Assembly: GCF_031458395.1 (NCBI RefSeq)
Contig: NZ_JAVDYJ010000001.1
Span: 2,418,001 to 2,482,000, forward strand
Direction: 5' to 3'
DNA length: 64,000 nt
Source: Enteractinococcus fodinae
GTDB lineage: Bacteria; Actinomycetota; Actinomycetes; Actinomycetales; Micrococcaceae
Shown here: one piece after another, positions 1 to 64,000 of the stretch
Layout of the letters: the number at the start of each line of letters is the position of its first letter
How positions within the stretch are numbered: the first letter of the stretch is position 1
Made by a program: the position numbers and the translations under genes
The notes under the pieces: generated by a model
The model's database searches: none
Seen by the model: the letters and a program-made list of their open reading frames with translations, nothing else
What the model was told of the DNA's origin: nothing

Positions 1-582
1 AAGCGCTAGAAGCCCTACGAATCTTCCTATTAAATACCCTGCGAGGAGCCCTACCTGTCCCAGCGATAGCACGCCGAACGAAATTTGACTCGAAGAGGTG
101 CCCACTGCTTGGAGCACCGTCCTGGAAGCAACTTTAATATAACGACGTTCCCGCAAAGCTAGTTGCGAGAAGACGGCGAAGAGCCCAGTAAGCAATGTAA
201 TGCCAAAAACCCACAACTCCATATAAGCTGGTGGCTCGCCATCAATAAATACATCGGAAAGAAGACCCGAGATTACAGCCCAAGCGCTTGAAATCACAAG
301 CGTCGAAAATAGTGCGATCGTTACTATGCCTCTGGTTTCACGGTTCGTGCTACCCACAAGCGCAGCAGTATCAAACTTCAAAGCTACTGCGGGTGCAACG
401 ATGCTTGAGATCGACATGACGACAGTCAATGCCCCGAAGTCAGAGGGTGAATAAAACCTGGACAAGAAGGGCAATGCTGCGAGAGTTAGTAGCTGCGCAA
501 ATAGAGTGGCGCTACTCAGAGAAAGAAACCCTGAAACCCGTGGACTTGTAATCAGAGATTTTAGATGAGAGATAATCCTCAC
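1..582 (-). CDS. Wzx-type polysaccharide flippase, C-terminus cut by window edge
   Basis: Reading the minus strand from a GTG at 582 gives 194 open codons to base 1, so only the N-terminal part of the protein is in the window. The translation is strongly hydrophobic with membrane helices and has the N-terminal pattern of polysaccharide-biosynthesis flippases (PF01943/PF13440 type), for example 'LPFLSRFYSPSDFGAL' followed by a segment ending 'ALKFDTAALV'. Family members move lipid-linked oligosaccharide units across the membrane. The GTG overlaps the TGA of the upstream acyltransferase-like gene in a 4-nt GTGA junction, which suggests translational coupling inside the polysaccharide operon. 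The rest of the gene lies to the left of the window. Confidence 0.8.
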   Translation of the reverse strand, partial: MRIISHLKSLITSPRVSGFLSLSSATLFAQLLTLAALPFLSRFYSPSDFGALTVVMSISSIVAPAVALKFDTAALVGSTNRETRGIVTIALFSTLVISSAWAVISGLLSDVFIDGEPPAYMELWVFGITLLTGLFAVFSQLALRERRYIKVASRTVLQAVGTSSSQISFGVLSLGQVGLLAGYLIGRFVGLLAL

Positions 583-1502
583 GGCGTCAGCATTCGTCGG
601 ATGGCTAGCATACCAGAGACTAAGCGATTGTGCTTGAAAACGCGTAAGTATGGAGTCTGATTTGCTCCAAATTTACGGTTAAAATCTTCCACGCCTTCAA
701 GCATGGAGCCTTCGAAGTCGAATACTTTAGTCAGCTCCGCTGCAGCCTGAATCGCTTCCCACCTAAGCAACGTGCCACTTTGACTTCTGCGCAATTCGGG
801 ATCGTTCCCAGACACTAAGAGATACATTCGACGCTCGTCACCTACTACATAAACCGCAGAATGGGTCTGCCCCTCTTGATCAACGCTTGCCAAAGAAACT
901 TTTAACCCGTGACTGGTTACAGCCTCATCAATGCGCTCCAACAATTCGGGCGGATACGGCAGGCGCATATTTTGGCGCCCAAACGTAAGCTTTGCCATCT
1001 CAAGGACTTTGTGCACGGATACATCGGGCACGACCGTAAGCCGGTTCTCCGCTCGCCTAATTTCCTTCCGCGTACTCTTTCTAATTCTATGATATAAATC
1101 GTCAACTCTATTAAGGGTGTTTAACGTGTATGTATATCGAGTCGTCTGGGAGTATCCGTTCCAGTAGAAGGGCAGCCAGTTCGTGATGTTAGGGTGAAAG
1201 TTTTGTGAGAACGAATCGTGCTTAGGTAATTTTTTTATTAATTTAATGAAGAGATCCTTTTCACGAGCTATTCGCTCATTCTCTTCGACTGAAGTATGTT
1301 CAATCCATGGCCCGAGGGTTGGTGTGAGCGGGGCTTGCCCTATAATTCTGAGACCACGCTTTTTCCTGTACACAAACGGGAGGCGAGCTACCACACGCCC
1401 GCTTTCTTCGACTTCCACTGCATCCCATTGATTCGGTGCTGTCGCCTCGAGCCACCAGGGTTGTTCAAAGATGGAGTGAGTCTGCGGGAGGGATTCAGGC
1501 AT
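579..1502 (-). CDS. GNAT-fold acyltransferase (BioF2/FemAB-like) of the polysaccharide locus
   Basis: This 307-residue protein has the layout of the PF13480 GNAT family, which is related to FemAB peptidyltransferases. A basic helix 'RIRKSTRKEIRRAEN' lies near residues 138-152, a strand region 'SAVYVVGDERRMYLLVSGND' follows, and the C-terminal signature 'FDFEGSMLEGVEDFNRKFGA' is near residues 262-281. Members transfer acyl or aminoacyl groups onto cell-surface precursors; in polysaccharide clusters they are usually assumed to acylate a sugar. The substrate cannot be read from sequence. It overlaps the flippase start by 4 nt and lies 42 bp downstream of another GNAT-like gene. The start is ATG with AAGGA about 11 nt upstream. 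Confidence 0.75.
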   Translation of the reverse strand: MPESLPQTHSIFEQPWWLEATAPNQWDAVEVEESGRVVARLPFVYRKKRGLRIIGQAPLTPTLGPWIEHTSVEENERIAREKDLFIKLIKKLPKHDSFSQNFHPNITNWLPFYWNGYSQTTRYTYTLNTLNRVDDLYHRIRKSTRKEIRRAENRLTVVPDVSVHKVLEMAKLTFGRQNMRLPYPPELLERIDEAVTSHGLKVSLASVDQEGQTHSAVYVVGDERRMYLLVSGNDPELRRSQSGTLLRWEAIQAAAELTKVFDFEGSMLEGVEDFNRKFGANQTPYLRVFKHNRLVSGMLAIRRMLTP

Positions 1503-1544
1503 TCTAAATTAAGTCCTTCTACTTGTAAGGCCAACGGAGATGAG

Positions 1545-2120
1545 TCAACGAGGAGGGTGCACTTGCTCCTGTGCCCAAGCCCCCCAGTTCAGGGCGGTAA
1601 CTTTGGGAATGACGATAGTCAGCCGGTCAATTGTTCCTGCCGGTTCAAAGCCAAAATTCTGGTGGGCTTTTCGAGAAGCCAAGTTTTCCACGCCCGTATC
1701 ACTATAGATCGTCATCCCTTGGCAATCACTAGTACTGCGTATGTATCTAACCCCAATACTTTTCAGCGCGCGCCAAAGGCCTAGTCGACGGTGCTCTTCA
1801 CGGGTGTGTTCGTTGAAGCACCAGAACTTACCTTGTGAGATTCTAGTAGGCAAGTGATCTGGTCCGGGAGACTCTGGTGTCGACAACCACTGAACGGCAG
1901 CCCATTCGACTTGGTCATGAATTAGAAAACCTATATGACCTTTATCTAGTAGCTTCCTATAAGTTTTGAGTCGCCAGTCTTGCATTTTCGGAGCAAAGAA
2001 TTTATCCAGGCACTCATGACTTATCCTAGACCAACCATACCCAGCTGGTAAGTCTATAGGTGGCGGAGTGGGGCCAGTAAATTTATAGACGACTGAGTTT
2101 TTACGCTCTATATAGCGCAT
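1545..2120 (-). CDS. GNAT family acetyltransferase-like protein
   Basis: This 191-residue protein has the C-terminal GNAT signature 'NLASRKAHQNFGFEPAG' (residues about 145-161), where a residue near the acetyl-CoA pocket is followed by the beta-bulge strand. A helix 'REEHRRLGLWRALK' sits upstream at the usual pyrophosphate-binding position, although the Q/RxxGxG/A loop is degenerate. The start is ATG with GGAG close upstream. It is the first gene after a 780-bp spacer and is probably co-transcribed with the two downstream genes. A role in modifying a sugar or amino-sugar of the polymer is inferred from position only. Confidence 0.65.
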   Translation of the reverse strand: MRYIERKNSVVYKFTGPTPPPIDLPAGYGWSRISHECLDKFFAPKMQDWRLKTYRKLLDKGHIGFLIHDQVEWAAVQWLSTPESPGPDHLPTRISQGKFWCFNEHTREEHRRLGLWRALKSIGVRYIRSTSDCQGMTIYSDTGVENLASRKAHQNFGFEPAGTIDRLTIVIPKVTALNWGAWAQEQVHPPR

Positions 2121-2900
2121 ATCATCTCCGATGAGTATCTACGGTCCCAAATCCAACAAGACCGCTCGAGGTTGACACCAGAACACATTAACAGCGAGTA
2201 TCTATGGCTGCAAGCTATATTCATGTCATTACCCACTAATATTGGCAATGAGCAGGCACCTGGTATTGCGACTCACAGCTAGCGTCCGCAACACCCCTAA
2301 TATGATTAGATAAAAGTTCCCTACTAATTAAAACTCAACTGTCACCCAACACACGAAACCCACTTTACCTTATAGGCGACGAGGCAAGTGACATTCGGGG
2401 TCTTTCATGCCCGGGCGCTTCTTTTGAAAGAACGTCTGGCGATGCCCTGTGGCTCTCACCTACGACATCGCCAATATATGTGTACACATCACTCCTGCGA
2501 GCCTCTTCTTGGGTCCCGAGCTAATAGAGGATCCAGGCCTGCCCAGACAGAACTCAACGCCGCTGACAGTGCTCAAACCTTATCTACGCCCACTGAGTGG
2601 CAGTTACTAGGCGCGCAATAGCGATCGCTGAAATATGAAATAATCGTCTATGCAACCTAGCAAACATATCCGCAATTACAAACGTGTGAAACAAACCAGC
2701 GTGACAACGGCTAGCATTCACGTGGTTCTTTTATTAGACCGACGGTTTACGCTGTGACCTCGGAAGATTGAGAATGACCGGCATAACGCCATTCCGCTGG
2801 CACCACCCATCCCGGGAAACAACGGGCGTTGATTTCTTTAATACACGTTGATGCGATGTGTCAGAGTGAGTATTCTGACTCACCAAATTGAATTGTTATC
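2121..2900. other. Long AT-rich spacer within the polysaccharide locus
   Basis: There are 780 bp without a convincing gene. Short open frames exist (for example 2388-2621 on the plus strand), but they show no family pattern and have no clear ribosome binding site. No convincing hairpin terminator, repeat or homologous gene fragment was seen. The promoter for the GNAT-GNAT-flippase group on the minus strand probably lies near 2130-2300, but no clear -35/-10 pair was identified. Confidence 0.5.
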
Positions 2901-3998
2901 TCACATCTCAGCGAGCTCTTGCACTGCTTTCTCCAGAATGAACTTTTTGTCTAGGTAAGATCTGCTCGCCTCTCGGATCTCCTCTCGAGAATAATTAGTC
3001 ATCAATTCAGCGAAGTTCACCATCCGACTCAGAGATACAGCGGAATCTGAATAATAGAACGGGAAACTCTGTGGGAGCGCAGTGTCGTGATGGGTAGCAT
3101 AAACTGGAATTCCACTAGCCAAATATTCACGCACTTTAAGTGTGGATGCACCGAAAAGATTCTTTCGGTCAAGGGCGAGCGAACCTATTGCAACGTCTGT
3201 TGTGTCTAGCAATGAAATGATTCCATCAGAGTCAAGAACTCCGTGAACATAAATTTCAGTTCCTTTGTGGCTCAATGCATGCACAGCCGCTCGTTGCTCG
3301 TCAGTGAGGGCTCCTACTAAATGAATGCGAACTAGTTTTTGCCCCTCACCGGTATCGGTCTCAATCGCTTCTAACAAACGATCCAATCCATGCCACTCCG
3401 CGAACGTCGAGCAGACGAAAGTAAAAGTTACCATCGTACGCAGGCGTTTATCCTCAGCCGGCATAGCTTCAGCGAAGTGATATCCATTGGGAAAAACGAT
3501 AGCCCGATTTCTAAGATGCGGAAAACGAGCGATCTCATACTCTTTTATATCGCTGGTGACCGCCGCTATTCCACGCGCAGACTTCATAGTCAATGGTGTG
3601 AACCATCTCTCAACAAAGGTGGAAACCCGCTTAGAAAAGGTACTACTATCAAGAATTGCGAGTTCTTCTATTTCCTTTGCATGATGGACGGTGACTAGAT
3701 TCGGGGCAAAGAGTCCAAATAAAGGACCGAAGAGATCCAATGATAAAGTCCTCAGCAATACAATGTCATAATCGCGAGCTTTTCTAACAACATACATCCA
3801 CCTGTACAGTCGCAGCATAAGGGCGGAACGCCAGACCCGAGGAACTTGTCTTTCAAAGTCACTCTGAACAGCGTCGGTTTGAAGTGAAATCGTGTCCCAC
3901 TGAAGGCACGCGTCTTTGGCAGCAAGTACTTCATGACGAAGTTGTTTACGATGCCCGGGTGCCAACGCTCTCAGGGTGGTAACGTGCAGTATTCTCAT
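2901..3998 (-). CDS. Glycosyltransferase family 4-like protein
   Basis: This 365-residue protein begins 'MRILHVTTLRALAPGHRK', the first strand of a GT-B fold. Its C-terminal half has the GT4-like pattern 'TFVCSTFAEWHGLDRLLEA', a 'GALTDEQRAAV' segment and 'KVREYLASGIPVYATHH', where the nucleotide-sugar donor is bound in GT-B enzymes. It would add one sugar from a nucleotide donor to the lipid-linked repeat unit on the cytoplasmic face. The canonical E-x7-E of GT4 enzymes is only partly kept, so donor and linkage are unknown. Its 5' side borders a gene fragment and an IS21 remnant, so the local gene order has been rearranged. Confidence 0.75.
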   Translation of the reverse strand: MRILHVTTLRALAPGHRKQLRHEVLAAKDACLQWDTISLQTDAVQSDFERQVPRVWRSALMLRLYRWMYVVRKARDYDIVLLRTLSLDLFGPLFGLFAPNLVTVHHAKEIEELAILDSSTFSKRVSTFVERWFTPLTMKSARGIAAVTSDIKEYEIARFPHLRNRAIVFPNGYHFAEAMPAEDKRLRTMVTFTFVCSTFAEWHGLDRLLEAIETDTGEGQKLVRIHLVGALTDEQRAAVHALSHKGTEIYVHGVLDSDGIISLLDTTDVAIGSLALDRKNLFGASTLKVREYLASGIPVYATHHDTALPQSFPFYYSDSAVSLSRMVNFAELMTNYSREEIREASRSYLDKKFILEKAVQELAEM

Positions 3999-4090
3999 TT
4001 ACTTCTCCGATCAGCAGTGAGAACAGGGTCCAACAAAGATTAAATCAAAAGCCAGCAAGGTCATATGAGGCTGCAACTTCGAGTTTGTCC

Positions 4091-4240
4091 TCACTCGCTC
4101 TCGTCCAGTCCGAGCTGCTTGTTGAGATATTTAGCAGGTACCACTCTAGTGCCTTGCGCCATCAAAACCTTGGACTTTTTCGGCAGGTAACACTGTTGTG
4201 GCAGTGCTTTTGTCGATAAGGGCTAATCTTCACTAAGATC
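4091..4240 (-). pseudogene. C-terminal gene fragment truncated at the IS21 remnant
   Basis: On the minus strand an open frame runs out of the IS remnant and ends at a TGA (4093-4091). Its last residues read 'KVLMAQGTRVVPAKYLNKQL' then GLDESE. There is no start codon with a ribosome binding site, and the frame loses coherence where the transposase sequence begins. I did not recognise the family. The simplest reading is the 3' tail of a polysaccharide-locus gene whose 5' part was lost when the insertion sequence inserted or was deleted. It could also be a chance open frame. Confidence 0.3.
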
Positions 4241-5387
4241 TATGCGCCGGATCGGTCGGAAAATGCGCATCAACAATGCGTGGCGATCCGGGTCGGGCAC
4301 GATCATGGCGGGCTACTTCGACCGGGCCGTGGTCACCAACATGAACGATGACAATCTGTTCGGTTGCTCCAGCACCGCGGACTCGGACAAAGACTTGGTC
4401 ACCAATCAGGGTATGCGGCACCGAGTATTGGCCGTGTTCAAAAGTCACCATCGGGGTATTGACGGGCACTTGGTGTGAGACCCCGAAGGTCACCGTCTGG
4501 GCCCGTTCGGGCACTCGATGCAACATCGGGCGTTCTTGACCGGCCAGCACATCTGCCGGCCGACGCCGCGTGACGCGGTGTTCCCTGGAATTGACCTGGT
4601 CCATAAACGCCACACAGGCGGCTTCCAGCTCAGCAAATGATGCGTAGTCATCGCGTAAGTTGGTTTCGGTGGGTACCAGGTCGGCCTTGGCGATCTTCAC
4701 GCTGGCCTCCACACCACCTTTGGTGGCAGGGTCTGCGGGTTCACACGTCAGCACGCTGACCCCGTAGTATCTACCAAACGCTGCCATGGCCGCGTTGCGC
4801 ACCGGGACCCCGGCAATATGCTCCACGGTCACGGTTTTGGCGTTATCGGTGAGCACATAGGTTGGTGCCCCACCCAGGATGCGGAAGGTCCGATCTAGGG
4901 CGGCAAATACATTGGGTTGGGACTGATCACGGACCGGGATGACCACCCGAAACCGGGAAAAGGCTAGCCAGGCCACAAACAGGACCGTTTTGACTCCGTT
5001 GATGAGCGGGCCGTCGCCGAAGTCGTATTGTAACCACAACCCTGGCTCGGTGATCCAGGGCCGATGGATTCGCTGATGACCTACCTTCCAGGCCCGCTTG
5101 ATCTTGGCCACAGCACGCCGGGTCGTCCGCTCTGAGCCGGTGAATCCCAACCCCACCAGTTTCTGGTGGACCCGATCAGCACGGATCTTCGCTTTGGAAT
5201 CCTCAACCCATTGCTCAATATGGTGTTGATAAGGATCGATGAGTTTGTTTCTGGGTGTTGGCTGGCCGATTGGACGCCCGGCATCCCGGGCCGCCACATG
5301 GGCAGCCACGGTGTGATGCGAACATCCGGCAAGCTCGGCAGCGGCACGAAACGACCCGGTGAGATCGTAAGCTGCAAGAATTTCCAT
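4233..5387 (-). pseudogene. istA: IS21-family transposase IstA, C-terminally truncated
   Basis: The 384-residue product has an N-terminal helix-turn-helix ('GSFRAAAELAGCSHHTVAAH', residues 11-30) and an integrase catalytic core with a visible DDE triad: D122 in 'LQYDFGDGP', D181 in 'VLTDNAKT' and E227 in 'KGGVEASV'. IS21 transposases are usually longer (around 400-500 residues) and are followed by istB. Here the frame ends after 'DAHFPTDPAHRS' at a sequence junction. Upstream of the chosen ATG the frame stays open (S-C-L-K-S-D-G-E-I-M), matching the 'K-S-x-x-E-I-M-E-I-L' start of relatives, so translation may begin slightly earlier at a non-ATG codon. Confidence 0.85.
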
Positions 5388-5524
5388 GATTTCTCCGTCA
5401 GACTTCAGACAGGACCTCTTTCTGAAGGTTTCCGATAACAGGTGGCACTGTCATCGAACCTCAGGAAGAGGTCCGCTGCGTATCAGACACGCAGCACAAC
5501 GATGGACGATCGTGGGCAGAACTC

Positions 5525-5606
5525 ATGACCACCAGTGGGCAGTTTTCCTGACCGCCAGCGGGAACTATCATTGACCGCCTATGGGCAGTCTTCCATGGCC
5601 GCTAAC
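5525..5606. repeat. Tandem ~23-bp repeats at the IS21 right end
   Basis: Four imperfect units begin at about 5525, 5549, 5572 and 5596. The first three share the pattern TGACC-x-CC-x-x-x-GGG-x-A, ending near TTTTCC, ATCAT and CTTCC; the last is a shorter TGGCCGC unit. Spacing is 23-24 bp. IS21-like elements characteristically carry such multiple transposase-binding repeats inside each terminus, so this is read as the surviving transposon end. Confidence 0.7.
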
Positions 5607-5839
5607 ACGAGATCTATTCTTCCACGCACGCGCGAAGGCTTATACCTTAACGATAGGCCGGTGCCCTCGTGCCGGGCGCAAAGTCAAATCCACATAGCCT
5701 GCGAGTTCTGTTCCAGGTCAGCGTCTGGCGTGGCTGCTGCATATGAGTGACGTCTAAGACCGGAGAGTTTATGACTCATGCGCGAGCGCCGTCCAAGCAT
5801 GCCCGTTTATGCCGCGGAAACTTTATAGAGGCATCTCCG

Positions 5840-7009
5840 TCACTGCTTGTTGCCTAGACGCACTAATTTAAGTGGTTTTTGGAGCGTTGAGGAAGTAGGA
5901 TTCCTCTTCCCAGGACCGTCTGAGGTTTTTGTGCGTGCAGCAACAAGAAATGCTAGAGCTAACGAAAAGAAGAAGATAGGAGCTTTTAGATCTCCGGAAA
6001 CAGATACGTGAACAATTTCCGCCACAAGCCACGCGGATACACCGAGAGCTATCGTTGAATGCCGAGAAGTTTTTAGACATCTCACAAGAATTGCGAGTAC
6101 TAAGAGAATAAAAAAGGTGCCCACAATTGCCCCCTGCTCAATAAATACTTCCAGGAAGAGATTATGGGGGTAGAACCCCTTGAAGCCATCGGTATACAGA
6201 GCCCAATTGCCGTATCCAACACCTAAGGGGTGGTCAGAAATTACAGGTAAAGACTGTTCCCACATGCGTTTCCTGGCGGTTCCACCATCAATTTCGCCCG
6301 CTAGGATACCGACAATACGCGACTCACTGAACCAGGGCAATTTCACTAGAACAAGCGTACCGAGAGAGCCTAGCGCTAACGCCCAGATTTTTTTACCAAT
6401 CGTTATCTTAGAAGCGAGTATGATCACCGCAGTTCCGCTGAGCGCCGCGACCAAGGGTCCGCGCGAACCAGTAGCGAAAATACCGAGGAATAGTGAAATT
6501 CCAATTATTATCGTCCACACTAATCGAATTCGTTTAGTCCAGTAGAGCCAGACAAGGAGAACGAAGCCAGCTGACATTACTCTAGAAACCCAAATGGGGT
6601 TCATTCCAAATACTTCAGCCCTCAAGCTATCGCTGTTCAGTAAGCTTGCGGCGCTGAGATAAATTCCAATTGCGACCCAAATCACTGCAAGGGCAATGAA
6701 ACCACGTGGTAAAGAAATTAGGCTTGCGATCGCAGCGGAGAAAACAATTACTGTCCATAAAGAAACGAACTTCTGCTCACCGTACTCCAACAAAGGTTCT
6801 GAAAACATTCGATGTACTGATAAGAGGCCGAATACCAAAATGATAAATGGAATAATCGAATGAAGCTTGGGCAAGTGACGAGCGACTTCCAATAACAGAA
6901 AAAATGCCGCTATGATTATGGCCGGTTGAGTAATATACGAATCACTTCCGGGCCCTAGATAACCTCCAAGCAGCACCAACGCCACGAGCAGGGCACGGAT
7001 TACATACAT
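5840..7009 (-). CDS. Wzy-like O-antigen/polysaccharide polymerase
   Basis: This 389-residue integral membrane protein has about ten hydrophobic helices and belongs to the O-antigen ligase/polymerase (Wzy_C, PF04932) group. Two family landmarks are visible: 'ATGSRGPLVAAL' in the middle, and the periplasm-facing loop 'GFYPHNLFLEVFIEQGAIVG' with the conserved H-N-x-x-L pattern. It would polymerise flipped repeat units on the outer membrane face, pairing with the flippase at the left end of the window. The start is ATG with GGGAG 8 nt upstream. The tail is basic and polar. The same family includes O-antigen ligases, but the Wzx/Wzc context favours polymerase. Confidence 0.8.
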   Translation of the reverse strand: MYVIRALLVALVLLGGYLGPGSDSYITQPAIIIAAFFLLLEVARHLPKLHSIIPFIILVFGLLSVHRMFSEPLLEYGEQKFVSLWTVIVFSAAIASLISLPRGFIALAVIWVAIGIYLSAASLLNSDSLRAEVFGMNPIWVSRVMSAGFVLLVWLYWTKRIRLVWTIIIGISLFLGIFATGSRGPLVAALSGTAVIILASKITIGKKIWALALGSLGTLVLVKLPWFSESRIVGILAGEIDGGTARKRMWEQSLPVISDHPLGVGYGNWALYTDGFKGFYPHNLFLEVFIEQGAIVGTFFILLVLAILVRCLKTSRHSTIALGVSAWLVAEIVHVSVSGDLKAPIFFFSLALAFLVAARTKTSDGPGKRNPTSSTLQKPLKLVRLGNKQ

Positions 7010-7350
7010 TCTGAACGCTCCCTTATATACTCTCGGGCCGACTCTACTCGCTCACGCGGCTATTCATTGGCAGCTACCCGACGGAGTAAAAAATTAAATT
7101 TGTGCTGGCACTAGAGGTGGACAGTCCTTCTGCATGCGAACCAGAAGGTTAGTCGCGCTACCTGAGACCCAATCTTCTATCCTCCATCGACAATTAGTTG
7201 GCGTATAAGAATCATAGAGGAGTTTTGATTGTGTTAAATTCTTGGACTGCCTGTTGCCCTTCCCCCTGCTATGCCTCCGCACGGGCTGCAAAGCGCTTGA
7301 TCTGGAGGTCTTACACCTGACAATATCCACTTTGTTGGTATACCCAAATA
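7010..7350. other. Spacer between polymerase and glycosyltransferase genes
   Basis: There are 341 bp with no supported gene. The minus-strand open frame 7094-7330 has no recognisable domain. No clear terminator hairpin was seen. A promoter for the polymerase gene may lie near 7030-7100 but was not identified. Confidence 0.45.
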
Positions 7351-8571
7351 TTAGCGATAGACTTTTTGATTGAGAAACGACTCCAAAAAGTTCTCAATTA
7401 CTTGGTTGCCTGAGTAGTGTTCGTGAATAAGAGCGATCTTTTCCGATTGGAGTTCTCGCTGTTCCTCTGCCAGATCCCTGTTTTCGATAAGAAACGCAAT
7501 CCTCTCTTCAAGAGCTGATACTGAATTTGGTTCAAAGAGGCACTCCTCTTCAAGAATCTCAGGTATCCCTCCTACAGAAGAGCCGATAGATAACACTCCT
7601 ACAGCCATAGCTTCTAGCAGAGCTTTGGGCATCCCTTCGGTCCTAGATGGCATTGCGAACATGTCAAAAGTACTCACGTACCGTGCTACGTCAAGACTAA
7701 AACCTAACCGCTCTATGAAGAAAGCCCCCTTAACTTGCAACTCTTTAGCCAGGGATCTTAGTTCCTCATGTTTGGCTCCCTGACCTACCAAGGTCAACGA
7801 AATATCATATCCGCGCTTCTGCAAGGAGCCAACGGCTTTGATTAAAAGATCGTGTCCCTTGTAGTTCTGTTGCTGGCTACCTACTGCAATTATGGAAAAA
7901 TCCTTTTCAGCATCATGGCGCCGCTTCTTTGTTATTGCTAACAACTCTGGGGAGAATACGACGTCTGTCCGAGCTTGAACAAGTGCTTCTTGGCTTGGAG
8001 GATATAACTCTTGTAAAGTCCTCAAAGTTACGTAGATAATGCCATCAGCATATTGTACTGTCCTACGTAACTTCCTCTGTTCAATACGGGCAGCTAGATG
8101 GTTTGCTGGTGTTGGTAGGATCGACTTTGCTACCCCGGCAGGGTCACCTATCACTCTGAGAATGAGCGCTGCGCCAATCTCTTTCACCTTTTTACTTATT
8201 GGACCCGCGATTTGTGTTGGTACCCACATGTAATACACTTGCTCAGGGTCGGCGATGTAATTGAAAATAAAATCTAGTATTTCAGCACGTTTACGGTAGT
8301 AATTAACTACCCCAGAGTAGTAGGGGATTGGGACCACCTCCAACCTCTCGTGAAGTAGGTATCCTTCATTCCGGACTAACCCAGGTTCTACCCGCGCTAG
8401 TACTGTGATCTTGTTAAACGTTTGTAAAAATGGCTCCCACTCAGCAGCTGACATTAGAGGGTCGGTTGAGCGTAGGCGTCCTTGCTCATCCTCATGAAGC
8501 CGTGTTACGCTCATGAAAAGCAAATCAGCCTTAGGCGTAGTCGCATGATTATTAATCGCAGAACGATTCAT
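7351..8571 (-). CDS. Glycosyltransferase family 4
   Basis: This GT-B glycosyltransferase is about 406 residues long. The C-terminal donor domain has 'SIIAVGSQQQNYKGHDLLIK', 'LVGQGAKHEELRSLAKEL' and the GT4 catalytic-site pattern 'PSRTEGMPKALLEAMAVG', an E-x7-E motif. The start was set to ATG 8571 because AGAGG lies 5 nt upstream; the GTG at 8577 overlaps that ribosome binding site. It would transfer a sugar from a nucleotide donor to the growing lipid-linked unit. Donor specificity is unknown. It sits between spacers of 341 and 453 bp. Confidence 0.85.
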   Translation of the reverse strand: MNRSAINNHATTPKADLLFMSVTRLHEDEQGRLRSTDPLMSAAEWEPFLQTFNKITVLARVEPGLVRNEGYLLHERLEVVPIPYYSGVVNYYRKRAEILDFIFNYIADPEQVYYMWVPTQIAGPISKKVKEIGAALILRVIGDPAGVAKSILPTPANHLAARIEQRKLRRTVQYADGIIYVTLRTLQELYPPSQEALVQARTDVVFSPELLAITKKRRHDAEKDFSIIAVGSQQQNYKGHDLLIKAVGSLQKRGYDISLTLVGQGAKHEELRSLAKELQVKGAFFIERLGFSLDVARYVSTFDMFAMPSRTEGMPKALLEAMAVGVLSIGSSVGGIPEILEEECLFEPNSVSALEERIAFLIENRDLAEEQRELQSEKIALIHEHYSGNQVIENFLESFLNQKVYR

Positions 8572-9024
8572 TCTCACCTCTCAAGTGATTTATTAACTAT
8601 GACGGTAATGCTTCGTGCCCGTCGGGATCCCTAACCTATGACCCTGTACCGCCATCAAGGCCTCACACCTATCCCCAAGTTGTCGTGGACCTTGATGCTC
8701 ATCGTCTTACTGGTCGCTAATCTTCTACGATGCCGTAACCATTGCAAAAGGGACTCACCCTGAGTTAGCACATGCCTTTCTGACAGAGTTCACGTGCAGT
8801 GAGTACGTTTCACTAGTCATTTAGTTATCTTCTAGAGCGGAGCCCGCGTGACAAGATATTCCGTTCTTTTATCTTTGAGTCAAATTACTACCCACACAAT
8901 AAAACCCGTCTGGAGACACCATTGCAAGCAATGCTCGACGAGTCAGATAAGATCCGATATTGCGGTTACTACCTCTAAGAATACTAAGTACTAGGTTCGT
9001 CGGGCTCGCACCCTCTCATCCCCC
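8572..9024. other. Spacer between two glycosyltransferase genes
   Basis: There are 453 bp without a supported gene or RNA. The sequence has no long open frame on either strand and no obvious repeat or strong hairpin. It is one of several unusually long non-coding gaps between genes of the same strand in this cassette. Confidence 0.45.
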
Positions 9025-10212
9025 TCATCGATTTTTGACGCTACTGCCTTCACTATAATAATGCGCTAGTTGTCGCAAAACATTTTCTTTATCAAAGTAC
9101 TTGTGGACAAACATAACGCCTGCCTCCCCCATTGTTCGGCGCAGTTGGGGACTTTCAATAAGCTTCTCGAGTGCAGCACCTAATTCAGTATGACTTCGGG
9201 CTGCCACTTGAATACCGGTATGGCCGTCAACGCTTGCATCCCGAGCTCCTGTAGCCCGAGTCGAAACAGTGGGCAGCCCTAAAGCGCCTGCTTCGAGAAG
9301 CGCGTTGCCCATACCTTCTCTGTACGTCGGGAGAGCCAATATGTCCATTAGAGAATAGTAGTTTTCTATATCCTCAACATGACCAACCAAGACGGGGCTT
9401 CGGTTTCCGGTCAATCCCGCTTGCCTCCAAGGAGCGACGCCCTCTTTCAGCTCAGTTGACCCGATCACCAACAGCTGGTGGGGAACTCCTCGATCGTGTA
9501 GCATACGGCTGGCTGCCGCCAGCTCAAAGACGCCCTTATCCCTAGTAATTCGCCCGACAAACCCTACCACCGGCACCCCAGGCACAAGGCCAAGATTCTC
9601 CCGGAGGGCTCGGACAGTGTTAGAGTTTTTGCGCGCTGGATTGAATATATTCAGGTCTACACCGTTGGAGCTGCCCCGTCCTAGGGTAGTTATCTTATTT
9701 GGAGATACAAGGCCAAGGCGCACAGCTTCATCACGAAGGCTCGGGCTATCTGCCAAGACATCTGTCGCTGCTGCACAAGTCAGTTTCTCTATAAACCTTA
9801 ACAGCCTCAGTTTAAGTCCAGACTCTGTTTCGAGCCTAAGACCCCGCAAGTGATAAGTTCGTTTAGGTATACGCGTGGCGAAAGCACCGAGCATTCCCAA
9901 TAAGCCAGCTTTAGGCGTACCGGAGCTCACCACATCCGGTTTCAATATAAGGAAGAGACGCATCCAGCTAATTAGTGCCTTCAGATCCTGCGCAGGTGAA
10001 GGCTCTCGTGACATATTAATCTTATGCCAGGTGACATTCTTATTTAAGGATTGACCTTCGCCCCCCTGTGAGGAGGATACTAGATGAACGTCCCACCCTA
10101 ATGAGGCCAAATAATCTCCCACTCCCCGCAAGAATTTCAATGAGCGGAAGGAAGTAACGCCAAGAACTATTCTGGGTTTTCCTTTTTCCCTATCCAATTC
10201 ATCTAACCTCAT
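9025..10212 (-). CDS. Glycosyltransferase family 4 (CapM/PglA-like)
   Basis: The protein has about 395 residues from ATG 10212, which matches the domain start ('KPRIVLGVTSFRSLKFLRG'); an upstream GTG at 10269 would add 19 residues but has no Shine-Dalgarno sequence. The pattern 'VVSSGTPKAGLLGMLGA' near residue 100 and 'VVGFVGRITRDKGVFELA' with 'LPTYREGMGNALLEAGALG' in the donor domain match GT4 enzymes of capsule and O-antigen clusters that add the second sugar, often an N-acetylhexosamine, to the lipid-linked primer sugar. It lies next to the pglD/pglC/pglE/pglF-like set, which fits that second step. Specificity is inferred, not shown. Confidence 0.85.
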   Translation of the reverse strand: MRLDELDREKGKPRIVLGVTSFRSLKFLRGVGDYLASLGWDVHLVSSSQGGEGQSLNKNVTWHKINMSREPSPAQDLKALISWMRLFLILKPDVVSSGTPKAGLLGMLGAFATRIPKRTYHLRGLRLETESGLKLRLLRFIEKLTCAAATDVLADSPSLRDEAVRLGLVSPNKITTLGRGSSNGVDLNIFNPARKNSNTVRALRENLGLVPGVPVVGFVGRITRDKGVFELAAASRMLHDRGVPHQLLVIGSTELKEGVAPWRQAGLTGNRSPVLVGHVEDIENYYSLMDILALPTYREGMGNALLEAGALGLPTVSTRATGARDASVDGHTGIQVAARSHTELGAALEKLIESPQLRRTMGEAGVMFVHKYFDKENVLRQLAHYYSEGSSVKNR

Positions 10213-10269
10213 ACCACTTCGCTCTCCGGATCTAATCTCACTTAGCCTCAACCATGCACAATTTCTCAC

Positions 10270-10660
10270 TACACGTCTTCGAAGTCGTCACGCCTGCGCC
10301 GCCCCTAGATACTAGTATTCTCGTTCTCTCGAGACCTGCCCGCTAGCATGGTTAAGATTCAGGCACCGCTGTTCAAACAAGACCGACCTATTGAGTACTG
10401 CGTGGGGCTCCCGGGCAAGCCAGACTTAATGTAGCATGCCAGATAGGAGCCGAGACGGCTTACTTCCATAGTGGTCAGGGCTCACATAAGCCTATTTTCA
10501 TCGTTCTAATGCTAGTCCACAGAATTTTGGTGGTAAGAAAACTTGCCTGCCAGACTCTCTACCCATCTAGTCAATTCGTTATCCGTTCCCAGCTACCTCA
10601 CCTCACAGTTAGATACCCGTTAGCGCCGAATTGTTCGTTCTACCCGGTACTGCAATCTTG
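10270..10660. other. Spacer between glycosyltransferase and PglD-like gene
   Basis: There are 391 bp without a supported gene. Plus-strand open frames entering from the pglD-like gene are antisense shadows. No hairpin or T-run that would make a clear terminator was found, so read-through from the upstream operon is possible. Confidence 0.4.
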
Positions 10661-11317
10661 TCATGTACCCGCGGGACTCTTCGGTCTTACAAGGGCCTTC
10701 GCAGGGTTGCCGACCACCGTAGTACCCGCGCCTACATCGCGTGTTACGACAGCCCCTGCTCCCACGACAGATCCGTCCTCGATTCTCAGAGACGGCAGAA
10801 TCGCAGCGCTGCCACCTACGAAGGCTTTTCGGCCCAGAGTAACGCCTCCCATGACATTCACGAGAGGGCTGAGGGTACTGTATTCACCTAGCCTGCTGTC
10901 GTGACCCACAGAGCAGTTCTTATTGAGATGGCTATGATTGTCTATGATGACGTCCGGATCTATTACGACCCCAGGACAGATCACCACACCAGCACCAATA
11001 ACCGCACTAGGGGCTACAACTGCTTGATCAGCTACGAAGGTATGATACTTTACATCACGCTCTTCTAAGTTAGCTACAATTTCCATTTTTGCACGTGGAG
11101 ATCCCACTGCAATTAACAAAACATCGTTTCTCTCAGGTATGTAGTTGCCAACCGTATCGATTACAGAGGCTTGAGGTGTTATAGGCCCAGGGTTATCATC
11201 TATAAAAACTACCTCAGCAATCCCAGTGTCTTGGCAGTGCTTTGGCGACAGTCCAACCCACTCGTAAACTGCCCTGCCGAAGCCCCCAGCTCCAACTATC
11301 ACTAATCGCAAAGACAT
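10661..11317 (-). CDS. pglD: PglD/NeuD-type sugar O/N-acetyltransferase
   Basis: The product of about 218 residues starts 'MSLRLVIVGAGGFGRAVYEW', a Rossmann-like N-terminal domain with G-x-G-x-x-G that binds the UDP-sugar. It is followed by a left-handed beta-helix made of hexapeptide repeats ('APSAVIGAGVVICPGVVIDP', 'GVTLGRKAFVGGSAAILPSL'), ending 'VVGNPAKALVRP'. PglD acetylates the 4-amino group of UDP-4-amino-sugars. His in the 'NCSVGHDSRLGEY' segment is a plausible catalytic base. The start at 11317 is chosen because AGGAG lies about 9 nt upstream and it follows the sugar-transferase stop by 1 nt; a longer frame to 11392 overlaps that gene and lacks domain support. Confidence 0.85.
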   Translation of the reverse strand: MSLRLVIVGAGGFGRAVYEWVGLSPKHCQDTGIAEVVFIDDNPGPITPQASVIDTVGNYIPERNDVLLIAVGSPRAKMEIVANLEERDVKYHTFVADQAVVAPSAVIGAGVVICPGVVIDPDVIIDNHSHLNKNCSVGHDSRLGEYSTLSPLVNVMGGVTLGRKAFVGGSAAILPSLRIEDGSVVGAGAVVTRDVGAGTTVVGNPAKALVRPKSPAGT

Positions 11318-11318
11318 C

Positions 11319-11987
11319 TCAGCGCTGCTCCTGACTTGACTGCACAGGTATTTGTGCTTCAGAATCCGGTGAGCTCCCCCAAAAATAGTCACCTACTACA
11401 GCACCCTCTGCTGTAATCCCCTCACGCTTTATAGCCACGAATACTGTCTTTAGAATGATTTTGATGTCTAAAAGCAACGATCGATTATCCACATACTCGA
11501 CGTCGAGTTTAAACCGTTCTGACCAGCTCAGTTCGTTACGTCCCTGAATTTGCGCGAGGCCAGTGACACCAGGCTTTACCTCATGTCGCCGTGCCTGATC
11601 ATCTGTATATCTCTCCAGATATTCAACCCGCAATGGACGAGGACCTACCAGACTCATATCACCCCTAAGAACGTTATACAGTGATGGCAATTCATCCAGA
11701 CTTGTAGCACGCAGTTTCGAGCCGAAGGGAGTCATTCGATCTTCGTTCGCTACCCGCCCCACACTCTCATCAACGTTTAACATGCTGCGAAATTTGTAGA
11801 GCGTGAAGATTTCACCATTTAAACCCGGTCTGTCTTGTCTAAAGATGACTGGCGTTCCAAGTTTCATTCTCACTGCAACCCCAACTGCCCCTATTATCGG
11901 CGAGAGAGCCACAAGCGCGGCTGCTGAACTGACTATGTCCAAACCACGCTTCACCGAGGCGTAAAATCTTCGGTATACCTTCATCAC
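11319..11987 (-). CDS. pglC: Initiating sugar-1-phosphate transferase (PglC/WcaJ family)
   Basis: This 222-residue bacterial sugar transferase (PF02397) has one membrane-associated N-terminal helix ('ALVALSPIIGAVGVAVRM'), then 'TPVIFRQDRPGLNGE', 'TLYKFRSM', the catalytic D-E pair in 'SLDELPSLYNVLRGDMSLVG', 'PRPL' and 'VKPGVTGLAQIQGRN'. Its short length fits the monotopic PglC type rather than the longer WbaP type. It would load a UDP-activated sugar, probably the bacillosamine-like product of the neighbouring genes, onto undecaprenyl phosphate and start the repeat unit. Its start overlaps the aminotransferase stop (ATGATGA region), indicating translational coupling. Confidence 0.88.
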   Translation of the reverse strand: MMKVYRRFYASVKRGLDIVSSAAALVALSPIIGAVGVAVRMKLGTPVIFRQDRPGLNGEIFTLYKFRSMLNVDESVGRVANEDRMTPFGSKLRATSLDELPSLYNVLRGDMSLVGPRPLRVEYLERYTDDQARRHEVKPGVTGLAQIQGRNELSWSERFKLDVEYVDNRSLLLDIKIILKTVFVAIKREGITAEGAVVGDYFWGSSPDSEAQIPVQSSQEQR

Positions 11988-13114
11988 GCAGTCTCCATCT
12001 TTTCTTGCAAAGTTGACAGCACGTGTGCGAATTGGGTCCTTGTCATTTCCGACCCGCTAGGTAACGTAACACCTCTATGAAATAGTTTCTCGGAAGTTCC
12101 GGTTATAAGCCCCGGCATCGTTTCGAAGACTGGTTGCAGGTGCATAGGTTTCCATAATGGTCGAGACTCAATGTTTGCTGACTCCAGCTCCGCTTGTATT
12201 TTTTTTGCAGTGACCGGAGCGACATGCGGATCTACAATGATAGAAGTCAACCAACAGTTATCTTCACTATCTTCCTGCCCAAAGATTTCAATGCCAGGAA
12301 CATTGTCAAGAAACTGCCGATACCTGGTGCGCCACTCTCGTCGCCGTGTGATCATCTCATCGAGCCGGGTCAATTGCGCACAGCCGATGGCTGCCAGAAT
12401 ATTACTCATACGGTAGTTGTAACCGATATCGGCGTGTTCATAGTGCACCACGGGTTGTCGCGCTTGAGTCGATAAGTACCGTACATGGGACGCAATGGCC
12501 TCATCATCAGTCAGCAACATCCCTCCACCAGAAGTTGTCATAATCTTGTTCCCGTTAAAGGACAAGATTGCAGCGTTTCCAAAAGAGCCTGCCGGCCGAC
12601 CTGCATGTGAGGCACCCAGAGATTCTGCTGCATCAGCAAGAATCGGAACGTTAAATTCTTTACTGATCGCCTCGATGGCTGTGTAATCGGCCGCTTTGCC
12701 TAGCAGATCTACCGGTACAACCGCTGTTGCAGGTGTCCCCTGACTCGATAATTCTCCCAGTGCCTGACGAAGCAGGCCTGGATCCATGTTGCCAGTCACG
12801 GGATCGGAATCGATGAAGTATGGGGTGGCACCTGTGTACACAATTGCATTGGCGGTCGCTGCAAAAGTCATCGTGGACGTGACCACGATGTCCCCCGGCT
12901 TGACGCCAAGTGCCAGTAACCCTAGGTGCAAAGCAGCTGTTCCTGAGCTCAATGCGACTGCGTGTTCGACACCAATTCGAGCAGCCATTTCCTTTTCAAA
13001 AGCTTCGAGGTTTGGGCCCGCAGGCGCAACCCATCCGCTCTTCATCGCAGCTAAAACAGCTTGTTCCTCAAGCTCAGTAATATCGGGTCGCGAAAGGTAG
13101 ATTCTTTCGTTCAT
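11984..13114 (-). CDS. pglE: DegT/DnrJ/EryC1 aminotransferase (PglE-like)
   Basis: This 376-residue PLP-dependent sugar aminotransferase starts 'MNERIYLSRPDITELEEQAV'. The sequence has 'ALSSGTAALHLGLLALGVKP' for cofactor phosphate binding, 'ILADAAESLGASHAGRPAG' with the Asp that contacts the pyridine ring, and the Schiff-base lysine in 'LSFNGNKIMTTSGGGML'. PglE-type enzymes aminate a UDP-4-keto-6-deoxy sugar to the 4-amino sugar. Gene order between dehydratase and initiating transferase, with 4-nt overlaps on both sides, places it as the second step of a bacillosamine-like pathway. Confidence 0.88.
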   Translation of the reverse strand: MNERIYLSRPDITELEEQAVLAAMKSGWVAPAGPNLEAFEKEMAARIGVEHAVALSSGTAALHLGLLALGVKPGDIVVTSTMTFAATANAIVYTGATPYFIDSDPVTGNMDPGLLRQALGELSSQGTPATAVVPVDLLGKAADYTAIEAISKEFNVPILADAAESLGASHAGRPAGSFGNAAILSFNGNKIMTTSGGGMLLTDDEAIASHVRYLSTQARQPVVHYEHADIGYNYRMSNILAAIGCAQLTRLDEMITRRREWRTRYRQFLDNVPGIEIFGQEDSEDNCWLTSIIVDPHVAPVTAKKIQAELESANIESRPLWKPMHLQPVFETMPGLITGTSEKLFHRGVTLPSGSEMTRTQFAHVLSTLQEKMETA

Positions 13115-14910
13115 CGGATAACTGCACCTTTCTCGTGTTCCATTCGGTCAAGCCAGACCTGCAGGTCCATATTTTCCGGTGACAGACTGCCCACCGTTGC
13201 ATGAGAGATTTGTTGATGGAACGGGCGTTCAAGATCTTCATTTGCCCCTACGAGCTCTTCGTGGAGTTTTTCGCCTTCACGAAGCCCCGTGTATACGATT
13301 TCGATGTCTTTGCCCGAAATTGCAATCATTCGTTTGGCTATATCTAATATTTTGATTGGCTCCCCCATGTCAAGGATGAGCACTTCCCCTGCACGGCCGA
13401 TCCCGCCAGCTTGAATAACTAGTTGGCACGCTTCAGGAATGGTCATGAAGTAACGAGTTACTTCTGGGTGCGTCACGGTTACTGGTCCGCCGTTTTCTAT
13501 CAATCGCTCAAACGTCGGCAGCATGGAGCCTCGACTACCGATGACGTTGCCAAACCTCACGGACAGATACGGTCTTCCGGTTTCTTTCGCTGCCCACGCG
13601 GTGATCTTCTCTGCCACCCGCTTGGAATGACCAAGCGCACTGGTAGGGTTGGCCGCTTTATCAGTTGATATATTCACAAATGTCTCAACACCACTGGCCA
13701 TGGCGGCTTGAACGACATTGCGTGTCCCTAACACGTTGGTTTTCCAAGCTTCCTCCGGATACTTCTCTAACATGGGCAAGTGTTTGAGCGCCGCAGCATG
13801 AAACACAACTTCGGGTTGATGGGAGGCAAATACTTGGCGCATCAGTTCGGTTTCACGGATATCAGCCAACACAATGTCTTCACCATCGAGCAGGCCATTC
13901 CCCTGAAGCCTGATCTGTGCTTCCTGAAGCGAGGTTTCATCCCGATCAAGCATGATGAGTTCGGTTGGACCAAATTTCGCGAGTTGAACGCACAGCTCAG
14001 AACCAATCGACCCGCCAGCACCTGTCACAAGGACTTTTTTACCGGTGATGAAGCCGGCTATCTCTTCAACGTTAGTATCTACGGAAGTCCGTCCGATGAG
14101 GTCCTCGATAGACACAGATCGGAGATCCTGTACTCCGATCGGGCCTTCCATCAGCCGTTGGACAGTTGGAGTTTTCAAAACGCGTAGACCAGCAGCATTT
14201 CCGGCGTCCGTGAGTTCCCCTAAAAATTCCGGAGAAACGTTGGAAATGGCCACGACGAGCACTTTGGCGCGCGTTTGTTTGGCGACTTGTTCTATGTCAT
14301 CCGAGGTCCCCAACACAGGTACGCCATGTAACCGCAGTCGGCGCTTGGTGATGTCATCATCAATGAGACCTACGGCTCTCAATGGTGAATCTGGATCATT
14401 CATGATGGTGCGCACCGTTATCTCACCAGCTTGTCCTGCACCAACCACAAGCGCGGGGGTCGCGGCGCCGGCAGGTAGCCGAGCTCGGTCGATACTCAAG
14501 CGGTAGAGGAAACGCAGCCCAAACATAATGACTACCGCTAGAGGGAACGCGAGGAGTGCCAAGCTCCGTGGTATTTCAGCTTGGAATCCAGTGAGAAGTA
14601 GGAAGACAGAAAATACCACGCTCGTTAGGAGCGCTGCTAGCGTGACGGTTCGTACTTCGTCCAGGGAGCCGTAGGCGTATTTACCTAAGTAAATGCCCAG
14701 CATTAACCCGACAAGTACAAAGAACCCCGCCATGACGACTGCTAACAGGACGGTGGATAGCCATTCGATGCGCCATGCATCGAACTCGTAGCGCAGAAAT
14801 AATGCAAGGAGCACCGAAACGAACCACGCTGAAGCGTCTGCAACAGCCATCAAAGCAGACTTCCACCTAGCGCGGCGAATACCCGATACATTGAAACGTG
14901 AATCACTCAT
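13111..14910 (-). CDS. pglF: Membrane-bound UDP-GlcNAc 4,6-dehydratase (PglF/CapD-like)
   Basis: This 599-residue protein has four or five N-terminal membrane helices (residues about 18-140), a first Rossmann-like domain ('LVVGAGQAGEITVR'), then a short-chain dehydrogenase-like catalytic domain with 'GKKVLVTGAGGSIGSELC' near residue 290, 'VVFHAAALKHLPMLEKYPEE' and 'NISTDKAANPTSALGHSKR'. The T-D-K triad in place of Y-x3-K is the signature of PglF-type retaining 4,6-dehydratases. It would convert UDP-GlcNAc to the 4-keto-6-deoxy sugar used by the next two enzymes. Start and stop overlap both neighbours by 4 nt. Confidence 0.9.
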   Translation of the reverse strand: MSDSRFNVSGIRRARWKSALMAVADASAWFVSVLLALFLRYEFDAWRIEWLSTVLLAVVMAGFFVLVGLMLGIYLGKYAYGSLDEVRTVTLAALLTSVVFSVFLLLTGFQAEIPRSLALLAFPLAVVIMFGLRFLYRLSIDRARLPAGAATPALVVGAGQAGEITVRTIMNDPDSPLRAVGLIDDDITKRRLRLHGVPVLGTSDDIEQVAKQTRAKVLVVAISNVSPEFLGELTDAGNAAGLRVLKTPTVQRLMEGPIGVQDLRSVSIEDLIGRTSVDTNVEEIAGFITGKKVLVTGAGGSIGSELCVQLAKFGPTELIMLDRDETSLQEAQIRLQGNGLLDGEDIVLADIRETELMRQVFASHQPEVVFHAAALKHLPMLEKYPEEAWKTNVLGTRNVVQAAMASGVETFVNISTDKAANPTSALGHSKRVAEKITAWAAKETGRPYLSVRFGNVIGSRGSMLPTFERLIENGGPVTVTHPEVTRYFMTIPEACQLVIQAGGIGRAGEVLILDMGEPIKILDIAKRMIAISGKDIEIVYTGLREGEKLHEELVGANEDLERPFHQQISHATVGSLSPENMDLQVWLDRMEHEKGAVIR

Positions 14911-15500
14911 ACGGCAGCTCGATTCAGATAAGTAACGATTCCACCTAAGGCACTCACGACCTGGTCCCTAGATTCTTTGTAGGTCTGCTTACTACGTCTG
15001 TAGGGGTCCACGACATCGTCGTCTTCAGGATCCTCGAACGATACAGCCAAACCACGGTTCACAGCCGCGGCTTCGACCAGTGCCTTCATGTTCTCCACGA
15101 GGTTGGCTGCCTCACTGAAAGCAATGTCCTCATCTGGAACGAGCTCAGCAATCCTTGCAAGCTCGCGAAGCGTGAAGGTTCTCCTGAGCGCACGGGGCGA
15201 TAATTTCACTGCTTCGCTACGGTGTTGCCGTTCCATTCCCAGGATGAGATCCGCGCTTTCAACATGCTGCAAGGCAAGCTGCTGAGCTCGATGCTCCTCT
15301 GGTGCTTCGACCCCGAGCTGAGTAGCGATCTCTTGTTGAATCTCGGGCATCTGATGCCCTACCAGTGCTTGGGTTCCTGCGCTGAGTGTTTTGATGGAAG
15401 GCGTATTGATCGATTGGTGCAATAGGAGTTCCGCCAGTGGAGAGCGGCAAACGTTTCCTGTGCAGACGAACAAGATCGTGAATTGCGGAGCGGAGCTCAT
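14907..15500 (-). CDS. Low-molecular-weight protein-tyrosine phosphatase (Wzb-like)
   Basis: This 197-residue protein begins with the P-loop 'LFVCTGNVCRSPLAELLL' (C-x5-R-S) and ends with the general-acid loop 'DPYRRSKQTYKE' (D-P-Y). These define low-molecular-weight PTPases. It overlaps the Wzc-like kinase stop by 4 nt, so it almost certainly dephosphorylates the tyrosine cluster of that kinase and cycles polymerisation and export. An insertion between the two motifs makes it longer than the usual ~150 residues, as is common in actinobacterial members. Confidence 0.9.
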   Translation of the reverse strand: MSSAPQFTILFVCTGNVCRSPLAELLLHQSINTPSIKTLSAGTQALVGHQMPEIQQEIATQLGVEAPEEHRAQQLALQHVESADLILGMERQHRSEAVKLSPRALRRTFTLRELARIAELVPDEDIAFSEAANLVENMKALVEAAAVNRGLAVSFEDPEDDDVVDPYRRSKQTYKESRDQVVSALGGIVTYLNRAAV

Positions 15501-16951
15501 CGTTTGAGTCCCCTAGTTGCTCGTCGCGAGCTCGCTTTCGCCTTGCGAGGCGGGGTGCGGTCTTGGGCAGTGAGAGTGACATCGTCTTCTTCATAGGCAT
15601 ACGAGTAGCTACCGTACATGTAACGGCCCGGTCCTTTGGCTGGCAGTCTCTTCGCCACGACGCCACGTAGTGGTACGTGCGCGGTCTCGAGTGTTTCAAC
15701 TGCTGCTTGCAAGCTTTGCTGATGAGTGGAACCCACGGCCGCTACGAGAATGACACCCTGAGTCTTAGCTCCGATGACCACCGCGTCGGTCACCAAAAGC
15801 ATAGGCGGTGCATCAACGATGACAACGTCCATGCTCTTAGAGAGGATCTCCAGTGTTTGCTGCATAGACTCAGAACCCAGAAGTTCAGAAGGGTTCGGTG
15901 GTACTTGCCCGGCTGGGAGAACATACAGTTCGGTTCGACCCCATCGTTGAAGGACGTCTGACAGGTCTGCTCTTCCGATCAGCACATCCGTTAGACCAAC
16001 GGCACCTTCAATGCCCATGTAGTTAGCGACACGTGGCTTACGTAAGTCGCCATCTACGAGCGCTACGCGCAGTCCGGTTTCAGCAAGTGCTACAGCTAGG
16101 TTCGTCGAAACAGTGGATTTACCTTCCCCAGGTGCTGCACTGGAAATGACGTAGGTCTTCGGTCCTTCGTCGACATCCAAGAACTGCAGGTTAGTGCGCA
16201 AGGTACGGAACGCTTCGGCACGTGGATGCTTGGGGTCGACATGGACGATGATGGGTTTCTTGTGAGCTTGCGGGTCATCAACAATTCGACCAAGGATCGG
16301 GGCATCAGTGATCGCTTCGATATCATCAAGCGAGCGGAGACGGGTATCGAGGACATACCGGAGGATGGCGACACCAACTCCGACAGCAAAGCCAAGTAGG
16401 AGCCCGAGTAGTAGGTTGACTGCGATTCGCGGGCTGACCGGATCGAACGGAGTGGCGGCCGATTGCACGGTGTTGATCTGTACGGGGCTATCGTCTGCGT
16501 CTCCCTGGCGAGATTCGAGCTCTTCTTCCACCAGGGTCTTCAGCTGAGCTCCAACTTCATTGGCGATCTCAGCGGCAAGCTCCGGGTCTTCATCCGTGAC
16601 CGTGATATTGAGCAGCGTCGAGTCAGCCGGGGCCGTAACGGTCACCTGTTCGGCCAGTTGAGCATCGGTCCGGTCGAGTTCTAGCTCTTCAGCAACCGGC
16701 GTCAAGACACTTTCGGTTGTAGCCAGTTCAGCGAAGGTCGCCATATTTTGTCGCGCGAAGTTCGACCCTTGCAGCAGGTCACCAGACGCTTGGGTGTCGG
16801 TTCGAACTGACACGTAAACTTTAGAGTGTGCTTCGTATGCGGGAGTTGTGAGATACGAGAGCGTCGCAGCTACTGCAACTCCGAGGAGTGTACTCCCTAG
16901 GATCAACACCCAATTGGCATACATAATACGCAGATAGTCGCGTAATTCCAC
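15497..16951 (-). CDS. Wzz/Wzc-type polysaccharide co-polymerase and BY-kinase
   Basis: The 484-residue protein combines a Wzz-like chain-length domain with two membrane helices (near residues 15-35 and 180-200) and a cytoplasmic tyrosine kinase domain. Walker A is in 'SSAAPGEGKSTVSTNLAVAL', the A' motif in 'LRVALVDGDLRKP' and Walker B in 'VVIVDAPPMLLVTDAVV'. A Tyr-rich cluster 'GRYMYGSYSYAYEEDD' follows near the C-terminus and is the expected autophosphorylation site. It would control chain length and export. It is the first gene of the minus-strand operon, with the promoter in the 16952-17370 gap opposite the LCP gene. Confidence 0.92.
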   Translation of the reverse strand: MELRDYLRIMYANWVLILGSTLLGVAVAATLSYLTTPAYEAHSKVYVSVRTDTQASGDLLQGSNFARQNMATFAELATTESVLTPVAEELELDRTDAQLAEQVTVTAPADSTLLNITVTDEDPELAAEIANEVGAQLKTLVEEELESRQGDADDSPVQINTVQSAATPFDPVSPRIAVNLLLGLLLGFAVGVGVAILRYVLDTRLRSLDDIEAITDAPILGRIVDDPQAHKKPIIVHVDPKHPRAEAFRTLRTNLQFLDVDEGPKTYVISSAAPGEGKSTVSTNLAVALAETGLRVALVDGDLRKPRVANYMGIEGAVGLTDVLIGRADLSDVLQRWGRTELYVLPAGQVPPNPSELLGSESMQQTLEILSKSMDVVIVDAPPMLLVTDAVVIGAKTQGVILVAAVGSTHQQSLQAAVETLETAHVPLRGVVAKRLPAKGPGRYMYGSYSYAYEEDDVTLTAQDRTPPRKAKASSRRATRGLKR

Positions 16952-17370
16952 GCACTTCTCCCCTACTGAATGGTTCTTCCGGAATCCTCATAGTACTACT
17001 AGGATTTTCAACCAGTTACAAACCGGACTGCATCGACAGGTTCTTCACCCCGAATTCACTAAGGGTTTCAGCACCTGTCATTTGTTCAATCTTTTACTGT
17101 TCCCTATATCACCACATCACTTCACCCCTAGTGAGGTTTATGACGACCTCGTGTGATGCCGGCCAGATAAGAGACGACACAGTTTATGTCTAGCAGTAAA
17201 TGCAGGTGTTATGCCCCTGCCTGAAGCCTCTCACCATGATACTGGCACAAACTATCTGCAATAGCACTTTTACAGTCGATAGTCAGAACTTGACATGCAG
17301 AACCTTCATACCCCTTCGCGGTTTATAGGCCAATTCATCGGAACTGCTAGAACGTTATATAGTATCTCGC
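16952..17370. promoter_or_regulatory. Divergent promoter region, Wzc operon / LCP gene
   Basis: This 419-bp AT-rich spacer lies between divergently transcribed genes. On the plus strand TATAGT (17358-17363) is followed by 7 nt and then the ATG of the LCP gene, with no Shine-Dalgarno sequence. That arrangement is typical of leaderless actinobacterial transcripts. A TTGACA at about 17290-17295 has no -10 at normal spacing. The minus-strand promoter for the kinase operon was not pinned down. Confidence 0.45.
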
Positions 17371-18390
17371 ATGAGTCATAACACCATGGAGATCCTTAAC
17401 GGTGAAGAACGTGCCCCCTCCAAGAAGAAAAAAGCTCTCTTTTGGACTCTGGGTGCGTTCTTAGTCGTTTTGTTGATCGCAGGCGCTATTGTCTGGGCTG
17501 CCCTGTCGAAATTGCAAGATTTCGAAACCATCGAAAGCGCGTTCCCGGATAATTCCCTCCGCCCGGCTGCTTCCGAACCCGCGGAGGGCGAAGACGATGC
17601 GTCGATGAACATTCTGCTGCTCGGCTCCGATTCGAGAGCTGACACCTCGACTCCGGTACTTGATGATATCGGCAACCGTGCTGACACCATCATGGTGGCT
17701 CACATCCCGTCGGATCGTAGCGGTGTGCAGATCATGTCGATCATGCGTGACTCCTGGTTAGAAATCCCTGGCCACGGGCACGCCAAGATCAACGCGGCCA
17801 TGGCTTATGGTGGTGTCCCCCTGATGGTCCAGACCGTTGAAGGCCTCCTCGATCAACGCATTGATCACGTCGCGGTAGTCGATTTCAATGGCTTCCAGAA
17901 TATGACTGACGCTCTTGGCGGCGTGCGAATCAATAACCCCCGTGCGTTTGGTGTCCGTGGCACAGAATTCGCTCAGGGTCCTATCAACCTCAACGGTGAA
18001 GAAGCATTGAAGTTCGTCCGCAGCCGCGACTTCGCAGACGGTGACTACACTCGCGTCGAGAACCAGCAATTATTCATGCGGAGCATGGCTGGTGAGATCC
18101 TGTCACGCGATACTATTACCAACCCGGGCAAACTGAACGACCTGGTGGAAGCGACGACTCCTTATGTGGCCCTCGATGGCGACTTCGGTGCTGGAACCAT
18201 GGTTGGTTTGGGCACCTCAATGTCTTCAGTGCGAGCCAATGATATCACCAGCTTCACGCTGCCCACCGCCGGGTTGGGCACCGAAGGTGGTGGACAATCA
18301 GTTGTCTACGTGGATTGGGATGAACTCGAGGAAGTTCAAGAACGCTTCAAGAATGATGATCTCGCTGATTATCAGCCTGATCCCCGCTAA
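17371..18390 (+). CDS. LytR-CpsA-Psr (LCP) family glycopolymer ligase
   Basis: This 339-residue protein has a short cytoplasmic tail, one membrane helix (about residues 25-46, 'WTLGAFLVVLLIAGAIVWAA') and an extracellular LCP domain. Domain landmarks are 'MNILLLGSDSRAD', 'RADTIMVAHIPSDR', 'IMSIMRDSWLEIPGHGHAKI', 'MVQTVEGLLDQRIDHV' and 'ALKFVRSRDFADGDYTRVE'. These carry the conserved Arg and Asp residues that bind polyprenyl pyrophosphate. LCP proteins attach undecaprenyl-linked polymers to peptidoglycan, so next to a Wzy-dependent locus it is the likely anchor for this polysaccharide. It appears leaderless and is followed by a strong terminator. Confidence 0.93.
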   Translation: MSHNTMEILNGEERAPSKKKKALFWTLGAFLVVLLIAGAIVWAALSKLQDFETIESAFPDNSLRPAASEPAEGEDDASMNILLLGSDSRADTSTPVLDDIGNRADTIMVAHIPSDRSGVQIMSIMRDSWLEIPGHGHAKINAAMAYGGVPLMVQTVEGLLDQRIDHVAVVDFNGFQNMTDALGGVRINNPRAFGVRGTEFAQGPINLNGEEALKFVRSRDFADGDYTRVENQQLFMRSMAGEILSRDTITNPGKLNDLVEATTPYVALDGDFGAGTMVGLGTSMSSVRANDITSFTLPTAGLGTEGGGQSVVYVDWDELEEVQERFKNDDLADYQPDPR

Positions 18391-18417
18391 AAACTTTACG
18401 GCCCTGTAACGGATCAG

Positions 18418-18456
18418 AAATGTGCATCGTCCTTTGGGCGGTGCACATTTTTATTT
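18418..18456 (+). terminator. Intrinsic terminator after LCP gene
   Basis: Perfect 9-bp arms AAATGTGCA (18418-18426) and TGCACATTT (18442-18450) enclose a 15-nt loop and are followed by TTATTT. The hairpin begins 28 bp after the LCP stop. Confidence 0.85.
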
Positions 18457-18578
18457 CACCAGCCCCCTTGTCATCGGCCTTCGTTGCATTCGTTCGGCTA
18501 TTCCCTCAGCTAGTGCGACAACGTAAAGTGACGAGTCCTAGGCCTATTAGAAGCCCAGGTTATGAAAGGAGTAGTGAC

Positions 18579-18872
18579 GTGACTGAGAACGACCCAGAAG
18601 TACTTGGCGATATTGACGGCCCGGATCTAGAACGACCAAAAGACGGCCGCGATGCTCAGCCGCCTGAAGAAGGCTCATCCGATTACCCCGAGACATTAGA
18701 TGCACAAGATCCGCTGCGCAATGACCAAGTGGTGCTCAGCGAAACCGATAGCCCAACCACTGTGACAGGACAAGCTGCAGAACCGTTGGCGGAAGATGAC
18801 TGGGCGCTTGAAGAGCAGCAAGTGCTTGAGGAAGACGAGTTCGAAGAAACGTTCCCCGAGGACACCGACTAA
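18579..18872 (+). CDS. Small acidic hypothetical protein
   Basis: This is a 97-residue protein from GTG 18579, chosen because AAAGGAG (18565-18571) sits 7 nt upstream; a longer frame from 18420 runs through the preceding terminator. It is extremely acidic and low in hydrophobic residues ('EVLGDIDGPDLERP', 'WALEEQQVLEEDEFEE'), with no signal peptide or membrane helix, so it is probably a disordered cytoplasmic protein. I did not recognise a family. It is a single-gene unit bounded by terminators at 18418 and 18891. Confidence 0.65.
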   Translation: MTENDPEVLGDIDGPDLERPKDGRDAQPPEEGSSDYPETLDAQDPLRNDQVVLSETDSPTTVTGQAAEPLAEDDWALEEQQVLEEDEFEETFPEDTD

Positions 18873-18890
18873 GTTTTTAACCCAAACAAG

Positions 18891-18916
18891 TGCGGGCCCA
18901 AATTTCTGGGCCCGCA
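18891..18916. terminator. Bidirectional hairpin between convergent genes
   Basis: TGCGGGCCCA (18891-18900) and TGGGCCCGCA (18907-18916) form a perfect 10-bp stem with a 6-nt loop. It lies between the stop of the acidic protein gene and the stop of the aldo/keto reductase gene. T-rich sequence lies on the left flank (GTTTTTAA), so it would act best as terminator for the minus-strand gene but may serve both. Confidence 0.7.
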
Positions 18917-18935
18917 GTTGCTGTGTCTAGGGAGT

Positions 18936-19880
18936 TTAGAGAAACTTCTGTGAAGCCTCGTCCAGTCGAGCGACATGCTCTGGATAGAGCCGTACGTCGC
19001 TGGCTGCTATAAGTGCGTCAAGCTGTTCGGGGACTCGGGCTGAAGCGATCGGGGCAGTTACATCTTTCGCGAGCAACCATGCCAGCGCGACCGAAGCTGG
19101 CTCGTGATCGAGCTCCTCGGAAATCCCAACCAAGGCGCCCACGAGATCCAGGGCGTCTTCATTGGCGAACTGTGCCAGCTGTCCCGCACGATCCGAACCT
19201 TCAAAGTCTTCCAGTGACTGGTATTTACCGGTCAGTAATCCGGCCGCTAATGAATAGTATGGGAAGACAGCCAGATTGTGCTGCTCTGCGAGCTCACCGT
19301 AGCCATCGGTACCTTCGACGTCGCTGCGGTGGGCCAGGGAGTAGTTCGGCTGGATAGCGGCCGGGACTGTCAGGCCTCCTTCCTGCGCCGCAGCAATCCA
19401 CGCTGCTTGGCGCTCTGGCGAGAGGTTAGACAGCCCAATATGGCGAACCTTCCCGTCTTTGACCAGCGCATCGAAAGTGCGAGCCAGTTGCTGCGGGGAC
19501 TGTGATTCATCGTCGTAGTGGGCGTAGTACAAATCAATGTAGTCAGTCTGCAACCGAGCCAGGGAGGCTTCGACAGCCTCGTTAACGTTTTCGGGTGTGA
19601 GTCCAGGCTGTTCTTCCCAGCCGGCAACCTTCGTTGCTAAGAAGACCTTGTCACGGTTGCCGCGTGCTGCAAAGTAGTTCCCGAGGATAGCTTCGGATTC
19701 GCCACCGCTATTGCCTGGTGCCCATTGTGAGTAGCTATCTGCCGTATCGACATGTGCACCTCCGGCATCCAGAAATGCGTCGAGCACTGCGAAGGTGTCA
19801 TCTTCGCTAGAGGTCCAGCCGAACGTGTTGCCACCGAGTGCTAGTGGCACGTCTGGGTTGATGAGTTGTTTATCAGCCAT
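18936..19880 (-). CDS. Aldo/keto reductase
   Basis: This 314-residue (beta/alpha)8 oxidoreductase has the catalytic tetrad visible: Asp and Tyr in 'HVDTADSYSQWAPG', Lys in 'KVFLATKVAGWEE' and His in 'YYAHYDDESQ'. The NADPH-binding C-terminal part has 'APIASARVPEQLDALI'. The closest pattern is the YghZ/Tas/PdxI-like group of general aldehyde/ketone reductases. The physiological substrate is unknown. The start has AAAGGA 5 nt upstream. It is a single gene, transcribed toward the hairpin at 18891. Confidence 0.9.
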   Translation of the reverse strand: MADKQLINPDVPLALGGNTFGWTSSEDDTFAVLDAFLDAGGAHVDTADSYSQWAPGNSGGESEAILGNYFAARGNRDKVFLATKVAGWEEQPGLTPENVNEAVEASLARLQTDYIDLYYAHYDDESQSPQQLARTFDALVKDGKVRHIGLSNLSPERQAAWIAAAQEGGLTVPAAIQPNYSLAHRSDVEGTDGYGELAEQHNLAVFPYYSLAAGLLTGKYQSLEDFEGSDRAGQLAQFANEDALDLVGALVGISEELDHEPASVALAWLLAKDVTAPIASARVPEQLDALIAASDVRLYPEHVARLDEASQKFL

Positions 19881-20035
19881 GCAATCCTTTCGAGGGAATA
19901 CTATCGTGAAATCCTGCTTGCCCTAGCGTAGTGGTTTCAGCGCCGATTGCAGGGGTGATGGTCGACACTTGCATCGCTGGGACGAAGTTTAAACATAAGC
20001 TAAGCGGTAGTCCGCCATTGAAGGAGTGCCGAGGT

Positions 20036-21295
20036 ATGTCGATCAAACGCCAACTGCCAAATCCCAAACAACTACGGGAATTAGTGCAATTCAAAAAGCC
20101 CGAATTCAATGCAGTGAAGCGGCGGTTGGATAAGGCACTGACCGTCGAGGACCTGCGCAAGATCGCAGAACGTCGTACGCCGAAAGCGCCATTTGATTAC
20201 ACGGATGGATCTGCGGAAGGTGAGATTTCCTACCAGCGGGCCAGACAGGCGTTTCAAGACATTGAGTTCCACCCTGAGATCCTCAAACCCACCCCGAATA
20301 TCGATACTTCAGTAGAGATTCTTGGCGGGCCCAGTGCGTTGCCCTTCGGAACGGCTCCGACCGGGTTTGCACGCATGATGCAGACCGAAGGTGAGATCGC
20401 CGGGGCCGGTGCGGCAGGCGCTGCTGGCATACCCTTTACGTTGTCCACCCTGGGCACCGTTTCGATTGAAGAAGTGAAAGCCGTGAACCCGCAGGGGCGG
20501 AATTGGTTTCAGCTATATCTGATGAAAGACCGGGACATCTCCTACGGCCTGGTGGAGCGAGCTGCCGCAGCAGGTTTCGATACGTTGTTCTTCACGGTCG
20601 ACACCCCGATTCCTGGCAACCGGATGCGCGATACCCGCAATGGGTTCTCGATCCCGCCGCAGCTGACCGTTAAGACCGTGCTTGATGCACTGCCGCGACC
20701 GGAGTGGTGGATGAATTTTCTCACCACTCCACAGCTCGAGTTTGCTTCCCTTGCCAATACGGGCGGCACCGTGGCTGATCTGATTGGCGCTGCGTTCGAC
20801 CCCACGATTTCGGAAACCGACCTCGACATTATCCGCCAGATGTGGCCTGGCAAGATCGTGATCAAAGGCATCCAGACTCTCAAGGATGCTCAGCGCATGG
20901 TCGATGCTGGCGTTGATGGCATCGTGTTGTCCAACCATGGAGGTCGCCAGCTCGACCGTGCACCGGTCCCCTTCCATCTGTTGCCAGATGTTGCCCGCGA
21001 ATTGGGCAATGACACGACCATCATGTTGGATACCGGTGTAACCAACGGCGCAGATATCGTCGCAGCTCATGCTCTTGGTGCTGACTTCGTCTTGGTTGGC
21101 CGAGCCTGGCTCTACGGTCTGATGGCAGGTGGTCGAGCCGGCGTCGACAAGATGATCGAGATTATGTCTGCCGAGATCCGCCGGACCATGGGGCTCTTGG
21201 GTGCAGCCAGCATCGAAGAACTGAACCCATCTCACGTCACGCAGCTGACCCGACTGGTGCCCCGTGAGACATCCTCGCGCGTCCGAGCTGAATAA
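20036..21295 (+). CDS. lldD: FMN-dependent L-lactate dehydrogenase / alpha-hydroxy-acid oxidase
   Basis: The product of about 419 residues starts at ATG 20036 with AAGGAG 9 nt upstream; the longer open frame from 19931 lacks support. The family signature with the catalytic His, '[15 protein letters not shown]', is near residue 300. The N-terminal '[19 protein letters not shown]', the middle '[17 protein letters not shown]' and '[11 protein letters not shown]', and the FMN-phosphate region '[18 protein letters not shown]' all match. Members oxidise L-lactate to pyruvate, feeding the respiratory chain. Mycolate- and sugar-linked relatives (MftD-like) look similar, but no mycofactocin genes are near, so the lactate role is favoured. 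Confidence 0.87.
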
Positions 21296-21458
21296 CGTCC
21301 ACCGTCCTCTATCGGTGGTGCTGTCCATCGCCTCGTCGATAAGCACCGCAGGATTTCTTGCTTCAAGGTTGAGCGTGTAGGCGCGCCAATGGTTTCCAAG
21401 ACGGGACCTGCGCAATAGTGTGCAACTAATACCCTGAAAGCCCTAGGAAGGTTCCTTC

Positions 21459-22286
21459 ATGACCACTTGGTTGATTACTGGCTGCTCAAGCGGCTTCGGC
21501 CGCGCACTTGCCCAGCGTGTTTTAGAGGCCGGGGATAAGGCTGTGATCACGGCACGGAACACTGAGTCTGTGGCTGATCTCGCCGAGGCCTACCCGGATA
21601 CTGCCCTGTCGGTGCCGTTAGACGTTCGCAACGAAGAGCAGATTGAGTCGACGGTCGATGCAGCCCGCCAGCACTTCGGTGCGATAGATGTGCTGGTCAA
21701 TAACGCCGGCTACGGATACCGTGCCGCGGTGGAAGAAGGCGAACCCGAGGCGATCCGCGACTTGTTCGACACGAACTACTTTGGTGCTGTCAACATGATC
21801 AATGCTGTGCTGCCGCTGATGCGCGAGCAGGGCAACGGCATGATCATCAACATCTCGTCTATTGCTGGCCAACGCAGCGCACCCGGATCGGGATACTATG
21901 CCGCATCCAAGGCTGCGCTGGAATCAACCTCCGAAGCGCTACGCCAGGAGGTCGCTCCGTTGGGTATCCGTGTCTCGATTGTCCAGCCCGGCCCCTTCCG
22001 CACGGATTTCTTTAGCCGTTCCCTCAAGCAGGCTGATACTGCACTAGAGGCCTATGCTGAGACCGCCGGGAAGCGTCGAAAAGAAAACGATTCCTCGATA
22101 GATACCAAGCCGGGCGATCCGGACCGTGCTGCCGCTGCCATCATGCAGCTAGCCCAACTGGAAGATCCGCCTATGCGCTTGGTCTTAGGCAAGGCCGCGA
22201 ACAGAGTTGCCGAGACCGACCTAAATCAGCAGCTCGATGATCTGATGGAATGGGAACACATCGGGCTGAACACCGATTTTGCTTAA
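21459..22286 (+). CDS. Short-chain dehydrogenase/reductase
   Basis: This 275-residue classical SDR has 'LITGCSSGFGRALAQ' (the T-G-x3-G-x-G cofactor loop at residue 7), 'VLVNNAGYGY', the catalytic Ser in 'INISSIAGQRSAPG' and 'YYAASKAALES' (Y-x3-K). An Arg after the second strand ('ITARN') suggests NADP(H). The substrate is unknown. Ribosome binding site AGGAAGG lies ahead of the ATG. The stop codon overlaps the stop of the convergent downstream gene in a shared TTAA. Confidence 0.9.
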   Translation: MTTWLITGCSSGFGRALAQRVLEAGDKAVITARNTESVADLAEAYPDTALSVPLDVRNEEQIESTVDAARQHFGAIDVLVNNAGYGYRAAVEEGEPEAIRDLFDTNYFGAVNMINAVLPLMREQGNGMIINISSIAGQRSAPGSGYYAASKAALESTSEALRQEVAPLGIRVSIVQPGPFRTDFFSRSLKQADTALEAYAETAGKRRKENDSSIDTKPGDPDRAAAAIMQLAQLEDPPMRLVLGKAANRVAETDLNQQLDDLMEWEHIGLNTDFA

Positions 22287-23221
22287 CTCTCCGGGGATTC
22301 GAGTTCGAGGGCAGATGCTCTTTCTTGATCAGCTCGTCGCCCCCACATCAGCAGCACTGCCCCGGCGGCTAGCAGAAGAGCCCCGCCTATGAACAGTGTG
22401 CTGGAGATCGAACCGGCTTGGGCCAGACTATGCTCAGTGGTTTCTACTGGCGAGGCAGTAGGTACCACGCCTTGTGGGTGATCCCAGGGAACTGACTCTG
22501 TGAGGAGCTCTCCCCACACTTTCGGGGTAGCGTCTTCCCTGAACGTTCCATCGCCGACATCAAGAATCACCGGTTGCCCAAAGTAATACGTGACGGTCCC
22601 GGAATGTACCCCGGGCTCCTCTGCGGCCTCAGGATCGGTTGGTGCCGATGGCGCTACTCGTTCCGGGCTCTCTGTCGTGCTTGCCGGTGGCGCGGAGACT
22701 TCAGGGTCAGTCAGGCCCATTGGGGCAGTTGGTGTATGAAGTTCCGTGGGATCTTCAGAGCTGATTGCTTCCCAGGGAGGTGGCGGAGTTTTCGGAGCGC
22801 TAGGTTCGCTTGGATGTATGGGCACTGAAAGCTTTGGCGACTCGACCGGGGTAAGGGGTTTCGTGGTTTCGGTAGGGTGCGCTGGATTCTTCGGCGGCAC
22901 TGGAGCGGTGGGTTGTACAGGATCTGTGGGGGTTTTCGGGATCGGAGATTGCTTCGGATCCAACGGGGCTTGAGGGTCTGCTTTGGCTGGCGGATCGATC
23001 GGATCCGTAGGTTTGGGAGCTGTGGGCTCCGCAGACTCTGATGGGGGCGTAGGATCAGCCAGCTCATCATTGCCTACCGTGATGGTCTCCGACGTTTCGG
23101 CGCGAGGTGTAGACGTTTTATCGAGGGAATTTGTGTCATGCTCGGCATACGCTGGGACAGCATGTGCTGCTGCAATCAGCACGCCGATGGCACTCGCAAC
23201 GAGCGGTGAACGGAGCTTCAT
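22283..23221 (-). CDS. Secreted Pro-rich cell-surface protein with variant sortase-like tail
   Basis: This 312-residue protein has a signal peptide ('SAIGVLIAAAHAVPAYA', cleavage after AYA). Residues about 50-190 are dominated by Pro, Thr, Ser, Glu and Lys with repeated P-T/S-x-P units. The C-terminus carries 'LAQAGS', a hydrophobic helix ('LFIGGALLLAAGAVLLMW') and a basic GRRADQER stretch. This has the architecture of a sortase substrate, but the motif LAQAG deviates from LPxTG or LAxTG at the Thr. It may be a poorly sorted or directly membrane-anchored surface protein. It resembles its upstream neighbour in signal peptide and layout, suggesting paralogy. Confidence 0.6.
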   Translation of the reverse strand: MKLRSPLVASAIGVLIAAAHAVPAYAEHDTNSLDKTSTPRAETSETITVGNDELADPTPPSESAEPTAPKPTDPIDPPAKADPQAPLDPKQSPIPKTPTDPVQPTAPVPPKNPAHPTETTKPLTPVESPKLSVPIHPSEPSAPKTPPPPWEAISSEDPTELHTPTAPMGLTDPEVSAPPASTTESPERVAPSAPTDPEAAEEPGVHSGTVTYYFGQPVILDVGDGTFREDATPKVWGELLTESVPWDHPQGVVPTASPVETTEHSLAQAGSISSTLFIGGALLLAAGAVLLMWGRRADQERASALELESPES

Positions 23222-23577
23222 AGTGGGTTCCTAAGGTGTGCTAGGTGAACCGCCGGACTAGAGCATCCAACTCCCAGAAGAATGTTCGCGCCAACTATCT
23301 CTCAAGGCCAGAGACACCATGAATTGTGCTATATCTCACGACAAGATTGCGAGGAATTGGCATATTGGCGCATACTGCCTAGATGATTGTTGGACAACTC
23401 GGAAAGCGCTTTCGGTATTAGTTGATTTCGCAACTTTTACCGCACCTACTCAAGCGTGCAATTCTTCCCCACTCACACGCATAAACGGGAGTTTCGTGGT
23501 TACCGAAGCCTAGGTTGCACTCACGTCAACCTGCGGCCACCGCCGCGGGCTAGGGTTACGACATCCTTCTGCGAGCA
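23222..23577. other. Spacer between two surface-protein genes
   Basis: There are 356 bp with no supported gene. The stretch 23380-23500 is AT-rich and could hold the promoter for the Pro-rich protein on the minus strand. No clear terminator or repeat was seen. Confidence 0.4.
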
Positions 23578-24582
23578 TCAGTCTCGTTTGGCGCGTCTCC
23601 CACGAGGCGCTGCCTCCTTAGCACGCAGGCGCTTGGAGACCAGAACGAGTCCGGTAGCCAGTATCAGCACACCGCCGATTGCCAGCGCCGCTGAGCTCGC
23701 TCCGGTTGCGGGCAGTGGACCTTTGTCGGACCGCTCGGCCGACTCAATGCGCTGCTTTTCGCGCTCTGTGTTTTGAGGCTCTTCGTCTTTGGATGCTCTG
23801 TCCTCTGGCTCTGGAGAGTCCTCAGGCTCTGGTGAGCTGTCATCCCGGACTGTGTCCGAGGGTTCTATTGTGGAAATCTCTCGCGGCTCTGGTGGGATGT
23901 CTCGCTGCTCTTCGTTGGCTGCTTGAGCTCCGCCCTGCTCAGCGGGCACGCCCTCAGCTTCTAGCCGGGGTGGACTGTTCGCCTCGAGGGCGTCATCAAG
24001 GACCGTGGGGAACGCTGCAGCTCGTGACTCCTCCCGTGCAGGTGCCGTTTGATCAGCAGAACTCTCATCCTGTGAAGCTGTGCTACTCGTAGAGTTGGAG
24101 CTCTGTGAGACTGATGTCAGGCCGGTTGCAGAACTCCGGCTCTGCGGACTCGGGGTCTCCCCCACTGAGGCATTCCGTGGAGTGATTGCTGCTTCGTCAG
24201 GTAACTGTTCAGCGGGTACTGCAGAGAAGAGTTCTACGGAATCTGTAAGGGGCGTTTCTTCGACCGGCTCGGTCGGCTCGTCAGGCACCACAGTCTCGAC
24301 CTCGACCGGAGCTTCGGCCTGCTCTGTGACACGCTCTGGTTCCGTCTGCTCAGGAGTTGGCGTCACAGTTTCTGCGTCGACTTCGTGGTCGGCCTGCTCC
24401 TCTTCTGCCGGGTCGGTCTCGGGGGCATCCGGCTCGTCGGTGTCTTCGTCCGGTTCGACCTCTATGCTCGCTGTGATGCGAAACGTCACGGGTTCGAGGT
24501 CGTCGGCATGGGCAGGAACGATGCTCGCAGCGGCAATGAGGCTTGCCACTGCGCTAGCAGAAACGACCGGAAGTAATTTCAT
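23578..24582 (-). CDS. LPXTG-anchored acidic cell-surface protein
   Basis: This 334-residue protein has a signal peptide ('SLIAAASIVPAHA') and a long Glu/Pro/Asp/Thr/Ser-rich low-complexity region (residues 30-290, e.g. 'EPDEDTDEPDAPETDPAEEE'). It ends in a canonical sorting signal: 'LPATG', the hydrophobic helix 'ALAIGGVLILATGLVLV' and the basic tail 'KRLRAKEAAPRGRRAKRD'. A housekeeping sortase would link it to peptidoglycan. No folded domain was recognised; it may be a spacer-type or charge-masking protein. The sortase itself is not in the window. It lies between the PAP2-like gene and the Pro-rich protein gene on the same strand. Confidence 0.75.
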   Translation of the reverse strand: MKLLPVVSASAVASLIAAASIVPAHADDLEPVTFRITASIEVEPDEDTDEPDAPETDPAEEEQADHEVDAETVTPTPEQTEPERVTEQAEAPVEVETVVPDEPTEPVEETPLTDSVELFSAVPAEQLPDEAAITPRNASVGETPSPQSRSSATGLTSVSQSSNSTSSTASQDESSADQTAPAREESRAAAFPTVLDDALEANSPPRLEAEGVPAEQGGAQAANEEQRDIPPEPREISTIEPSDTVRDDSSPEPEDSPEPEDRASKDEEPQNTEREKQRIESAERSDKGPLPATGASSAALAIGGVLILATGLVLVSKRLRAKEAAPRGRRAKRD

Positions 24583-24776
24583 AACTGTCCCACATGGTCT
24601 CCGACGAGGTAGTAGAGCGAGAACGATCCCCTCCGTCTATGGAGGTTGGCTGTTCCCGTAGGTCAAATACTACTGAAAGATGCCCTGCATCACAGTCAGC
24701 AACGAGGAGTTTCTGCCACGATTCAGATGACCGAACTGGGAAACACCGGGCCGATCCCCACTACTGCCAATTACTC

Positions 24777-25433
24777 TCAGTCGATGGGTGCCTTCCGCTG
24801 CCGTGCTTCCGCCAAATTTTCTGCCATGCGTGCTTGGACTTTGATGAACATGTAGAGCAACCCGATCGCTCCGAGGCCTCCCAGGACTGCCCCGACCAGC
24901 ACGTCGTGGGGGAACTGATGGCCAGCAAGAATGCTGGCTACACCTTCGAGGACTGCCAGCGGAAAAACCAGATAAGAGGTCCACGGCACCGCAAAGGCCA
25001 GACCGACCGCCACCGCAAAAGCGATCACGGCAAAACTTGAGGGGTAGGCAAAGCTTTCATTGGCCGGACACCAGCCGCCAAGCTCTGTCAGGTGGCAGGG
25101 CCGGGGTTTGCCGTAGGTGTTCTGTAGGACGAAGCTGACGATCGTAATGGCTAGTGCGGTACCAGCGCCAAAAACTAACCGGATGAATGGGAGGTTTTCA
25201 CGTTGGACCCAGGTACGGATCAACATGATCACGTACAGCAGCCCCAGCACGATCATCACTATTGGGGAGATGACCTGGCCGATGGTAATCCAGGGGTCCA
25301 CTGCCATGGTGGCTGATAGCTCTGCACTCCACGATGGCACTGTGGTGAGCGCACCGATGGTTGCTGCAACTAGCAGCCACAGGAGAACCGGCCCAACGAT
25401 CTGTCTTGTCTGACCCAACTTACCCTCACACAT
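24777..25433 (-). CDS. PAP2-superfamily membrane protein with degenerate active site
   Basis: The 218-residue protein has about six membrane helices and the overall pattern of PAP2 lipid phosphatases: 'TYGKPRPCHL' before a short loop, 'FAYPSSFAVIAFAVAV', and 'AGHQFPHDVLVGAVLG' near the end. Against the family motifs K-x6-RP, PSGH and SR-x5-H-x3-D, the Lys (Q here), the PSGH His (F here), the SR Arg (S here) and the nucleophilic His (Q here) all appear replaced, while RP and the final Asp remain. The fold is supported but classical phosphatase activity is doubtful. The gene is first in line with two surface-protein genes on the same strand. Confidence 0.7.
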   Translation of the reverse strand: MCEGKLGQTRQIVGPVLLWLLVAATIGALTTVPSWSAELSATMAVDPWITIGQVISPIVMIVLGLLYVIMLIRTWVQRENLPFIRLVFGAGTALAITIVSFVLQNTYGKPRPCHLTELGGWCPANESFAYPSSFAVIAFAVAVGLAFAVPWTSYLVFPLAVLEGVASILAGHQFPHDVLVGAVLGGLGAIGLLYMFIKVQARMAENLAEARQRKAPID

Positions 25434-25562
25434 TCACACAACCGGCGGCACCTCCGCGAAATAGCGGGGCCATATCGTGTTAACTCTAACGGTCTGTAAG
25501 GAATATCTGCGACTAATTGTTCCTACGAGGGGGCTATTACTCGACGAACCCACCGGACACGC

Positions 25563-25667
25563 CTGAGGCCTCGAGTTCCGTAGAACCCGAGGCCTCAGTT
25601 ACGTCATCACTCACACCTTGAAGAGGTAGTACCTACTCTAAGAAACCTCCCTGATGGGGAGCTTACG
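25563..25667 (-). repeat. Structured intergenic element, copy 1
   Basis: On the plus strand: hairpin arms CTGAGGCCTCG (25563-25573) and CGAGGCCTCAG (25588-25598) with an inner GTTC/GAAC stem, then the conserved 37-nt box (25604-25640; core CACACCTTGAAGAGGTAG), then a loop motif CCTGATGGGGAGCTT (25650-25664) flanked by AAC and GTT. This copy lies between divergent genes, so it is not at the 3' end of an annotated gene. It lacks the A-run seen beside copies 2 and 3. Orientation follows the terminator polarity of those copies. Confidence 0.8.
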
Positions 25668-25721
25668 TTCATCTCAAATTTCAACGTGAATCGTCTGAGC
25701 AAAGACTGTGTGCCGTCGTGG

Positions 25722-25750
25722 TTTTCTCATTAGTATCCCTAATGAGAAAA
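25722..25750. promoter_or_regulatory. 12-bp inverted repeat, operator or hairpin
   Basis: TTTTCTCATTAG (25722-25733) and CTAATGAGAAAA (25739-25750) are exact reverse complements separated by TATCC. A partial third copy, TTTTCCCATTAAGG, follows at about 25760. The site sits in the divergent region between the PAP2-like and maleylacetate reductase genes, a typical place for a dimeric repressor operator; a hairpin is the alternative. Confidence 0.55.
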
Positions 25751-25914
25751 TCGCAGAACATTTTCCCATTAAGGATTCAGCACAGAGGGGTTAGATTTCT
25801 GGCACTTACCTAGCCGGTTGCTCAGCGCGCCTAACATTGGGCTTAATCGGGGCAGGCTCACCTGGTCGTCGTAGGCTGGATGCTAGATTCCCTACCGCTC
25901 ACTGAAGGAATGCT

Positions 25915-27015
25915 ATGCCGCTCGAATTTTCACACACCACCTTGGGTCAGCGCGTACTGTTTGGAGCTGGCCAAGCAGCAAGCCGCCTTGCCGAAGAGGT
26001 GCAGCGCTTGGGTGCACAGCGCATCATGTTGATCGCGAGCGCTTCGAAACGAGAGCTGGCACAACGTGTTGCTGCCGAAATTGATGTGGTGGTGAACTAC
26101 GACAATGTGGTCATGCACGTGCCCATCGAAGTGGCCCAAGACGCCCGCCAGGTGGCACGCAAGAACGCAGTGGATCTGCTGATCTGTGTCGGTGGCGGTT
26201 CTACTACCGGGCTGGCCAAAGCCATCGCGTTGGAAACCCGGCTGCCCATCATCGCTGTCCCAACCACCTACTCGGGCTCAGAAGCCACCAATGTCTGGGG
26301 CCTGACCGAAGCTGCACGCAAGACCACCGGAATCGATGACGTCGTCCTGCCGACCACCGTAATTTATGATGCCGAGCTGACCATGTCACTGCCCGTGGAG
26401 CTGTCGGTGGCCTCCGGCCTGAACGGGATGGCCCACTGTATCGATGCGATGTGGGGACCCCACGCCAACCCAATCAACCAGGCGCTCGCCGCCGAAGGGA
26501 TCTCAGCCCTTGCAACCGGGCTGCCCGCCATTGTGCAGGATTCGCAAGATCTTGCCGGTCGGGAGCAGTTACTCTACGGCGCCTACCTGTCTGCGGTCGC
26601 ATTTACTTCTGCCGGATCCGGGCTGCACCACAAGATCTGCCATGTGCTGGGCGGGACCTACAATCTGCCCCACGCCCAAACACATGCCACCGTGCTGGCC
26701 TACGTTCTAGCCTTCAATATGGATGCCGCACCCGATGCACGGGACCGGATCGCTAAAGCCCTTGGTGCCGATGATGCACTGGAGGGGCTCCAACAACTGC
26801 GCGCCCAACTGGGTGCTCCTGACAAGCTGACCGACTATGGCTTCACCGAAGCCGATATTGTCGAGGCAGTTAAGATCATTCTGCCGGCAGTTCCCGCAAG
26901 TAATCCTCGACCAGTCACCGCTGAAAACCTGACTGAGCTACTGCAAGCCGCACTCGTCGGGGATGACCCGGCGGTCTTGCTTGAATCCCCGGCCTCAGGA
27001 CCGCACACATTGTAA
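25915..27015 (+). CDS. Maleylacetate reductase (iron-type alcohol dehydrogenase family)
   Basis: The 366-residue protein has 'VLFGAGQAASRLAEEVQRLG' at the start, the NAD-binding 'LLICVGGGSTTGLAKAIAL', 'PIIAVPTTYSGSEATNVWG' and the metal/active-site region 'NGMAHCIDAMWG' plus 'GLHHKICHVLGG' and 'NLPHAQTHA'. These are the marks of maleylacetate reductases, which reduce maleylacetate to 3-oxoadipate in hydroxyquinol and chloroaromatic degradation. No ring-cleavage enzyme is adjacent, so here it stands alone and the pathway must be completed elsewhere. The start has GAAGGA upstream of ATG. A palindrome lies 165 bp upstream. Confidence 0.85.
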   Translation: MPLEFSHTTLGQRVLFGAGQAASRLAEEVQRLGAQRIMLIASASKRELAQRVAAEIDVVVNYDNVVMHVPIEVAQDARQVARKNAVDLLICVGGGSTTGLAKAIALETRLPIIAVPTTYSGSEATNVWGLTEAARKTTGIDDVVLPTTVIYDAELTMSLPVELSVASGLNGMAHCIDAMWGPHANPINQALAAEGISALATGLPAIVQDSQDLAGREQLLYGAYLSAVAFTSAGSGLHHKICHVLGGTYNLPHAQTHATVLAYVLAFNMDAAPDARDRIAKALGADDALEGLQQLRAQLGAPDKLTDYGFTEADIVEAVKIILPAVPASNPRPVTAENLTELLQAALVGDDPAVLLESPASGPHTL

Positions 27016-27119
27016 AAGCCGATCCAGCCCCCGGCGCGCTTGATGCAGGTGGTGGCGCATCGACACGGCAGGACCCAGGTTGACGGCGACCTTGTTGCCT
27101 TCGGGTAGCTGGAGGTGGT

Positions 27120-29510
27120 TCAGCGGTCACTATTTCGTGGTAGTGCCCGTAGGATGATGCACTGATCGACGGCGCCTTCAATGGCTTCTCGACTATAGAG
27201 CAGGGGAAAGGAGCCATCCTCGGCCCAGAGGTCCAAGAGATCCGCGTAGTGCTTTGAGCGGGGATCTCCGGATTGGCCGGGGGTGTTAACCGCTCGGCTT
27301 TGGTCCCATTCGCCAACGTCTAAGACCATGCGGAAGCTGGCGCCCAGCACTGCGTTGAATTCGGCGTCGTATGCGGCCATGCCCACGGTGTCGCCGCTGC
27401 CCGCCCGGGCAACGGATGGCAGGCTACCCCAGTCTGCTGGCACGTCGGTGACTTTGCTCAGTACAGGGTGGCGCAGTGTCGTTTGGTGCAAGGCTCCCCA
27501 CGTCCAGCTTTCGCGGTCGGGTCCCAAAAGCTGTGCTATCTCTTCCAGTGCCTGGCCCAAGGTTTGCGCCACTCCTTCGTTAAGGAGCGTGAGGTCCTGG
27601 TCAATCGCTTGATCGAACATTGCGAGCATACGCATGTCGGGTCGGAGATCGGAGCTGAGAGTCTCGGCCCGCAGCAGACGGTGTCTAGCCTTGGCCGCTG
27701 CCGCAGGGGTGACGTTCAAGCGCTTGAGAGATTGGTCTACGAGCCAGGGGCGTAGGTGTCGACGCTGCCACACTTGGTACAGCAGTGCGGCGAAAGAATC
27801 CACGGACTCTGTGCCGTCCCAAGTTTGCAGCTGTGCCCATTCGTCTTGATACTGCTCCGGACGTACCCTGTGGAGGGTATCGAGCAGGTGCCGCGCGTGG
27901 AGATTATCTGCGTTGGACTGCATAGCCAGGCTTGAATCGATACCGATCGACTCGCCGCTGGAAAACCATTCAACGAGCCGTTCATGGCGGGCGTCAGAGG
28001 ACCAGTCGCTCGTGGTCGTCAGTGCATCGTTGTCGAAATCAGCTGGCAAGTTGTGCTCGTTGGAGCTGGTGAACCACCCGGATTCGGGGTTATGGACCGA
28101 GGGCAACTCCTCGACGGCAGCGAAACCATCCCACTCGTAGCGGCCGTCGCCGGGTACGGGGTGTGAACCATCCCAGCCGGGACGCCGGGGCACTAGAGCG
28201 CTGGCCTGCCAGCCAATGTCTCCGTCTGTCGTGGCGTACACCATGTTCACGGCCGGAGCACCCCAGCGGCGCAACGACCGGCGGAACTGTTCAGCGTCCG
28301 CTGCGTCCTGATATTCAAGGCTGGCCAGATAGGGAGCCATGCCCGGCTGTAGCCACACTGCTCGCACGGCCACAGCGCGGCGGTTTCCAGTATCTACCGC
28401 CACGACGGGCCCGTGTCGGGTGTAGGACAGGGAATGAATAACATCCTCGGCTCCGGCGACAGCAGCCCGTTCTTCGATGGTCTCGAATTCCTCCCACGCA
28501 CCTTTGTAGAGGTAACGGTCATCGTCTTCAGGGTGGAGTTGGTAGATGTAGAGGTCCTCGTGATCTACCGGCCAGATCGTCAGCCCGAACGCCACGCGCC
28601 CGTTGTGCCCGATGGAGATACCCGGCAGGTTTGGTTCGCCAGCGCCAATCACACTCAACCCCGGGGCCTCCAGGTGTGCCAGGTACCGCAGAGATGGCAG
28701 CGTTACCGCGCGGTGTGGATCATTGGCTAACACCGGTCTGCCGGTTGCCGAAAGTGACGGCGCGACCACCCAGTTGTTGCTCCCTGATGGCGCAGGCTGC
28801 TCTGCTGAAGTGCCAGCACCGAAATCCACCGGAGCGAATGCCAACCGGTAGACCTCCAGTACGGACTCCGACAGATGTTCATACAGACTCGGGTCTGTGG
28901 GTCCCGTGATGTTCGAAACCGGCTCGCGCACAGACCTCAGTTCTTCGCCTTCTGGCCCAAGGTCCCGCACGGTCAGGGCACGGGCCAATTCTTGCTCCAC
29001 GTTATAAAGCAACCCGTGGGTGCGGATCCGCACCACATCCTCCGGGGCCCAGTGGGCGGGCTCGTAGCCGAGCTCAGCAAATTCGGGTGGCAGCCGACGC
29101 GCCGGGTCTTCCAGAGCCCAGTTCACGAAGGCGTTCACGCCGGTCACGAATGCGGTGACGATATCTTTGGCCTCGGTGCTGTAGGACAGCCACTCGGCGC
29201 GCATGTCGCCGCGGTATAGGAATAGTCGGGTGGCTCGATCTTGAGCGACATGTCCTGGTCCGAGGGCTTCGGACAGCCGGCCCAGGCCGCGACGGCGCCA
29301 CAGGTCGATCTGGAATAACCGGTCTCGGGCTGCCTGGAAGCCTTGGGCCATATATGCATCCATCCTGGACTGCGCGTAAATGTGCGGAACACCCCAACGG
29401 TCGACCAGAACTTCCACGTCACGGTCAAGACCGCTGACCTCGAACTCTTCGGAAGTGGCCCCTGAAGCCTGATCTGTGGGTTCTGTATCGATATCTCGTC
29501 GGGAGCTCAT
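27120..29510 (-). CDS. Penicillin acylase family Ntn-hydrolase, cytoplasmic
   Basis: This 796-residue protein has the family N-terminus 'VEVLVDRWGVPHIYAQSRMD' and 'QGFQAARDRLFQIDLWRRR'. The self-processing junction is 'PSGSNNWVVAPSLSATG', with the nucleophilic Ser at about residue 244 becoming the beta-chain N-terminus. 'GRPVLANDPHRAVTLPS' and 'LPGISIGHNGRVAFGLT' follow. It belongs to the S45 amidase group (penicillin G acylase, AHL acylase, aculeacin acylase). Unlike most characterised members it has no signal peptide, so it is probably cytoplasmic. Its amide substrate is unknown. A broken LysR-type regulator gene lies divergently 70 bp upstream. Confidence 0.88.
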   Translation of the reverse strand: MSSRRDIDTEPTDQASGATSEEFEVSGLDRDVEVLVDRWGVPHIYAQSRMDAYMAQGFQAARDRLFQIDLWRRRGLGRLSEALGPGHVAQDRATRLFLYRGDMRAEWLSYSTEAKDIVTAFVTGVNAFVNWALEDPARRLPPEFAELGYEPAHWAPEDVVRIRTHGLLYNVEQELARALTVRDLGPEGEELRSVREPVSNITGPTDPSLYEHLSESVLEVYRLAFAPVDFGAGTSAEQPAPSGSNNWVVAPSLSATGRPVLANDPHRAVTLPSLRYLAHLEAPGLSVIGAGEPNLPGISIGHNGRVAFGLTIWPVDHEDLYIYQLHPEDDDRYLYKGAWEEFETIEERAAVAGAEDVIHSLSYTRHGPVVAVDTGNRRAVAVRAVWLQPGMAPYLASLEYQDAADAEQFRRSLRRWGAPAVNMVYATTDGDIGWQASALVPRRPGWDGSHPVPGDGRYEWDGFAAVEELPSVHNPESGWFTSSNEHNLPADFDNDALTTTSDWSSDARHERLVEWFSSGESIGIDSSLAMQSNADNLHARHLLDTLHRVRPEQYQDEWAQLQTWDGTESVDSFAALLYQVWQRRHLRPWLVDQSLKRLNVTPAAAAKARHRLLRAETLSSDLRPDMRMLAMFDQAIDQDLTLLNEGVAQTLGQALEEIAQLLGPDRESWTWGALHQTTLRHPVLSKVTDVPADWGSLPSVARAGSGDTVGMAAYDAEFNAVLGASFRMVLDVGEWDQSRAVNTPGQSGDPRSKHYADLLDLWAEDGSFPLLYSREAIEGAVDQCIILRALPRNSDR

Positions 29511-29580
29511 TGGGCATTCCTTTCGTCGTGACTAGAGTCACCTGAATTTGTCTCACCCACCAATGTCGCACCGATCTGCC

Positions 29581-29998
29581 ATGCTGTCTATTGAATCTTT
29601 GTAGCCATAAATACTTCCGCGCCGTAGCGCAGACCGGTTCGGTCAGTCAGGCGGCACAGCTGATGTCTGTCACCCAGCCGGCGGTGTCAAAGCAAATAGG
29701 AGCCCTGGAGTCGCGGCTGTCCCTGAAGCTCTTTCATCGGACCTCTGCGGGAATGACGATGTCCGCTGCTAGAGAGGCCCTGTACGAACTCGGCGCTGAT
29801 GTACTCACCCGGTTTGACCGGATCGAAGACACTCTCAATACCCGGTTTGCGGGTCAACCTGCGGTGCGTATCGCATGCCCACACACCACGGCGGCTGGCT
29901 CGCAGCTTCAGCCACTGGATGGCGACCACACAGCCCTGGAGCACTGCGCCGACACCGGTATGTATAACCATCCCCAGAGACAGCGCAGACCCGAATAA
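29581..29998 (+). pseudogene. LysR-type regulator, frameshifted and truncated
   Basis: The expected start ATG CTG TCT ATT GAA TCT TTG at 29581 gives MLSIESL and then hits TAG. The continuation 'KYFRAVAQTGSVSQAAQLMS' lies in the next frame, so a short insertion or frameshift separates them. The winged HTH ('VTQPAVSKQIGALESRLSLK') and linker helix are intact, then 'VRIACPHTTA' is followed by sequence with no substrate-binding domain, and the frame ends at 135 residues instead of about 300. Most of the effector domain is gone. It would have controlled the divergent penicillin-acylase-family gene. An HTH-only protein made from TTG 29591 is possible but would lack a clear start signal. Confidence 0.75.
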
Positions 29999-30019
29999 TC
30001 CGCGGGGGCTCCAGTAGGT

Positions 30020-30772
30020 TTAATCCCCCTGAGATACTGAGCTGCGGTCCTCAGATTCGCTGTCCCCCTGCTTGCGAGGAGTGCGAACCAAGAAATACAT
30101 GCCCACTACGGTGATAACCCCGGCTATCGCTGCTGCGAAGGGCACCCCTTCTTCACCAACATAATTCTCTAGCGTGGTGCGGGCTTCTGATTCGGGTACC
30201 GCCAAGGCTAGGACCACGAACGCGCCAACTACCAGTGTGGCCAGGATCTGTCCGAACCAGCGTCGCCAGCGTTTGTTGCCTTTATTGGCCAGTGACTCCC
30301 CGGCTTTGGCTACTTGCTTGGCTTTCAACACTCGCAGTGCACCCACGCTCCGTACCGTGCGGAACAACTGCATGGGGCCGATACTGAAGATCACGGCCAG
30401 GATGGTTGCAATGGTGAGTCCGATCAACCACCAGTTGCGACGCACCCAATCGATTTTCTTCGGTGAGATCAAGAAAAATATGGTGGTTTCAATAACCAGC
30501 ACCGCTGTGGTCAGATACAGGAGGATGTGCCCGATCATTTCCAAGGGCTCATCGAATAATGTCAGAAAGACTGCCGGAACTGAAAGAATTGCTGCGATCA
30601 GGACCGGCCAAGCAAGCCTCTTCTCCCACCGCTCCTGAATCTCATCGATCTTGTCGTCGCTCGTTTTATCGAAGCCAGCAGCTGCCACATCCTTGGCTTC
30701 ATCGCTCGCCTTTTGTGCGCGAGAATGGTTCGCGTCGCCTGCACGGTCCTTCGGAGATTCAGCGGTAGTCAC
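30020..30772 (-). CDS. Voltage-sensor-like integral membrane protein
   Basis: This 250-residue protein has a charged N-terminal region (residues 1-50), then about four hydrophobic segments between residues 53 and 150 and a fifth and sixth after residue 170. The segment 'LFRTVRSVGALRVLKAKQVA' has basic residues spaced along a helix as in the S4 of voltage-gated channels, preceded by S1-S3-like helices. A pore loop with a K+-type selectivity sequence (GYG) is not visible, so it could be a voltage-sensor-only protein or a diverged ion channel. Two helices follow. Function is unproven. Copy 2 of the structured element lies just upstream. Confidence 0.55.
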   Translation of the reverse strand: MTTAESPKDRAGDANHSRAQKASDEAKDVAAAGFDKTSDDKIDEIQERWEKRLAWPVLIAAILSVPAVFLTLFDEPLEMIGHILLYLTTAVLVIETTIFFLISPKKIDWVRRNWWLIGLTIATILAVIFSIGPMQLFRTVRSVGALRVLKAKQVAKAGESLANKGNKRWRRWFGQILATLVVGAFVVLALAVPESEARTTLENYVGEEGVPFAAAIAGVITVVGMYFLVRTPRKQGDSESEDRSSVSQGD

Positions 30773-30841
30773 CCTGTCATGATACCGCTGCGGTAGTTCG
30801 AGAAGGGTACCGCCTCGAGATCCTCGGAGTGTCCGCTAGTG

Positions 30842-30945
30842 CAAAAGAAATGAGGTCCCGGGCTCGCATCCGGGACCTCATACCTTCATCACTCGCACCT
30901 TCAAGAGGTAATAGCACCCTAAGACCCCACTCTTGCGAGCAGCTG
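30842..30945 (-). repeat. Structured intergenic element, copy 2
   Basis: Hairpin arms TGAGGTCCCGG (30851-30861) and CCGGGACCTCA (30870-30880), with CAAAAGAAA on the left, give TTTCTTTTG after the hairpin on the minus strand, as in an intrinsic terminator. The box (30886-30922) is the most diverged of the six (CGCACCTTCAAGAGGTAA), and the last part is replaced by another sequence. It lies directly downstream of the cupin gene on the minus strand, so it may end that transcript. Confidence 0.75.
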
Positions 30946-31017
30946 ACGCCGAGTTGGCTCAAGCATGAACGGTTAGCGAAGTATGCGAAGCATCAAAGTC
31001 ACACGTTGATGATTTCA

Positions 31018-31395
31018 CTAAATAAATTCTTGAATAATCGTCGGCGAGGCATGAATGCAGACCATCTGGAGATTGCTCTCGCCTTGAGCACGGAAACGAT
31101 GTACCGTTTCTGCCGTGACCGTGACGATGTCACCCGGGTGAGCATGCAGTTGCTCTTCTTGGGTCTCAATGCGGACTTCACCGTGGAGCACGACCCAGGT
31201 TTCCGTATAGGGATGCCAATGAAATTCCGGGCCGCTTCCCGGTGGCGAATTGACCCAGAAAAACGAAATATCAGCCTGATGGTCGGCACCAGTAAACCTG
31301 GCTGTTCCAGAATCAGGCAACTGCACCGCTTCGCGATTGGTGACCGTGATCATCGGGGGTCTGCTCTCTACTGTCGAACCCGAGCCTTGCCGCAT
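31018..31395 (-). CDS. Small cupin-domain protein
   Basis: This 125-residue single-cupin protein has motif 1 'FHWHPYTETWVVLHGEVRIE' (residues about 57-76) with the metal-ligand pattern H-x-H-x3-E, and motif 2 'HPGDIVTVTAETVHRF'. Such stand-alone cupins bind a metal and act as isomerases, dioxygenases or sensors; the substrate cannot be told. Translation may begin at an inner ATG (31353), which removes a 14-residue unstructured leader. The gene is flanked on both sides by copies 2 and 3 of the structured element. Confidence 0.75.
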   Translation of the reverse strand: MRQGSGSTVESRPPMITVTNREAVQLPDSGTARFTGADHQADISFFWVNSPPGSGPEFHWHPYTETWVVLHGEVRIETQEEQLHAHPGDIVTVTAETVHRFRAQGESNLQMVCIHASPTIIQEFI

Positions 31396-31482
31396 CGTTG
31401 CTTCGCAGATTACTTTTACGCATCCCGGTGGTCAAGGGAATTTAGGAATGCTTTTTGGCAAATAGGCCCCACATCCGTGGTT

Positions 31483-31592
31483 GAAAAAAGAAATGAGGCC
31501 CCGGGATGAACCCGGGGCCTCACAATCTCATCACTCACACCTTGAAGAGGTGATTACTAGTCTAAGAAACGTTCCTGGTAATTTACTTGAAT
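31483..31592 (-). repeat. Structured intergenic element, copy 3
   Basis: Perfect 12-bp arms TGAGGCCCCGGG (31494-31505) and CCCGGGGCCTCA (31511-31522) enclose ATGAA. GAAAAAAGAAA to the left gives TTTCTTTTTTC after the hairpin on the minus strand, a textbook intrinsic terminator. The conserved box is 31528-31564, followed by AGAAACGTTCCTGG. It lies 74 bp after the ykoC stop on the minus strand and probably terminates the thiamine transport operon. Confidence 0.85.
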
Positions 31593-31665
31593 TCACCACA
31601 AAGCCCCAGCAGAAACGACTCGGAGAAGCCTGTGCACTCGCGTCGATCGTTAGTGAAACTGCAAC

Positions 31666-32412
31666 TTAGAGCCATGGCAAGGCGAAGACCACCGCAAAGG
31701 CGCACACGGCGAGTCCTAGCAGGATGTCAGTGGCTCGCAGGTGAATCGGGCGGTACACCGTCCGTGGTTTCAGACCGAATCCGCGCGACTCCAGCGAGGT
31801 TGCGATTCGTTCGGAACGTCGTAGGGCAACGATCAACACGGTGAAGACCAACCGGCCGGCTTCTTTGAGTTTGAGCTTGGGTTTGCCCTTCCTCGACAGT
31901 GTGGCCCCGCCTTGGCGCATCAGTTGTGCTGCACGAATGGTCTGCCATTCGCGCGGCAGACCAAGTAGCAACTGGTAACCGGCCAGGATCGCAAAGGTAA
32001 TTGACGCGGGCAGTTTCAGGTTCTGGTTCAGCGAGCGCATCAACGCAACCGGTGCGGTTGAGGTGAGGAACAGGATCGAGGCTACCCCAATGACTAGGGT
32101 TCTGGCCGCTAGTGCCGCTCCGATCCAGACGCCGTCCTCGGGTCTGGAAAATACGTTGACCAGGAACAGCCCGAGCCCGAATGCGAAGAACGGGATGTGG
32201 GCGGCGGCCAACCATTTGAATGGCACCTTGCCGATGGTCAGAGCGACAATAACCAGCGCCACCCACAGTGCTGCCGGGCGGATGGGATCCCAGATGAAGA
32301 GCAGTGATACCGACAGCACAAACAGGCTGATGAGTTTGATCGAGGGGTTCCACCGGGTCAGGATCCCGGGTTCGACCAGCGTTGAGGGGTGTTGGATGGT
32401 CAGGGTGCTCAT
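31666..32412 (-). CDS. ykoC: ECF transporter transmembrane component (EcfT/YkoC)
   Basis: This 248-residue membrane protein of the EcfT/CbiQ family has helices around residues 25-70 and 90-140 and a last one at 225-245. The two coupling-helix motifs that contact the ATPases are visible as 'TIRAAQLMRQGG' and 'RSERIATSLESRGFG' (A/S-x-x-x-R-G type). It couples ATP hydrolysis to the substrate-binding YkoE. Its start overlaps the ykoD stop by 4 nt, and it is the last gene of the riboswitch-controlled operon. Confidence 0.88.
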   Translation of the reverse strand: MSTLTIQHPSTLVEPGILTRWNPSIKLISLFVLSVSLLFIWDPIRPAALWVALVIVALTIGKVPFKWLAAAHIPFFAFGLGLFLVNVFSRPEDGVWIGAALAARTLVIGVASILFLTSTAPVALMRSLNQNLKLPASITFAILAGYQLLLGLPREWQTIRAAQLMRQGGATLSRKGKPKLKLKEAGRLVFTVLIVALRRSERIATSLESRGFGLKPRTVYRPIHLRATDILLGLAVCAFAVVFALPWL

Positions 32413-33824
32413 ACCAGGGCTCCTTGTGCCACGGTCACGACTCGGGTGGCCCAGGCATCTGCCACGCGTTTGTCGTGGGTGATGATCGCAACCGCTCCCC
32501 CGTTGTCAGCGTGGTCGACCAGTTGTTGCAGCATGACCGTGGTGTTGGCCCGGTCCAGCCCGAAGGTTGGCTCATCGGCAAGCAACACTGTGGGTTCGGT
32601 ACGATACCTGGCGGCCAGTAGTCCCGCCGCAACCGAGAGCCGGCGTTTTTCGCCACCTGATAGCCGGAACGGGTTGAGCTCGGCTAAATGTGCCAGGCCG
32701 AAGGTTTCCGTGAGTTCTTGAACGGCTTGTTCCGTTTGCTTGTCGAGTGGCAGACCGAAGCGCAGTTCATCGTGGACCGAGTGGGTGAGGAATTGGTGCT
32801 CGGGGTTTTGGAAGACCATCACCGGTTGCCGCCCGGAAAGATCTCCTTCGGGTTGGATCAGCCCGGCTAATGCCATCAGCAGGGTGGTTTTGCCGGTACC
32901 GTTATCCCCCATCACCGCGATGCGCTCACCCGGGTAAATGTCGAGGTCAATGTCGGTGACGACCGGGTTGGCCTGCGGTACTGGTCGGACCGTGAGACTC
33001 TGGGCTGAAAGTAAAGGTTCCGAGCCGGTTGATGCTGGCGTGTGGAAGGCCGGTAGTTCTACACCTGGTGTCCAGACCCCGTTGGCTTCCAGCGCTGCGG
33101 CGTGTTCGGATAGGACTTCATTGGTCGGCCCGTCTGCCTTGAGTTTGCCCTGGTCGATGACCACGGTGCGTGCTGGCAGCCCCGGCCCGTCGGCGAGTTC
33201 ATCGAGCCGATGTTCGACCAAGATTAGTGCGCCGGTATCACCGGTGAGTTCGGTCAGGATGTGCATGACCGAGGCGACCCCGGCCCCATCCAACATCGAT
33301 GTTGGTTCGTCAGCTAGCACGATGTTGGGTCGGGCCGCGAGCGCTGCGACCGTGGCGATGCGTTGGACCCACCCACCGGATAGTGTTTGGGTGCGCTGAT
33401 TGATCAGGTGTTTGGCATCCACCGAGGCCAGGAGTTGTTGGACTCGGTCGCCGATCTCGGCCGGGTCAACACCGTGATTTTCTAAGGTCAGTGCGATTTC
33501 GTCTTCGACCAGCGGCAGCGTGAGGCTAGCGTGCGGGTCCTGGGGCACGTTGCCGACCTTGGCACTGAGTTGGGCCACCGTGTTGGTGATAACTGGTTCA
33601 CCGGCGACATTGCACTCCCCGCTGATCTCCAGCGGTACCGAATGCGGCACGACCCCGCGGATCGCATCCAGCATTGTGGACTTGCCTGCACCCGAGGCAC
33701 CCAACAACAGCACTTGTTCGCCGGGGTGCACGGTGAGGTTGATGTCCTCGAGCAGCACCCGCTGGCTGCGTGGGTCCACGGCGGTGAACCCACGCAGCTC
33801 AACGAGTGGTTGGCCTTGCGTCAT
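32409..33824 (-). CDS. ykoD: Duplicated ABC ATPase of ECF transporter (YkoD)
   Basis: This 471-residue fusion contains two ABC nucleotide-binding domains. The first has Walker A 'LLGASGAGKSTMLDAIRG', signature 'LSGGWVQRIATVAALA' and Walker B 'NIVLADEPTSMLD'. The second has 'VMGDNGTGKTTLLMALAG', 'LSGGEKRRLSVAAGLL' and 'VLLADEPTFGLDRA'. A single fused EcfA1-EcfA2 chain is the normal form of YkoD. It powers uptake of hydroxymethylpyrimidine or a related thiamine precursor. It overlaps both neighbours by 4 nt. Confidence 0.92.
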   Translation of the reverse strand: MTQGQPLVELRGFTAVDPRSQRVLLEDINLTVHPGEQVLLLGASGAGKSTMLDAIRGVVPHSVPLEISGECNVAGEPVITNTVAQLSAKVGNVPQDPHASLTLPLVEDEIALTLENHGVDPAEIGDRVQQLLASVDAKHLINQRTQTLSGGWVQRIATVAALAARPNIVLADEPTSMLDGAGVASVMHILTELTGDTGALILVEHRLDELADGPGLPARTVVIDQGKLKADGPTNEVLSEHAAALEANGVWTPGVELPAFHTPASTGSEPLLSAQSLTVRPVPQANPVVTDIDLDIYPGERIAVMGDNGTGKTTLLMALAGLIQPEGDLSGRQPVMVFQNPEHQFLTHSVHDELRFGLPLDKQTEQAVQELTETFGLAHLAELNPFRLSGGEKRRLSVAAGLLAARYRTEPTVLLADEPTFGLDRANTTVMLQQLVDHADNGGAVAIITHDKRVADAWATRVVTVAQGALV

Positions 33825-34444
33825 CGTTGCCTTCCGATGGCGTAGTTGTCGACGACTCCGGTCTTCTTAATAGCTTTCACTAGCACCCATGCCAGCAACC
33901 CACCGAGGATAATCCCCGAGGAGCAGTGGATGATTAGACGCAGGCCGAAGATCTCCTGGCCGAACCAACCGAAGCGGATGGCAGACGACCAGAACACGAA
34001 GAATGCGCCCAGGAACCCACTGATCGCAAAGCGGGTGATACCGAAGTGCCTATACCGGCCAATGGCAAACGGTAGTTCTGAGCCCAGACCTTGGAGGAAG
34101 GCCGACAGCAACAGAACTGGTCCGACCGGGGAGCCCAGGAACACGAACTCCATGGTCGCCGCCAGAATTTCGGCCAAGATCCCAGAGCCGGCTTTGCGGG
34201 TGATGGCCACCGCCAGCGGGGCAACGAGGAGCCAGCCGCCTTGGAAGAAGTGTTGGGCGAGGTCACCTGCCGGGCCCATGGCGATAGCCAGTGCGTTCCA
34301 GGCTTGGACCAGCGCCCAGTAGACGAACCCGAAGACAACACCCAGGACCACCACGAGTACGAGGTCTTTGAGTTGCCACCGAAACGGGCTGTCGTAGGGG
34401 TTGCGGTACTCGCGTTTGCCTTGGGAGGATACAGCGTTGCTCAT
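33821..34444 (-). CDS. ykoE: ECF transporter S component, YkoE family
   Basis: This 207-residue substrate-capture component has about six membrane helices. The N-terminus 'FRWQLKDLVLVVVLGVVFGF', 'FFQGGWLLVAPLAVAITRKA' and 'LLLSAFLQGLGSELPFAIGR' are typical of the YkoE family, assigned to thiamine/hydroxymethylpyrimidine uptake. Position between ykoF and ykoD downstream of a TPP riboswitch supports that substrate class. The stop overlaps the ykoD start. Confidence 0.92.
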   Translation of the reverse strand: MSNAVSSQGKREYRNPYDSPFRWQLKDLVLVVVLGVVFGFVYWALVQAWNALAIAMGPAGDLAQHFFQGGWLLVAPLAVAITRKAGSGILAEILAATMEFVFLGSPVGPVLLLSAFLQGLGSELPFAIGRYRHFGITRFAISGFLGAFFVFWSSAIRFGWFGQEIFGLRLIIHCSSGIILGGLLAWVLVKAIKKTGVVDNYAIGRQR

Positions 34445-34446
34445 GT

Positions 34447-35097
34447 TTACTCACCGTTCCGCTGGGCCGAGGGCGAGTCCACCGAAATCGAGATGTGCGA
34501 GACGACGTGTGGGACTTCTTGGCCGATCTGGGCCCACGCGTCCACGATGGTTTTTAGCACGTCGGCGAGGTCGCCGCGCAGGATGGTGGCAAAGTGCTCG
34601 CTGGTGACTTCCACACCGCTGGCTTTGGCCTGATCAATCGCTGCATAGATCGGTGTCATGTGCGGCACGTTGCCGTCTGCCAGGGGGTACAGTGACCATG
34701 CTGCGGCGACTTCGAGTTCGCTTTTTGCCAGGTGTACGGGCTTCTCGGCCGGAATCTCACCGGGTACGAGCTCACAGGTAGCTTCACCTGGGCAGCCGCG
34801 CGACAGCAGAATGTGGCTGGTCAGGTGCTGTCGATTGGATTCTTCGGCAGCAGCACGGATCAGGGTCGAGGCATACGCAGCTAATTGCTGTGCTGACTCA
34901 CCCGAGTTGACGCCCACGTAGGTTGAGACTTCGCCCGTGGAGACTTCTAGACCGGAGTCTGGCTCGTCGACTTTTAGGACGTCGTGGGTGTATTTGATGG
35001 CATCCAAAATGATGCGTTCGAAATCATCTGCGTGGGGATGGACGCTAATGCGCATCCCAATACCAATTTGATCTGGTGATAGTGTCTGACCACTCAC
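34447..35097 (-). CDS. ykoF: YkoF family thiamine/HMP-binding protein
   Basis: The protein of about 216 residues starts at GTG 35097, chosen because AAGGGAG lies 6 nt upstream; an upstream GTG at 35118 is also open. It contains two similar ferredoxin-like halves: the first begins 'GIGMRISVHPHADDFERIIL' and the second is around 'VAAAWSLYPLADGNVPHM', each followed by a helix and a strand ending in a valine-rich edge ('STYVGVNSG', 'VVSHISISV'). This matches YkoF, which binds thiamine or hydroxymethylpyrimidine in solution. It is the first gene after the riboswitch. Confidence 0.88.
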   Translation of the reverse strand: MSGQTLSPDQIGIGMRISVHPHADDFERIILDAIKYTHDVLKVDEPDSGLEVSTGEVSTYVGVNSGESAQQLAAYASTLIRAAAEESNRQHLTSHILLSRGCPGEATCELVPGEIPAEKPVHLAKSELEVAAAWSLYPLADGNVPHMTPIYAAIDQAKASGVEVTSEHFATILRGDLADVLKTIVDAWAQIGQEVPHVVSHISISVDSPSAQRNGE

Positions 35098-35139
35098 GGT
35101 GGTCTCCCTTCCGACCACCGGGCTCTCATAAACATAAGA

Positions 35140-35240
35140 GCTAGGAACCTCTACCTACGCCAGCATTATCTGGATCAGGTGAACGGGTCTGCGGCATCTC
35201 CGCACTCTCAGCACCAGTTTCAGTGCACCCCGGGGTCTCT
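35140..35240 (-). ncRNA. TPP riboswitch (THI element)
   Basis: On the minus strand the leader reads GGGGTGC, then GCTGAGAGTGCGG, then ACCCGTTCACCTGATCCAG, ATAATGCTGGCGTAGG. These are the conserved blocks of the thiamine pyrophosphate aptamer: the pyrimidine-sensing CTGAGA loop and the pyrophosphate-sensing ACCTGAT...GATAATG...GCGTAGG helix region. It lies about 45 nt upstream of ykoF and would shut down the ykoFEDC operon when TPP is plentiful. Control could be at translation, since no clear terminator follows before the start codon. Confidence 0.95.
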
Positions 35241-35346
35241 GTTCGACACCACCTTAGTCCGAACGGTCGGTATTGCAAAAAGCTTTGAGTTTTCAGCGCA
35301 ATATCGACGACTCCAGCGCCGCGTGCCGTCTTTCCTGGCGAATGAT

Positions 35347-36129
35347 TCAGCCGGTGTAAACAGTGTGATCCCACTGCTCTTGGTCGGGCGAAGAGGTGGC
35401 GAAGCGCAACCGGTACGGCTCTGGAGCGTTGAACTCCTCGCGAAGAATATCGACCAGGTCGTCTCCAGTGAGCCAGGTGCGTTTGATCCGTTGCGCTCGA
35501 AGTTCGCCGAAACCTAAATGCGGCATCTCGTCGGAGTCGATGAGCTCTTGCAGCGTCATATTGTCCCGCATCGTCCCAATGCGCAACGCACTGACTGGCA
35601 GGCCGGATGAGTCGCTGGCATACCGACCGAGTGCTTCCATATAAGCTTTCGCTGCACCATAGAGTCCGTCCGGCCGCGGTGGATCCCACGGTTTGACGTG
35701 ACCGTCACCTTCCCCTGCCAGCCATTCTCGTTCGGGCCATCCGGAAGCGTGATTGCTCGATGCCAGCACGACTCGTCGCGTGCCGTGCGCGATCGCGGAG
35801 GCCAGGATCCGGTTGGTTGCATCCATCTCCGTGGCGTATAGACCGTCTTTGCCATCGGGTGCCCCGGTCGCCAGGTGCAATACATAGTCAGCATCTCGCA
35901 CCAGGCGATCGACTAGTTCTTCGTCGTCCAGGCCGGCCTGATGGGTTTCAGTAAAAGCATCGTTGTCGATACCAGCAATGTCGACACCCACCAACTGATA
36001 GGTCTCAGATAGCTGGCGGGTAATCAAATTCGCCACGGTCCCGGCAGCCCCCGTAATCAGAAGTCGGTTGCCAGCTGGTCGAGGGTTCCAGCGAGATGGC
36101 TCGGGCGGTGCTTGAATCGGCAGGTCCAT
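35347..36129 (-). CDS. NAD-dependent epimerase/dehydratase, uronate dehydrogenase-like
   Basis: This 260-residue extended SDR has the dinucleotide loop 'RLLITGAAGTVANLITRQLS' (residues 22-41), 'VGVDIAG' ending the second strand with an Asp (NAD preference), 'VVLASSNHASGWPERE' and 'GLYGAAKAYMEALGRYASD' (Y-x3-K). S-S-N-H before the catalytic Tyr is the pattern of uronate dehydrogenases, which oxidise glucuronate or galacturonate to the lactone. No other uronate genes are nearby, so the assignment is at subfamily level only. Confidence 0.78.
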   Translation of the reverse strand: MDLPIQAPPEPSRWNPRPAGNRLLITGAAGTVANLITRQLSETYQLVGVDIAGIDNDAFTETHQAGLDDEELVDRLVRDADYVLHLATGAPDGKDGLYATEMDATNRILASAIAHGTRRVVLASSNHASGWPEREWLAGEGDGHVKPWDPPRPDGLYGAAKAYMEALGRYASDSSGLPVSALRIGTMRDNMTLQELIDSDEMPHLGFGELRAQRIKRTWLTGDDLVDILREEFNAPEPYRLRFATSSPDQEQWDHTVYTG

Positions 36130-36291
36130 GATTTTCCCTATTCTTCTAGCGTCCGGGGCATTACCGTTTAAAAGCTAGCCGACCAGATCGTACTGGGTTG
36201 GGTCAAGAAGTTTATTCATCTTCGCATTTGGACTGTGATGAGGGCTACACAGGCTGCTGCCCTATTGCTACTCTTTGACCAGGAGGCGCAT

Positions 36292-36786
36292 ATGGGAGCC
36301 CATGGTCTTGACAAGGAAAACCATCTCGACACTACGCCCAATCCACGACGGGTTCAGCAGGTCGAGATGACTGCAGACCTGCGGCGAAGTCTGCTCGCGG
36401 ACCACGGGGCAGTGTCTTATAAGGCGTTTGCACAGTTGTGTGGTTCTCGGACGAGTGCGGTTCGAGCGTGGGTTGCTCGGGTCAGCGGGCGGGGATGCCT
36501 TTTCACGGTGGAGGATAATGGTCGCATTCTCATTCCGAGAGTGCAGCTCGATACCAACGGCAACCTGAATGAAGATGTCGCAGCACTGGTCCAGCCCCTA
36601 TTTCAAGCCGGCTTGGACAGCTGGTCTCTGTGGGCCTGGCTGACAAGCCCCACTGGTCGCCTCAACGGCGAAATACCTGCCGAGGTCGCCAAAGAAGATC
36701 CGGCTCGCGCCCGTAAGGCGGCTGAACTCTATGCGGCTGACATTGAGCGCTCCCGTGACACCGCAGCGCCGGTGTTGCAGCCCTAG
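36292..36786 (+). CDS. HTH/Xre-MbcA-like antitoxin-type protein, orphan
   Basis: The start is placed at ATG 36292 because AGGAGG (36281-36286) lies 5 nt upstream; a longer frame from GTG 36235 lacks that. The 164-residue product has a helix-turn-helix-like region ('YKAFAQLCGSRTSAVRAWVA'), a strand pair 'LFTVEDNGRILIPRVQLDTN', and a C-terminal part 'FQAGLDSWSLWAWLTSPTGR' that resembles the toxin-neutralising domain of Xre/MbcA/ParS antitoxins ('D-W-L-T-x-P-x-x-L' pattern). No RES or other toxin gene follows; instead copy 4 of the structured element begins 74 bp downstream. The family assignment is tentative. Confidence 0.5.
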   Translation: MGAHGLDKENHLDTTPNPRRVQQVEMTADLRRSLLADHGAVSYKAFAQLCGSRTSAVRAWVARVSGRGCLFTVEDNGRILIPRVQLDTNGNLNEDVAALVQPLFQAGLDSWSLWAWLTSPTGRLNGEIPAEVAKEDPARARKAAELYAADIERSRDTAAPVLQP

Positions 36787-36859
36787 AATAAGAGCGGCAG
36801 TTCGTTCTGTGAAGCTCATTGCGCGGCAGAATAGCGCGCTTAGCCGGTAATGAATAAGA

Positions 36860-36965
36860 ATGCGGCCCCGGAAACTGAATACCGGGGCCGCATACTCTCA
36901 TCACTCACACCTTGAAGAGGTAGTACCTACTCTAAAGATAGTTCCTGTTGGGGAGCTTGAACTTT
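36860..36965 (-). repeat. Structured intergenic element, copy 4
   Basis: Arms ATGCGGCCCCGG (36860-36871) and CCGGGGCCGCAT (36882-36893) enclose AAACTGAATA; the stem has GC where other copies have GA, compensated on both arms. The box (36898-36934) is identical to copy 1. The next helix AGTTC (36939-36943) pairs with GAACT (36959-36963) around CTGTTGGGGAGCTT. It lies between two plus-strand genes, so a minus-strand transcript would not come from an annotated upstream gene. Confidence 0.85.
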
Positions 36966-37096
36966 TGTCTATATTCCGTCAGAACTGTCTAGGAAACCCC
37001 TGAACGCGCTCCCCGCTGCCATGAAATCCTCGCGAAGTCGGCCTTCACAACATGTACGCTGCCACCGTCACATCGCACCATAGACAGGATCAAACC

Positions 37097-38059
37097 ATGC
37101 TTCGCACCGCGACGACTGTCGCAGCACTGACCCTCTTGACCGTTACCGGTTGCACAGCCAATCCGGGAGAAGCTAGCAGCGCTTCGAGCCCGGAAGCCAC
37201 CGAAGCTACTCCAGCACCTCAAGATTCCGAGCAATCCGAGCCGACTTTTGCTGAGACGGACATGCCGTATACAGACGTGGAGATTGACGGTCCGTTCGCT
37301 GCCGAAGCTCTTGATCATCTGCTCACCACATTGACCACGGTTTATCACGACAACGTAGGCAACGGAAACTATACCGAGGATTGCGACGTCCCATTCGAAA
37401 CGTTGGAAGACTATCAAAATCTGCAGTCCGAGCAACCCTGTGGGGTACTTGGCCTCGCTTGAGTCACCACGGGATGGCGAGCTCATTGTCACGCTGATGC
37501 CCGAGGCCTGGGGCTGCGGAGAATATGATCCCGACCGGGTGTACACCGTGCCCTATCTGGCGGGGAATCTGCACTCGTATATTGGTAGACACCTTGACGG
37601 TCTCTTCGAAGTGACCACCAAGACGCCGGATGGGGAACACCAGGCGACTCAAGGTCTCGTCCCCGCCCCTGACGATGCGGATGCCCCGCAGACGGAGGCC
37701 GAACTTGCAGCTTGGGCTGATGTCCGTTTTCAGGACTGGATTCGCTCCATGAACCTTACTTACCAAGGCATGTGCGGTGGCGTCGAGTCAGTGGCAGACT
37801 ACCGCGAAGCGTACCCGATGATCCGCACGGCTACATCACCAGCGTGGAATCCCCTGCTTATGGCGAGCTTGTCGTCCATATCGAAGATGGCCCTTGGCAA
37901 GGCGGCCAATACGAGCCCGCCGCCGAGTTCGTCTCGAGCAACATGGTCTCAAGAATTGGGGCGTACTCAAATGAAGTCGCGACCCTGACCGTTATTACTG
38001 AGGATGGTCAGACCGACACCGTCAACTACGATCCACATGGTGGCACTTACTATTACTAG
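37097..38059 (+). pseudogene. Two-domain lipoprotein gene with two frameshifts
   Basis: ATG 37097 begins a lipoprotein signal ('TVAALTLLTVTGCTANPG', lipobox Cys at about residue 18). The frame breaks near 37440 at TGTGGGGTAC and continues one base later as 'YLASLESPRDGELIVTLMPE'; it breaks again near 37815 and returns to the first frame as 'GYITSVESPAYGELVVHIED'. These two segments are clearly homologous, so the protein is a tandem duplication of a ~120-residue domain. Removing one G from the run at 37442-37445 and adding one base near 37817 would restore a single frame of about 320 codons. Family unknown. Sequencing error, decay, or frameshift-dependent expression are all possible. Confidence 0.7.
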
Positions 38060-38086
38060 CCCCCAAGCATCGCACGGCGTCGTTGG

Positions 38087-39190
38087 CTAGTTCTTCAGCG
38101 CCTGCGACCATTTGACCGCGGCGCCCATCTTCAGCACCGAACGCTCGTAGATTGCCGAGGCTAATTGAATACACAGCAATGCTGTGACCACTAGGATGCC
38201 CAGCGACACGAAGTTCTCCCACGGTGCCGCGCTGTCGAGGTAGACCCGCAGGGGCACGGCAACCGGTGCGGAGAACGGGATATAGCTCATCACGGCCAGG
38301 ACGGTCTCATTGTTGGAGAACATGATAATCAAGAAGTACGGGATCATAATCAGCATCATGATCGGGCTGGAGGCCGCCGAAAGGTCTTCTTGGCGAGAGA
38401 CCAGTGAGGCTGCGGCTCCGTAGAGGGCGGCCAGGGCAACGAAGGCGAAGATGAATAGCACCACGAACCAGAGGATGGGTGCGCCCAATCCGTCGAGGTT
38501 CAGTTCGTCGCCATTGATCGCAATGCCTAATAGTCCGGCTGCGGCATAAAGCGCGACCTGGGTGAATGCCAGTAGCGAGCAGCCGAGCACTTTACCGGCC
38601 AAAATCGCGCGCGCCGGCACGGTGGCCAACAGGATTTCGACGATGCGGGATTGTTTTTCTTCAACCACCGACTGGGCGATCGTCAGTCCGAAGGTTAGGG
38701 CGGAGAAGAAGAACACCAGTCCGAAGCCCAGGCCTATGAAGTAGACCAGCATGGGGTCCGGGGCGTCGGCGTCGAGTAATTGAACGTCTGGCATGACTGA
38801 CAGCATGCTCATCACCCCCGTCGGGGCGTCTCGTTCGGCGATGATCAGCAGCCCGGTGGGGTTATCGGCGCTTGGCACGACCGCATAGTCGACTTCACCG
38901 TCGGCGACGGCCTCACGTGCCGCTGCGGCGTCACCCACGACTTCTGGGACATACCCTTCGCCCAGGGAGGAGATGACCGGCCGGGTTTGGTCGGTCACGG
39001 CCACATGATCGGTTGAGGACAGCATGTCGGTGACCCTTGGTCCCAGGACCGCGCCGATCAGGATGAAGGCCAACACGATCAACGTCGGGACAACGAAGCT
39101 TTTGGAGGTCAGCCGGGTGGTGATCTCGCGTTTGGCAATGACCCACACTGCGGTGGTGAACGGGGTGCGTTGCAGCGTTTGGGTGCTCAT
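38087..39190 (-). CDS. ABC-2 type transporter permease (NatB-like)
   Basis: The product of about 367 residues starts at ATG 39190, which overlaps the ATPase stop (ATGA); the longer frame to 39397 is antisense-like and Arg/His-rich. It has an N-terminal helix 'SFVVPTLIVLAFILIGAVLG', a large extracytoplasmic domain (about residues 50-190) and five or six C-terminal helices ('LVYFIGLGFGLVFFFSALTF', 'VVEEKQSRIVEILLATVPAR'). This topology matches NatB/YhaP exporters. With its ATPase it would export Na+ or an antibiotic or peptide; substrate unknown. Confidence 0.85.
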   Translation of the reverse strand: MSTQTLQRTPFTTAVWVIAKREITTRLTSKSFVVPTLIVLAFILIGAVLGPRVTDMLSSTDHVAVTDQTRPVISSLGEGYVPEVVGDAAAAREAVADGEVDYAVVPSADNPTGLLIIAERDAPTGVMSMLSVMPDVQLLDADAPDPMLVYFIGLGFGLVFFFSALTFGLTIAQSVVEEKQSRIVEILLATVPARAILAGKVLGCSLLAFTQVALYAAAGLLGIAINGDELNLDGLGAPILWFVVLFIFAFVALAALYGAAASLVSRQEDLSAASSPIMMLIMIPYFLIIMFSNNETVLAVMSYIPFSAPVAVPLRVYLDSAAPWENFVSLGILVVTALLCIQLASAIYERSVLKMGAAVKWSQALKN

Positions 39191-40077
39191 CGGATGGTCT
39201 CCTTGAAGATCTCGTGCAGCGACTGGCTGACTTTGCCGAAGTGTTCGATGGTGCCCCGCTGACTGGCCTCGTTCAGAATCCTGTTGGCGGTTGTGGCGTC
39301 GTCGGCAAGAAAACGGACCGTGCCGGGTTCGTGGTGGACGATGGGCACCCCGGTGTCGTTGATCCAGGCGGTGTCGGCGGTGGTGCGCAGTTCCCATTCG
39401 GGTTGGGCGGTCGCGTGGAGGATTTCGTCGCGAGTGCCGGCTGCGCGGACCTGCCCGTCTGCGATGATGACCAGCTCATCGCACAGCCGTTCGACCAGGT
39501 CGAGTTGGTGTGAGGAAAACAGTACGGGTGCACCGGCGGATGCAGCATCGCGCAAGACTTCGACGGTGGTCTCCACGGCCAGGGGGTCCAGTCCGGAGAA
39601 AGGTTCGTCGAGGATGAGGGCGACCGGGTCGTGAACCATGGCGGCTGCGATTTGAGCGCGCTGCTGGTTGCCCAGCGAGAGTTCTTCGAGTTTGTCGTTG
39701 GCTCGGGCATCGAGGTTGAGGCGTTCGAGCAGTTCCATGCCGCGGCGTTTGGCGTGTGCGGCAGACTTACCGTGCAACTGGGCCAGGTAGACCAGCTGGT
39801 CGAGGACTTTCATTTTCGGATACAGGCCGCGTTCTTCTGGCATGTAGCCGATGTGAGCCCGGTAGCCGGCGGTGATCGGCTCGTCGTCGACCGTGATGGT
39901 TCCGGAGTCTTGGTTCAGCACACCGATGATAATGCGCATCGCGGTGGTTTTACCCGCGCCGTTGCCGCCAACGAACCCGGTCATGATCCCGGGTTTAATG
40001 GCAAAACTCATGTCGGTCAGCACCTGGTGGTCGCCAAAGGATTTGGTTACGTTGTCGAGTCTGATCACAATGGCCAT
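39187..40077 (-). CDS. ABC transporter ATP-binding protein (NatA-like)
   Basis: This 296-residue ATPase has Walker A 'FVGGNGAGKTTAMRIIIGVL', Q-loop region 'IGYMPEERGLYPKMKV', signature 'LEELSLGNQQRAQIAAAM' (L-S-x-G-x-Q), Walker B 'VALILDEPFSGLDPLAV' and H-loop 'LFSSHQLDLVE'. The 'GYMPEERGLY' segment is common to NatA/YhaQ exporters. The C-terminal 70 residues form a small regulatory domain. Partner permease downstream with 4-nt overlap. Confidence 0.92.
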   Translation of the reverse strand: MAIVIRLDNVTKSFGDHQVLTDMSFAIKPGIMTGFVGGNGAGKTTAMRIIIGVLNQDSGTITVDDEPITAGYRAHIGYMPEERGLYPKMKVLDQLVYLAQLHGKSAAHAKRRGMELLERLNLDARANDKLEELSLGNQQRAQIAAAMVHDPVALILDEPFSGLDPLAVETTVEVLRDAASAGAPVLFSSHQLDLVERLCDELVIIADGQVRAAGTRDEILHATAQPEWELRTTADTAWINDTGVPIVHHEPGTVRFLADDATTANRILNEASQRGTIEHFGKVSQSLHEIFKETIR

Positions 40078-40144
40078 CGTACATGCAGGGCGAAGTCAGC
40101 CAGGCAGTTACGGCGAGGTCTGGGCGGCTCGTCGGCATTATCCT

Positions 40145-40978
40145 CTATAAATCAGAGGTAGCAGCCAGCACTCGCTCCTCGAACTCGTCGAGGCTTATAA
40201 CATCGGCTTCGTCAGGGCGTTCTGGTGCTTCAGTCTCTCCCCAGTCTTTGAAATGCATCTCCAGTAGGGGGTATGACAATGACACGAGCCTTGGTGTCTC
40301 GTGGTTGCTTTCGATCACCAACTCTTGATCCATGTACTCTCCTGGATAGACCCAGACCTCCTTATCATTTCGTATTTCGGCCGTGCCTTGATCTGTGAGG
40401 TGGTCACGAGTTATGGCGTGGTCCGGCGAATCCTCCCCGTACCACATGCGATGGAGTCCATAGAATTCATCGCCGACGTTAAACGCGCCCTCCGAATAGA
40501 AGTCTTGAATCTCGGGGCTGGGCTCCACCCACACGTCCATCAGGTCGTCCGGGACCGATGTCCGATCGAGTTCGGCGAAGCTATCCAGACCAATTTCCCC
40601 TCCTTCAAACATGCTGAGCACAGCACCGCCGGTCAGGTACATGACGTCGTCCGGAAAGACTCGTGCCAATTCATGGCCATCTCGGTGCAGAGAGGAACCA
40701 GAGCCGTCGAGCATCCCACGATTCTCAAACGGTGCGTCACTCTCTCCATAGATGTCGTCAAATCTCAGGGAGGCTGTTGGGTCACTGATAGCGAAGAGGG
40801 CCATATCTCTCTCAATCGTGACCGACCCTGCCGCTGCCATGCTCCCCCATATGTCGTTCTCGATCTCTGAGAAAGCGGGTGGAGTATCAGCATCAGCTCG
40901 ACCTGCCTCTCCACCGCAGCTGGTCAGACCAACGATCGCTGCTGCAGCAATGAGGGCGAAAAACTTCCTTGGCAACAT
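40145..40978 (-). CDS. Putative lipoprotein, unknown family
   Basis: The start is set at ATG 40978, with GGAG 6 nt upstream, because it opens a lipoprotein signal 'FALIAAAAIVGLTSCGG' (lipobox L-T-S-C). The longer frame to 41092 would hide it. The mature ~255-residue protein is acidic and looks like an extracytoplasmic beta-rich domain of the LppX/LprG-like sort ('DVMYLTGGAVLSMFEGGE', 'WVYPGEYMDQELVIESNHET'), though no family can be named with confidence. It is a single gene downstream of nothing on its strand. Confidence 0.6.
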   Translation of the reverse strand: MLPRKFFALIAAAAIVGLTSCGGEAGRADADTPPAFSEIENDIWGSMAAAGSVTIERDMALFAISDPTASLRFDDIYGESDAPFENRGMLDGSGSSLHRDGHELARVFPDDVMYLTGGAVLSMFEGGEIGLDSFAELDRTSVPDDLMDVWVEPSPEIQDFYSEGAFNVGDEFYGLHRMWYGEDSPDHAITRDHLTDQGTAEIRNDKEVWVYPGEYMDQELVIESNHETPRLVSLSYPLLEMHFKDWGETEAPERPDEADVISLDEFEERVLAATSDL

Positions 40979-41159
40979 GGCGTTCTCCACTTCATCTCGA
41001 ATGCCGAGTGGAGGTAGGACCCAGTGACCAGTCGTTTCGCTCCGCTTGTGCAAAGAGTGATATGAGTAATAATGTGATTCAAAAATTACCACGGAAATGA
41101 CAAATGTCTAGACAGTAACCAAAAGTCGTTATGACCGAGGTCTGACAGGTTGCGCTCGC

Positions 41160-41798
41160 CTAACCCTGCAGGTTGCCGGGTTCGACCCGTGGTGGGCGCG
41201 GGGCGTTGAGCTTGAAGTACACCCCAACCACACGAATCAGCCAGCACACCGATGCCCCAAGAATCGCTGCGGCCACACCATTGAGCTCTAGCTCAAGGGC
41301 TGCCACGGTGAGCGCGGCACCGACAAAGGCCGGGATCGCATAGAGTCCTTCACTCAGGACCGAAGGCACCCGAAGGATCAGGACATCTCGGATAGTACCG
41401 CCACCTACGGCCGTGACGGTTCCTAAGATCATGGATTGAACGGGTCCGAAGCCGAAGTTCATCGCCTTGATCGCCCCGGCGACCGCGAACACACTCAGCC
41501 CGATCGCATCAAGAATCTCTATCGGAATAGCCATCCGGTGCAGGACCCACGAGAACGCAAACGCGATGAATGCACCGGCTGCGGCTACGGCCAGATACCG
41601 CCAGTCCTGGAACGTTGCCGGTTGGACATTGAGCATCATGTCGCGCAGAATGCCGCCGCCCATCGCGGTGATCATGCCCAAGGTAATGACCCCGACAAGG
41701 TCGACGCGTGCGGCCCGAACCGCGGTCAGTCCCCCGTTAAGCGCAAATGCGAAGGTACCCATCAGATCAAGAATGAGTGTAAACGTCTCAGCTTCCAT
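41160..41798 (-). CDS. TRIC/YadS family cation channel protein (UPF0126)
   Basis: The protein of about 212 residues starts at ATG 41798, with GAGGAG 7 nt upstream; TTG 41801 is adjacent. It has seven membrane helices arranged as two inverted repeats, each with 'G-G-G-x-x-R-D': 'MGGGILRDMMLNVQPATF' and 'VGGGTIRDVLILRVPSVL'. This is the signature of prokaryotic TRIC trimeric cation channels. It probably conducts K+ or contributes to ion balance. C-terminal tail 'KLNAPRPPRVEPG' is cytoplasmic and basic. Confidence 0.88.
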   Translation of the reverse strand: MEAETFTLILDLMGTFAFALNGGLTAVRAARVDLVGVITLGMITAMGGGILRDMMLNVQPATFQDWRYLAVAAAGAFIAFAFSWVLHRMAIPIEILDAIGLSVFAVAGAIKAMNFGFGPVQSMILGTVTAVGGGTIRDVLILRVPSVLSEGLYAIPAFVGAALTVAALELELNGVAAAILGASVCWLIRVVGVYFKLNAPRPPRVEPGNLQG

Positions 41799-41875
41799 CA
41801 ACGATCTCCTCGCAGGATAGGCACCAGGCTATTGTTCCTGGCCCTCCTCCAGATGGCAAGATGCTACTCGAGGCA

Positions 41876-42607
41876 TTACATGGCAGCCGAGATCGCTTTG
41901 GCAGCAGCAGTCACACCGTGGATAAGTTTGTCGAAGTCGGCGAACTGACTGGGCACCACGACCGACAACGCGGCAACCAGCTGTCTGCGCGCGGTTCGCA
42001 CCGGAGCGGCCACCGCTGCCACCCCAAGCTGCGTTTCGTCTCGCATGACCGCATATCCTTGCCGCTGGATCCGGGCAAGATCTGCGCGTTGTAGTTGCGG
42101 GTCGGTGACCGTGTGCGGGGTGAGCTGTGCCAGTGGGCGGGCGAAGCATTCGGTAATGACAGCTTCGGATGCATATGCCAGCAGGACCTTGCCGGTGGCC
42201 GAAGCGTGCAGCGGCAGCCGGTTGCGTAGGTTAATCGACAAGCCGATGGCATTGGTGGCCGATAAGCGTTCCACGATCACGGCCTCATGTCCTTCCCGGA
42301 CCGCCAATTGGACGTGTTGGCCAAGTGCCTGATTCAGCACCGTCATAAAGGGCATCGCGGCATCACGCAGCGACAGCACGCGCTGCGACATGGAACCGAG
42401 TTCCCACAATCGTAACCCCGGGGTAAAGCTGCCGTCGTCGGTTCTTTCGAGGAGCCCGTGGTCCACCATCTCCGTCAGCAGTCGTCTGGTGGTGCTGTGG
42501 GCCAGTTGCGCGCGGCGGGTGATTTCAGCTTGGGTCAGCACGGGATCCGCAGCGGAAAACGCTCCGAGGATATCTGAGGCTTTCGCCAACATGCTGCGGG
42601 AAGACAC
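41876..42607 (-). CDS. IclR family transcriptional regulator
   Basis: This 243-residue regulator has an N-terminal winged HTH ('QAEITRRAQLAHSTTRRLL', residues about 25-43) and a C-terminal IclR effector domain with 'RLPLHASATGKVLLAYASE' and 'VMRDETQLGVAAVAAPV'. It is divergent to an AAHS-type aromatic acid carrier, so it probably controls that gene in response to an aromatic acid. The start is GTG; TAGAGT lies 6 nt upstream of it and no Shine-Dalgarno sequence is seen, so the mRNA may be leaderless. Confidence 0.9.
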   Translation of the reverse strand: MSSRSMLAKASDILGAFSAADPVLTQAEITRRAQLAHSTTRRLLTEMVDHGLLERTDDGSFTPGLRLWELGSMSQRVLSLRDAAMPFMTVLNQALGQHVQLAVREGHEAVIVERLSATNAIGLSINLRNRLPLHASATGKVLLAYASEAVITECFARPLAQLTPHTVTDPQLQRADLARIQRQGYAVMRDETQLGVAAVAAPVRTARRQLVAALSVVVPSQFADFDKLIHGVTAAAKAISAAM

Positions 42608-42853
42608 AGCTTCACTCTAGACGCTGCGACACGCGGCGCTCAGCGGTAGGGAGCAAAAATGGCTCACGTCTAGCTGACAGCTAAAGCACAGATGGCCGCA
42701 CAGTGAACATCGGGGGCACATTTGTGCGCTGCGTCGTGCAGACTCGTGAGATACGTCCATGAGCGGCCTCACAGGCAGCCTAGCTGCCCGCCACACCGCT
42801 CGCGAGGGTTGACCTGCGCCCCTCGTTGCAAAACCCGTCCTGAAGAAGGAATT

Positions 42854-44242
42854 ATGACTCGAACTACCCCTGTCACGAGCCGACCCGCATCGGTCACCCC
42901 GACCCGCTCTCGGCTGTGGGTCCCGGTGTTGTGCTGGCTGGCCGTCGTCTTTGATGGCTTCGACGCCGTCGTGCTCGGTACCGTTTTGCCATCGCTGATT
43001 GAAGACCCAACGATGAACGTCACCGCCGCGTCCGGAACCTGGATCGCCTCGGCCGGACTGGTGGGGATGATGATCGGTGCGCTGGCCTCGGGAGGGCTGA
43101 CTAACCGGTTTGGCCGCCGCAAGCTGTTGATTGCCTCGGTATTTGTCTTTTCCTTGCTGACGGCGCTGACCGCTTTTGCGCCCAATGCCGAAGTTATTGG
43201 CATCCTGCGCTTTTTGGCGGGTATCGGGCTGGGTGGTTGTCTCCCCACCGCGATCTCGATGGTCACCGAATTCGCCGGGGTCCGCCGCGGTGCCAATGCC
43301 ACCACGATGCTGATGACCGGTTACCACGTCGGTGCGGTCATCACCGCGCTGCTTGCCGTATGGATCATGACCTCATTTGATTTCGGGTGGAAGGTCATGT
43401 TCCTGATTGGTGGCCTGCCCATCGTCGCGCTGTTGCCGGTGATGTGGAAATATCTGCCTGAATCCCCGCAGTACCTCCTGCTGAAGGGCCGAACAACTGA
43501 AGCCCAGCAGATTGCTGACACCTACGGGGTGGATCTCACCGAAACCCTGGCCGCCCAAGCCAAGGCCGAAGCCGAACCAGCGTCGGAGAAGGACAACGAG
43601 CGGGCCGTGGCAAAACTGTTCACCCCGCAGTACCGCTGGACCACCCTGTTGATCTGGGTTGGCGCGTTTATGGGGCTGTTGTTGGTGTACGGCTTGAACA
43701 CCTGGTTGCCACAAATTATGGTCGCCGCCGACTACGATCTGGGCAACTCGCTGGGCTTCCTCGTCGTCCTCAACGCCGGTGCCGTGATCGGTTTGATGTT
43801 TGCCGGCAAAGTCGGCGACCGCATCAGCCCGCGCCGCGCGGCAACGATCTGGTTCCTGCTAGCCGCCGTCATGCTCATGCTGTTGACGGTACGGCTGCCC
43901 ATGTTCGGGCTGTACTTATTAGTATTCGTCACCGGGGTGTTCGTGTTTTCGGCACAAAACCTCGTGACCGCATTTGCTGCAACGCACTACCCGCCGGCAT
44001 CTCGCGGCGCTGCGATTGGCATGAGCCTTGGGATCGGCCGTCTCGGTGCGATCAGTGGCCCGATTATCGGTGGGTCCTTACTCTCGGCTGGGCTGGCCTA
44101 CCCGTGGGGCTTCGTCGCGTTTGCCTTCGTCGGGATTCTGGGAAGTACCGCGATGGCGCTGGCGCGAAAAGGTGAACGCGCCAGCAATGACCACAACGCC
44201 CGTATTGCCCAGCAAGAGCAGGAACAGCACCAGTCCGTCTAG
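42854..44242 (+). CDS. MFS transporter, aromatic acid:H+ symporter (AAHS) type
   Basis: The start is ATG 42854, with AAGAAGGA upstream; the frame to 42722 is a spurious extension. The ~462-residue, 12-helix protein has the AAHS signature in helix 1 ('VVFDGFDAVVLGTVLPSL', D-G-x-D), the loop 2-3 motif 'GGLTNRFGRRKLLIA' and the loop 8-9 copy 'GKVGDRISPRRAATI'. Members import benzoate, 4-hydroxybenzoate or protocatechuate. The divergent IclR gene supports an aromatic substrate; no catabolic genes are next to it. Confidence 0.88.
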   Translation: MTRTTPVTSRPASVTPTRSRLWVPVLCWLAVVFDGFDAVVLGTVLPSLIEDPTMNVTAASGTWIASAGLVGMMIGALASGGLTNRFGRRKLLIASVFVFSLLTALTAFAPNAEVIGILRFLAGIGLGGCLPTAISMVTEFAGVRRGANATTMLMTGYHVGAVITALLAVWIMTSFDFGWKVMFLIGGLPIVALLPVMWKYLPESPQYLLLKGRTTEAQQIADTYGVDLTETLAAQAKAEAEPASEKDNERAVAKLFTPQYRWTTLLIWVGAFMGLLLVYGLNTWLPQIMVAADYDLGNSLGFLVVLNAGAVIGLMFAGKVGDRISPRRAATIWFLLAAVMLMLLTVRLPMFGLYLLVFVTGVFVFSAQNLVTAFAATHYPPASRGAAIGMSLGIGRLGAISGPIIGGSLLSAGLAYPWGFVAFAFVGILGSTAMALARKGERASNDHNARIAQQEQEQHQSV

Positions 44243-44256
44243 CCCTCGGCGCTCGC

Positions 44257-44290
44257 GTCCCGGGCGGCGGTTAGTTCAGCTGCCCGGGAC
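44257..44290. terminator. GC-rich hairpin between convergent genes
   Basis: GTCCCGGGC (44257-44265) pairs perfectly with GCCCGGGAC (44282-44290). It covers the stop codon of the DUF4434 gene and starts 15 bp after the MFS stop. There is no T-run, so it may act as an mRNA-end stabiliser or weak terminator. Confidence 0.45.
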
Positions 44291-45539
44291 CGGCCGCGCA
44301 CGCCCCGTCGCCGATATGGTCAAGCTCGGTCATGGCGGTGGGGCCGGACCATTGGAACCCGATCGCGCCTTGAACATAGGGGGCCGTGGCGTCTAGTTGG
44401 TCTTCGACCCGGTCGCGAGTGGTGGGTTCGCGCGTATCGGGGCTCCCGCCGCCCGGGTGCATCGCCTCAATCGTGACGTACAGTCGGTCCGGGTTGGTCT
44501 CGTGGAGCACCGCGAAATAGTCTTCCACGGTGACTGTGTGCTCTGCGGATTCGTCGGCATCTAGCGCCGTCGTCCCCACGCCGACACCATCTTGGGGTGA
44601 GACCAGAATATGCGTGCCGTTGTCTAGGTCGAGAAGTTTTTGGTAGCCGGCCGCTGCGGTCTCGGGACTAATGGTTTCGCGGTTTTCACGGCCTTCAAGA
44701 TACGGCGAGATCAGCACAGTCGTGTCCGGGGCAATGCTGTTGATCAGCTCGGTTTGGCGCGCGTAGTAGTCGGTGACGGGATTCCAGTGGTCGGCATCGG
44801 TCAACGGCATTTCCATGGCCAAGTAGAAGCCGTCGGCTCCGCGCTGGTGGTAGGCATCCACAAATTTGGTATTGAAGGCGTCGATGACTTGGGCGTAGCT
44901 GTTGTCCGGTAGCCAGGTTTCACCCGATGTCCGCATTTGTGGCACGGGGAGACCGATATAGGCCTGGGTCTCGCGTTGGGCCGCAACCCGGGTCAAGGAG
45001 TGGAACACATCGGCGCCGTTAGTCGACTCGGTGACTACGACCGCGTCATCGGTGGCCTGGATGAGCCCGTATTCGGTGTCGCTGTGCTGGATGCGCTGGT
45101 CTGTGTCGTCTAGGTCGATGTCTTGCCAGTTCATGGTCACGGTGTACTCATAGGCTTGCCGGTCTCCGATGGCCTCGGCAACCTCTTCGGGGTAGTGATC
45201 AGCTTCGATGGGTTCGATGCGTCCGCCGAAGGTCACCGCATCGGTGTGCATTTGATCCAGCAGCGCGGCTGTATCTGCGTCGTCGGCCTGAGGTGACATA
45301 AAGCCCGCCACGAATTCGCCCTCGGCGCGGCAAACCGGTTCTGGCTCGGGTTCGGCCGTTGCGGTCGGCGGCGCAGGTTGTTGCTCCGCGGTTTCGGGAT
45401 CCGACCGGTTTTGCCACGCTAGTACCGCCCACACAAGGGCTCCCAACAGCGCGGCCACCACCACGATCGCAACGATAGGTCGCGTCCGTCGTGGCTGCGA
45501 GCGCGCCTGTGCGTCGGAGGGGTCATGGATGCTGCGCAA
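44271..45539 (-). CDS. Membrane-anchored DUF4434 (TIM-barrel-like) protein
   Basis: Probable start TTG 45539, with GGAG 5 nt upstream, giving about 422 residues; the open frame to 45842 is an Arg-rich extension overlapping the opposite gene's promoter. A basic N-terminus is followed by one membrane helix ('IVAIVVVAALLGALVWAVLA') and an acidic/Pro linker. The domain shows 'CRAEGEFVAGFMSP', 'TQAYIGLPVPQM', 'GADGFYLAMEMPL', 'TTVLISPYLEGRE', 'LVSPQDGVGVGT' and 'LYVTIEAMHPG'. DUF4434 is a glycoside-hydrolase-like barrel; the paired acidic residues in 'AMEMP' and 'TIEAM' could be catalytic. An extracellular sugar-active role is inferred. Confidence 0.75.
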   Translation of the reverse strand: MRSIHDPSDAQARSQPRRTRPIVAIVVVAALLGALVWAVLAWQNRSDPETAEQQPAPPTATAEPEPEPVCRAEGEFVAGFMSPQADDADTAALLDQMHTDAVTFGGRIEPIEADHYPEEVAEAIGDRQAYEYTVTMNWQDIDLDDTDQRIQHSDTEYGLIQATDDAVVVTESTNGADVFHSLTRVAAQRETQAYIGLPVPQMRTSGETWLPDNSYAQVIDAFNTKFVDAYHQRGADGFYLAMEMPLTDADHWNPVTDYYARQTELINSIAPDTTVLISPYLEGRENRETISPETAAAGYQKLLDLDNGTHILVSPQDGVGVGTTALDADESAEHTVTVEDYFAVLHETNPDRLYVTIEAMHPGGGSPDTREPTTRDRVEDQLDATAPYVQGAIGFQWSGPTAMTELDHIGDGACAAGPGQLN

Positions 45540-45750
45540 GGATACTCCGATCTGCGGGCCAGGGCGTGGATACCTTCCTGATCTTATCCGGATGCAGGCT
45601 CTTGATCGGTGTGGTGCCGGGCACCTACGTCCGCACGCCGCTGTCAACCGTGGGGTACTGAAATCTGTGGAAAACCGAGTATCGCGGCTGGTTATCCACG
45701 TCAGCCGCTCCCCCGGTCTTTGACCGCAGCGTGTTTCCTGACATCGAGGT

Positions 45751-47067
45751 ATGACACATCTTGCAGCAGTCGCAGAACTCGACCCGGTGATCACCCAGAT
45801 CGCCGAGTTCCGCGATGCTGTTGCAGCGTGGGATGGGGTCACGACTCAGGCTGAAGCTATCGGCCGGGTTCGAGAGCTCGAACGACTCAAGGCAGCCTGT
45901 GCCGCAGCCCAGGCTCGCGCAACTGCCACCTTGGAGCAATTGCGCCACAATGAAGAAGCTGTCCGAGGGGTTGAGAAGGACAAATGGGGTAAAGGCCTCG
46001 GCGCTGAAGTGGGGTTAGCTCGCGGGGAGTCCCCGGCCCGCGGTAGTCGTCGCTTGAACCTGGCCCATGCATTATGCAAAGACCTCTCCCGCACCTTGAA
46101 TGCCTTGACTGTCGGGAAGATCAGTGAAGAACACGCCCACGTGGTCGCGCAGGAAACCTCGTGGCTATCGGCCGCGCATCGAAAGCAGGTCGATGCGCTG
46201 ATTGCCGATCGCTTGGGCACCCTGGGTCCACGCCAGTTAGCCGGAGCAGTTCGCGCTCACGCCCAGCAGCTAGATCAGATCGGCGCGGTGAAGCATCTGG
46301 CGAAAGCCTCCTCGGAACGTCGTGTATCGGTGCGCCCCGCGCCGGATAATATGGCCTATCTGACCGCGCTCGTGGAGATGCCCCAAGCCGTGGCCATGTA
46401 TGCGGGCCTGCGCCGCGATGCCGCAACGATGGTCGGCACCGGAGAGACCGCTGATCCGGCCGACCCCACCGGCCAGCCGCGCACCAGAGACCAGATCATG
46501 GCCGACATGCTGGTCCAGCGAGTGACTGGCCAAACTACTGCACCCGCCGTGCCAGCAGAGATTCAGGTGGTCATGACCGAAGCGACACTCTTTGGACGCG
46601 ATGAGACGCCGGCCTGGCTCACCGGTCACGGCCCTATCCCGGCCCCGAATGCTAAGCATTGGCTGACAAATCCCGACCTGCAAGTTTTTCTCCGCCGCGT
46701 CTTCACCCGGCCAGACAGCCACCAACTCGTAGCACTAGAGTCCCGCGCCCGTGCTTTTCCAGAGGGGCTTCGTCGGATGATCATGCTGCGCGACGACGTA
46801 TGCCGCACCCCATGGTGCGACGCACCGATCCAACACGCAGACCACACCGAACCCGTCCACGAAGGCGGCGAAACGACCTACGAGAACGCCTCCGGACTAT
46901 GTGCAAACTGTAACCAGATCAAAGAGAACAACAGGTGGCGGCACACAGCCCAACAAGACGGTCTGGAAGTGACCACGCCAACCGGGCATTCTTACTTCAC
47001 CGCTACCCCACCGGTGGTCAACGGTAAGCCCCCGGGATCTCACCCTCCACCCGAGGATGATAGGTGA
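45751..47067 (+). CDS. DUF222/13E12-type HNH endonuclease
   Basis: This 438-residue protein has an N-terminal helical DUF222 region ('EAIGRVRELERLKAACAAAQ') and a C-terminal HNH nuclease domain: 'CRTPWCDAPIQHADHTEPVH', then 'GGETTYENASGLCANCNQIK'. Cys pairs (C-x4-C and C-x2-C) for structural zinc and the H-N-H residues are present. These proteins occur in many copies per actinobacterial genome and behave like repeat or selfish families; their biological role is unsettled. Start ATG with GAGGT upstream. Copy 5 of the structured element begins 20 bp after its stop. Confidence 0.9.
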   Translation: MTHLAAVAELDPVITQIAEFRDAVAAWDGVTTQAEAIGRVRELERLKAACAAAQARATATLEQLRHNEEAVRGVEKDKWGKGLGAEVGLARGESPARGSRRLNLAHALCKDLSRTLNALTVGKISEEHAHVVAQETSWLSAAHRKQVDALIADRLGTLGPRQLAGAVRAHAQQLDQIGAVKHLAKASSERRVSVRPAPDNMAYLTALVEMPQAVAMYAGLRRDAATMVGTGETADPADPTGQPRTRDQIMADMLVQRVTGQTTAPAVPAEIQVVMTEATLFGRDETPAWLTGHGPIPAPNAKHWLTNPDLQVFLRRVFTRPDSHQLVALESRARAFPEGLRRMIMLRDDVCRTPWCDAPIQHADHTEPVHEGGETTYENASGLCANCNQIKENNRWRHTAQQDGLEVTTPTGHSYFTATPPVVNGKPPGSHPPPEDDR

Positions 47068-47086
47068 AGAGTGTCCGGACGTGACT

Positions 47087-47192
47087 GTGGCCCCGGTCAA
47101 AACCGGGGCCACGTCATCTCATCACTCACACCTTGAAGAGGTAGTACCTACTCTAACGACGCTTCCTTACGCTCAGCTTGTCAGCGGCTCAA
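47087..47192 (-). repeat. Structured intergenic element, copy 5
   Basis: Arms GTGGCCCCGGT (47087-47097) and ACCGGGGCCAC (47102-47112) enclose CAAA. The box (47119-47155) is identical to copies 1 and 4. GAC (47157-47159) and GTC (47181-47183) close a loop that contains AGCTT, and a further CTCAGC/GCTGAG pair (47174-47179 with 47211-47216) is possible. On the minus strand it lies at the 3' end of an antitoxin-like gene and overlaps its last codons. Confidence 0.82.
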
Positions 47193-47477
47193 CATCACTA
47201 CTGAAACTGCTGAGTAAAGCCTGTGTTTAAGTTCTAGGAGGCGGTTCCGAGGCGACCGTGAGATGCAACAGGATGAGTTGTCAGCGATCTCCACGCATGT
47301 CTTGGATGAGTCTTTCCACCAGAGTATCGGAGTATTTCGGTCATCGGGTTGCCGATAGGCGCTGATACGCCATTTCGCTTCACCATGTTCTGTCACGACG
47401 ACATCGTCGCCTTCCCTTACGCGGCGAAGCACAGCTGAGGTACGTTGGCACAACTCGTCTTTCGTTACCCTGCCCAT
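47181..47477 (-). CDS. Phd/YefM-like antitoxin, orphan, foreign C-terminus
   Basis: Residues 1-40 ('MGRVTKDELCQRTSAVLRRV', then REGDDVVVTEHGEAKWRISAY) match the Phd/YefM DNA-binding fold: strand, helix 'ELCQRTSAVLRRV', then beta hairpin. The remaining ~55 residues (Cys-, Ser- and Arg-rich) do not look like a Phd toxin-binding tail, and the last codons run into copy 5 of the structured element. No toxin gene lies on either side. It is probably a decayed or truncated antitoxin gene. No good Shine-Dalgarno sequence precedes the ATG. Confidence 0.55.
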   Translation of the reverse strand: MGRVTKDELCQRTSAVLRRVREGDDVVVTEHGEAKWRISAYRQPDDRNTPILWWKDSSKTCVEIADNSSCCISRSPRNRLLELKHRLYSAVSVVMLSR

Positions 47478-47586
47478 AATGTCGATGCACTACGCATATC
47501 TGAAGCGCGCCATGAGTTTCTGAATGCACGGAACTCGACAGGGTACTCGATGATCGAGCCGAACCATCCACATAAAGCTGCACACC

Positions 47587-47613
47587 GTAAACCCCCGGAC
47601 AGCCGGAGTTTAC
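47587..47613 (+). promoter_or_regulatory. Hairpin hiding the GDPD ribosome binding site
   Basis: GTAAAC (47587-47592) pairs with GTTTAC (47608-47613) and CCGG (47595-47598) with CCGG (47603-47606), loop ACAG. The second arm contains the GGAG Shine-Dalgarno sequence (47605-47608) and ends directly before ATG 47614. In mRNA this would reduce initiation unless opened, so it could be a simple translational control element. Confidence 0.4.
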
Positions 47614-48495
47614 ATGCACGTTGCGGGCAGGTCATCCGGTGTCGTTAGGTTCGGAGCCGTGAAAGTTTTCGCACACCGTGGTGCCAGCACCCAATACGCC
47701 GAACATACCCGCGCCGCCTACGCCCATGCGCTCGCAGTTGGAGCCGATGGCATAGAAACTGATGTCCAACTCACCGCCGATGGCCAGCTGATCTGCTGGC
47801 ATGACCCCACCGTGAATCGCACGTCCAACGGCCAAGGTTCCCTGGATGCGCACACCCTGGCTGAGCTCCGGAAGCTCGATGTACATTCGTGGAAGACCCG
47901 CAGCACAAAACTACCCAGTGAATACGGTGACAGTTCGAACCAATTGATGACCCTGGATGAACTGACACTGATGCTCCTGGGGGCCAAACGACCGGTCGAA
48001 CTGGCCGTCGAACTGAAAATCACCCGCACGAATGCCGGCCACCTTGAAGAAGCAGTGTTGGGTTGGCTCCAGCGCTGGGGCTGGGATGCCGCAACCGGCA
48101 CACTCTGCCCGGGAGGTCATGCCTCTGAAGTAAAAATCTCAATCATGAGCTTTTCGCGCCGGGCGGTAGATCGTGTCGCTGAAACTGTGCCGGCGCCGTA
48201 TCTGTGTCCGCTCTTTAACGCCCATGACGTCCAAGCCCTGCACATCGGTGGGCCCCATGAAGTGTCCTCTGGTCCGGCGGATCTGCTGGGACCATCCACC
48301 AGTTGGTTAGCGCACCACCCGTCGGTGCTGCGTCGTTGGACCGACGAGGGCCGAACCGTGCGGATGTGGACGGTCGCCACCGATCGACAATTCGCGACCG
48401 CACGCCAACTCGGGGTGCAACAAATAACGGTGGATAACCCACAGTGGGCGCTACACCGTGTGCAGCACCCACTGTCAGTTGCAAGTTTCGTCTAA
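47614..48495 (+). CDS. Glycerophosphodiester phosphodiesterase
   Basis: This 293-residue GDPD-family TIM-barrel enzyme has the substrate/metal motif 'VFAHRGASTQYAEHT' (H-R-G), 'GADGIETDVQLTADGQ' (E-x-D) and 'CWHDPTVNRTSNGQG' (H-D). It would split glycerophosphodiesters into glycerol-3-phosphate and an alcohol. There is no signal peptide, so it is cytoplasmic. ATG 47614 has GGAG 5 nt upstream; GTG 47659 is closer to the domain start and is an alternative, but its spacing to GGAG is too short. Confidence 0.88.
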   Translation: MHVAGRSSGVVRFGAVKVFAHRGASTQYAEHTRAAYAHALAVGADGIETDVQLTADGQLICWHDPTVNRTSNGQGSLDAHTLAELRKLDVHSWKTRSTKLPSEYGDSSNQLMTLDELTLMLLGAKRPVELAVELKITRTNAGHLEEAVLGWLQRWGWDAATGTLCPGGHASEVKISIMSFSRRAVDRVAETVPAPYLCPLFNAHDVQALHIGGPHEVSSGPADLLGPSTSWLAHHPSVLRRWTDEGRTVRMWTVATDRQFATARQLGVQQITVDNPQWALHRVQHPLSVASFV

Positions 48496-48502
48496 GCGAA
48501 AC

Positions 48503-49450
48503 TTAGGCCCAGGGCAGATCCCCGAGCTCTAGAACAATACGCCCGCGCACACCACCGGCTTCCATCCGCCGGTGGGCTTCTGGTGCTTGATCCATTGGCA
48601 GCACATCGGCCACCCGCAGTGTCAGCACGCCGTCTTCCACGAGCTGGCGCAGTTCTTCGAGTTTGTCTTGGCGACGGTCGTATTCGGTCACCCAGATCGG
48701 GCGGAAGGTCACGCCGCGGTCGCGCTCGCCTTCGGCCCCACGAATGGTGATGATGGTCGCGCCGTCTTTGGCGGCGTCCACGATTTCATCCACCTGTACG
48801 GCACCATCGACGATCGCGTCGACGCCGTTGGGGAACTTCTCCCGGATGGCCTCAGCGAAGTTCTCGCCACGCAGCTTGACGATGTCGGCACCCAATTCTT
48901 GGACCAGATCGTCGTCGTCTTCGGAGGCATCCGCGATGACGGTCAGGCCGCGGTGTTTGGCCAGCTGAATGACATAGCCACCCAGGGTACCGGCAGCGCC
49001 GGTCACGGCCAGCTTGGCACCCTCGGGCAGATCGAGCGTGTCCAGCGCCAGTTGCGCGGTCAAGCCATTCATCGGCAGGGTCGAGGCCTCGGCAAATGAA
49101 GTGTCTTTGGGCATCCGGACGACCGATTCGGCCGGGACAACGATGCGTTGGGCGTAGCCGCCGTGGGTGCCTTTGGGAACAACAAAGGCCATGACTTTAT
49201 CGCCCACCGTCAGGTCGGTATCGGCGGCTTCGTCAATGGCCTCAATCACGCCGGCGGCATCCATGCCCGGCACATGCGGTCCCTCGCGGCCCTTGGTGCG
49301 AGCACCCGCGCGACGCGTGGTGTCCGTGGGGCTCACGGCAGTGGCCTGGACCCGAATGAGAACCTCACCGGGGCCGACTTCCGGATCAGGGAACTCCATC
49401 ACTTCAAGAACGTCTGGGCCGCCTGGAGTATTAAATGCTATAGCTTTCAT
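48503..49450 (-). CDS. Quinone oxidoreductase-like MDR family protein
   Basis: The product of about 315 residues starts at ATG 49450 ('MKAIAFNTPGGPDVLEVMEF'); the upstream extension to 49501 has no domain match. A GroES-like N-terminal domain ('GEVLIRVQATAVSPTDTTRR') lacks the Cys/His zinc ligands of alcohol dehydrogenases. The Rossmann loop is 'AVTGAAGTLGGYVIQLAKHR' (A-A-G-x-x-G). This matches zinc-independent NADPH:quinone reductases (Qor group). The substrate is unknown. The stop is 8 bp from the convergent GDPD stop. Confidence 0.88.
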   Translation of the reverse strand: MKAIAFNTPGGPDVLEVMEFPDPEVGPGEVLIRVQATAVSPTDTTRRAGARTKGREGPHVPGMDAAGVIEAIDEAADTDLTVGDKVMAFVVPKGTHGGYAQRIVVPAESVVRMPKDTSFAEASTLPMNGLTAQLALDTLDLPEGAKLAVTGAAGTLGGYVIQLAKHRGLTVIADASEDDDDLVQELGADIVKLRGENFAEAIREKFPNGVDAIVDGAVQVDEIVDAAKDGATIITIRGAEGERDRGVTFRPIWVTEYDRRQDKLEELRQLVEDGVLTLRVADVLPMDQAPEAHRRMEAGGVRGRIVLELGDLPWA

Positions 49451-49611
49451 GCTGGCGAGATTATCAGCTGGTCCTGAATGCGACCTGTTGTGCAAAGCCA
49501 TGAAACGTCATCTTCAAATCGTGCCGGGTTGCATTGAACGGCCGGAGAGGACTCACAATGGACCGCGTCGACCCGGTAACGTGGGAGAAACCCCAGCCAA
49601 AGGATTCCGTC

Positions 49612-51615
49612 ATGATGCAGCCCCAAATACCACCGGTTACCTGGCGCCCAACTGACCCTCGCGACACCGAGATGTTCCGCTTCGCTCAGTGGGTCACGAC
49701 CCAGCGCGGGGTGGATCTCGGCCCGTTGACGGATGCCACGGGCAATGTGTCCGAGCAGTTGTATCGGAACCTGCACGCCTGGTCGATCGCCGAGCTAGCG
49801 GAGTTTTGGGATGCGGTGCGCGAGTACTTCGGGGTGCTGGGTGAGGACTTTAACACCCCGATTCTGCCGAACGCGGCCATGCCCGGAGCCACATGGTACC
49901 CCGAGGCGAGCGTGAACTATGCCGAAAACGTTTTGGAACGCACCCGCGATCTAGTCGACCAGGATGCCACGGCGATCCTGACGATCGATGAGGACGATGA
50001 AACCGAATCACTGTCGTGGTACTATCTTCGCACCCGGGTCCACGGACTGGCCGAACAACTCCGTGAGCTCGGGGTACAAGCCGGCGACCGCGTCGCTGCG
50101 GTGTTGCCGAATAATGCCTCGGCCATCATCGGACTGCTGGCGGCCGCGACCATCGGCGCGGTGTGGACCATCAACTCCCCGGATCTCTCCGTGACCGCCA
50201 CGCTGGCCCGGCTGCGGCAGCTGGAACCAAAGGTGTTGATCACCGCGACGGGGTATACCTATAACGGCCGGTGGATTGACCGCACCGATTACAACGTCGA
50301 ACTGCTCACCGGGCTGCCCAGCGTGCAGCGCCACTTAGACATTGAACATTTCCGCACCGCCCCCGTCAACGGCCCCGAACGCTACTACCCGCTCGCGTTT
50401 GACCACCCATTGTGGATCCTCTTTTCCTCGGGCACGACCGGTGACCCCAAAGGTATCGTTCACGGCCACGGCGGGATGCTGCTCGAAGCACTCAAGAGCA
50501 AAGCCCTCCACCAGGACATGACACTCGATGACCGCTACTACGTGTCAGCTAATACCTCGTGGATGGTGTGGAATACGTTATCGCATGCCCTGGCGTGTGG
50601 TGCATCGGTCGTGGTCTACGGTGGTTCGCCCCAGGTGCACGCCCCCGACCGGCAGTTTGAGGTCATCGCGAAAACCGGCGCGACCCGGTTCGCGGTCGGT
50701 GCGCCCTATCTGACCATGGTCGAACGCTCCGGGTTATCCCCCGGCCAGCGCTGGGATCTGAGCGGACTGAAATCCATCTTGTCCACGGCCGCACCCCTAC
50801 CCGAGTCAACCTGGCGCTGGGTGCACGAACACGTCAGCCCAACCGTCCGCCTCGGCTCCGATTCCGGCGGCACCGACATCTGTTCAGGATTCATCGGCTC
50901 CAACCCACTAGAACCCGTTCACTTGGGTGAGCTCCAGGGTCCGATGCTCGGCGTGGCTGCTCGGTCCTTCGACGATGACGGCCACGAGATCTTCGACGCG
51001 GTCGGCGAGCTGGTCATCACCCAACCCATGCCCTCGATGCCCGCCTACCTCTGGGATGACAGCGAAGATGAGCACCGCTATCGCGAGTCCTATTTCGAGC
51101 GCTTCCCCACCGTGGACCAATATCCCGATGGGGTATGGGCCCAAGGTGACTGGGTGACCCAGACCTCGCGCGGCAGTTTTATTGTCCACGGCCGTTCGGA
51201 TGCGACGCTGAATCGCGACGGCGTACGCCTGGGCACCGCGGAACTCTATGCCGCGCTGGGCGACGTTGCAGAGATTGTAGAGTCCACGGTCATCGGTGTG
51301 GAGCAGCCCGACGGCGGGTACTGGATGCCGTTGTTTGTGCAGTTGGCCGACGATGTTGAGCTCACCCCAGAGCTCGAGCAGCGCATCAAGGATACGCTTC
51401 GGAGGCAGGCATCAGCACGTCACGTGCCCGATGAAATCATTCAGGTTGCGGCTATCCCGTTGACCCACAGCGGCAAGGGGATCGAGGTGCCACTTAAGAA
51501 GCTGTTCTCCGGCCGGGGCGCTGCCAACGCAATTAACGAGGATGCCATCGCGAACCCCGAGGCGCTAGCCGAGTTCGTGGAGCTGGCTGAGCAGCGCCTG
51601 TCCTCGCAATCATGA
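49612..51615 (+). CDS. Acetoacetyl-CoA synthetase
   Basis: The product of about 667 residues starts at ATG 49612, with AAAGGA 7 nt upstream; ATG 49558 with GAGAGGA is a plausible alternative. Adenylation motifs are 'LFSSGTTGDPKGIVHGHGG' (P-loop), 'LGSDSGGTDICSGFIGSNPL', 'GDWVTQTSRGSFIVHGRSDA' and C-terminal 'LTHSGKGIEVPLKKL' with the catalytic Lys. The 'GTDICSGF' block and the position of the AACS N-terminal domain separate it from acetyl-CoA synthetase. It activates acetoacetate for ketone-body or PHB-type turnover. Copy 6 of the structured element begins 10 bp after the stop. Confidence 0.9.
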   Translation: MMQPQIPPVTWRPTDPRDTEMFRFAQWVTTQRGVDLGPLTDATGNVSEQLYRNLHAWSIAELAEFWDAVREYFGVLGEDFNTPILPNAAMPGATWYPEASVNYAENVLERTRDLVDQDATAILTIDEDDETESLSWYYLRTRVHGLAEQLRELGVQAGDRVAAVLPNNASAIIGLLAAATIGAVWTINSPDLSVTATLARLRQLEPKVLITATGYTYNGRWIDRTDYNVELLTGLPSVQRHLDIEHFRTAPVNGPERYYPLAFDHPLWILFSSGTTGDPKGIVHGHGGMLLEALKSKALHQDMTLDDRYYVSANTSWMVWNTLSHALACGASVVVYGGSPQVHAPDRQFEVIAKTGATRFAVGAPYLTMVERSGLSPGQRWDLSGLKSILSTAAPLPESTWRWVHEHVSPTVRLGSDSGGTDICSGFIGSNPLEPVHLGELQGPMLGVAARSFDDDGHEIFDAVGELVITQPMPSMPAYLWDDSEDEHRYRESYFERFPTVDQYPDGVWAQGDWVTQTSRGSFIVHGRSDATLNRDGVRLGTAELYAALGDVAEIVESTVIGVEQPDGGYWMPLFVQLADDVELTPELEQRIKDTLRRQASARHVPDEIIQVAAIPLTHSGKGIEVPLKKLFSGRGAANAINEDAIANPEALAEFVELAEQRLSSQS

Positions 51616-51625
51616 GAGGACATGA

Positions 51626-51732
51626 ATGAGGCCCCGGCTGGAACCGGGGCCTCATACTCTCATCACTCACACCTCGAAGAGGATGTTTCCTACTCTACGA
51701 AACGTTCCTGACGCGGAGCTTGCGTTCCGCTC
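51626..51732 (-). repeat. Structured intergenic element, copy 6
   Basis: Arms ATGAGGCCCCGG (51626-51637) and CCGGGGCCTCAT (51644-51655) enclose CTGGAA. The box (51660-51697) has CACACCTCGAAGAGGATG: the pair that is T-G in other copies is C-G here, a compensatory change. The loop CCTGACGCGGAGCTTG is flanked by AACG and CGTT. It lies between convergent genes and could terminate the minus-strand DUF4282 gene; the plus-strand synthetase also ends here. Confidence 0.85.
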
Positions 51733-51779
51733 AGAAACCGGCATGAACCGGCTGGTAAAACGCTGGGCATGATAGGTAA

Positions 51780-51839
51780 TGTAAAAAATGAGGCAGATTT
51801 TTTACACGTTTGGCTCATATGTAAAAACTTTTTACATAT
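51780..51839. promoter_or_regulatory. Two adjacent A/T palindromes with shared TGTAAAAA half-sites
   Basis: TGTAAAAAA (51780-51788) pairs with TTTTTTACA (51798-51806) across 9 nt. Then ATATGTAAAAA (51817-51827) and TTTTTACATAT (51829-51839) form a near-perfect palindrome around one C. Four copies of the TGTAAAAA half-site in 60 bp look like an operator array. The site is downstream of the DUF4282 reading frame and the synthetase rather than in front of either gene. No regulator could be assigned. Confidence 0.5.
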
Positions 51840-51925
51840 CTTTTCGTCAACAGAAAAGCCCTGGCCCCAGGACGTGAGGGACCAGGGCTTACATGAGGCG
51901 TCTTTGGACGATACTCGCTGTGGCA

Positions 51926-52162
51926 CTAGCCGTTGAACGAGCGCATGCGCTCCAATTCCATCCGAGTACCCGCGGTATTCTGCGCGGTGCGTGCCATGGC
52001 AACGTAGAACTCAAGGGTCAGCCGGGCGAAGATCAGTACTAAGAGCATCGGAATCCAGCCGAGCAGAAGGCCCAGCAGCCCAACGAGGGGTTCTTGGGTC
52101 ATCAACACGATCGAGCCGATGAGCCACCCGAACAGTGCCCAGAGCCCGATAACCACCATCAC
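51926..52162 (-). CDS. DUF4282-like membrane protein, N-terminus unclear
   Basis: The 78-residue frame from ATG 52162 has two hydrophobic segments ('VVIGLWALFGWLIGSIVLM', 'LVGLLGLLLGWIPMLLVLIF') and ends 'RTAQNTAGTRMELERMR', as in DUF4282 proteins. Upstream the same frame stays open for 56 more codons to about 52330 and reads Pro/Gly/Gln-rich sequence followed by 'KGFFAGLFDFSFQTFVTLKF', which is the normal N-terminal half of this family, yet it contains no usable start codon before the TGA. The gene has therefore probably suffered a frameshift near 52310-52330, or starts at an unusual codon. Function unknown. About 270 bp farther upstream carry no gene. Confidence 0.6.
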   Translation of the reverse strand: MMVVIGLWALFGWLIGSIVLMTQEPLVGLLGLLLGWIPMLLVLIFARLTLEFYVAMARTAQNTAGTRMELERMRSFNG

Positions 52163-52603
52163 GATGATGTAGATGAACTTGGCGAACTTGAGGGTGACGA
52201 AAGTCTGGAAACTAAAGTCGAACAGCCCGGCGAAGAACCCTTTGGCTTCTACCGTATTGGTCTGGGGGCCGCGCTGTGGTCCGCCCGGGCCGGGTTGTGG
52301 TTGGCCACCGGGTGGTTGGGGTGGGGCTCACAAGAGCCGGAGTGTGAATATAAGAGTTGTGCCTATTGGTAAAAATGGGCCACTAACCAGAGATACCACG
52401 GAACGTTAAGGGACGCGACATCACACGGTGCAAAACGCATGAACACATGGTGAACCCGACCAGCGTCATATCTACACAAGGGTCTTCAGAACACAGCGTT
52501 GAGGAGCCCTAACGTTCAGGGAATACAGTCATTAGCATTTGGTCTAGTAAAAGCCCGCTTCACGCTCACGTTGCGAGCAACCCCCACGCGTCAGGAGTAT
52601 GCC

Positions 52604-53956
52604 ATGACCGATCACCGCGAGACTCTGTCAACGTTAGGTACCAAGTTTCGCAACGGCACCACGACTGCGGTCGAAGCGTCCCGCACCGCTCGCCAAGCTG
52701 CCAAAGCCGCCGGGCCGGTTTTTATCACGGTCATCGATCATGATCGCGCCGCACAAGATTCCGACGCCCTGTTTTCGGCGGGCACCCCGCGCAGTGCGCT
52801 GGAAGGCATCCCGATCGCGGTCAAAGACGTCATCGATACCGCTGATATGCGCACCACCATGGGCTCCAATGTCTATGCCGATCACCAACCCGAACACGAT
52901 GCAGCGATTGTCGCCCAGCTACGCCGAGCCGGCGCCAATATAATCGGCAAGGCCAATACGCACGAATTTTCCTACGGCATTCGCGGCGATACCAGCGCGT
53001 TTGGAGTGGTCCCAAATCCTTACGACGAGAGCCGGGTCTCGGGTGGTTCCAGCTCGGGTTCGGCAGCGGCGGTTGCTCAGGGCATCGTGCCGGTGGCAAT
53101 CGGCACGGATACCGCCGGCTCTACTCGAGTCCCAGCAGCTTTATGCGGTGTGGTGGGATTCAAACCAACCTTCGACCTACTCGACACCGATGGCGTGTTC
53201 CCGCTAGCACGGTCTTTTGACACCGTGGGGTTATTGGGCACCACGGTGCGCGACGTGCTGGCAACGCTGGATGCGCTGGGGCTGGAAGGCTTCGAACCGG
53301 ACGCGGAAGATACTGAGCAGTTCGAGTTTCGGATGCTCCAAGGCAACCCTGGTTTGAGTGCGGATGCTGAAATCGTCTCGCCGGAAGTCCCCCTGCCGGA
53401 AGTACTGGATGCCCCAGCTATTGAGCACCCAACGATTCGTGGTGAATACGCTGACTTCCGGGGCCTGTTCAATATTGTGCGCAGTCGCGAAGCGTATCTG
53501 CTGCATGAACCGTATCTGGAAACCTACGCTGATCAGTACCAAGAGCTGACCCTGACCCGACTGCGAAACGGGCGCGATATCTCCGATGCCGACGTCGACG
53601 AAGCGCAGGCCAGTATCGACGAGGTCAATCAGCTCTACCTGGACACGTTCGATGATCACCAGATGCTGCTGACACCAACCGTGCCCATTGATGCTCCTTC
53701 ACAGAATGAGGCACCGGGCGAGGGCTCCGAAGTACTCGTGTCCCAGTCGGTGATTTGGAATATGTTGGGCTGGCCCGCGGTCTCCATCCCCTATTGGATC
53801 CCCGGTGATCCCCTACCCAAAGGGCTGCAAGTGATCGGCAAACCCGGACGCGATGCTGCGGTGCTGCGAGCCGGACAACAACTTGAGCAACTGCTCGCCG
53901 AGCGCGTTGAAACCATGCGCCCCGCACAGCCACAAGCAACAGAGCTATACGACTAA
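52604..53956 (+). CDS. Amidase signature family hydrolase
   Basis: The product of about 450 residues starts at ATG 52604 (AGGAG, 6-nt spacer); the longer frame to 52499 is unsupported. The Ser-cisSer-Lys triad is visible: Lys in 'GIPIAVKDVIDTAD', cis-Ser in 'SGGSSSGSAAAVAQG' and the nucleophile in 'IGTDTAGSTRVPAALCGVVG'. It resembles GatA-like or aryl-acyl amidases but has no gatB/gatC partner, so a catabolic amide substrate is likely. The gene precedes an OFA-type carrier with its own promoter. Confidence 0.88.
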   Translation: MTDHRETLSTLGTKFRNGTTTAVEASRTARQAAKAAGPVFITVIDHDRAAQDSDALFSAGTPRSALEGIPIAVKDVIDTADMRTTMGSNVYADHQPEHDAAIVAQLRRAGANIIGKANTHEFSYGIRGDTSAFGVVPNPYDESRVSGGSSSGSAAAVAQGIVPVAIGTDTAGSTRVPAALCGVVGFKPTFDLLDTDGVFPLARSFDTVGLLGTTVRDVLATLDALGLEGFEPDAEDTEQFEFRMLQGNPGLSADAEIVSPEVPLPEVLDAPAIEHPTIRGEYADFRGLFNIVRSREAYLLHEPYLETYADQYQELTLTRLRNGRDISDADVDEAQASIDEVNQLYLDTFDDHQMLLTPTVPIDAPSQNEAPGEGSEVLVSQSVIWNMLGWPAVSIPYWIPGDPLPKGLQVIGKPGRDAAVLRAGQQLEQLLAERVETMRPAQPQATELYD

Positions 53957-54013
53957 CGTCAGCAGAATTTCGGTATCCTCCATCAGACATCCTTAAAAGC
54001 AAGTGCAGAATCG

Positions 54014-54042
54014 TTGACACGCTTAAACCGCGTCAATATGAT
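54014..54042 (+). promoter_or_regulatory. Strong sigma-70-type promoter
   Basis: TTGACA (54014-54019), a spacer of exactly 17 nt, and TATGAT (54037-54042) lie 55 bp upstream of the OFA carrier ATG. A TTGAC/GTCAA inverted pair overlaps the -35 and spacer, followed by TTGATTGACGG, which could be an operator. Confidence 0.75.
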
Positions 54043-54096
54043 CGGCTTGATTGACGGTTCAAGTCGAAATCTAACAATGTGTGACGAGAGGACGCG

Positions 54097-55440
54097 ATGG
54101 CTAGCGTTTTGGATAAATCAGCGATTGTCGCGCCGAAGACCTTTAACCGGTGGCTCATCCCCGCCGCGGCGTTGGCAATCCACCTGTGCATCGGCCAGGT
54201 GTATGCATTCAGTGTATTTAAGATTCCATTGATGTCTCGCTTCGATGTGGGTGAGGTGTCTGTCGGCTGGATCTTCTCGGTCGCCATCGCGATGCTTGGC
54301 CTGTCGGCCGCATTCGGGGGCACCTGGGTGGAAAAAGCAGGACCCCGCAAATCCATGGCGGTCGCAGGTACCGCCTGGGTTTTGGGCTTCTTTGTCGCAG
54401 CCTTCGGTATCGCTACCGGACAACTGTGGCTGGTGTACTTCGGGTATGGATTCATTGGCGGTATTGGGCTTGGCATTGGCTACATTTCGCCGGTCTCAAC
54501 CCTGATGAAATGGTTCCCCGACCGTCCAGGGCTAGCCACCGGGCTAGCCATTATGGGCTTTGGTGGGGGCGCGCTCATCGCCAGCCCGCTGTCGAACTCC
54601 CTGATGTCGCTGTATGGCGGCGGAACCGAAACGGAGAATCTGGCAGCAGGCCTGGTACCAACGTTTATCACCCTGGCCATTAGTTACGCGGTCATCATCG
54701 CGGCCGGTGCTTACGTCATTCGGATGCCCCATCCGGACTGGGTACCAGAGGGGTATGACCCCGAAGCCGTTGAAAAAGATGCGATGCAGACTCGACTCAA
54801 CGTCTCCGCGAACCAAGCGCTGAAGACCCCGCAGTTCTGGTTCTTATGGATCATCTTGTTCACCAATGTCACCGCCGGGATTGGTATTTTGGAAAACGCG
54901 GCACCGATGATTCAGGACTACTTCCCAGCCGTGACCGCCGCGGCTGCTGCAGGCTTCGTCGGCATTCTGTCGCTGGCCAATATGGCCGGCCGATTCGTAT
55001 GGTCGACCACCTCGGACTACATCGGCCGCAAGCCCATGTACATGATTTACTTGGGCGTGGGCATCGTGCTGTATCTACTCATCGCCTTCTTGGGGAACAA
55101 CTCGCTGGTCCTATTTATTATCGCAGCGGTCTTCATTTTGTCCTTCTACGGCGGTGGCTTCTCGACCGTTCCAGCCTACCTGCGTGACATGTTCGGCTAT
55201 TACCAGGTCGGCGCGATTCACGGTCGACTGCTCACCGCATGGGCCGCCGCCGGTGTTGCTGGCCCGCTGATCGTCAACACCGTGGTCGAGGCTCAGGCCT
55301 CCGCAGGCCTCGAGGGTCCAGATCTCTACACCGTATCCATGTACATCATGGTTGGCCTCTTGGCACTCGGGCTGATCGCCAACATCCTGATGCGTCCGGT
55401 CGCCGAGAAACATACCATTGAGTACGACATCAAACATTAG
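54097..55440 (+). CDS. OFA-family MFS transporter (oxalate/formate antiporter-like)
   Basis: This 447-residue, 12-helix protein has the OFA N-terminal helix pattern 'HLCIGQVYAFSVFKIPLMSR', 'GGIGLGIGYISPVSTLMKWF' and 'DRPGLATGLAIMGFGGGALI', and in the second half 'NMAGRFVWSTTSDYIGRKP'. OFA carriers exchange or import small carboxylates. The next gene encodes a one-helix 'MFS transporter small subunit', which occurs specifically beside this carrier type in actinobacteria, and follows after 15 bp. Expression is probably driven by the promoter at 54014. Confidence 0.88.
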   Translation: MASVLDKSAIVAPKTFNRWLIPAAALAIHLCIGQVYAFSVFKIPLMSRFDVGEVSVGWIFSVAIAMLGLSAAFGGTWVEKAGPRKSMAVAGTAWVLGFFVAAFGIATGQLWLVYFGYGFIGGIGLGIGYISPVSTLMKWFPDRPGLATGLAIMGFGGGALIASPLSNSLMSLYGGGTETENLAAGLVPTFITLAISYAVIIAAGAYVIRMPHPDWVPEGYDPEAVEKDAMQTRLNVSANQALKTPQFWFLWIILFTNVTAGIGILENAAPMIQDYFPAVTAAAAAGFVGILSLANMAGRFVWSTTSDYIGRKPMYMIYLGVGIVLYLLIAFLGNNSLVLFIIAAVFILSFYGGGFSTVPAYLRDMFGYYQVGAIHGRLLTAWAAAGVAGPLIVNTVVEAQASAGLEGPDLYTVSMYIMVGLLALGLIANILMRPVAEKHTIEYDIKH

Positions 55441-55455
55441 GAGCAGTGAACGATC

Positions 55456-55611
55456 ATGAGCACTTCACCGCAGTTTTCTGAAGCAGTCACCGATGAAGTC
55501 AGCGGCACCTACCGCACCGTCGCGGTCATCTTAGCGCTGGTCGTCATTATGGGCCTGGGCTACGGCCTGGTCGACACGGCCATCAAAGCCGCTGCACTGT
55601 TCACCGAATAA
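55456..55611 (+). CDS. MFS transporter small subunit
   Basis: This 51-residue protein starts at ATG 55456 directly after the OFA carrier. It has a polar N-terminus ('MSTSPQFSEAVTDEVSGTYR') and a single membrane helix ('TVAVILALVVIMGLGYGLV') ending in 'AAALFTE'. Size, single helix and position match the small accessory subunits described next to OFA-type carriers in actinobacteria. It is presumed to associate with the carrier in the membrane. It is too short for most gene callers. Confidence 0.8.
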   Translation: MSTSPQFSEAVTDEVSGTYRTVAVILALVVIMGLGYGLVDTAIKAAALFTE

Positions 55612-55626
55612 CGCCGCTATACGTCA

Positions 55627-55676
55627 ATGGGGGCTCTCCCTGGATCGGAAGATCCGGGGAGAGCCCCCATCGTTTT
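55627..55676 (+). terminator. Strong terminator after OFA carrier operon
   Basis: GGGGGCTCTCCC (55629-55640) pairs with GGGAGAGCCCCC (55657-55668), extended inward by GGATC/GATCC, followed by ATCGTTTT. It lies between convergent genes and is the clearest intrinsic terminator for the carrier pair. Confidence 0.88.
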
Positions 55677-55688
55677 AACGCTGTGGCC

Positions 55689-57050
55689 TTAGAGTTCCGG
55701 GATGACCGCCTGAGCAATGAGGAAGTAAATGATCAGCCCGCTGGCATCCACGAAGGTGGTAATGAAGGGGTTGGAGAACACGGCCGGGTCAACTTTGATG
55801 GCCTTGGCCACCAGCGGCATGATACCGCCCACGCTGGCCGCCATGGTACACACCGACAACAACGTCAATCCGATAATCAATCCGATCTCGGGCTCATAAA
55901 AGAACCCGGCGATCACAAAACCCAACGTCCCCAAGATGAGTCCCAACAGAAATCCAGTGCGGACTTCTCGAGCGAGTACTCGAATCATGTCCCGGGGCTG
56001 GAGGTTATCTAAGGCGATCGCGCGGGTCACGGTGGTTGCGGCCTGGTTGCCGGTGTTCCCACCGGTCCCAATCAGCAATGGTACAAAGAGTGCCAGGACG
56101 GTGACTTGGGCAAGCGCGTCCTCAAAGACTTCCAACACCTGCACGGTCAGCGTCGCGCCAACGGCGAGTACCAGTAGCCAGGTGATGCGGCTGCGTACCA
56201 GTCGTATAATGGGCGTGGAGAGGTAGGGGCGGCGGATCGGCTCGACACCACCCTGACGAGAGACGTCTTGGCTCTCTTCATACTCGAGGATGCGGGCCGC
56301 TTCATCCAGCGTGAAAATTCCAACCAACCGGTGTTCATCATCCACGATCGACAGCGCAAACGTGCCACGCTTACTGGCTCGTCGAGCGACTTCTTCGGCG
56401 CTCTCGGTGACTTCTTCGGTGTGGGTCGGTCGCACCAGTTGTTCGATGGTACTCGATGGGTCGCTGTTCATCAGCGTGCGCAGACCAACCTCACCAAGCA
56501 CCCGGCGCCCCTCATCGACGACAGGTAAGTAATAGATCGTCTCAGCGTCGTTGATGTGTTCCCGCACGCGTTGCATTGCCTCATTGACGGTGAACCACGG
56601 GTGGAGCCGGATGAACCGGGGACTCATGCGTCGACCCACCGCGTCGGAGGGGTAGCCCATGAGTGCTGCGGTTTGGTCTCGCTCGTCAAGGTCCAGACCC
56701 TGCATGAGTTTCGAGGCCACCGTGGCGGGCAGTTCATCGAGCAGCCAGACGCGATCTTCGGGATCCAGATCGACGAAGATTTCGGCGGTTTCTTGATCCT
56801 GCAGGGCTTGGAGTAGATCGCTTTGTGCCGCCGGGCGCATGGCCTCAAAGACTTTGAGCGCCACCTGCTTTTCTAATAGCCGGTAGACAATGGCACGCCG
56901 TCGCCGGTTGAGCCGTGCCAGCAGCCGGATGATTTCCGAGACTTCTAATGCGTTGACCCGGCGAGATATTTCAGCCAATTCGTCCTCGGCGAGGTCATCT
57001 TCGATCCGGTTGAGGCGTTTTGTCAGAGTGGTCTGCTGGGTGCGGGCCAT
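55689..57050 (-). CDS. mgtE: Magnesium transporter MgtE
   Basis: This 453-residue protein has the N domain (residues about 20-130, helical superhelix 'LLARLNRRRRAIVYRLLEKQ'), paired CBS domains ('SPRFIRLHPWFTVNEAMQRV', 'IVDDEHRLVGIFTLDEAARI'), a connecting helix and five C-terminal membrane helices. The pore motif is 'PLLIGTGGNTGNQAATTVTR' and the Mg2+ site region 'DPAVFSNPFITTFVDASGLI'. It forms a Mg2+-gated homodimeric channel. No M-box leader was recognised upstream. Confidence 0.94.
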   Translation of the reverse strand: MARTQQTTLTKRLNRIEDDLAEDELAEISRRVNALEVSEIIRLLARLNRRRRAIVYRLLEKQVALKVFEAMRPAAQSDLLQALQDQETAEIFVDLDPEDRVWLLDELPATVASKLMQGLDLDERDQTAALMGYPSDAVGRRMSPRFIRLHPWFTVNEAMQRVREHINDAETIYYLPVVDEGRRVLGEVGLRTLMNSDPSSTIEQLVRPTHTEEVTESAEEVARRASKRGTFALSIVDDEHRLVGIFTLDEAARILEYEESQDVSRQGGVEPIRRPYLSTPIIRLVRSRITWLLVLAVGATLTVQVLEVFEDALAQVTVLALFVPLLIGTGGNTGNQAATTVTRAIALDNLQPRDMIRVLAREVRTGFLLGLILGTLGFVIAGFFYEPEIGLIIGLTLLSVCTMAASVGGIMPLVAKAIKVDPAVFSNPFITTFVDASGLIIYFLIAQAVIPEL

Positions 57051-57411
57051 AGAGGTCTCTTCCGTTAATTACTCGTCGTTTCAACGTCTTTAGGCGCCTA
57101 ATGTACCCGAACGGCAATAGCACGTGACCATTTGATCTGCTTTTGCGGGGCCGGCTGTGACATATTCATCATCAGCACGCGAGACTATTTCCATGGACGA
57201 GCACGCTTGCCCATCTCCACGGGTCCATCTCTTGGGAATGGCTCGGCTAAAAAGTGGAGAACATCACACCTGGTACTCTGGGCCAGTAATCACTTAAGTT
57301 ATAAATCAATCGCTACAGATTTGAAATAGATACTAGTCGGGACCCTCATCCGACAGTTACCATGAAGTACAGTGACCTTCATCACACACCATAGAGGCGA
57401 CTGAATAATTT
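57051..57411. other. Divergent intergenic region, mgtE / LuxR-type gene 1
   Basis: There are 361 bp without a gene. It should hold promoters for both genes, but no clear -35/-10 pair, riboswitch or palindrome was recognised. An AT-rich stretch at 57295-57345 is the likeliest plus-strand promoter area. Confidence 0.4.
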
Positions 57412-58971
57412 ATGGACCGGCAAAATCCGCTACAGCGGAACAGTAAAGTGTCGTCACGCAAGGACGATCTAGCGCTCCTAGTCGAAGCGGTTGAAGACGC
57501 TTTGGAGCGCCACGATTACAGCCGGGCCGCAGAACTCATCGAACAAAACCTCGCCGCCACATGGTTTGGCTTTCCAACACATCGAACCGCTGAAATTCTT
57601 GGTCTCATCGCCAGAAATCTCGAACGCCCGCCGCCGCTTCTGGTCGTGACACACAAAATTATGACGGCCGCCAGCCCAGACCTGAGCAACACAGAACCGT
57701 TGATGGAAGCGCTCGATGCGGAAGACCCGGGCCAAATGCTCGCGTTGGCAATGTTTCGCATGGTCGATTACCGCCTCCACGGTCGCACGACTGAGGCCCT
57801 CGAACAGGTTGAGACCGCTGAAGCGAACCTGGCCACACTCCGGAACCAACTGCCCCCGCAGTCTCACTGGTTGCAACATGCTGCGGTCCAAATTGGCAAC
57901 ACCGCGATGCTCGCTGGAGACTTCACGAAAGCACTGTCTTCGTTCATGCGGGCGCAAATGCTGCCGCCGAATCCACGGTTCGCCTTTTTAGAGCGCGAAG
58001 CCATCGTAAAATCGGCCCTGATTCACGCGTGTTTTGGGAACGCTACCACAGCCGATGGGCTGTTGAAGCGCACCGGGCGTATTCAACGGACCTCGAGCTG
58101 GTGCGAAACCCAACTTGATGCCCATGAAGAATTCGTCCGGATCCTCACGTACGCTGGCGACTACGAAGAGGCATTAGAACGGCTCGAAGCCATCAGCCTT
58201 CAGGACATTGGCGAGATGTGGCCGTTCTATATTGTGGCGCTGCATCGAGTCCTCGAGGTTGCGGGACACCATGACGAGCTGGAACACCAACTGGAAATGC
58301 TCGACTCGCTGCCCTTTCCGCGGGTAGACGGCGAGGGTTTTACCGGCAGTGTGCTCCCCCTGAAACGCGCGATGACAGCGCTGCAGTCGGGACGCGGGGC
58401 CGAAGCGTTGAGATTCCTGGAACGAGCCGACCCGCGTCTGACGTACACCAAGCTCACGCAAAGCGCTGCTGACCTCTTTGTCGGCCGGACCCAACAAGCC
58501 ATGGATCAAGCAGTGGCGTTGCGCAAAGAAACTCGTGCCTTTCGGTTGATGGAAATTCGTCGACTGTCGGTATTAGCGGCAGCGCAATACATCGCCGGGG
58601 ATCCAGAGGCCAGTATTCAAACGCTTCGGTGGGTAGCGAGTCTCCCCAGAGGATTGAGCCCTCATGAGCTCGTGCTGTTTAGTGTAGAAATGCGGATGCT
58701 CGGCGAGGAGCAAGTTGAAAACTGGCCTAAAACCCCAGTCGGCAAGGGGATATTTCTACCGGAACTCCCCAAGCCAGGAAAAACGCTGACCGGGCGTGAA
58801 ATTGAGATCCTGACGCTGCTATCCCAGGGTTACACTCGGACTGAGATAGCAGAAAGGCTCTACATCAGCGTTAGTACGGTGAAATCGCAGCTGCGGTCCT
58901 TGTACCGAAAGCTTGACGTGTCGTCGGCTGCGGATGCGATCTTTGAGGGAGAGCGGCGCGGCGTGCTCTGA
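57412..58971 (+). CDS. LuxR-type regulator with TPR-like domain, paralogue 1
   Basis: The 519-residue protein is mostly helical. Residues about 20-440 look like degenerate TPR/helical repeats ('AAVQIGNTAMLAGDFTKALS', 'DEFVRILTYAGDYEEALERL'), resembling the C-terminal half of MalT/LAL regulators but without an N-terminal AAA/STAND ATPase. The C-terminus is a LuxR/NarL HTH: 'LTGREIEILTLLSQGYTRTE' then IAERLYISVSTVKSQL and 'LYRKLDVSSAADAIFEG'. There is no receiver domain. It shares most landmark segments with the gene at 59454. Regulated genes are unknown. Confidence 0.8.
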   Translation: MDRQNPLQRNSKVSSRKDDLALLVEAVEDALERHDYSRAAELIEQNLAATWFGFPTHRTAEILGLIARNLERPPPLLVVTHKIMTAASPDLSNTEPLMEALDAEDPGQMLALAMFRMVDYRLHGRTTEALEQVETAEANLATLRNQLPPQSHWLQHAAVQIGNTAMLAGDFTKALSSFMRAQMLPPNPRFAFLEREAIVKSALIHACFGNATTADGLLKRTGRIQRTSSWCETQLDAHEEFVRILTYAGDYEEALERLEAISLQDIGEMWPFYIVALHRVLEVAGHHDELEHQLEMLDSLPFPRVDGEGFTGSVLPLKRAMTALQSGRGAEALRFLERADPRLTYTKLTQSAADLFVGRTQQAMDQAVALRKETRAFRLMEIRRLSVLAAAQYIAGDPEASIQTLRWVASLPRGLSPHELVLFSVEMRMLGEEQVENWPKTPVGKGIFLPELPKPGKTLTGREIEILTLLSQGYTRTEIAERLYISVSTVKSQLRSLYRKLDVSSAADAIFEGERRGVL

Positions 58972-58994
58972 TAGCATGCACCGTGCAAAATAAA

Positions 58995-59071
58995 TGGCGA
59001 CCCTGACGGGACTTGAACCCGCGACCTCCGCCGTGACAGGGCGGCGCGCTAACCAACTGCGCTACAGGGCC
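58995..59071 (-). tRNA. tRNA-Asp (GUC), copy 1
   Basis: On the minus strand GGCCCTGTAGC begins at 59071, with the anticodon stem-loop CCGCC-CTGTCAC-GGCGG (anticodon GTC), T-loop GGTTCAAGTCC and acceptor CAGGGTC plus discriminator G. The next bases are CCA (58997-58995), so this copy appears to have CCA encoded; without it the gene is 58998-59071. It lies between the two LuxR-type genes, opposite in strand. Confidence 0.96.
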
Positions 59072-59111
59072 TCAGCGATGCGGACATCGCATAAGCCAGT
59101 TCTTGGCTTGT

Positions 59112-59184
59112 ACCCCCAACGGGATTCGAACCCGTGCCGCCGCCGTGAAAGGGCGGTGTCCTAGGCCACTAGACGATGGGGGCG
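59112..59184 (-). tRNA. tRNA-Glu (UUC), copy 1
   Basis: 73 nt on the minus strand from GCCCCCATCG (59184), anticodon loop CCTTTCAC (anticodon TTC), T-loop GGTTCGAATCC and acceptor TGGGGGT with discriminator A. CCA is not encoded. It lies 40 bp downstream of tRNA-Asp copy 1 on the plus-strand map, so Glu is transcribed first on the minus strand. Confidence 0.96.
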
Positions 59185-59453
59185 TATTGTTACGAAGTTT
59201 TTTGACAAGCTTCGAAGCTAGAAAGATAATCTTAGAGGTCGACCGGCGGAGAATCAAATCCTTGCCGTGCTCATAAGACCACATACGCCAGTATGCTCCC
59301 ACGGCTGGGCCTGAAACAGAGTCGCCGTTTTCAAATCAGGACCTACAACGGTCCACCCGGCCTTCCCGACACACCCTCTCGTAGCTGGCGGTTGGCGCAT
59401 AGTATAAACTTCAAATATACATAAATGTAAGGTAAGTCACTAGAGGTAGAACG

Positions 59454-61004
59454 ATGTCTGAACGCGATACCACAGACTACGAGACTTCCCTGCAACAAGA
59501 TGACCTAGCTCAGCACGCTGAAGAAATCGAAACCGCACTCGACGGAGAGAACTTAAATCGCGTGGTTGCACCCCTCGAAAGCGATCTTGCAGGTACCTGG
59601 TTCGGCATACCGCCCGACCGCACCCTAGAAACCATGCGGTTGTTGTTTTGCACTGCATCTAACGACAGCAGACTGTGGCAAATTGCTCGCCGCTTCTTTA
59701 GCGAAAGCCCTTCGGACCAATTTGAGATTCAGGCTTCAGCCACATTTAATCTCGATGACCCACGAGACGTGTATCTTCTGACGATATTGCGACTGGGAAT
59801 CGCCCGATCTCAAGGATGCACGCAACGCGGCCTGGAACAATGCGACCTACTGGAGCAACAACTCGGTCCCATACCGTCACTACGAGCTTCATATGACAGC
59901 TGGGCTTTACACGCTGCGGTGCAAATGGGTATTACTGCCATGCTCGCAGGCCACTTCACTCGAGCACTCACGAACTTCACGCGCGCCCAATTGCACGTAC
60001 AAGTTCCGGAATTTGCTTTCTTCACACGCGACGCACTGACAAAATCAGCGCTCATCCACGCGTGTTTTGGCAACCGCACCACAGCTCGCTCACTAATCCA
60101 CCGGGCAGATAAAATCGCTCGCACTTCCAGCTGGGCAGAAACTCATATCGACGCCCACCGAAATTTTGCGGAAATCATGGTCACCATAGAAGACTATGAC
60201 GCAGCACTCCAAAAGCTTGATGCTCTCAACTTGCGCGATATTGGTGAGATGTGGCCCTTTTACATTCTGGCCGTGCATCGAGTTCTAGAAGCTGGTGGCC
60301 GCCAAGATGAACTCGAGCACCGGATGGAAATATTCGATGACATGTTGTTCCCACGGCACGACGGCGACGGTTTTACGGGCAGTATCATTCCCTTGAAGCG
60401 CGCGGCGATAGCCCTGAAGAACGGCCGGGGTGTAGAAGCTCAAGCTTTCATTGATCGCGCCGACCCGGACCTGACCTACACCAAGCTCTTCCAAGCTGCC
60501 GCCCACGTCTATGCTGGCCGGACTCAGCAGGCGATCCAAGACGTCTCCCGTCTGAGACCAAAAACCCGAGGCTTTCGCTTGATGGAAGTTCGCCGGCTCG
60601 CAATTCTTGCCGCAGCCCAGTATCAAGCCGACGAAACCGAGGACTGCCTCAGCACCCTGGCACGCGCCGCCGAGATACCCCGAGGGCTGGGCCCACTTGA
60701 GGTCCAGTTATTCAGCCCAGAAACACGAGATCTAGCTGCCCAGAAGGTGCCCGCATGGCCTCGAGACAATCAGGAGCCCTCCGTGTTCCTCACCGGGCTG
60801 CCCAAACCTGGTACTGCCCTGACTGAACGCGAAGTCGAAATCATCGAACACCTGGCTGAAGGTCATCCCCGGGCGCTTATGGCAGAAAAGATGTTCATTT
60901 CAGTGAATACACTAAAGACCCATTTGAAGGCTATCTATCGAAAACTCGGGGTGTCTACAGCAGAAGACGCTGTGTTCGGGGCACAGCGTCGGGGTCTGCT
61001 CTAG
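59454..61004 (+). CDS. LuxR-type regulator with TPR-like domain, paralogue 2
   Basis: The 516-residue paralogue of the gene at 57412 shares long blocks: 'SALIHACFGN', 'DIGEMWPFYI', 'DGDGFTGSIIPLKRAAIAL', 'ADPDLTYTKLFQAAA' and 'GRTQQAI'. The C-terminal LuxR HTH is 'LTEREVEIIEHLAEGHPRAL' then MAEKMFISVNTLKTHL and 'IYRKLGVSTAEDAVFGAQRR'. No ATPase or receiver domain is present. The start is ATG 59454 with AGAGGTAG upstream, preceded by a very AT-rich promoter region. The two paralogues sit on either side of a tRNA pair that is itself duplicated. Confidence 0.8.
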   Translation: MSERDTTDYETSLQQDDLAQHAEEIETALDGENLNRVVAPLESDLAGTWFGIPPDRTLETMRLLFCTASNDSRLWQIARRFFSESPSDQFEIQASATFNLDDPRDVYLLTILRLGIARSQGCTQRGLEQCDLLEQQLGPIPSLRASYDSWALHAAVQMGITAMLAGHFTRALTNFTRAQLHVQVPEFAFFTRDALTKSALIHACFGNRTTARSLIHRADKIARTSSWAETHIDAHRNFAEIMVTIEDYDAALQKLDALNLRDIGEMWPFYILAVHRVLEAGGRQDELEHRMEIFDDMLFPRHDGDGFTGSIIPLKRAAIALKNGRGVEAQAFIDRADPDLTYTKLFQAAAHVYAGRTQQAIQDVSRLRPKTRGFRLMEVRRLAILAAAQYQADETEDCLSTLARAAEIPRGLGPLEVQLFSPETRDLAAQKVPAWPRDNQEPSVFLTGLPKPGTALTEREVEIIEHLAEGHPRALMAEKMFISVNTLKTHLKAIYRKLGVSTAEDAVFGAQRRGLL

Positions 61005-61039
61005 ACCCAGCACCGTCTGATGTGCAGTATTAAACTGAA

Positions 61040-61073
61040 GAACCCTCGCGATGTAGAAGCTACGCGAGGGTTC
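61040..61073. terminator. Hairpin terminator, LuxR paralogue 2 / tRNA-Phe
   Basis: GAACCCTCGCG (61040-61050) and CGCGAGGGTTC (61063-61073) form a perfect 11-bp stem. It ends 2 nt from the 3' end of tRNA-Phe (minus strand), where TTCTTCAGTTT follows, and 36 bp after the regulator stop (plus strand), so it can end both. Confidence 0.75.
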
Positions 61074-61075
61074 AG

Positions 61076-61148
61076 TGGTCCCGACCGGCGTCGATCCGGT
61101 GACCTTTCGATTTTCAGTCGAACGCTCTACCAACTGAGCTACAGGACC
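61076..61148 (-). tRNA. tRNA-Phe (GAA)
   Basis: 73 nt on the minus strand: GGTCCTGTAGCTCAG (61148 downward), anticodon loop ACTGAAAATC (anticodon GAA), acceptor CGGGACC with discriminator A. CCA is not encoded. It is followed on the minus strand by the hairpin at 61040-61073, the likely terminator of the Glu-Asp-Phe tRNA transcript. Confidence 0.96.
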
Positions 61149-61208
61149 AAAAGGTATTCAATTGTTTTGGGAAAAAGAGCCCGTCCACTGGACAGGCTCT
61201 CAAATCCG

Positions 61209-61282
61209 CGACCCTGACGGGACTTGAACCCGCGACCTCCGCCGTGACAGGGCGGCGCGCTAACCAACTGCGCTACAGGGCC
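61209..61282 (-). tRNA. tRNA-Asp (GUC), copy 2
   Basis: The mature sequence is the same as copy 1 as far as can be compared by eye (GGCCCTGTAGC start at 61282, anticodon GTC), but the three bases after the discriminator read CGG instead of CCA. It is probably co-transcribed with tRNA-Glu copy 2 and tRNA-Phe on the minus strand. Confidence 0.96.
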
Positions 61283-61324
61283 AAAAGAAATGCAAACATT
61301 TCTCATAGCCATTTTACTGACTTG

Positions 61325-61397
61325 TACCCCCAACGGGATTCGAACCCGTGCCGCCGCCGTGAAAGGGCGGTGTCCTAGGCCACTAGACGATGGGGGC
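61325..61397 (-). tRNA. tRNA-Glu (UUC), copy 2
   Basis: Identical in sequence to copy 1 at 59112-59184 (anticodon TTC), including the flanking CTTGTA. It is the first gene of the minus-strand Glu-Asp-Phe array. Confidence 0.96.
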
Positions 61398-61705
61398 CTG
61401 GTGTTCGCTGAGCTTTTACACTCGTTAGCGCGATCGACCTAGATCATCATAGACCTAAACGATTTTCAAATGCAAATCGCTGTGGAGCCCAACCCCTCTT
61501 CAAAGTCGACCCATTTCCTCTGCATCCCTGCCCGCAGCGCAGCACTAACAACGAGCCAGCTGCTATTGGCGCGGGCAAAACTCCTAGTCAGATACTTTAA
61601 AGAAAAGAGAATTCGCCCAGTCTTTTTTTGATACACCAAGTACAGACAAAACTCATAATCCAGTGTTACTGTGAAGTTCAGCACTCTGAGTTATGGGAGA
61701 TTCTG
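61398..61705. other. Intergenic region, tRNA array / GntR gene
   Basis: There are 308 bp without a gene. It should contain the minus-strand tRNA promoter (AT-rich 61398-61470) and the plus-strand GntR promoter (AT-rich 61590-61680 with a T7 run). No palindromic GntR operator was clearly seen. Confidence 0.4.
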
Positions 61706-62467
61706 ATGGATAAGCCAGTCATGCCAGAGCTTTCACTTGTAAATGACAGCGACGATGATCCGATTCACGCTCACACACCGACGAGGATTGCAGCTGCATT
61801 ACGCGCTCATATCTGCCAAGGTGCATTGAAACCGGGGACCAAACTCTCGGAAGAGACCATCGCGGCGGAATTTGAAGTCTCACGGAACACGCTTCGTGAG
61901 GCTTTTACTGTCCTTGCAGGCGAAGACCTGGTGTACAAGGTGCCGAACCGCGGCGTCTTCGTTATCGACCCTGGACCCCGTGAGGTCCAAGAGATCTATC
62001 AGACCAGAAGGTTCCTGGAACCCTCTGCCATTCTCTGGGGCAAACTCACCCCGGAATTGACCGACACGTTCAATCGCATCGCTGATCGGACGCGTCGAGG
62101 TATCGCTCAAGAGGATCTGGAAGCAATCGTCGAAGCAGACCGCAGCTTCCATGTGGCTGTCGTGGCGCTCGCCAATTCCAGCACCATGAATGAAGCGCTT
62201 GAGCGCCTCCTCACCCAGCTACGTCTGGCATTCCATAGTCTGCAGATCACACCACCCATCCATCAGACCTTCGCCCAACAGAACCTAGCGATCATCAACA
62301 GAATCCTGTCCGGGGAACGCATCGAAGCATCCCGGGGCTTACACCGCTACCTCGGTTTAGCCGAGAAGATGGTCCTGCAACACGCTGCGGCAAATGGTCG
62401 CCCAGTCACGGTTCGCCAGTCCCCCGCAGTGCCTGCGCTCAACGGTCGAAACATGAGTCCGAACTAG
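61706..62467 (+). CDS. GntR family regulator, FCD-type
   Basis: The product of about 253 residues starts at ATG 61706 (GGGAG 7 nt upstream); the frame to TTG 61628 is unsupported. N-terminal winged HTH: 'TPTRIAAALRAHICQGALKP', 'LSEETIAAEFEVSRNTLREA', 'DLVYKVPNRGVFVID'. C-terminal all-helical FCD domain: 'EIYQTRRFLEPSAILWGK', 'EADRSFHVAVVALANS' (D and H metal ligands) and 'QNLAIINRILSGERIEASRG'. Such regulators respond to carboxylic acids or sugar acids. No adjacent target gene is evident. Confidence 0.88.
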   Translation: MDKPVMPELSLVNDSDDDPIHAHTPTRIAAALRAHICQGALKPGTKLSEETIAAEFEVSRNTLREAFTVLAGEDLVYKVPNRGVFVIDPGPREVQEIYQTRRFLEPSAILWGKLTPELTDTFNRIADRTRRGIAQEDLEAIVEADRSFHVAVVALANSSTMNEALERLLTQLRLAFHSLQITPPIHQTFAQQNLAIINRILSGERIEASRGLHRYLGLAEKMVLQHAAANGRPVTVRQSPAVPALNGRNMSPN

Positions 62468-62497
62468 CCAACGACCTACATCACAACAAGATCACGT

Positions 62498-62533
62498 TGC
62501 GCCCGGATTGATATCAATCCGGGCGCATGTTTG
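62498..62533 (+). terminator. Terminator after GntR gene
   Basis: A perfect palindrome TGCGCCCGGATTGAT / ATCAATCCGGGCGCA (62498-62527), 15 bp per arm, is followed by TGTTTGTCTT. It lies 30 bp after the regulator stop. Confidence 0.85.
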
Positions 62534-62764
62534 TCTTAAGTCAAGCACCATGACCGGCCTTGTGTAACAAATTTATAAATCGCTGGCATTGCAAGGATGC
62601 TGATGATTTCAGGCGTGTCGTGATAATTACATGATTGTGGTTCGTGTTTATGCAAGTGGCAAGTGTTGCAGTTGTGACAAGAGTGCGGATAAAGTCATTA
62701 CCTGTGGTGACGATGGTTATCTCAAAACCATAAAACTGGACTAGCCACAGAATGAGGAAGAATC

Positions 62765-64000
62765 GTGAAATCACGAATTGTGAAAGGGAGCGCCGCGGGC
62801 GTTGCCCTGGTGACGGTAGCAGCTATGTCTGCCACCGCAATGCCACAGATCTTCTCTGAATCCGACAGCATTTTTGTAAAAGCCGATGAGGCGTCAGAAC
62901 TTTCCCTGCCGAAAGTCCCTGACCTTCCAGACGAAGAAACCGTCGCGAAAGCGAAGGAAGACCCCTCGGCCCAAGCGAAACTGCGTGAAGATCTAAAAGA
63001 GATCTTAGATAAAAGTAACCAGCGTCTGGCCGACGTCGAAGCCGAAACACTTACTGCAAACGAGAAAGCACGCGAACTCAGCGAAGCTGCTGCAGAAGCT
63101 CGCCGTGAAGCTGAGACAGCAGCACAGCAGGCAGAACTCGCAGCCGAACAGCAAGAAGAAGATCAGGAAACTGCCGGGGAAGCCGTTGCGGACATGTATC
63201 GCAACGGAGGCTTGAGTACTGAAGAATTCTTGTTGGGCGATGACGATGAAGCACTCGCTGACGCTGCACGAGGCCAGCAACTCGCTGAGTCCCTCACCGG
63301 CGATGCTGAAAACAGCCAACTCAACGCGCAAGGCGCCGAGCACCTCGCAGGCGAAGAGGCTTCGAGAGCCGATGCTGCTGAAGATGCGGCGGCCCAAGCT
63401 GAAGAGAAAGCAGCTGAGGAACAGCGTCAACAAGAAGAGCTCGAACGTCAGCAGGAAGAGCTACGGCGTCAAGAAGAAGCACGTCAAGCTGAACTTGAAG
63501 CACAGGCCGCACGCGAAGCAGCCATCGCTGACGCTGCAACAGAAGCTGGGCTGTCCTTCGAGGAAATCGATAACGAGGCTCGACAAGATGCTGCCGATAA
63601 CAATGCGGACGGTTCGGCTACTTCACCAGCAGCCAGCGCGACGAGCATTGAATCGGCCTCGGAAGCACCTGTTGTAGACACTGCGTCCGAACCTGAGGCA
63701 TCAGATGAACCGTCTGATGAGCCGACCCAGACTGCGACCGCGACTCCATCGCCAACACCGACTCAGACCGCGACTTCTACGCCTTCTGAAACTGCGAGTT
63801 CCACTCCGTCGACCTCGCCATCTGCCTCCCCAACACCGACGCGGACTCAGTCGGCTACACCGTCGCCGTCTCGCACTGCGACTCCATCGCCTACGCCAAC
63901 TCAGACGGCAACGCCATCCCCGACTCCTACTCGGACGGCCACGCCAACTCCAACGCGTACCGCGACACCTACGCCGACTCCAACCCCGACGCCAACCCAA
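62765..64000 (+). CDS. Secreted coiled-coil cell-wall protein, C-terminus outside window
   Basis: GTG 62765, with GAGGAAG upstream, opens 412 codons without a stop to the window end. The product has a signal peptide ('SAAGVALVTVAAMSATAMP'), a long Glu/Ala/Arg/Gln-rich coiled coil (about residues 65-270, e.g. 'EEKAAEEQRQQEELERQQEE'), a Ser/Ala/Asp linker and a Thr/Pro repeat region from about residue 320 (T-P-T-x-T-A-T-P units). A coiled coil containing 'AVADMYRNGGLSTEEFLL' resembles the autoinhibitory N-termini of RipA/CwlO-type peptidoglycan hydrolases, which end in NlpC/P60 or CHAP domains; the catalytic domain would lie to the right of the window. That end is inferred. Confidence 0.75.
   Translation, partial: MKSRIVKGSAAGVALVTVAAMSATAMPQIFSESDSIFVKADEASELSLPKVPDLPDEETVAKAKEDPSAQAKLREDLKEILDKSNQRLADVEAETLTANEKARELSEAAAEARREAETAAQQAELAAEQQEEDQETAGEAVADMYRNGGLSTEEFLLGDDDEALADAARGQQLAESLTGDAENSQLNAQGAEHLAGEEASRADAAEDAAAQAEEKAAEEQRQQEELERQQEELRRQEEARQAELEAQAAREAAIADAATEAGLSFEEIDNEARQDAADNNADGSATSPAASATSIESASEAPVVDTASEPEASDEPSDEPTQTATATPSPTPTQTATSTPSETASSTPSTSPSASPTPTRTQSATPSPSRTATPSPTPTQTATPSPTPTRTATPTPTRTATPTPTPTPTPTQ

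Follow-up and report, generated by a model that had tools for sequence, protein, structure and literature searches.

Duplicated LuxR-type regulators and tRNA clusters in Enteractinococcus, with relatives beside giant surface-protein genes

The window, by which we mean the whole stretch of 64,000 nucleotides of Enteractinococcus fodinae DNA that was analysed, contains near its right end two genes for LuxR-type regulators alternating with clusters of tRNA genes on the opposite strand. The positions of the regulators and of the tRNA genes, first given in a sequence-only reading of this DNA, were confirmed by ARAGORN and by the list of open reading frames. The locus is composed as follows.

55689..57050, minus strand: gene for an MgtE-type Mg2+ transporter (Pfam), the left flank of the locus
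57412..58971, plus strand: regulator 1 (REG1), an open reading frame of 519 aa; predicted TPR-like helical superhelix at about residues 19-434 and LuxR/GerE HTH at residues 458-510 (AlphaFold, Pfam)
58995..59071, minus strand: tRNA-Asp(GTC) of cluster 1 (ARAGORN); no tRNA-Phe remains between it and REG1
59110..59183, minus strand: tRNA-Glu(TTC) of cluster 1 (ARAGORN), transcribed away from REG2, with 270 bp of intergenic DNA between the two
59454..61004, plus strand: regulator 2 (REG2), an open reading frame of 516 aa; same architecture as REG1, with the HTH at residues 455-507 (Pfam and relationship to REG1)
61039..61074, minus strand: terminator-like hairpin of the Glu-Asp-Phe cluster, ancestral and here in cluster 2 only
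61075..61148, minus strand: tRNA-Phe(GAA) of cluster 2 (ARAGORN)
61208..61282, minus strand: tRNA-Asp(GTC) of cluster 2 (ARAGORN)
61324..61397, minus strand: tRNA-Glu(TTC) of cluster 2 (ARAGORN), its promoter side orthologous throughout the genus
61628..62467, plus strand: gene for a GntR/FCD regulator (Pfam), the right flank of the locus, conserved in the genus

Comparison of the copies bore out that the two tRNA-Glu genes are identical and that the two tRNA-Asp genes are identical over the mature sequence. The two regulators are diverged yet related, with 47% identity in an end-to-end alignment, and both are intact. This arrangement is far beyond chance, and the unit of regulator and tRNAs recurs in sister species. 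The MgtE gene is also the left flank, with inserted genes, in five other genomes of the genus (G001, G003, G004, G005 and G008). To the right, from 62765 to the window's end at 64000 and onward, lies a gene for a coiled-coil protein that is secreted and has a long Thr/Pro-rich repeat; in the genus loci this gene comes next after the GntR gene wherever the contig extends that far; its orthologue in G005 has a C-terminal NlpC/P60-like domain.

The LuxR/GerE HTH was detected in the two regulators at 48.9 and 43.6 bits, against a Pfam gathering cut-off of 23.5, and was the sole above-threshold Pfam domain in either protein; TPR matches were sub-threshold and confined to REG1. The AlphaFold model of REG1, computed from a 17-sequence alignment, has a mean pLDDT of 88.7 and is all-helical, with a superhelix of paired helices followed by a short linker and the HTH. 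A PDB fold search with this model returned generic TPR and helical-repeat proteins (APC/C subunits, TTC7B, OGT) at TM scores of up to about 0.48 and no specific sensor fold, and a search by sequence gave no relatives of solved structure for the regulators. Neither Pfam nor the model, whose N-terminal part is all-helical, revealed a receiver domain, and neither revealed a STAND/NACHT/AAA-type ATPase. A NarL/FixJ response regulator identity was ruled out since there is no N-terminal receiver, and a LAL/MalT identity since there is no P-loop ATPase; the MalT NCBIfam model gave 37 bits against a cut-off of 537.

Pfam and structure prediction therefore uphold what had been read from the letters, namely a TPR-like N-terminal region and a LuxR HTH in proteins that have neither a receiver nor a STAND ATPase, and the predicted N-terminal superhelix matched no known ATPase or receiver. 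With this predicted architecture, a helical-repeat superhelix and then a LuxR HTH, the regulators can be assigned to the class of TPR plus LuxR-HTH one-component regulators. The same reading had called the architecture unusual, which goes too far: it is uncommon, yet the class has already been catalogued in Actinobacteria, where the available passages of a census count it as rare, with few members per genome (PMC3466318).

Homologues of the regulators were present in 9/9 genomes of the genus and in 0/286 of the other family genomes searched. The full order of regulator, tRNAs, regulator, tRNAs and GntR gene occurs in five genomes, this one (G000), G001, G002, G005 and G007; in two of these (G002 and G005) a GDPD-like gene separates REG1 from the tRNAs. 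G006 has the same order with an insertion before the second cluster, consisting of a third, broken regulator and a gene for a 2016-aa surface protein, so that a segment of 13 kb carrying this gene lies between the clusters. Contig ends interrupt the loci of G003, G004 and G008, the break in G004 coinciding with the tRNA repeat, and the order of the pieces in G004 and G008 was inferred from those ends. Orthologues of REG1 were assigned in G007, G001, G006, G005, G002, G003 and G008, and orthologues of REG2 in the first five of these. In the seven outgroup genomes examined, a single Glu-Asp-Phe cluster stands in other surroundings with no regulator, and the first tRNA-Phe has been lost in the window's genome and in G001. 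From this comparison of clusters across genus and outgroups, the duplicated unit is therefore the regulator with Phe-Asp-Glu.

The segmental duplication proposed earlier is thus well supported, and its arrangement is conserved in sister species instead of lying at unrelated loci; its unit, given as the regulator and a tRNA pair, has to be extended by tRNA-Phe. The unit occurs twice, in direct orientation, is older than the species and is absent from outgroups, as expected of a tandem segmental duplication.

In a maximum-likelihood tree of the regulators, the REG1 copies of G000, G007, G001 and G006 cluster, as do those of G003, G008, G005 and G002, and the REG2 copies of six genomes form one group (support 83/86, not starred). 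Pairing of the two copies from the same genome was rejected for G000 (p 6e-8), G005 (p 5e-89) and G001 (p 1e-5). Since like copies group across species, the duplication predates the species sampled, which supplies the date that a regulator phylogeny had been expected to give. The outgroup branch is too long to place the root of this tree with confidence, and rooting on a Microbacterium MAG was dropped for that reason. The dN/dS ratio is about 0.06-0.13 for both regulators, as estimated from unsaturated orthologue pairs, and both copies are therefore maintained; judged by these substitution patterns, REG1 and REG2 have diverged under purifying selection.

The tRNA clusters have had a different fate. 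Promoter sides of cluster 2 are 81-92% identical between sister species and those of cluster 1 57-87%; inside one genome, the promoter sides of clusters 1 and 2 are 50-57% identical. By these alignments the promoter sides are orthologous by position, and the tRNA interiors have been homogenised by recombination. Both tRNA-Asp genes of G007 bear one shared private change, both tRNA-Phe genes of G006 and G007 have a common acceptor stem, unlike those of G002, G003, G005 and the outgroup, and within G001 the Glu-Asp spacers are 92% alike. The outgroup genus G009 also has the terminator-like hairpin that comes after tRNA-Phe; in the genus studied here it was retained by cluster 2 in G000, G001, G006 and G007 and by cluster 1 in G002 and G005. 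Hairpin switching of this kind, together with homogenisation, is to be expected after recombination between direct-repeat clusters. The duplication is old, and the identity of the tRNAs between copies reflects later conversion and constraint, not recency. The locus provides a clear natural example of tRNA genes kept alike by recombination and of protein genes diverging between them. A decaying cluster copy is present on contig C89 of G004 (L033 10598-10847), where the anticodon loop of a tRNA-Glu has shifted to TCT (Arg according to ARAGORN) and a heavily mutated, broken tRNA-Asp comes next.

A regulator could also have been inserted, twice or once with later copying, into a tRNA array that was already duplicated, which makes two separate events; the sequence-only reading had likewise allowed for a paralogue inserted into a tRNA array, and the two histories are not fully separable. 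The variable segment between the clusters, with 13 kb of surface-protein DNA in one species and a GDPD-like gene in two others, would suit such insertions, as would a hairpin that is held by one cluster only and differs between clades. However, the regulators are paralogues of each other, and behind each lies a convergent tRNA cluster, both clusters being oriented alike. With one cluster and no regulator in the outgroups checked, one tandem duplication explains the locus more simply, and we consider separate insertions rather unlikely. tRNA genes are common integration sites, and the changing content of the interval between species might suggest that a mobile genomic island at tRNA attachment sites brought the regulators in. 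We regard this as highly improbable, and a tRNA-site integrative element was rejected, because the complete intervals of G000, G001, G005, G006 and G007 showed no integrase-like gene and because the repeats are whole multi-gene clusters and not tRNA 3' ends. Transposon-type genes turned up on one contig only, the fragmentary C54 of G008. The plasmid collection gave no match to the regulator family, and in viral contigs the matches were to the HTH only.

Under the tandem duplication that we prefer, the ancestor of the genus would have duplicated a one-component regulator together with its convergent Phe-Asp-Glu cluster. The direct-repeat clusters would have gone on to recombine, staying alike, losing members and reshuffling the genes between them, and the regulators would meanwhile have diverged under purifying selection. 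Between the tRNA clusters of the genus lies a segment of surface-protein genes that varies, and recombination between near-identical clusters, if true, would be a route by which regulator and surface-protein genes between them are gained and lost.

What the regulators do is suggested by their relatives. With a profile restricted to the N-terminal domain, relatives were detected in further families of the order, and a pattern scan added the Microbacterium MAG; these order-wide searches sampled genomes and scored the top few candidates of each. All 10/10 full-length homologues outside the genus (L025, which is the Microbacterium MAG, G648, G463, G323, G557, G470, G353, G306, G379 and G338) adjoin a giant surface-protein gene, a raw count that carries no background rate. 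Seven of the ten come from a single family (f13), which leaves about five independent contexts, counting this genus. The adjacent secreted proteins are about 900 to 2116 aa long, most with DUF7507/DUF11 or SdrD_B/SpaA repeats and LPXTG-type ends; the gene of G648 runs off its contig, that of G353 is split in two frames, and the piece in G323 has no Pfam match and ends in LPQTG. Relative to the regulator, L025 and G648 have the surface gene divergent, G463 has it downstream, and in f13 it is upstream with both genes on one strand. Weak or partial matches to the N-terminal domain in G588, G772 and G801, in larger proteins with no surface genes adjacent, were left out. In G301 (L141), a weak homologue at 7193-8800 lies beside a larger LuxR-type gene and two genes from a giant repeat surface-protein gene at 11308-17000.

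Within the genus, the only SdrD_B gene of G006 and of G008, and the strongest one of G004, adjoins a regulator copy in this locus; six of the nine genomes have no SdrD_B surface gene and retain the regulators. The broken third regulator of G006 (L028 11649-12855) is convergent with the intact 2016-aa SdrD_B/SpaA gene (12978-19028). In G003 (L034 7566-8915), the gene for a secreted protein of 449 aa, with a membrane anchor at its C terminus, stops about 68 bp upstream of REG1.

These surroundings bear on two further readings of function. The linkage of regulators and tRNAs is conserved in the genus, and REG2 is divergent from cluster 1 over 270 bp, from which one could suppose that the regulators control the tRNA clusters or translation capacity. 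Yet conservation on the promoter side of cluster 1 is poor save between closely related species, and the homologues outside the genus, in the regions fetched, stand beside surface-protein genes and not near these tRNAs, which makes such control quite improbable. The regulators may otherwise serve unrelated metabolic targets, with the surface genes elsewhere as bystanders. Species that have no adjacent surface gene do hold both regulators intact, under purifying selection where measured, but the linkage recurs in four other lineages with varied orientations and different kinds of surface protein (SdrD_B/SpaA and DUF7507/DUF11), which bystander inheritance explains poorly, and we would give metabolic targets only a minor share of the probability.

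A giant surface-protein neighbour across the family makes control of surface-protein expression the likeliest role. The regulators belong to a small family of proteins with a TPR superhelix and a LuxR HTH; the superhelix is most likely the sensor of some partner, a protein or a peptide, with the HTH as the DNA-binding part. The gene that accompanies the family elsewhere is that of an adjacent giant sortase-type surface protein. In the window's genome, where surface-protein genes elsewhere were sought by family searches, no SdrD_B gene was found, and one sortase gene was. Because the adjacent surface gene is absent here, any remaining action must be elsewhere, at other promoters, or at the intergenic regions of the locus. 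The likeliest reading is thus that the regulators are probably dedicated to the expression of surface proteins (adhesins) and are orphaned in E. fodinae. No convincing shared operator was found upstream of the regulators, in regions that are poorly conserved and in which only promoter-like fragments recur. Two adjacent small secreted proteins with sortase-type C-terminal anchors, one ending in LPATG, are encoded at 22283-23221 and 23578-24582 of the window and are possible targets in trans.

Taken as a whole, an old duplication followed by conversion, with regulators of surface proteins as its products, is in our judgement the probable explanation, though held with reserve. One may speculate further that an undescribed TPR-LuxR family is dedicated to giant sortase-anchored surface proteins in several families of the order and that the tRNA clusters act as a cassette exchanger, a tentative proposal that we think possible and more doubtful than the preceding one. 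The linkage to surface genes is new here and goes beyond the earlier reading, and a rare LuxR-type class, known mainly from domain counts, gains by it a testable role in the control of giant surface adhesins. In the literature searched, no report of LuxR-TPR regulators beside LPXTG proteins was found, and neither the family nor its surface-gene context nor the tRNA-linked duplication appears to have been described there; the architecture itself is already known.

The giant neighbouring proteins share domains and anchors with MSCRAMM- or pilin-like LPXTG proteins of the SdrD_B/SpaA and DUF11/DUF7507 kinds; unlike in those systems, the likeness lies in neighbour genes only, and the window's genome has no such gene at the locus. 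MalT/LAL regulators also have a helical superhelix before a LuxR HTH, and the HTH of our regulators matches the MalT model weakly, but the regulators are about 520 aa long, against about 900 aa for MalT/LAL, and have no STAND/NACHT ATPase. The assignment of REG2 to a TPR architecture follows its kinship to REG1 and the predicted fold of REG1, not Pfam. The closest likeness is to the TPR plus LuxR-HTH class of Actinobacteria, with its C-terminal LuxR HTH, TPR region, lack of receiver and ATPase, and rarity per genome; whereas the census passages count such proteins only (PMC3466318), the regulator subfamily described here adds the contexts of surface genes and tRNA clusters.
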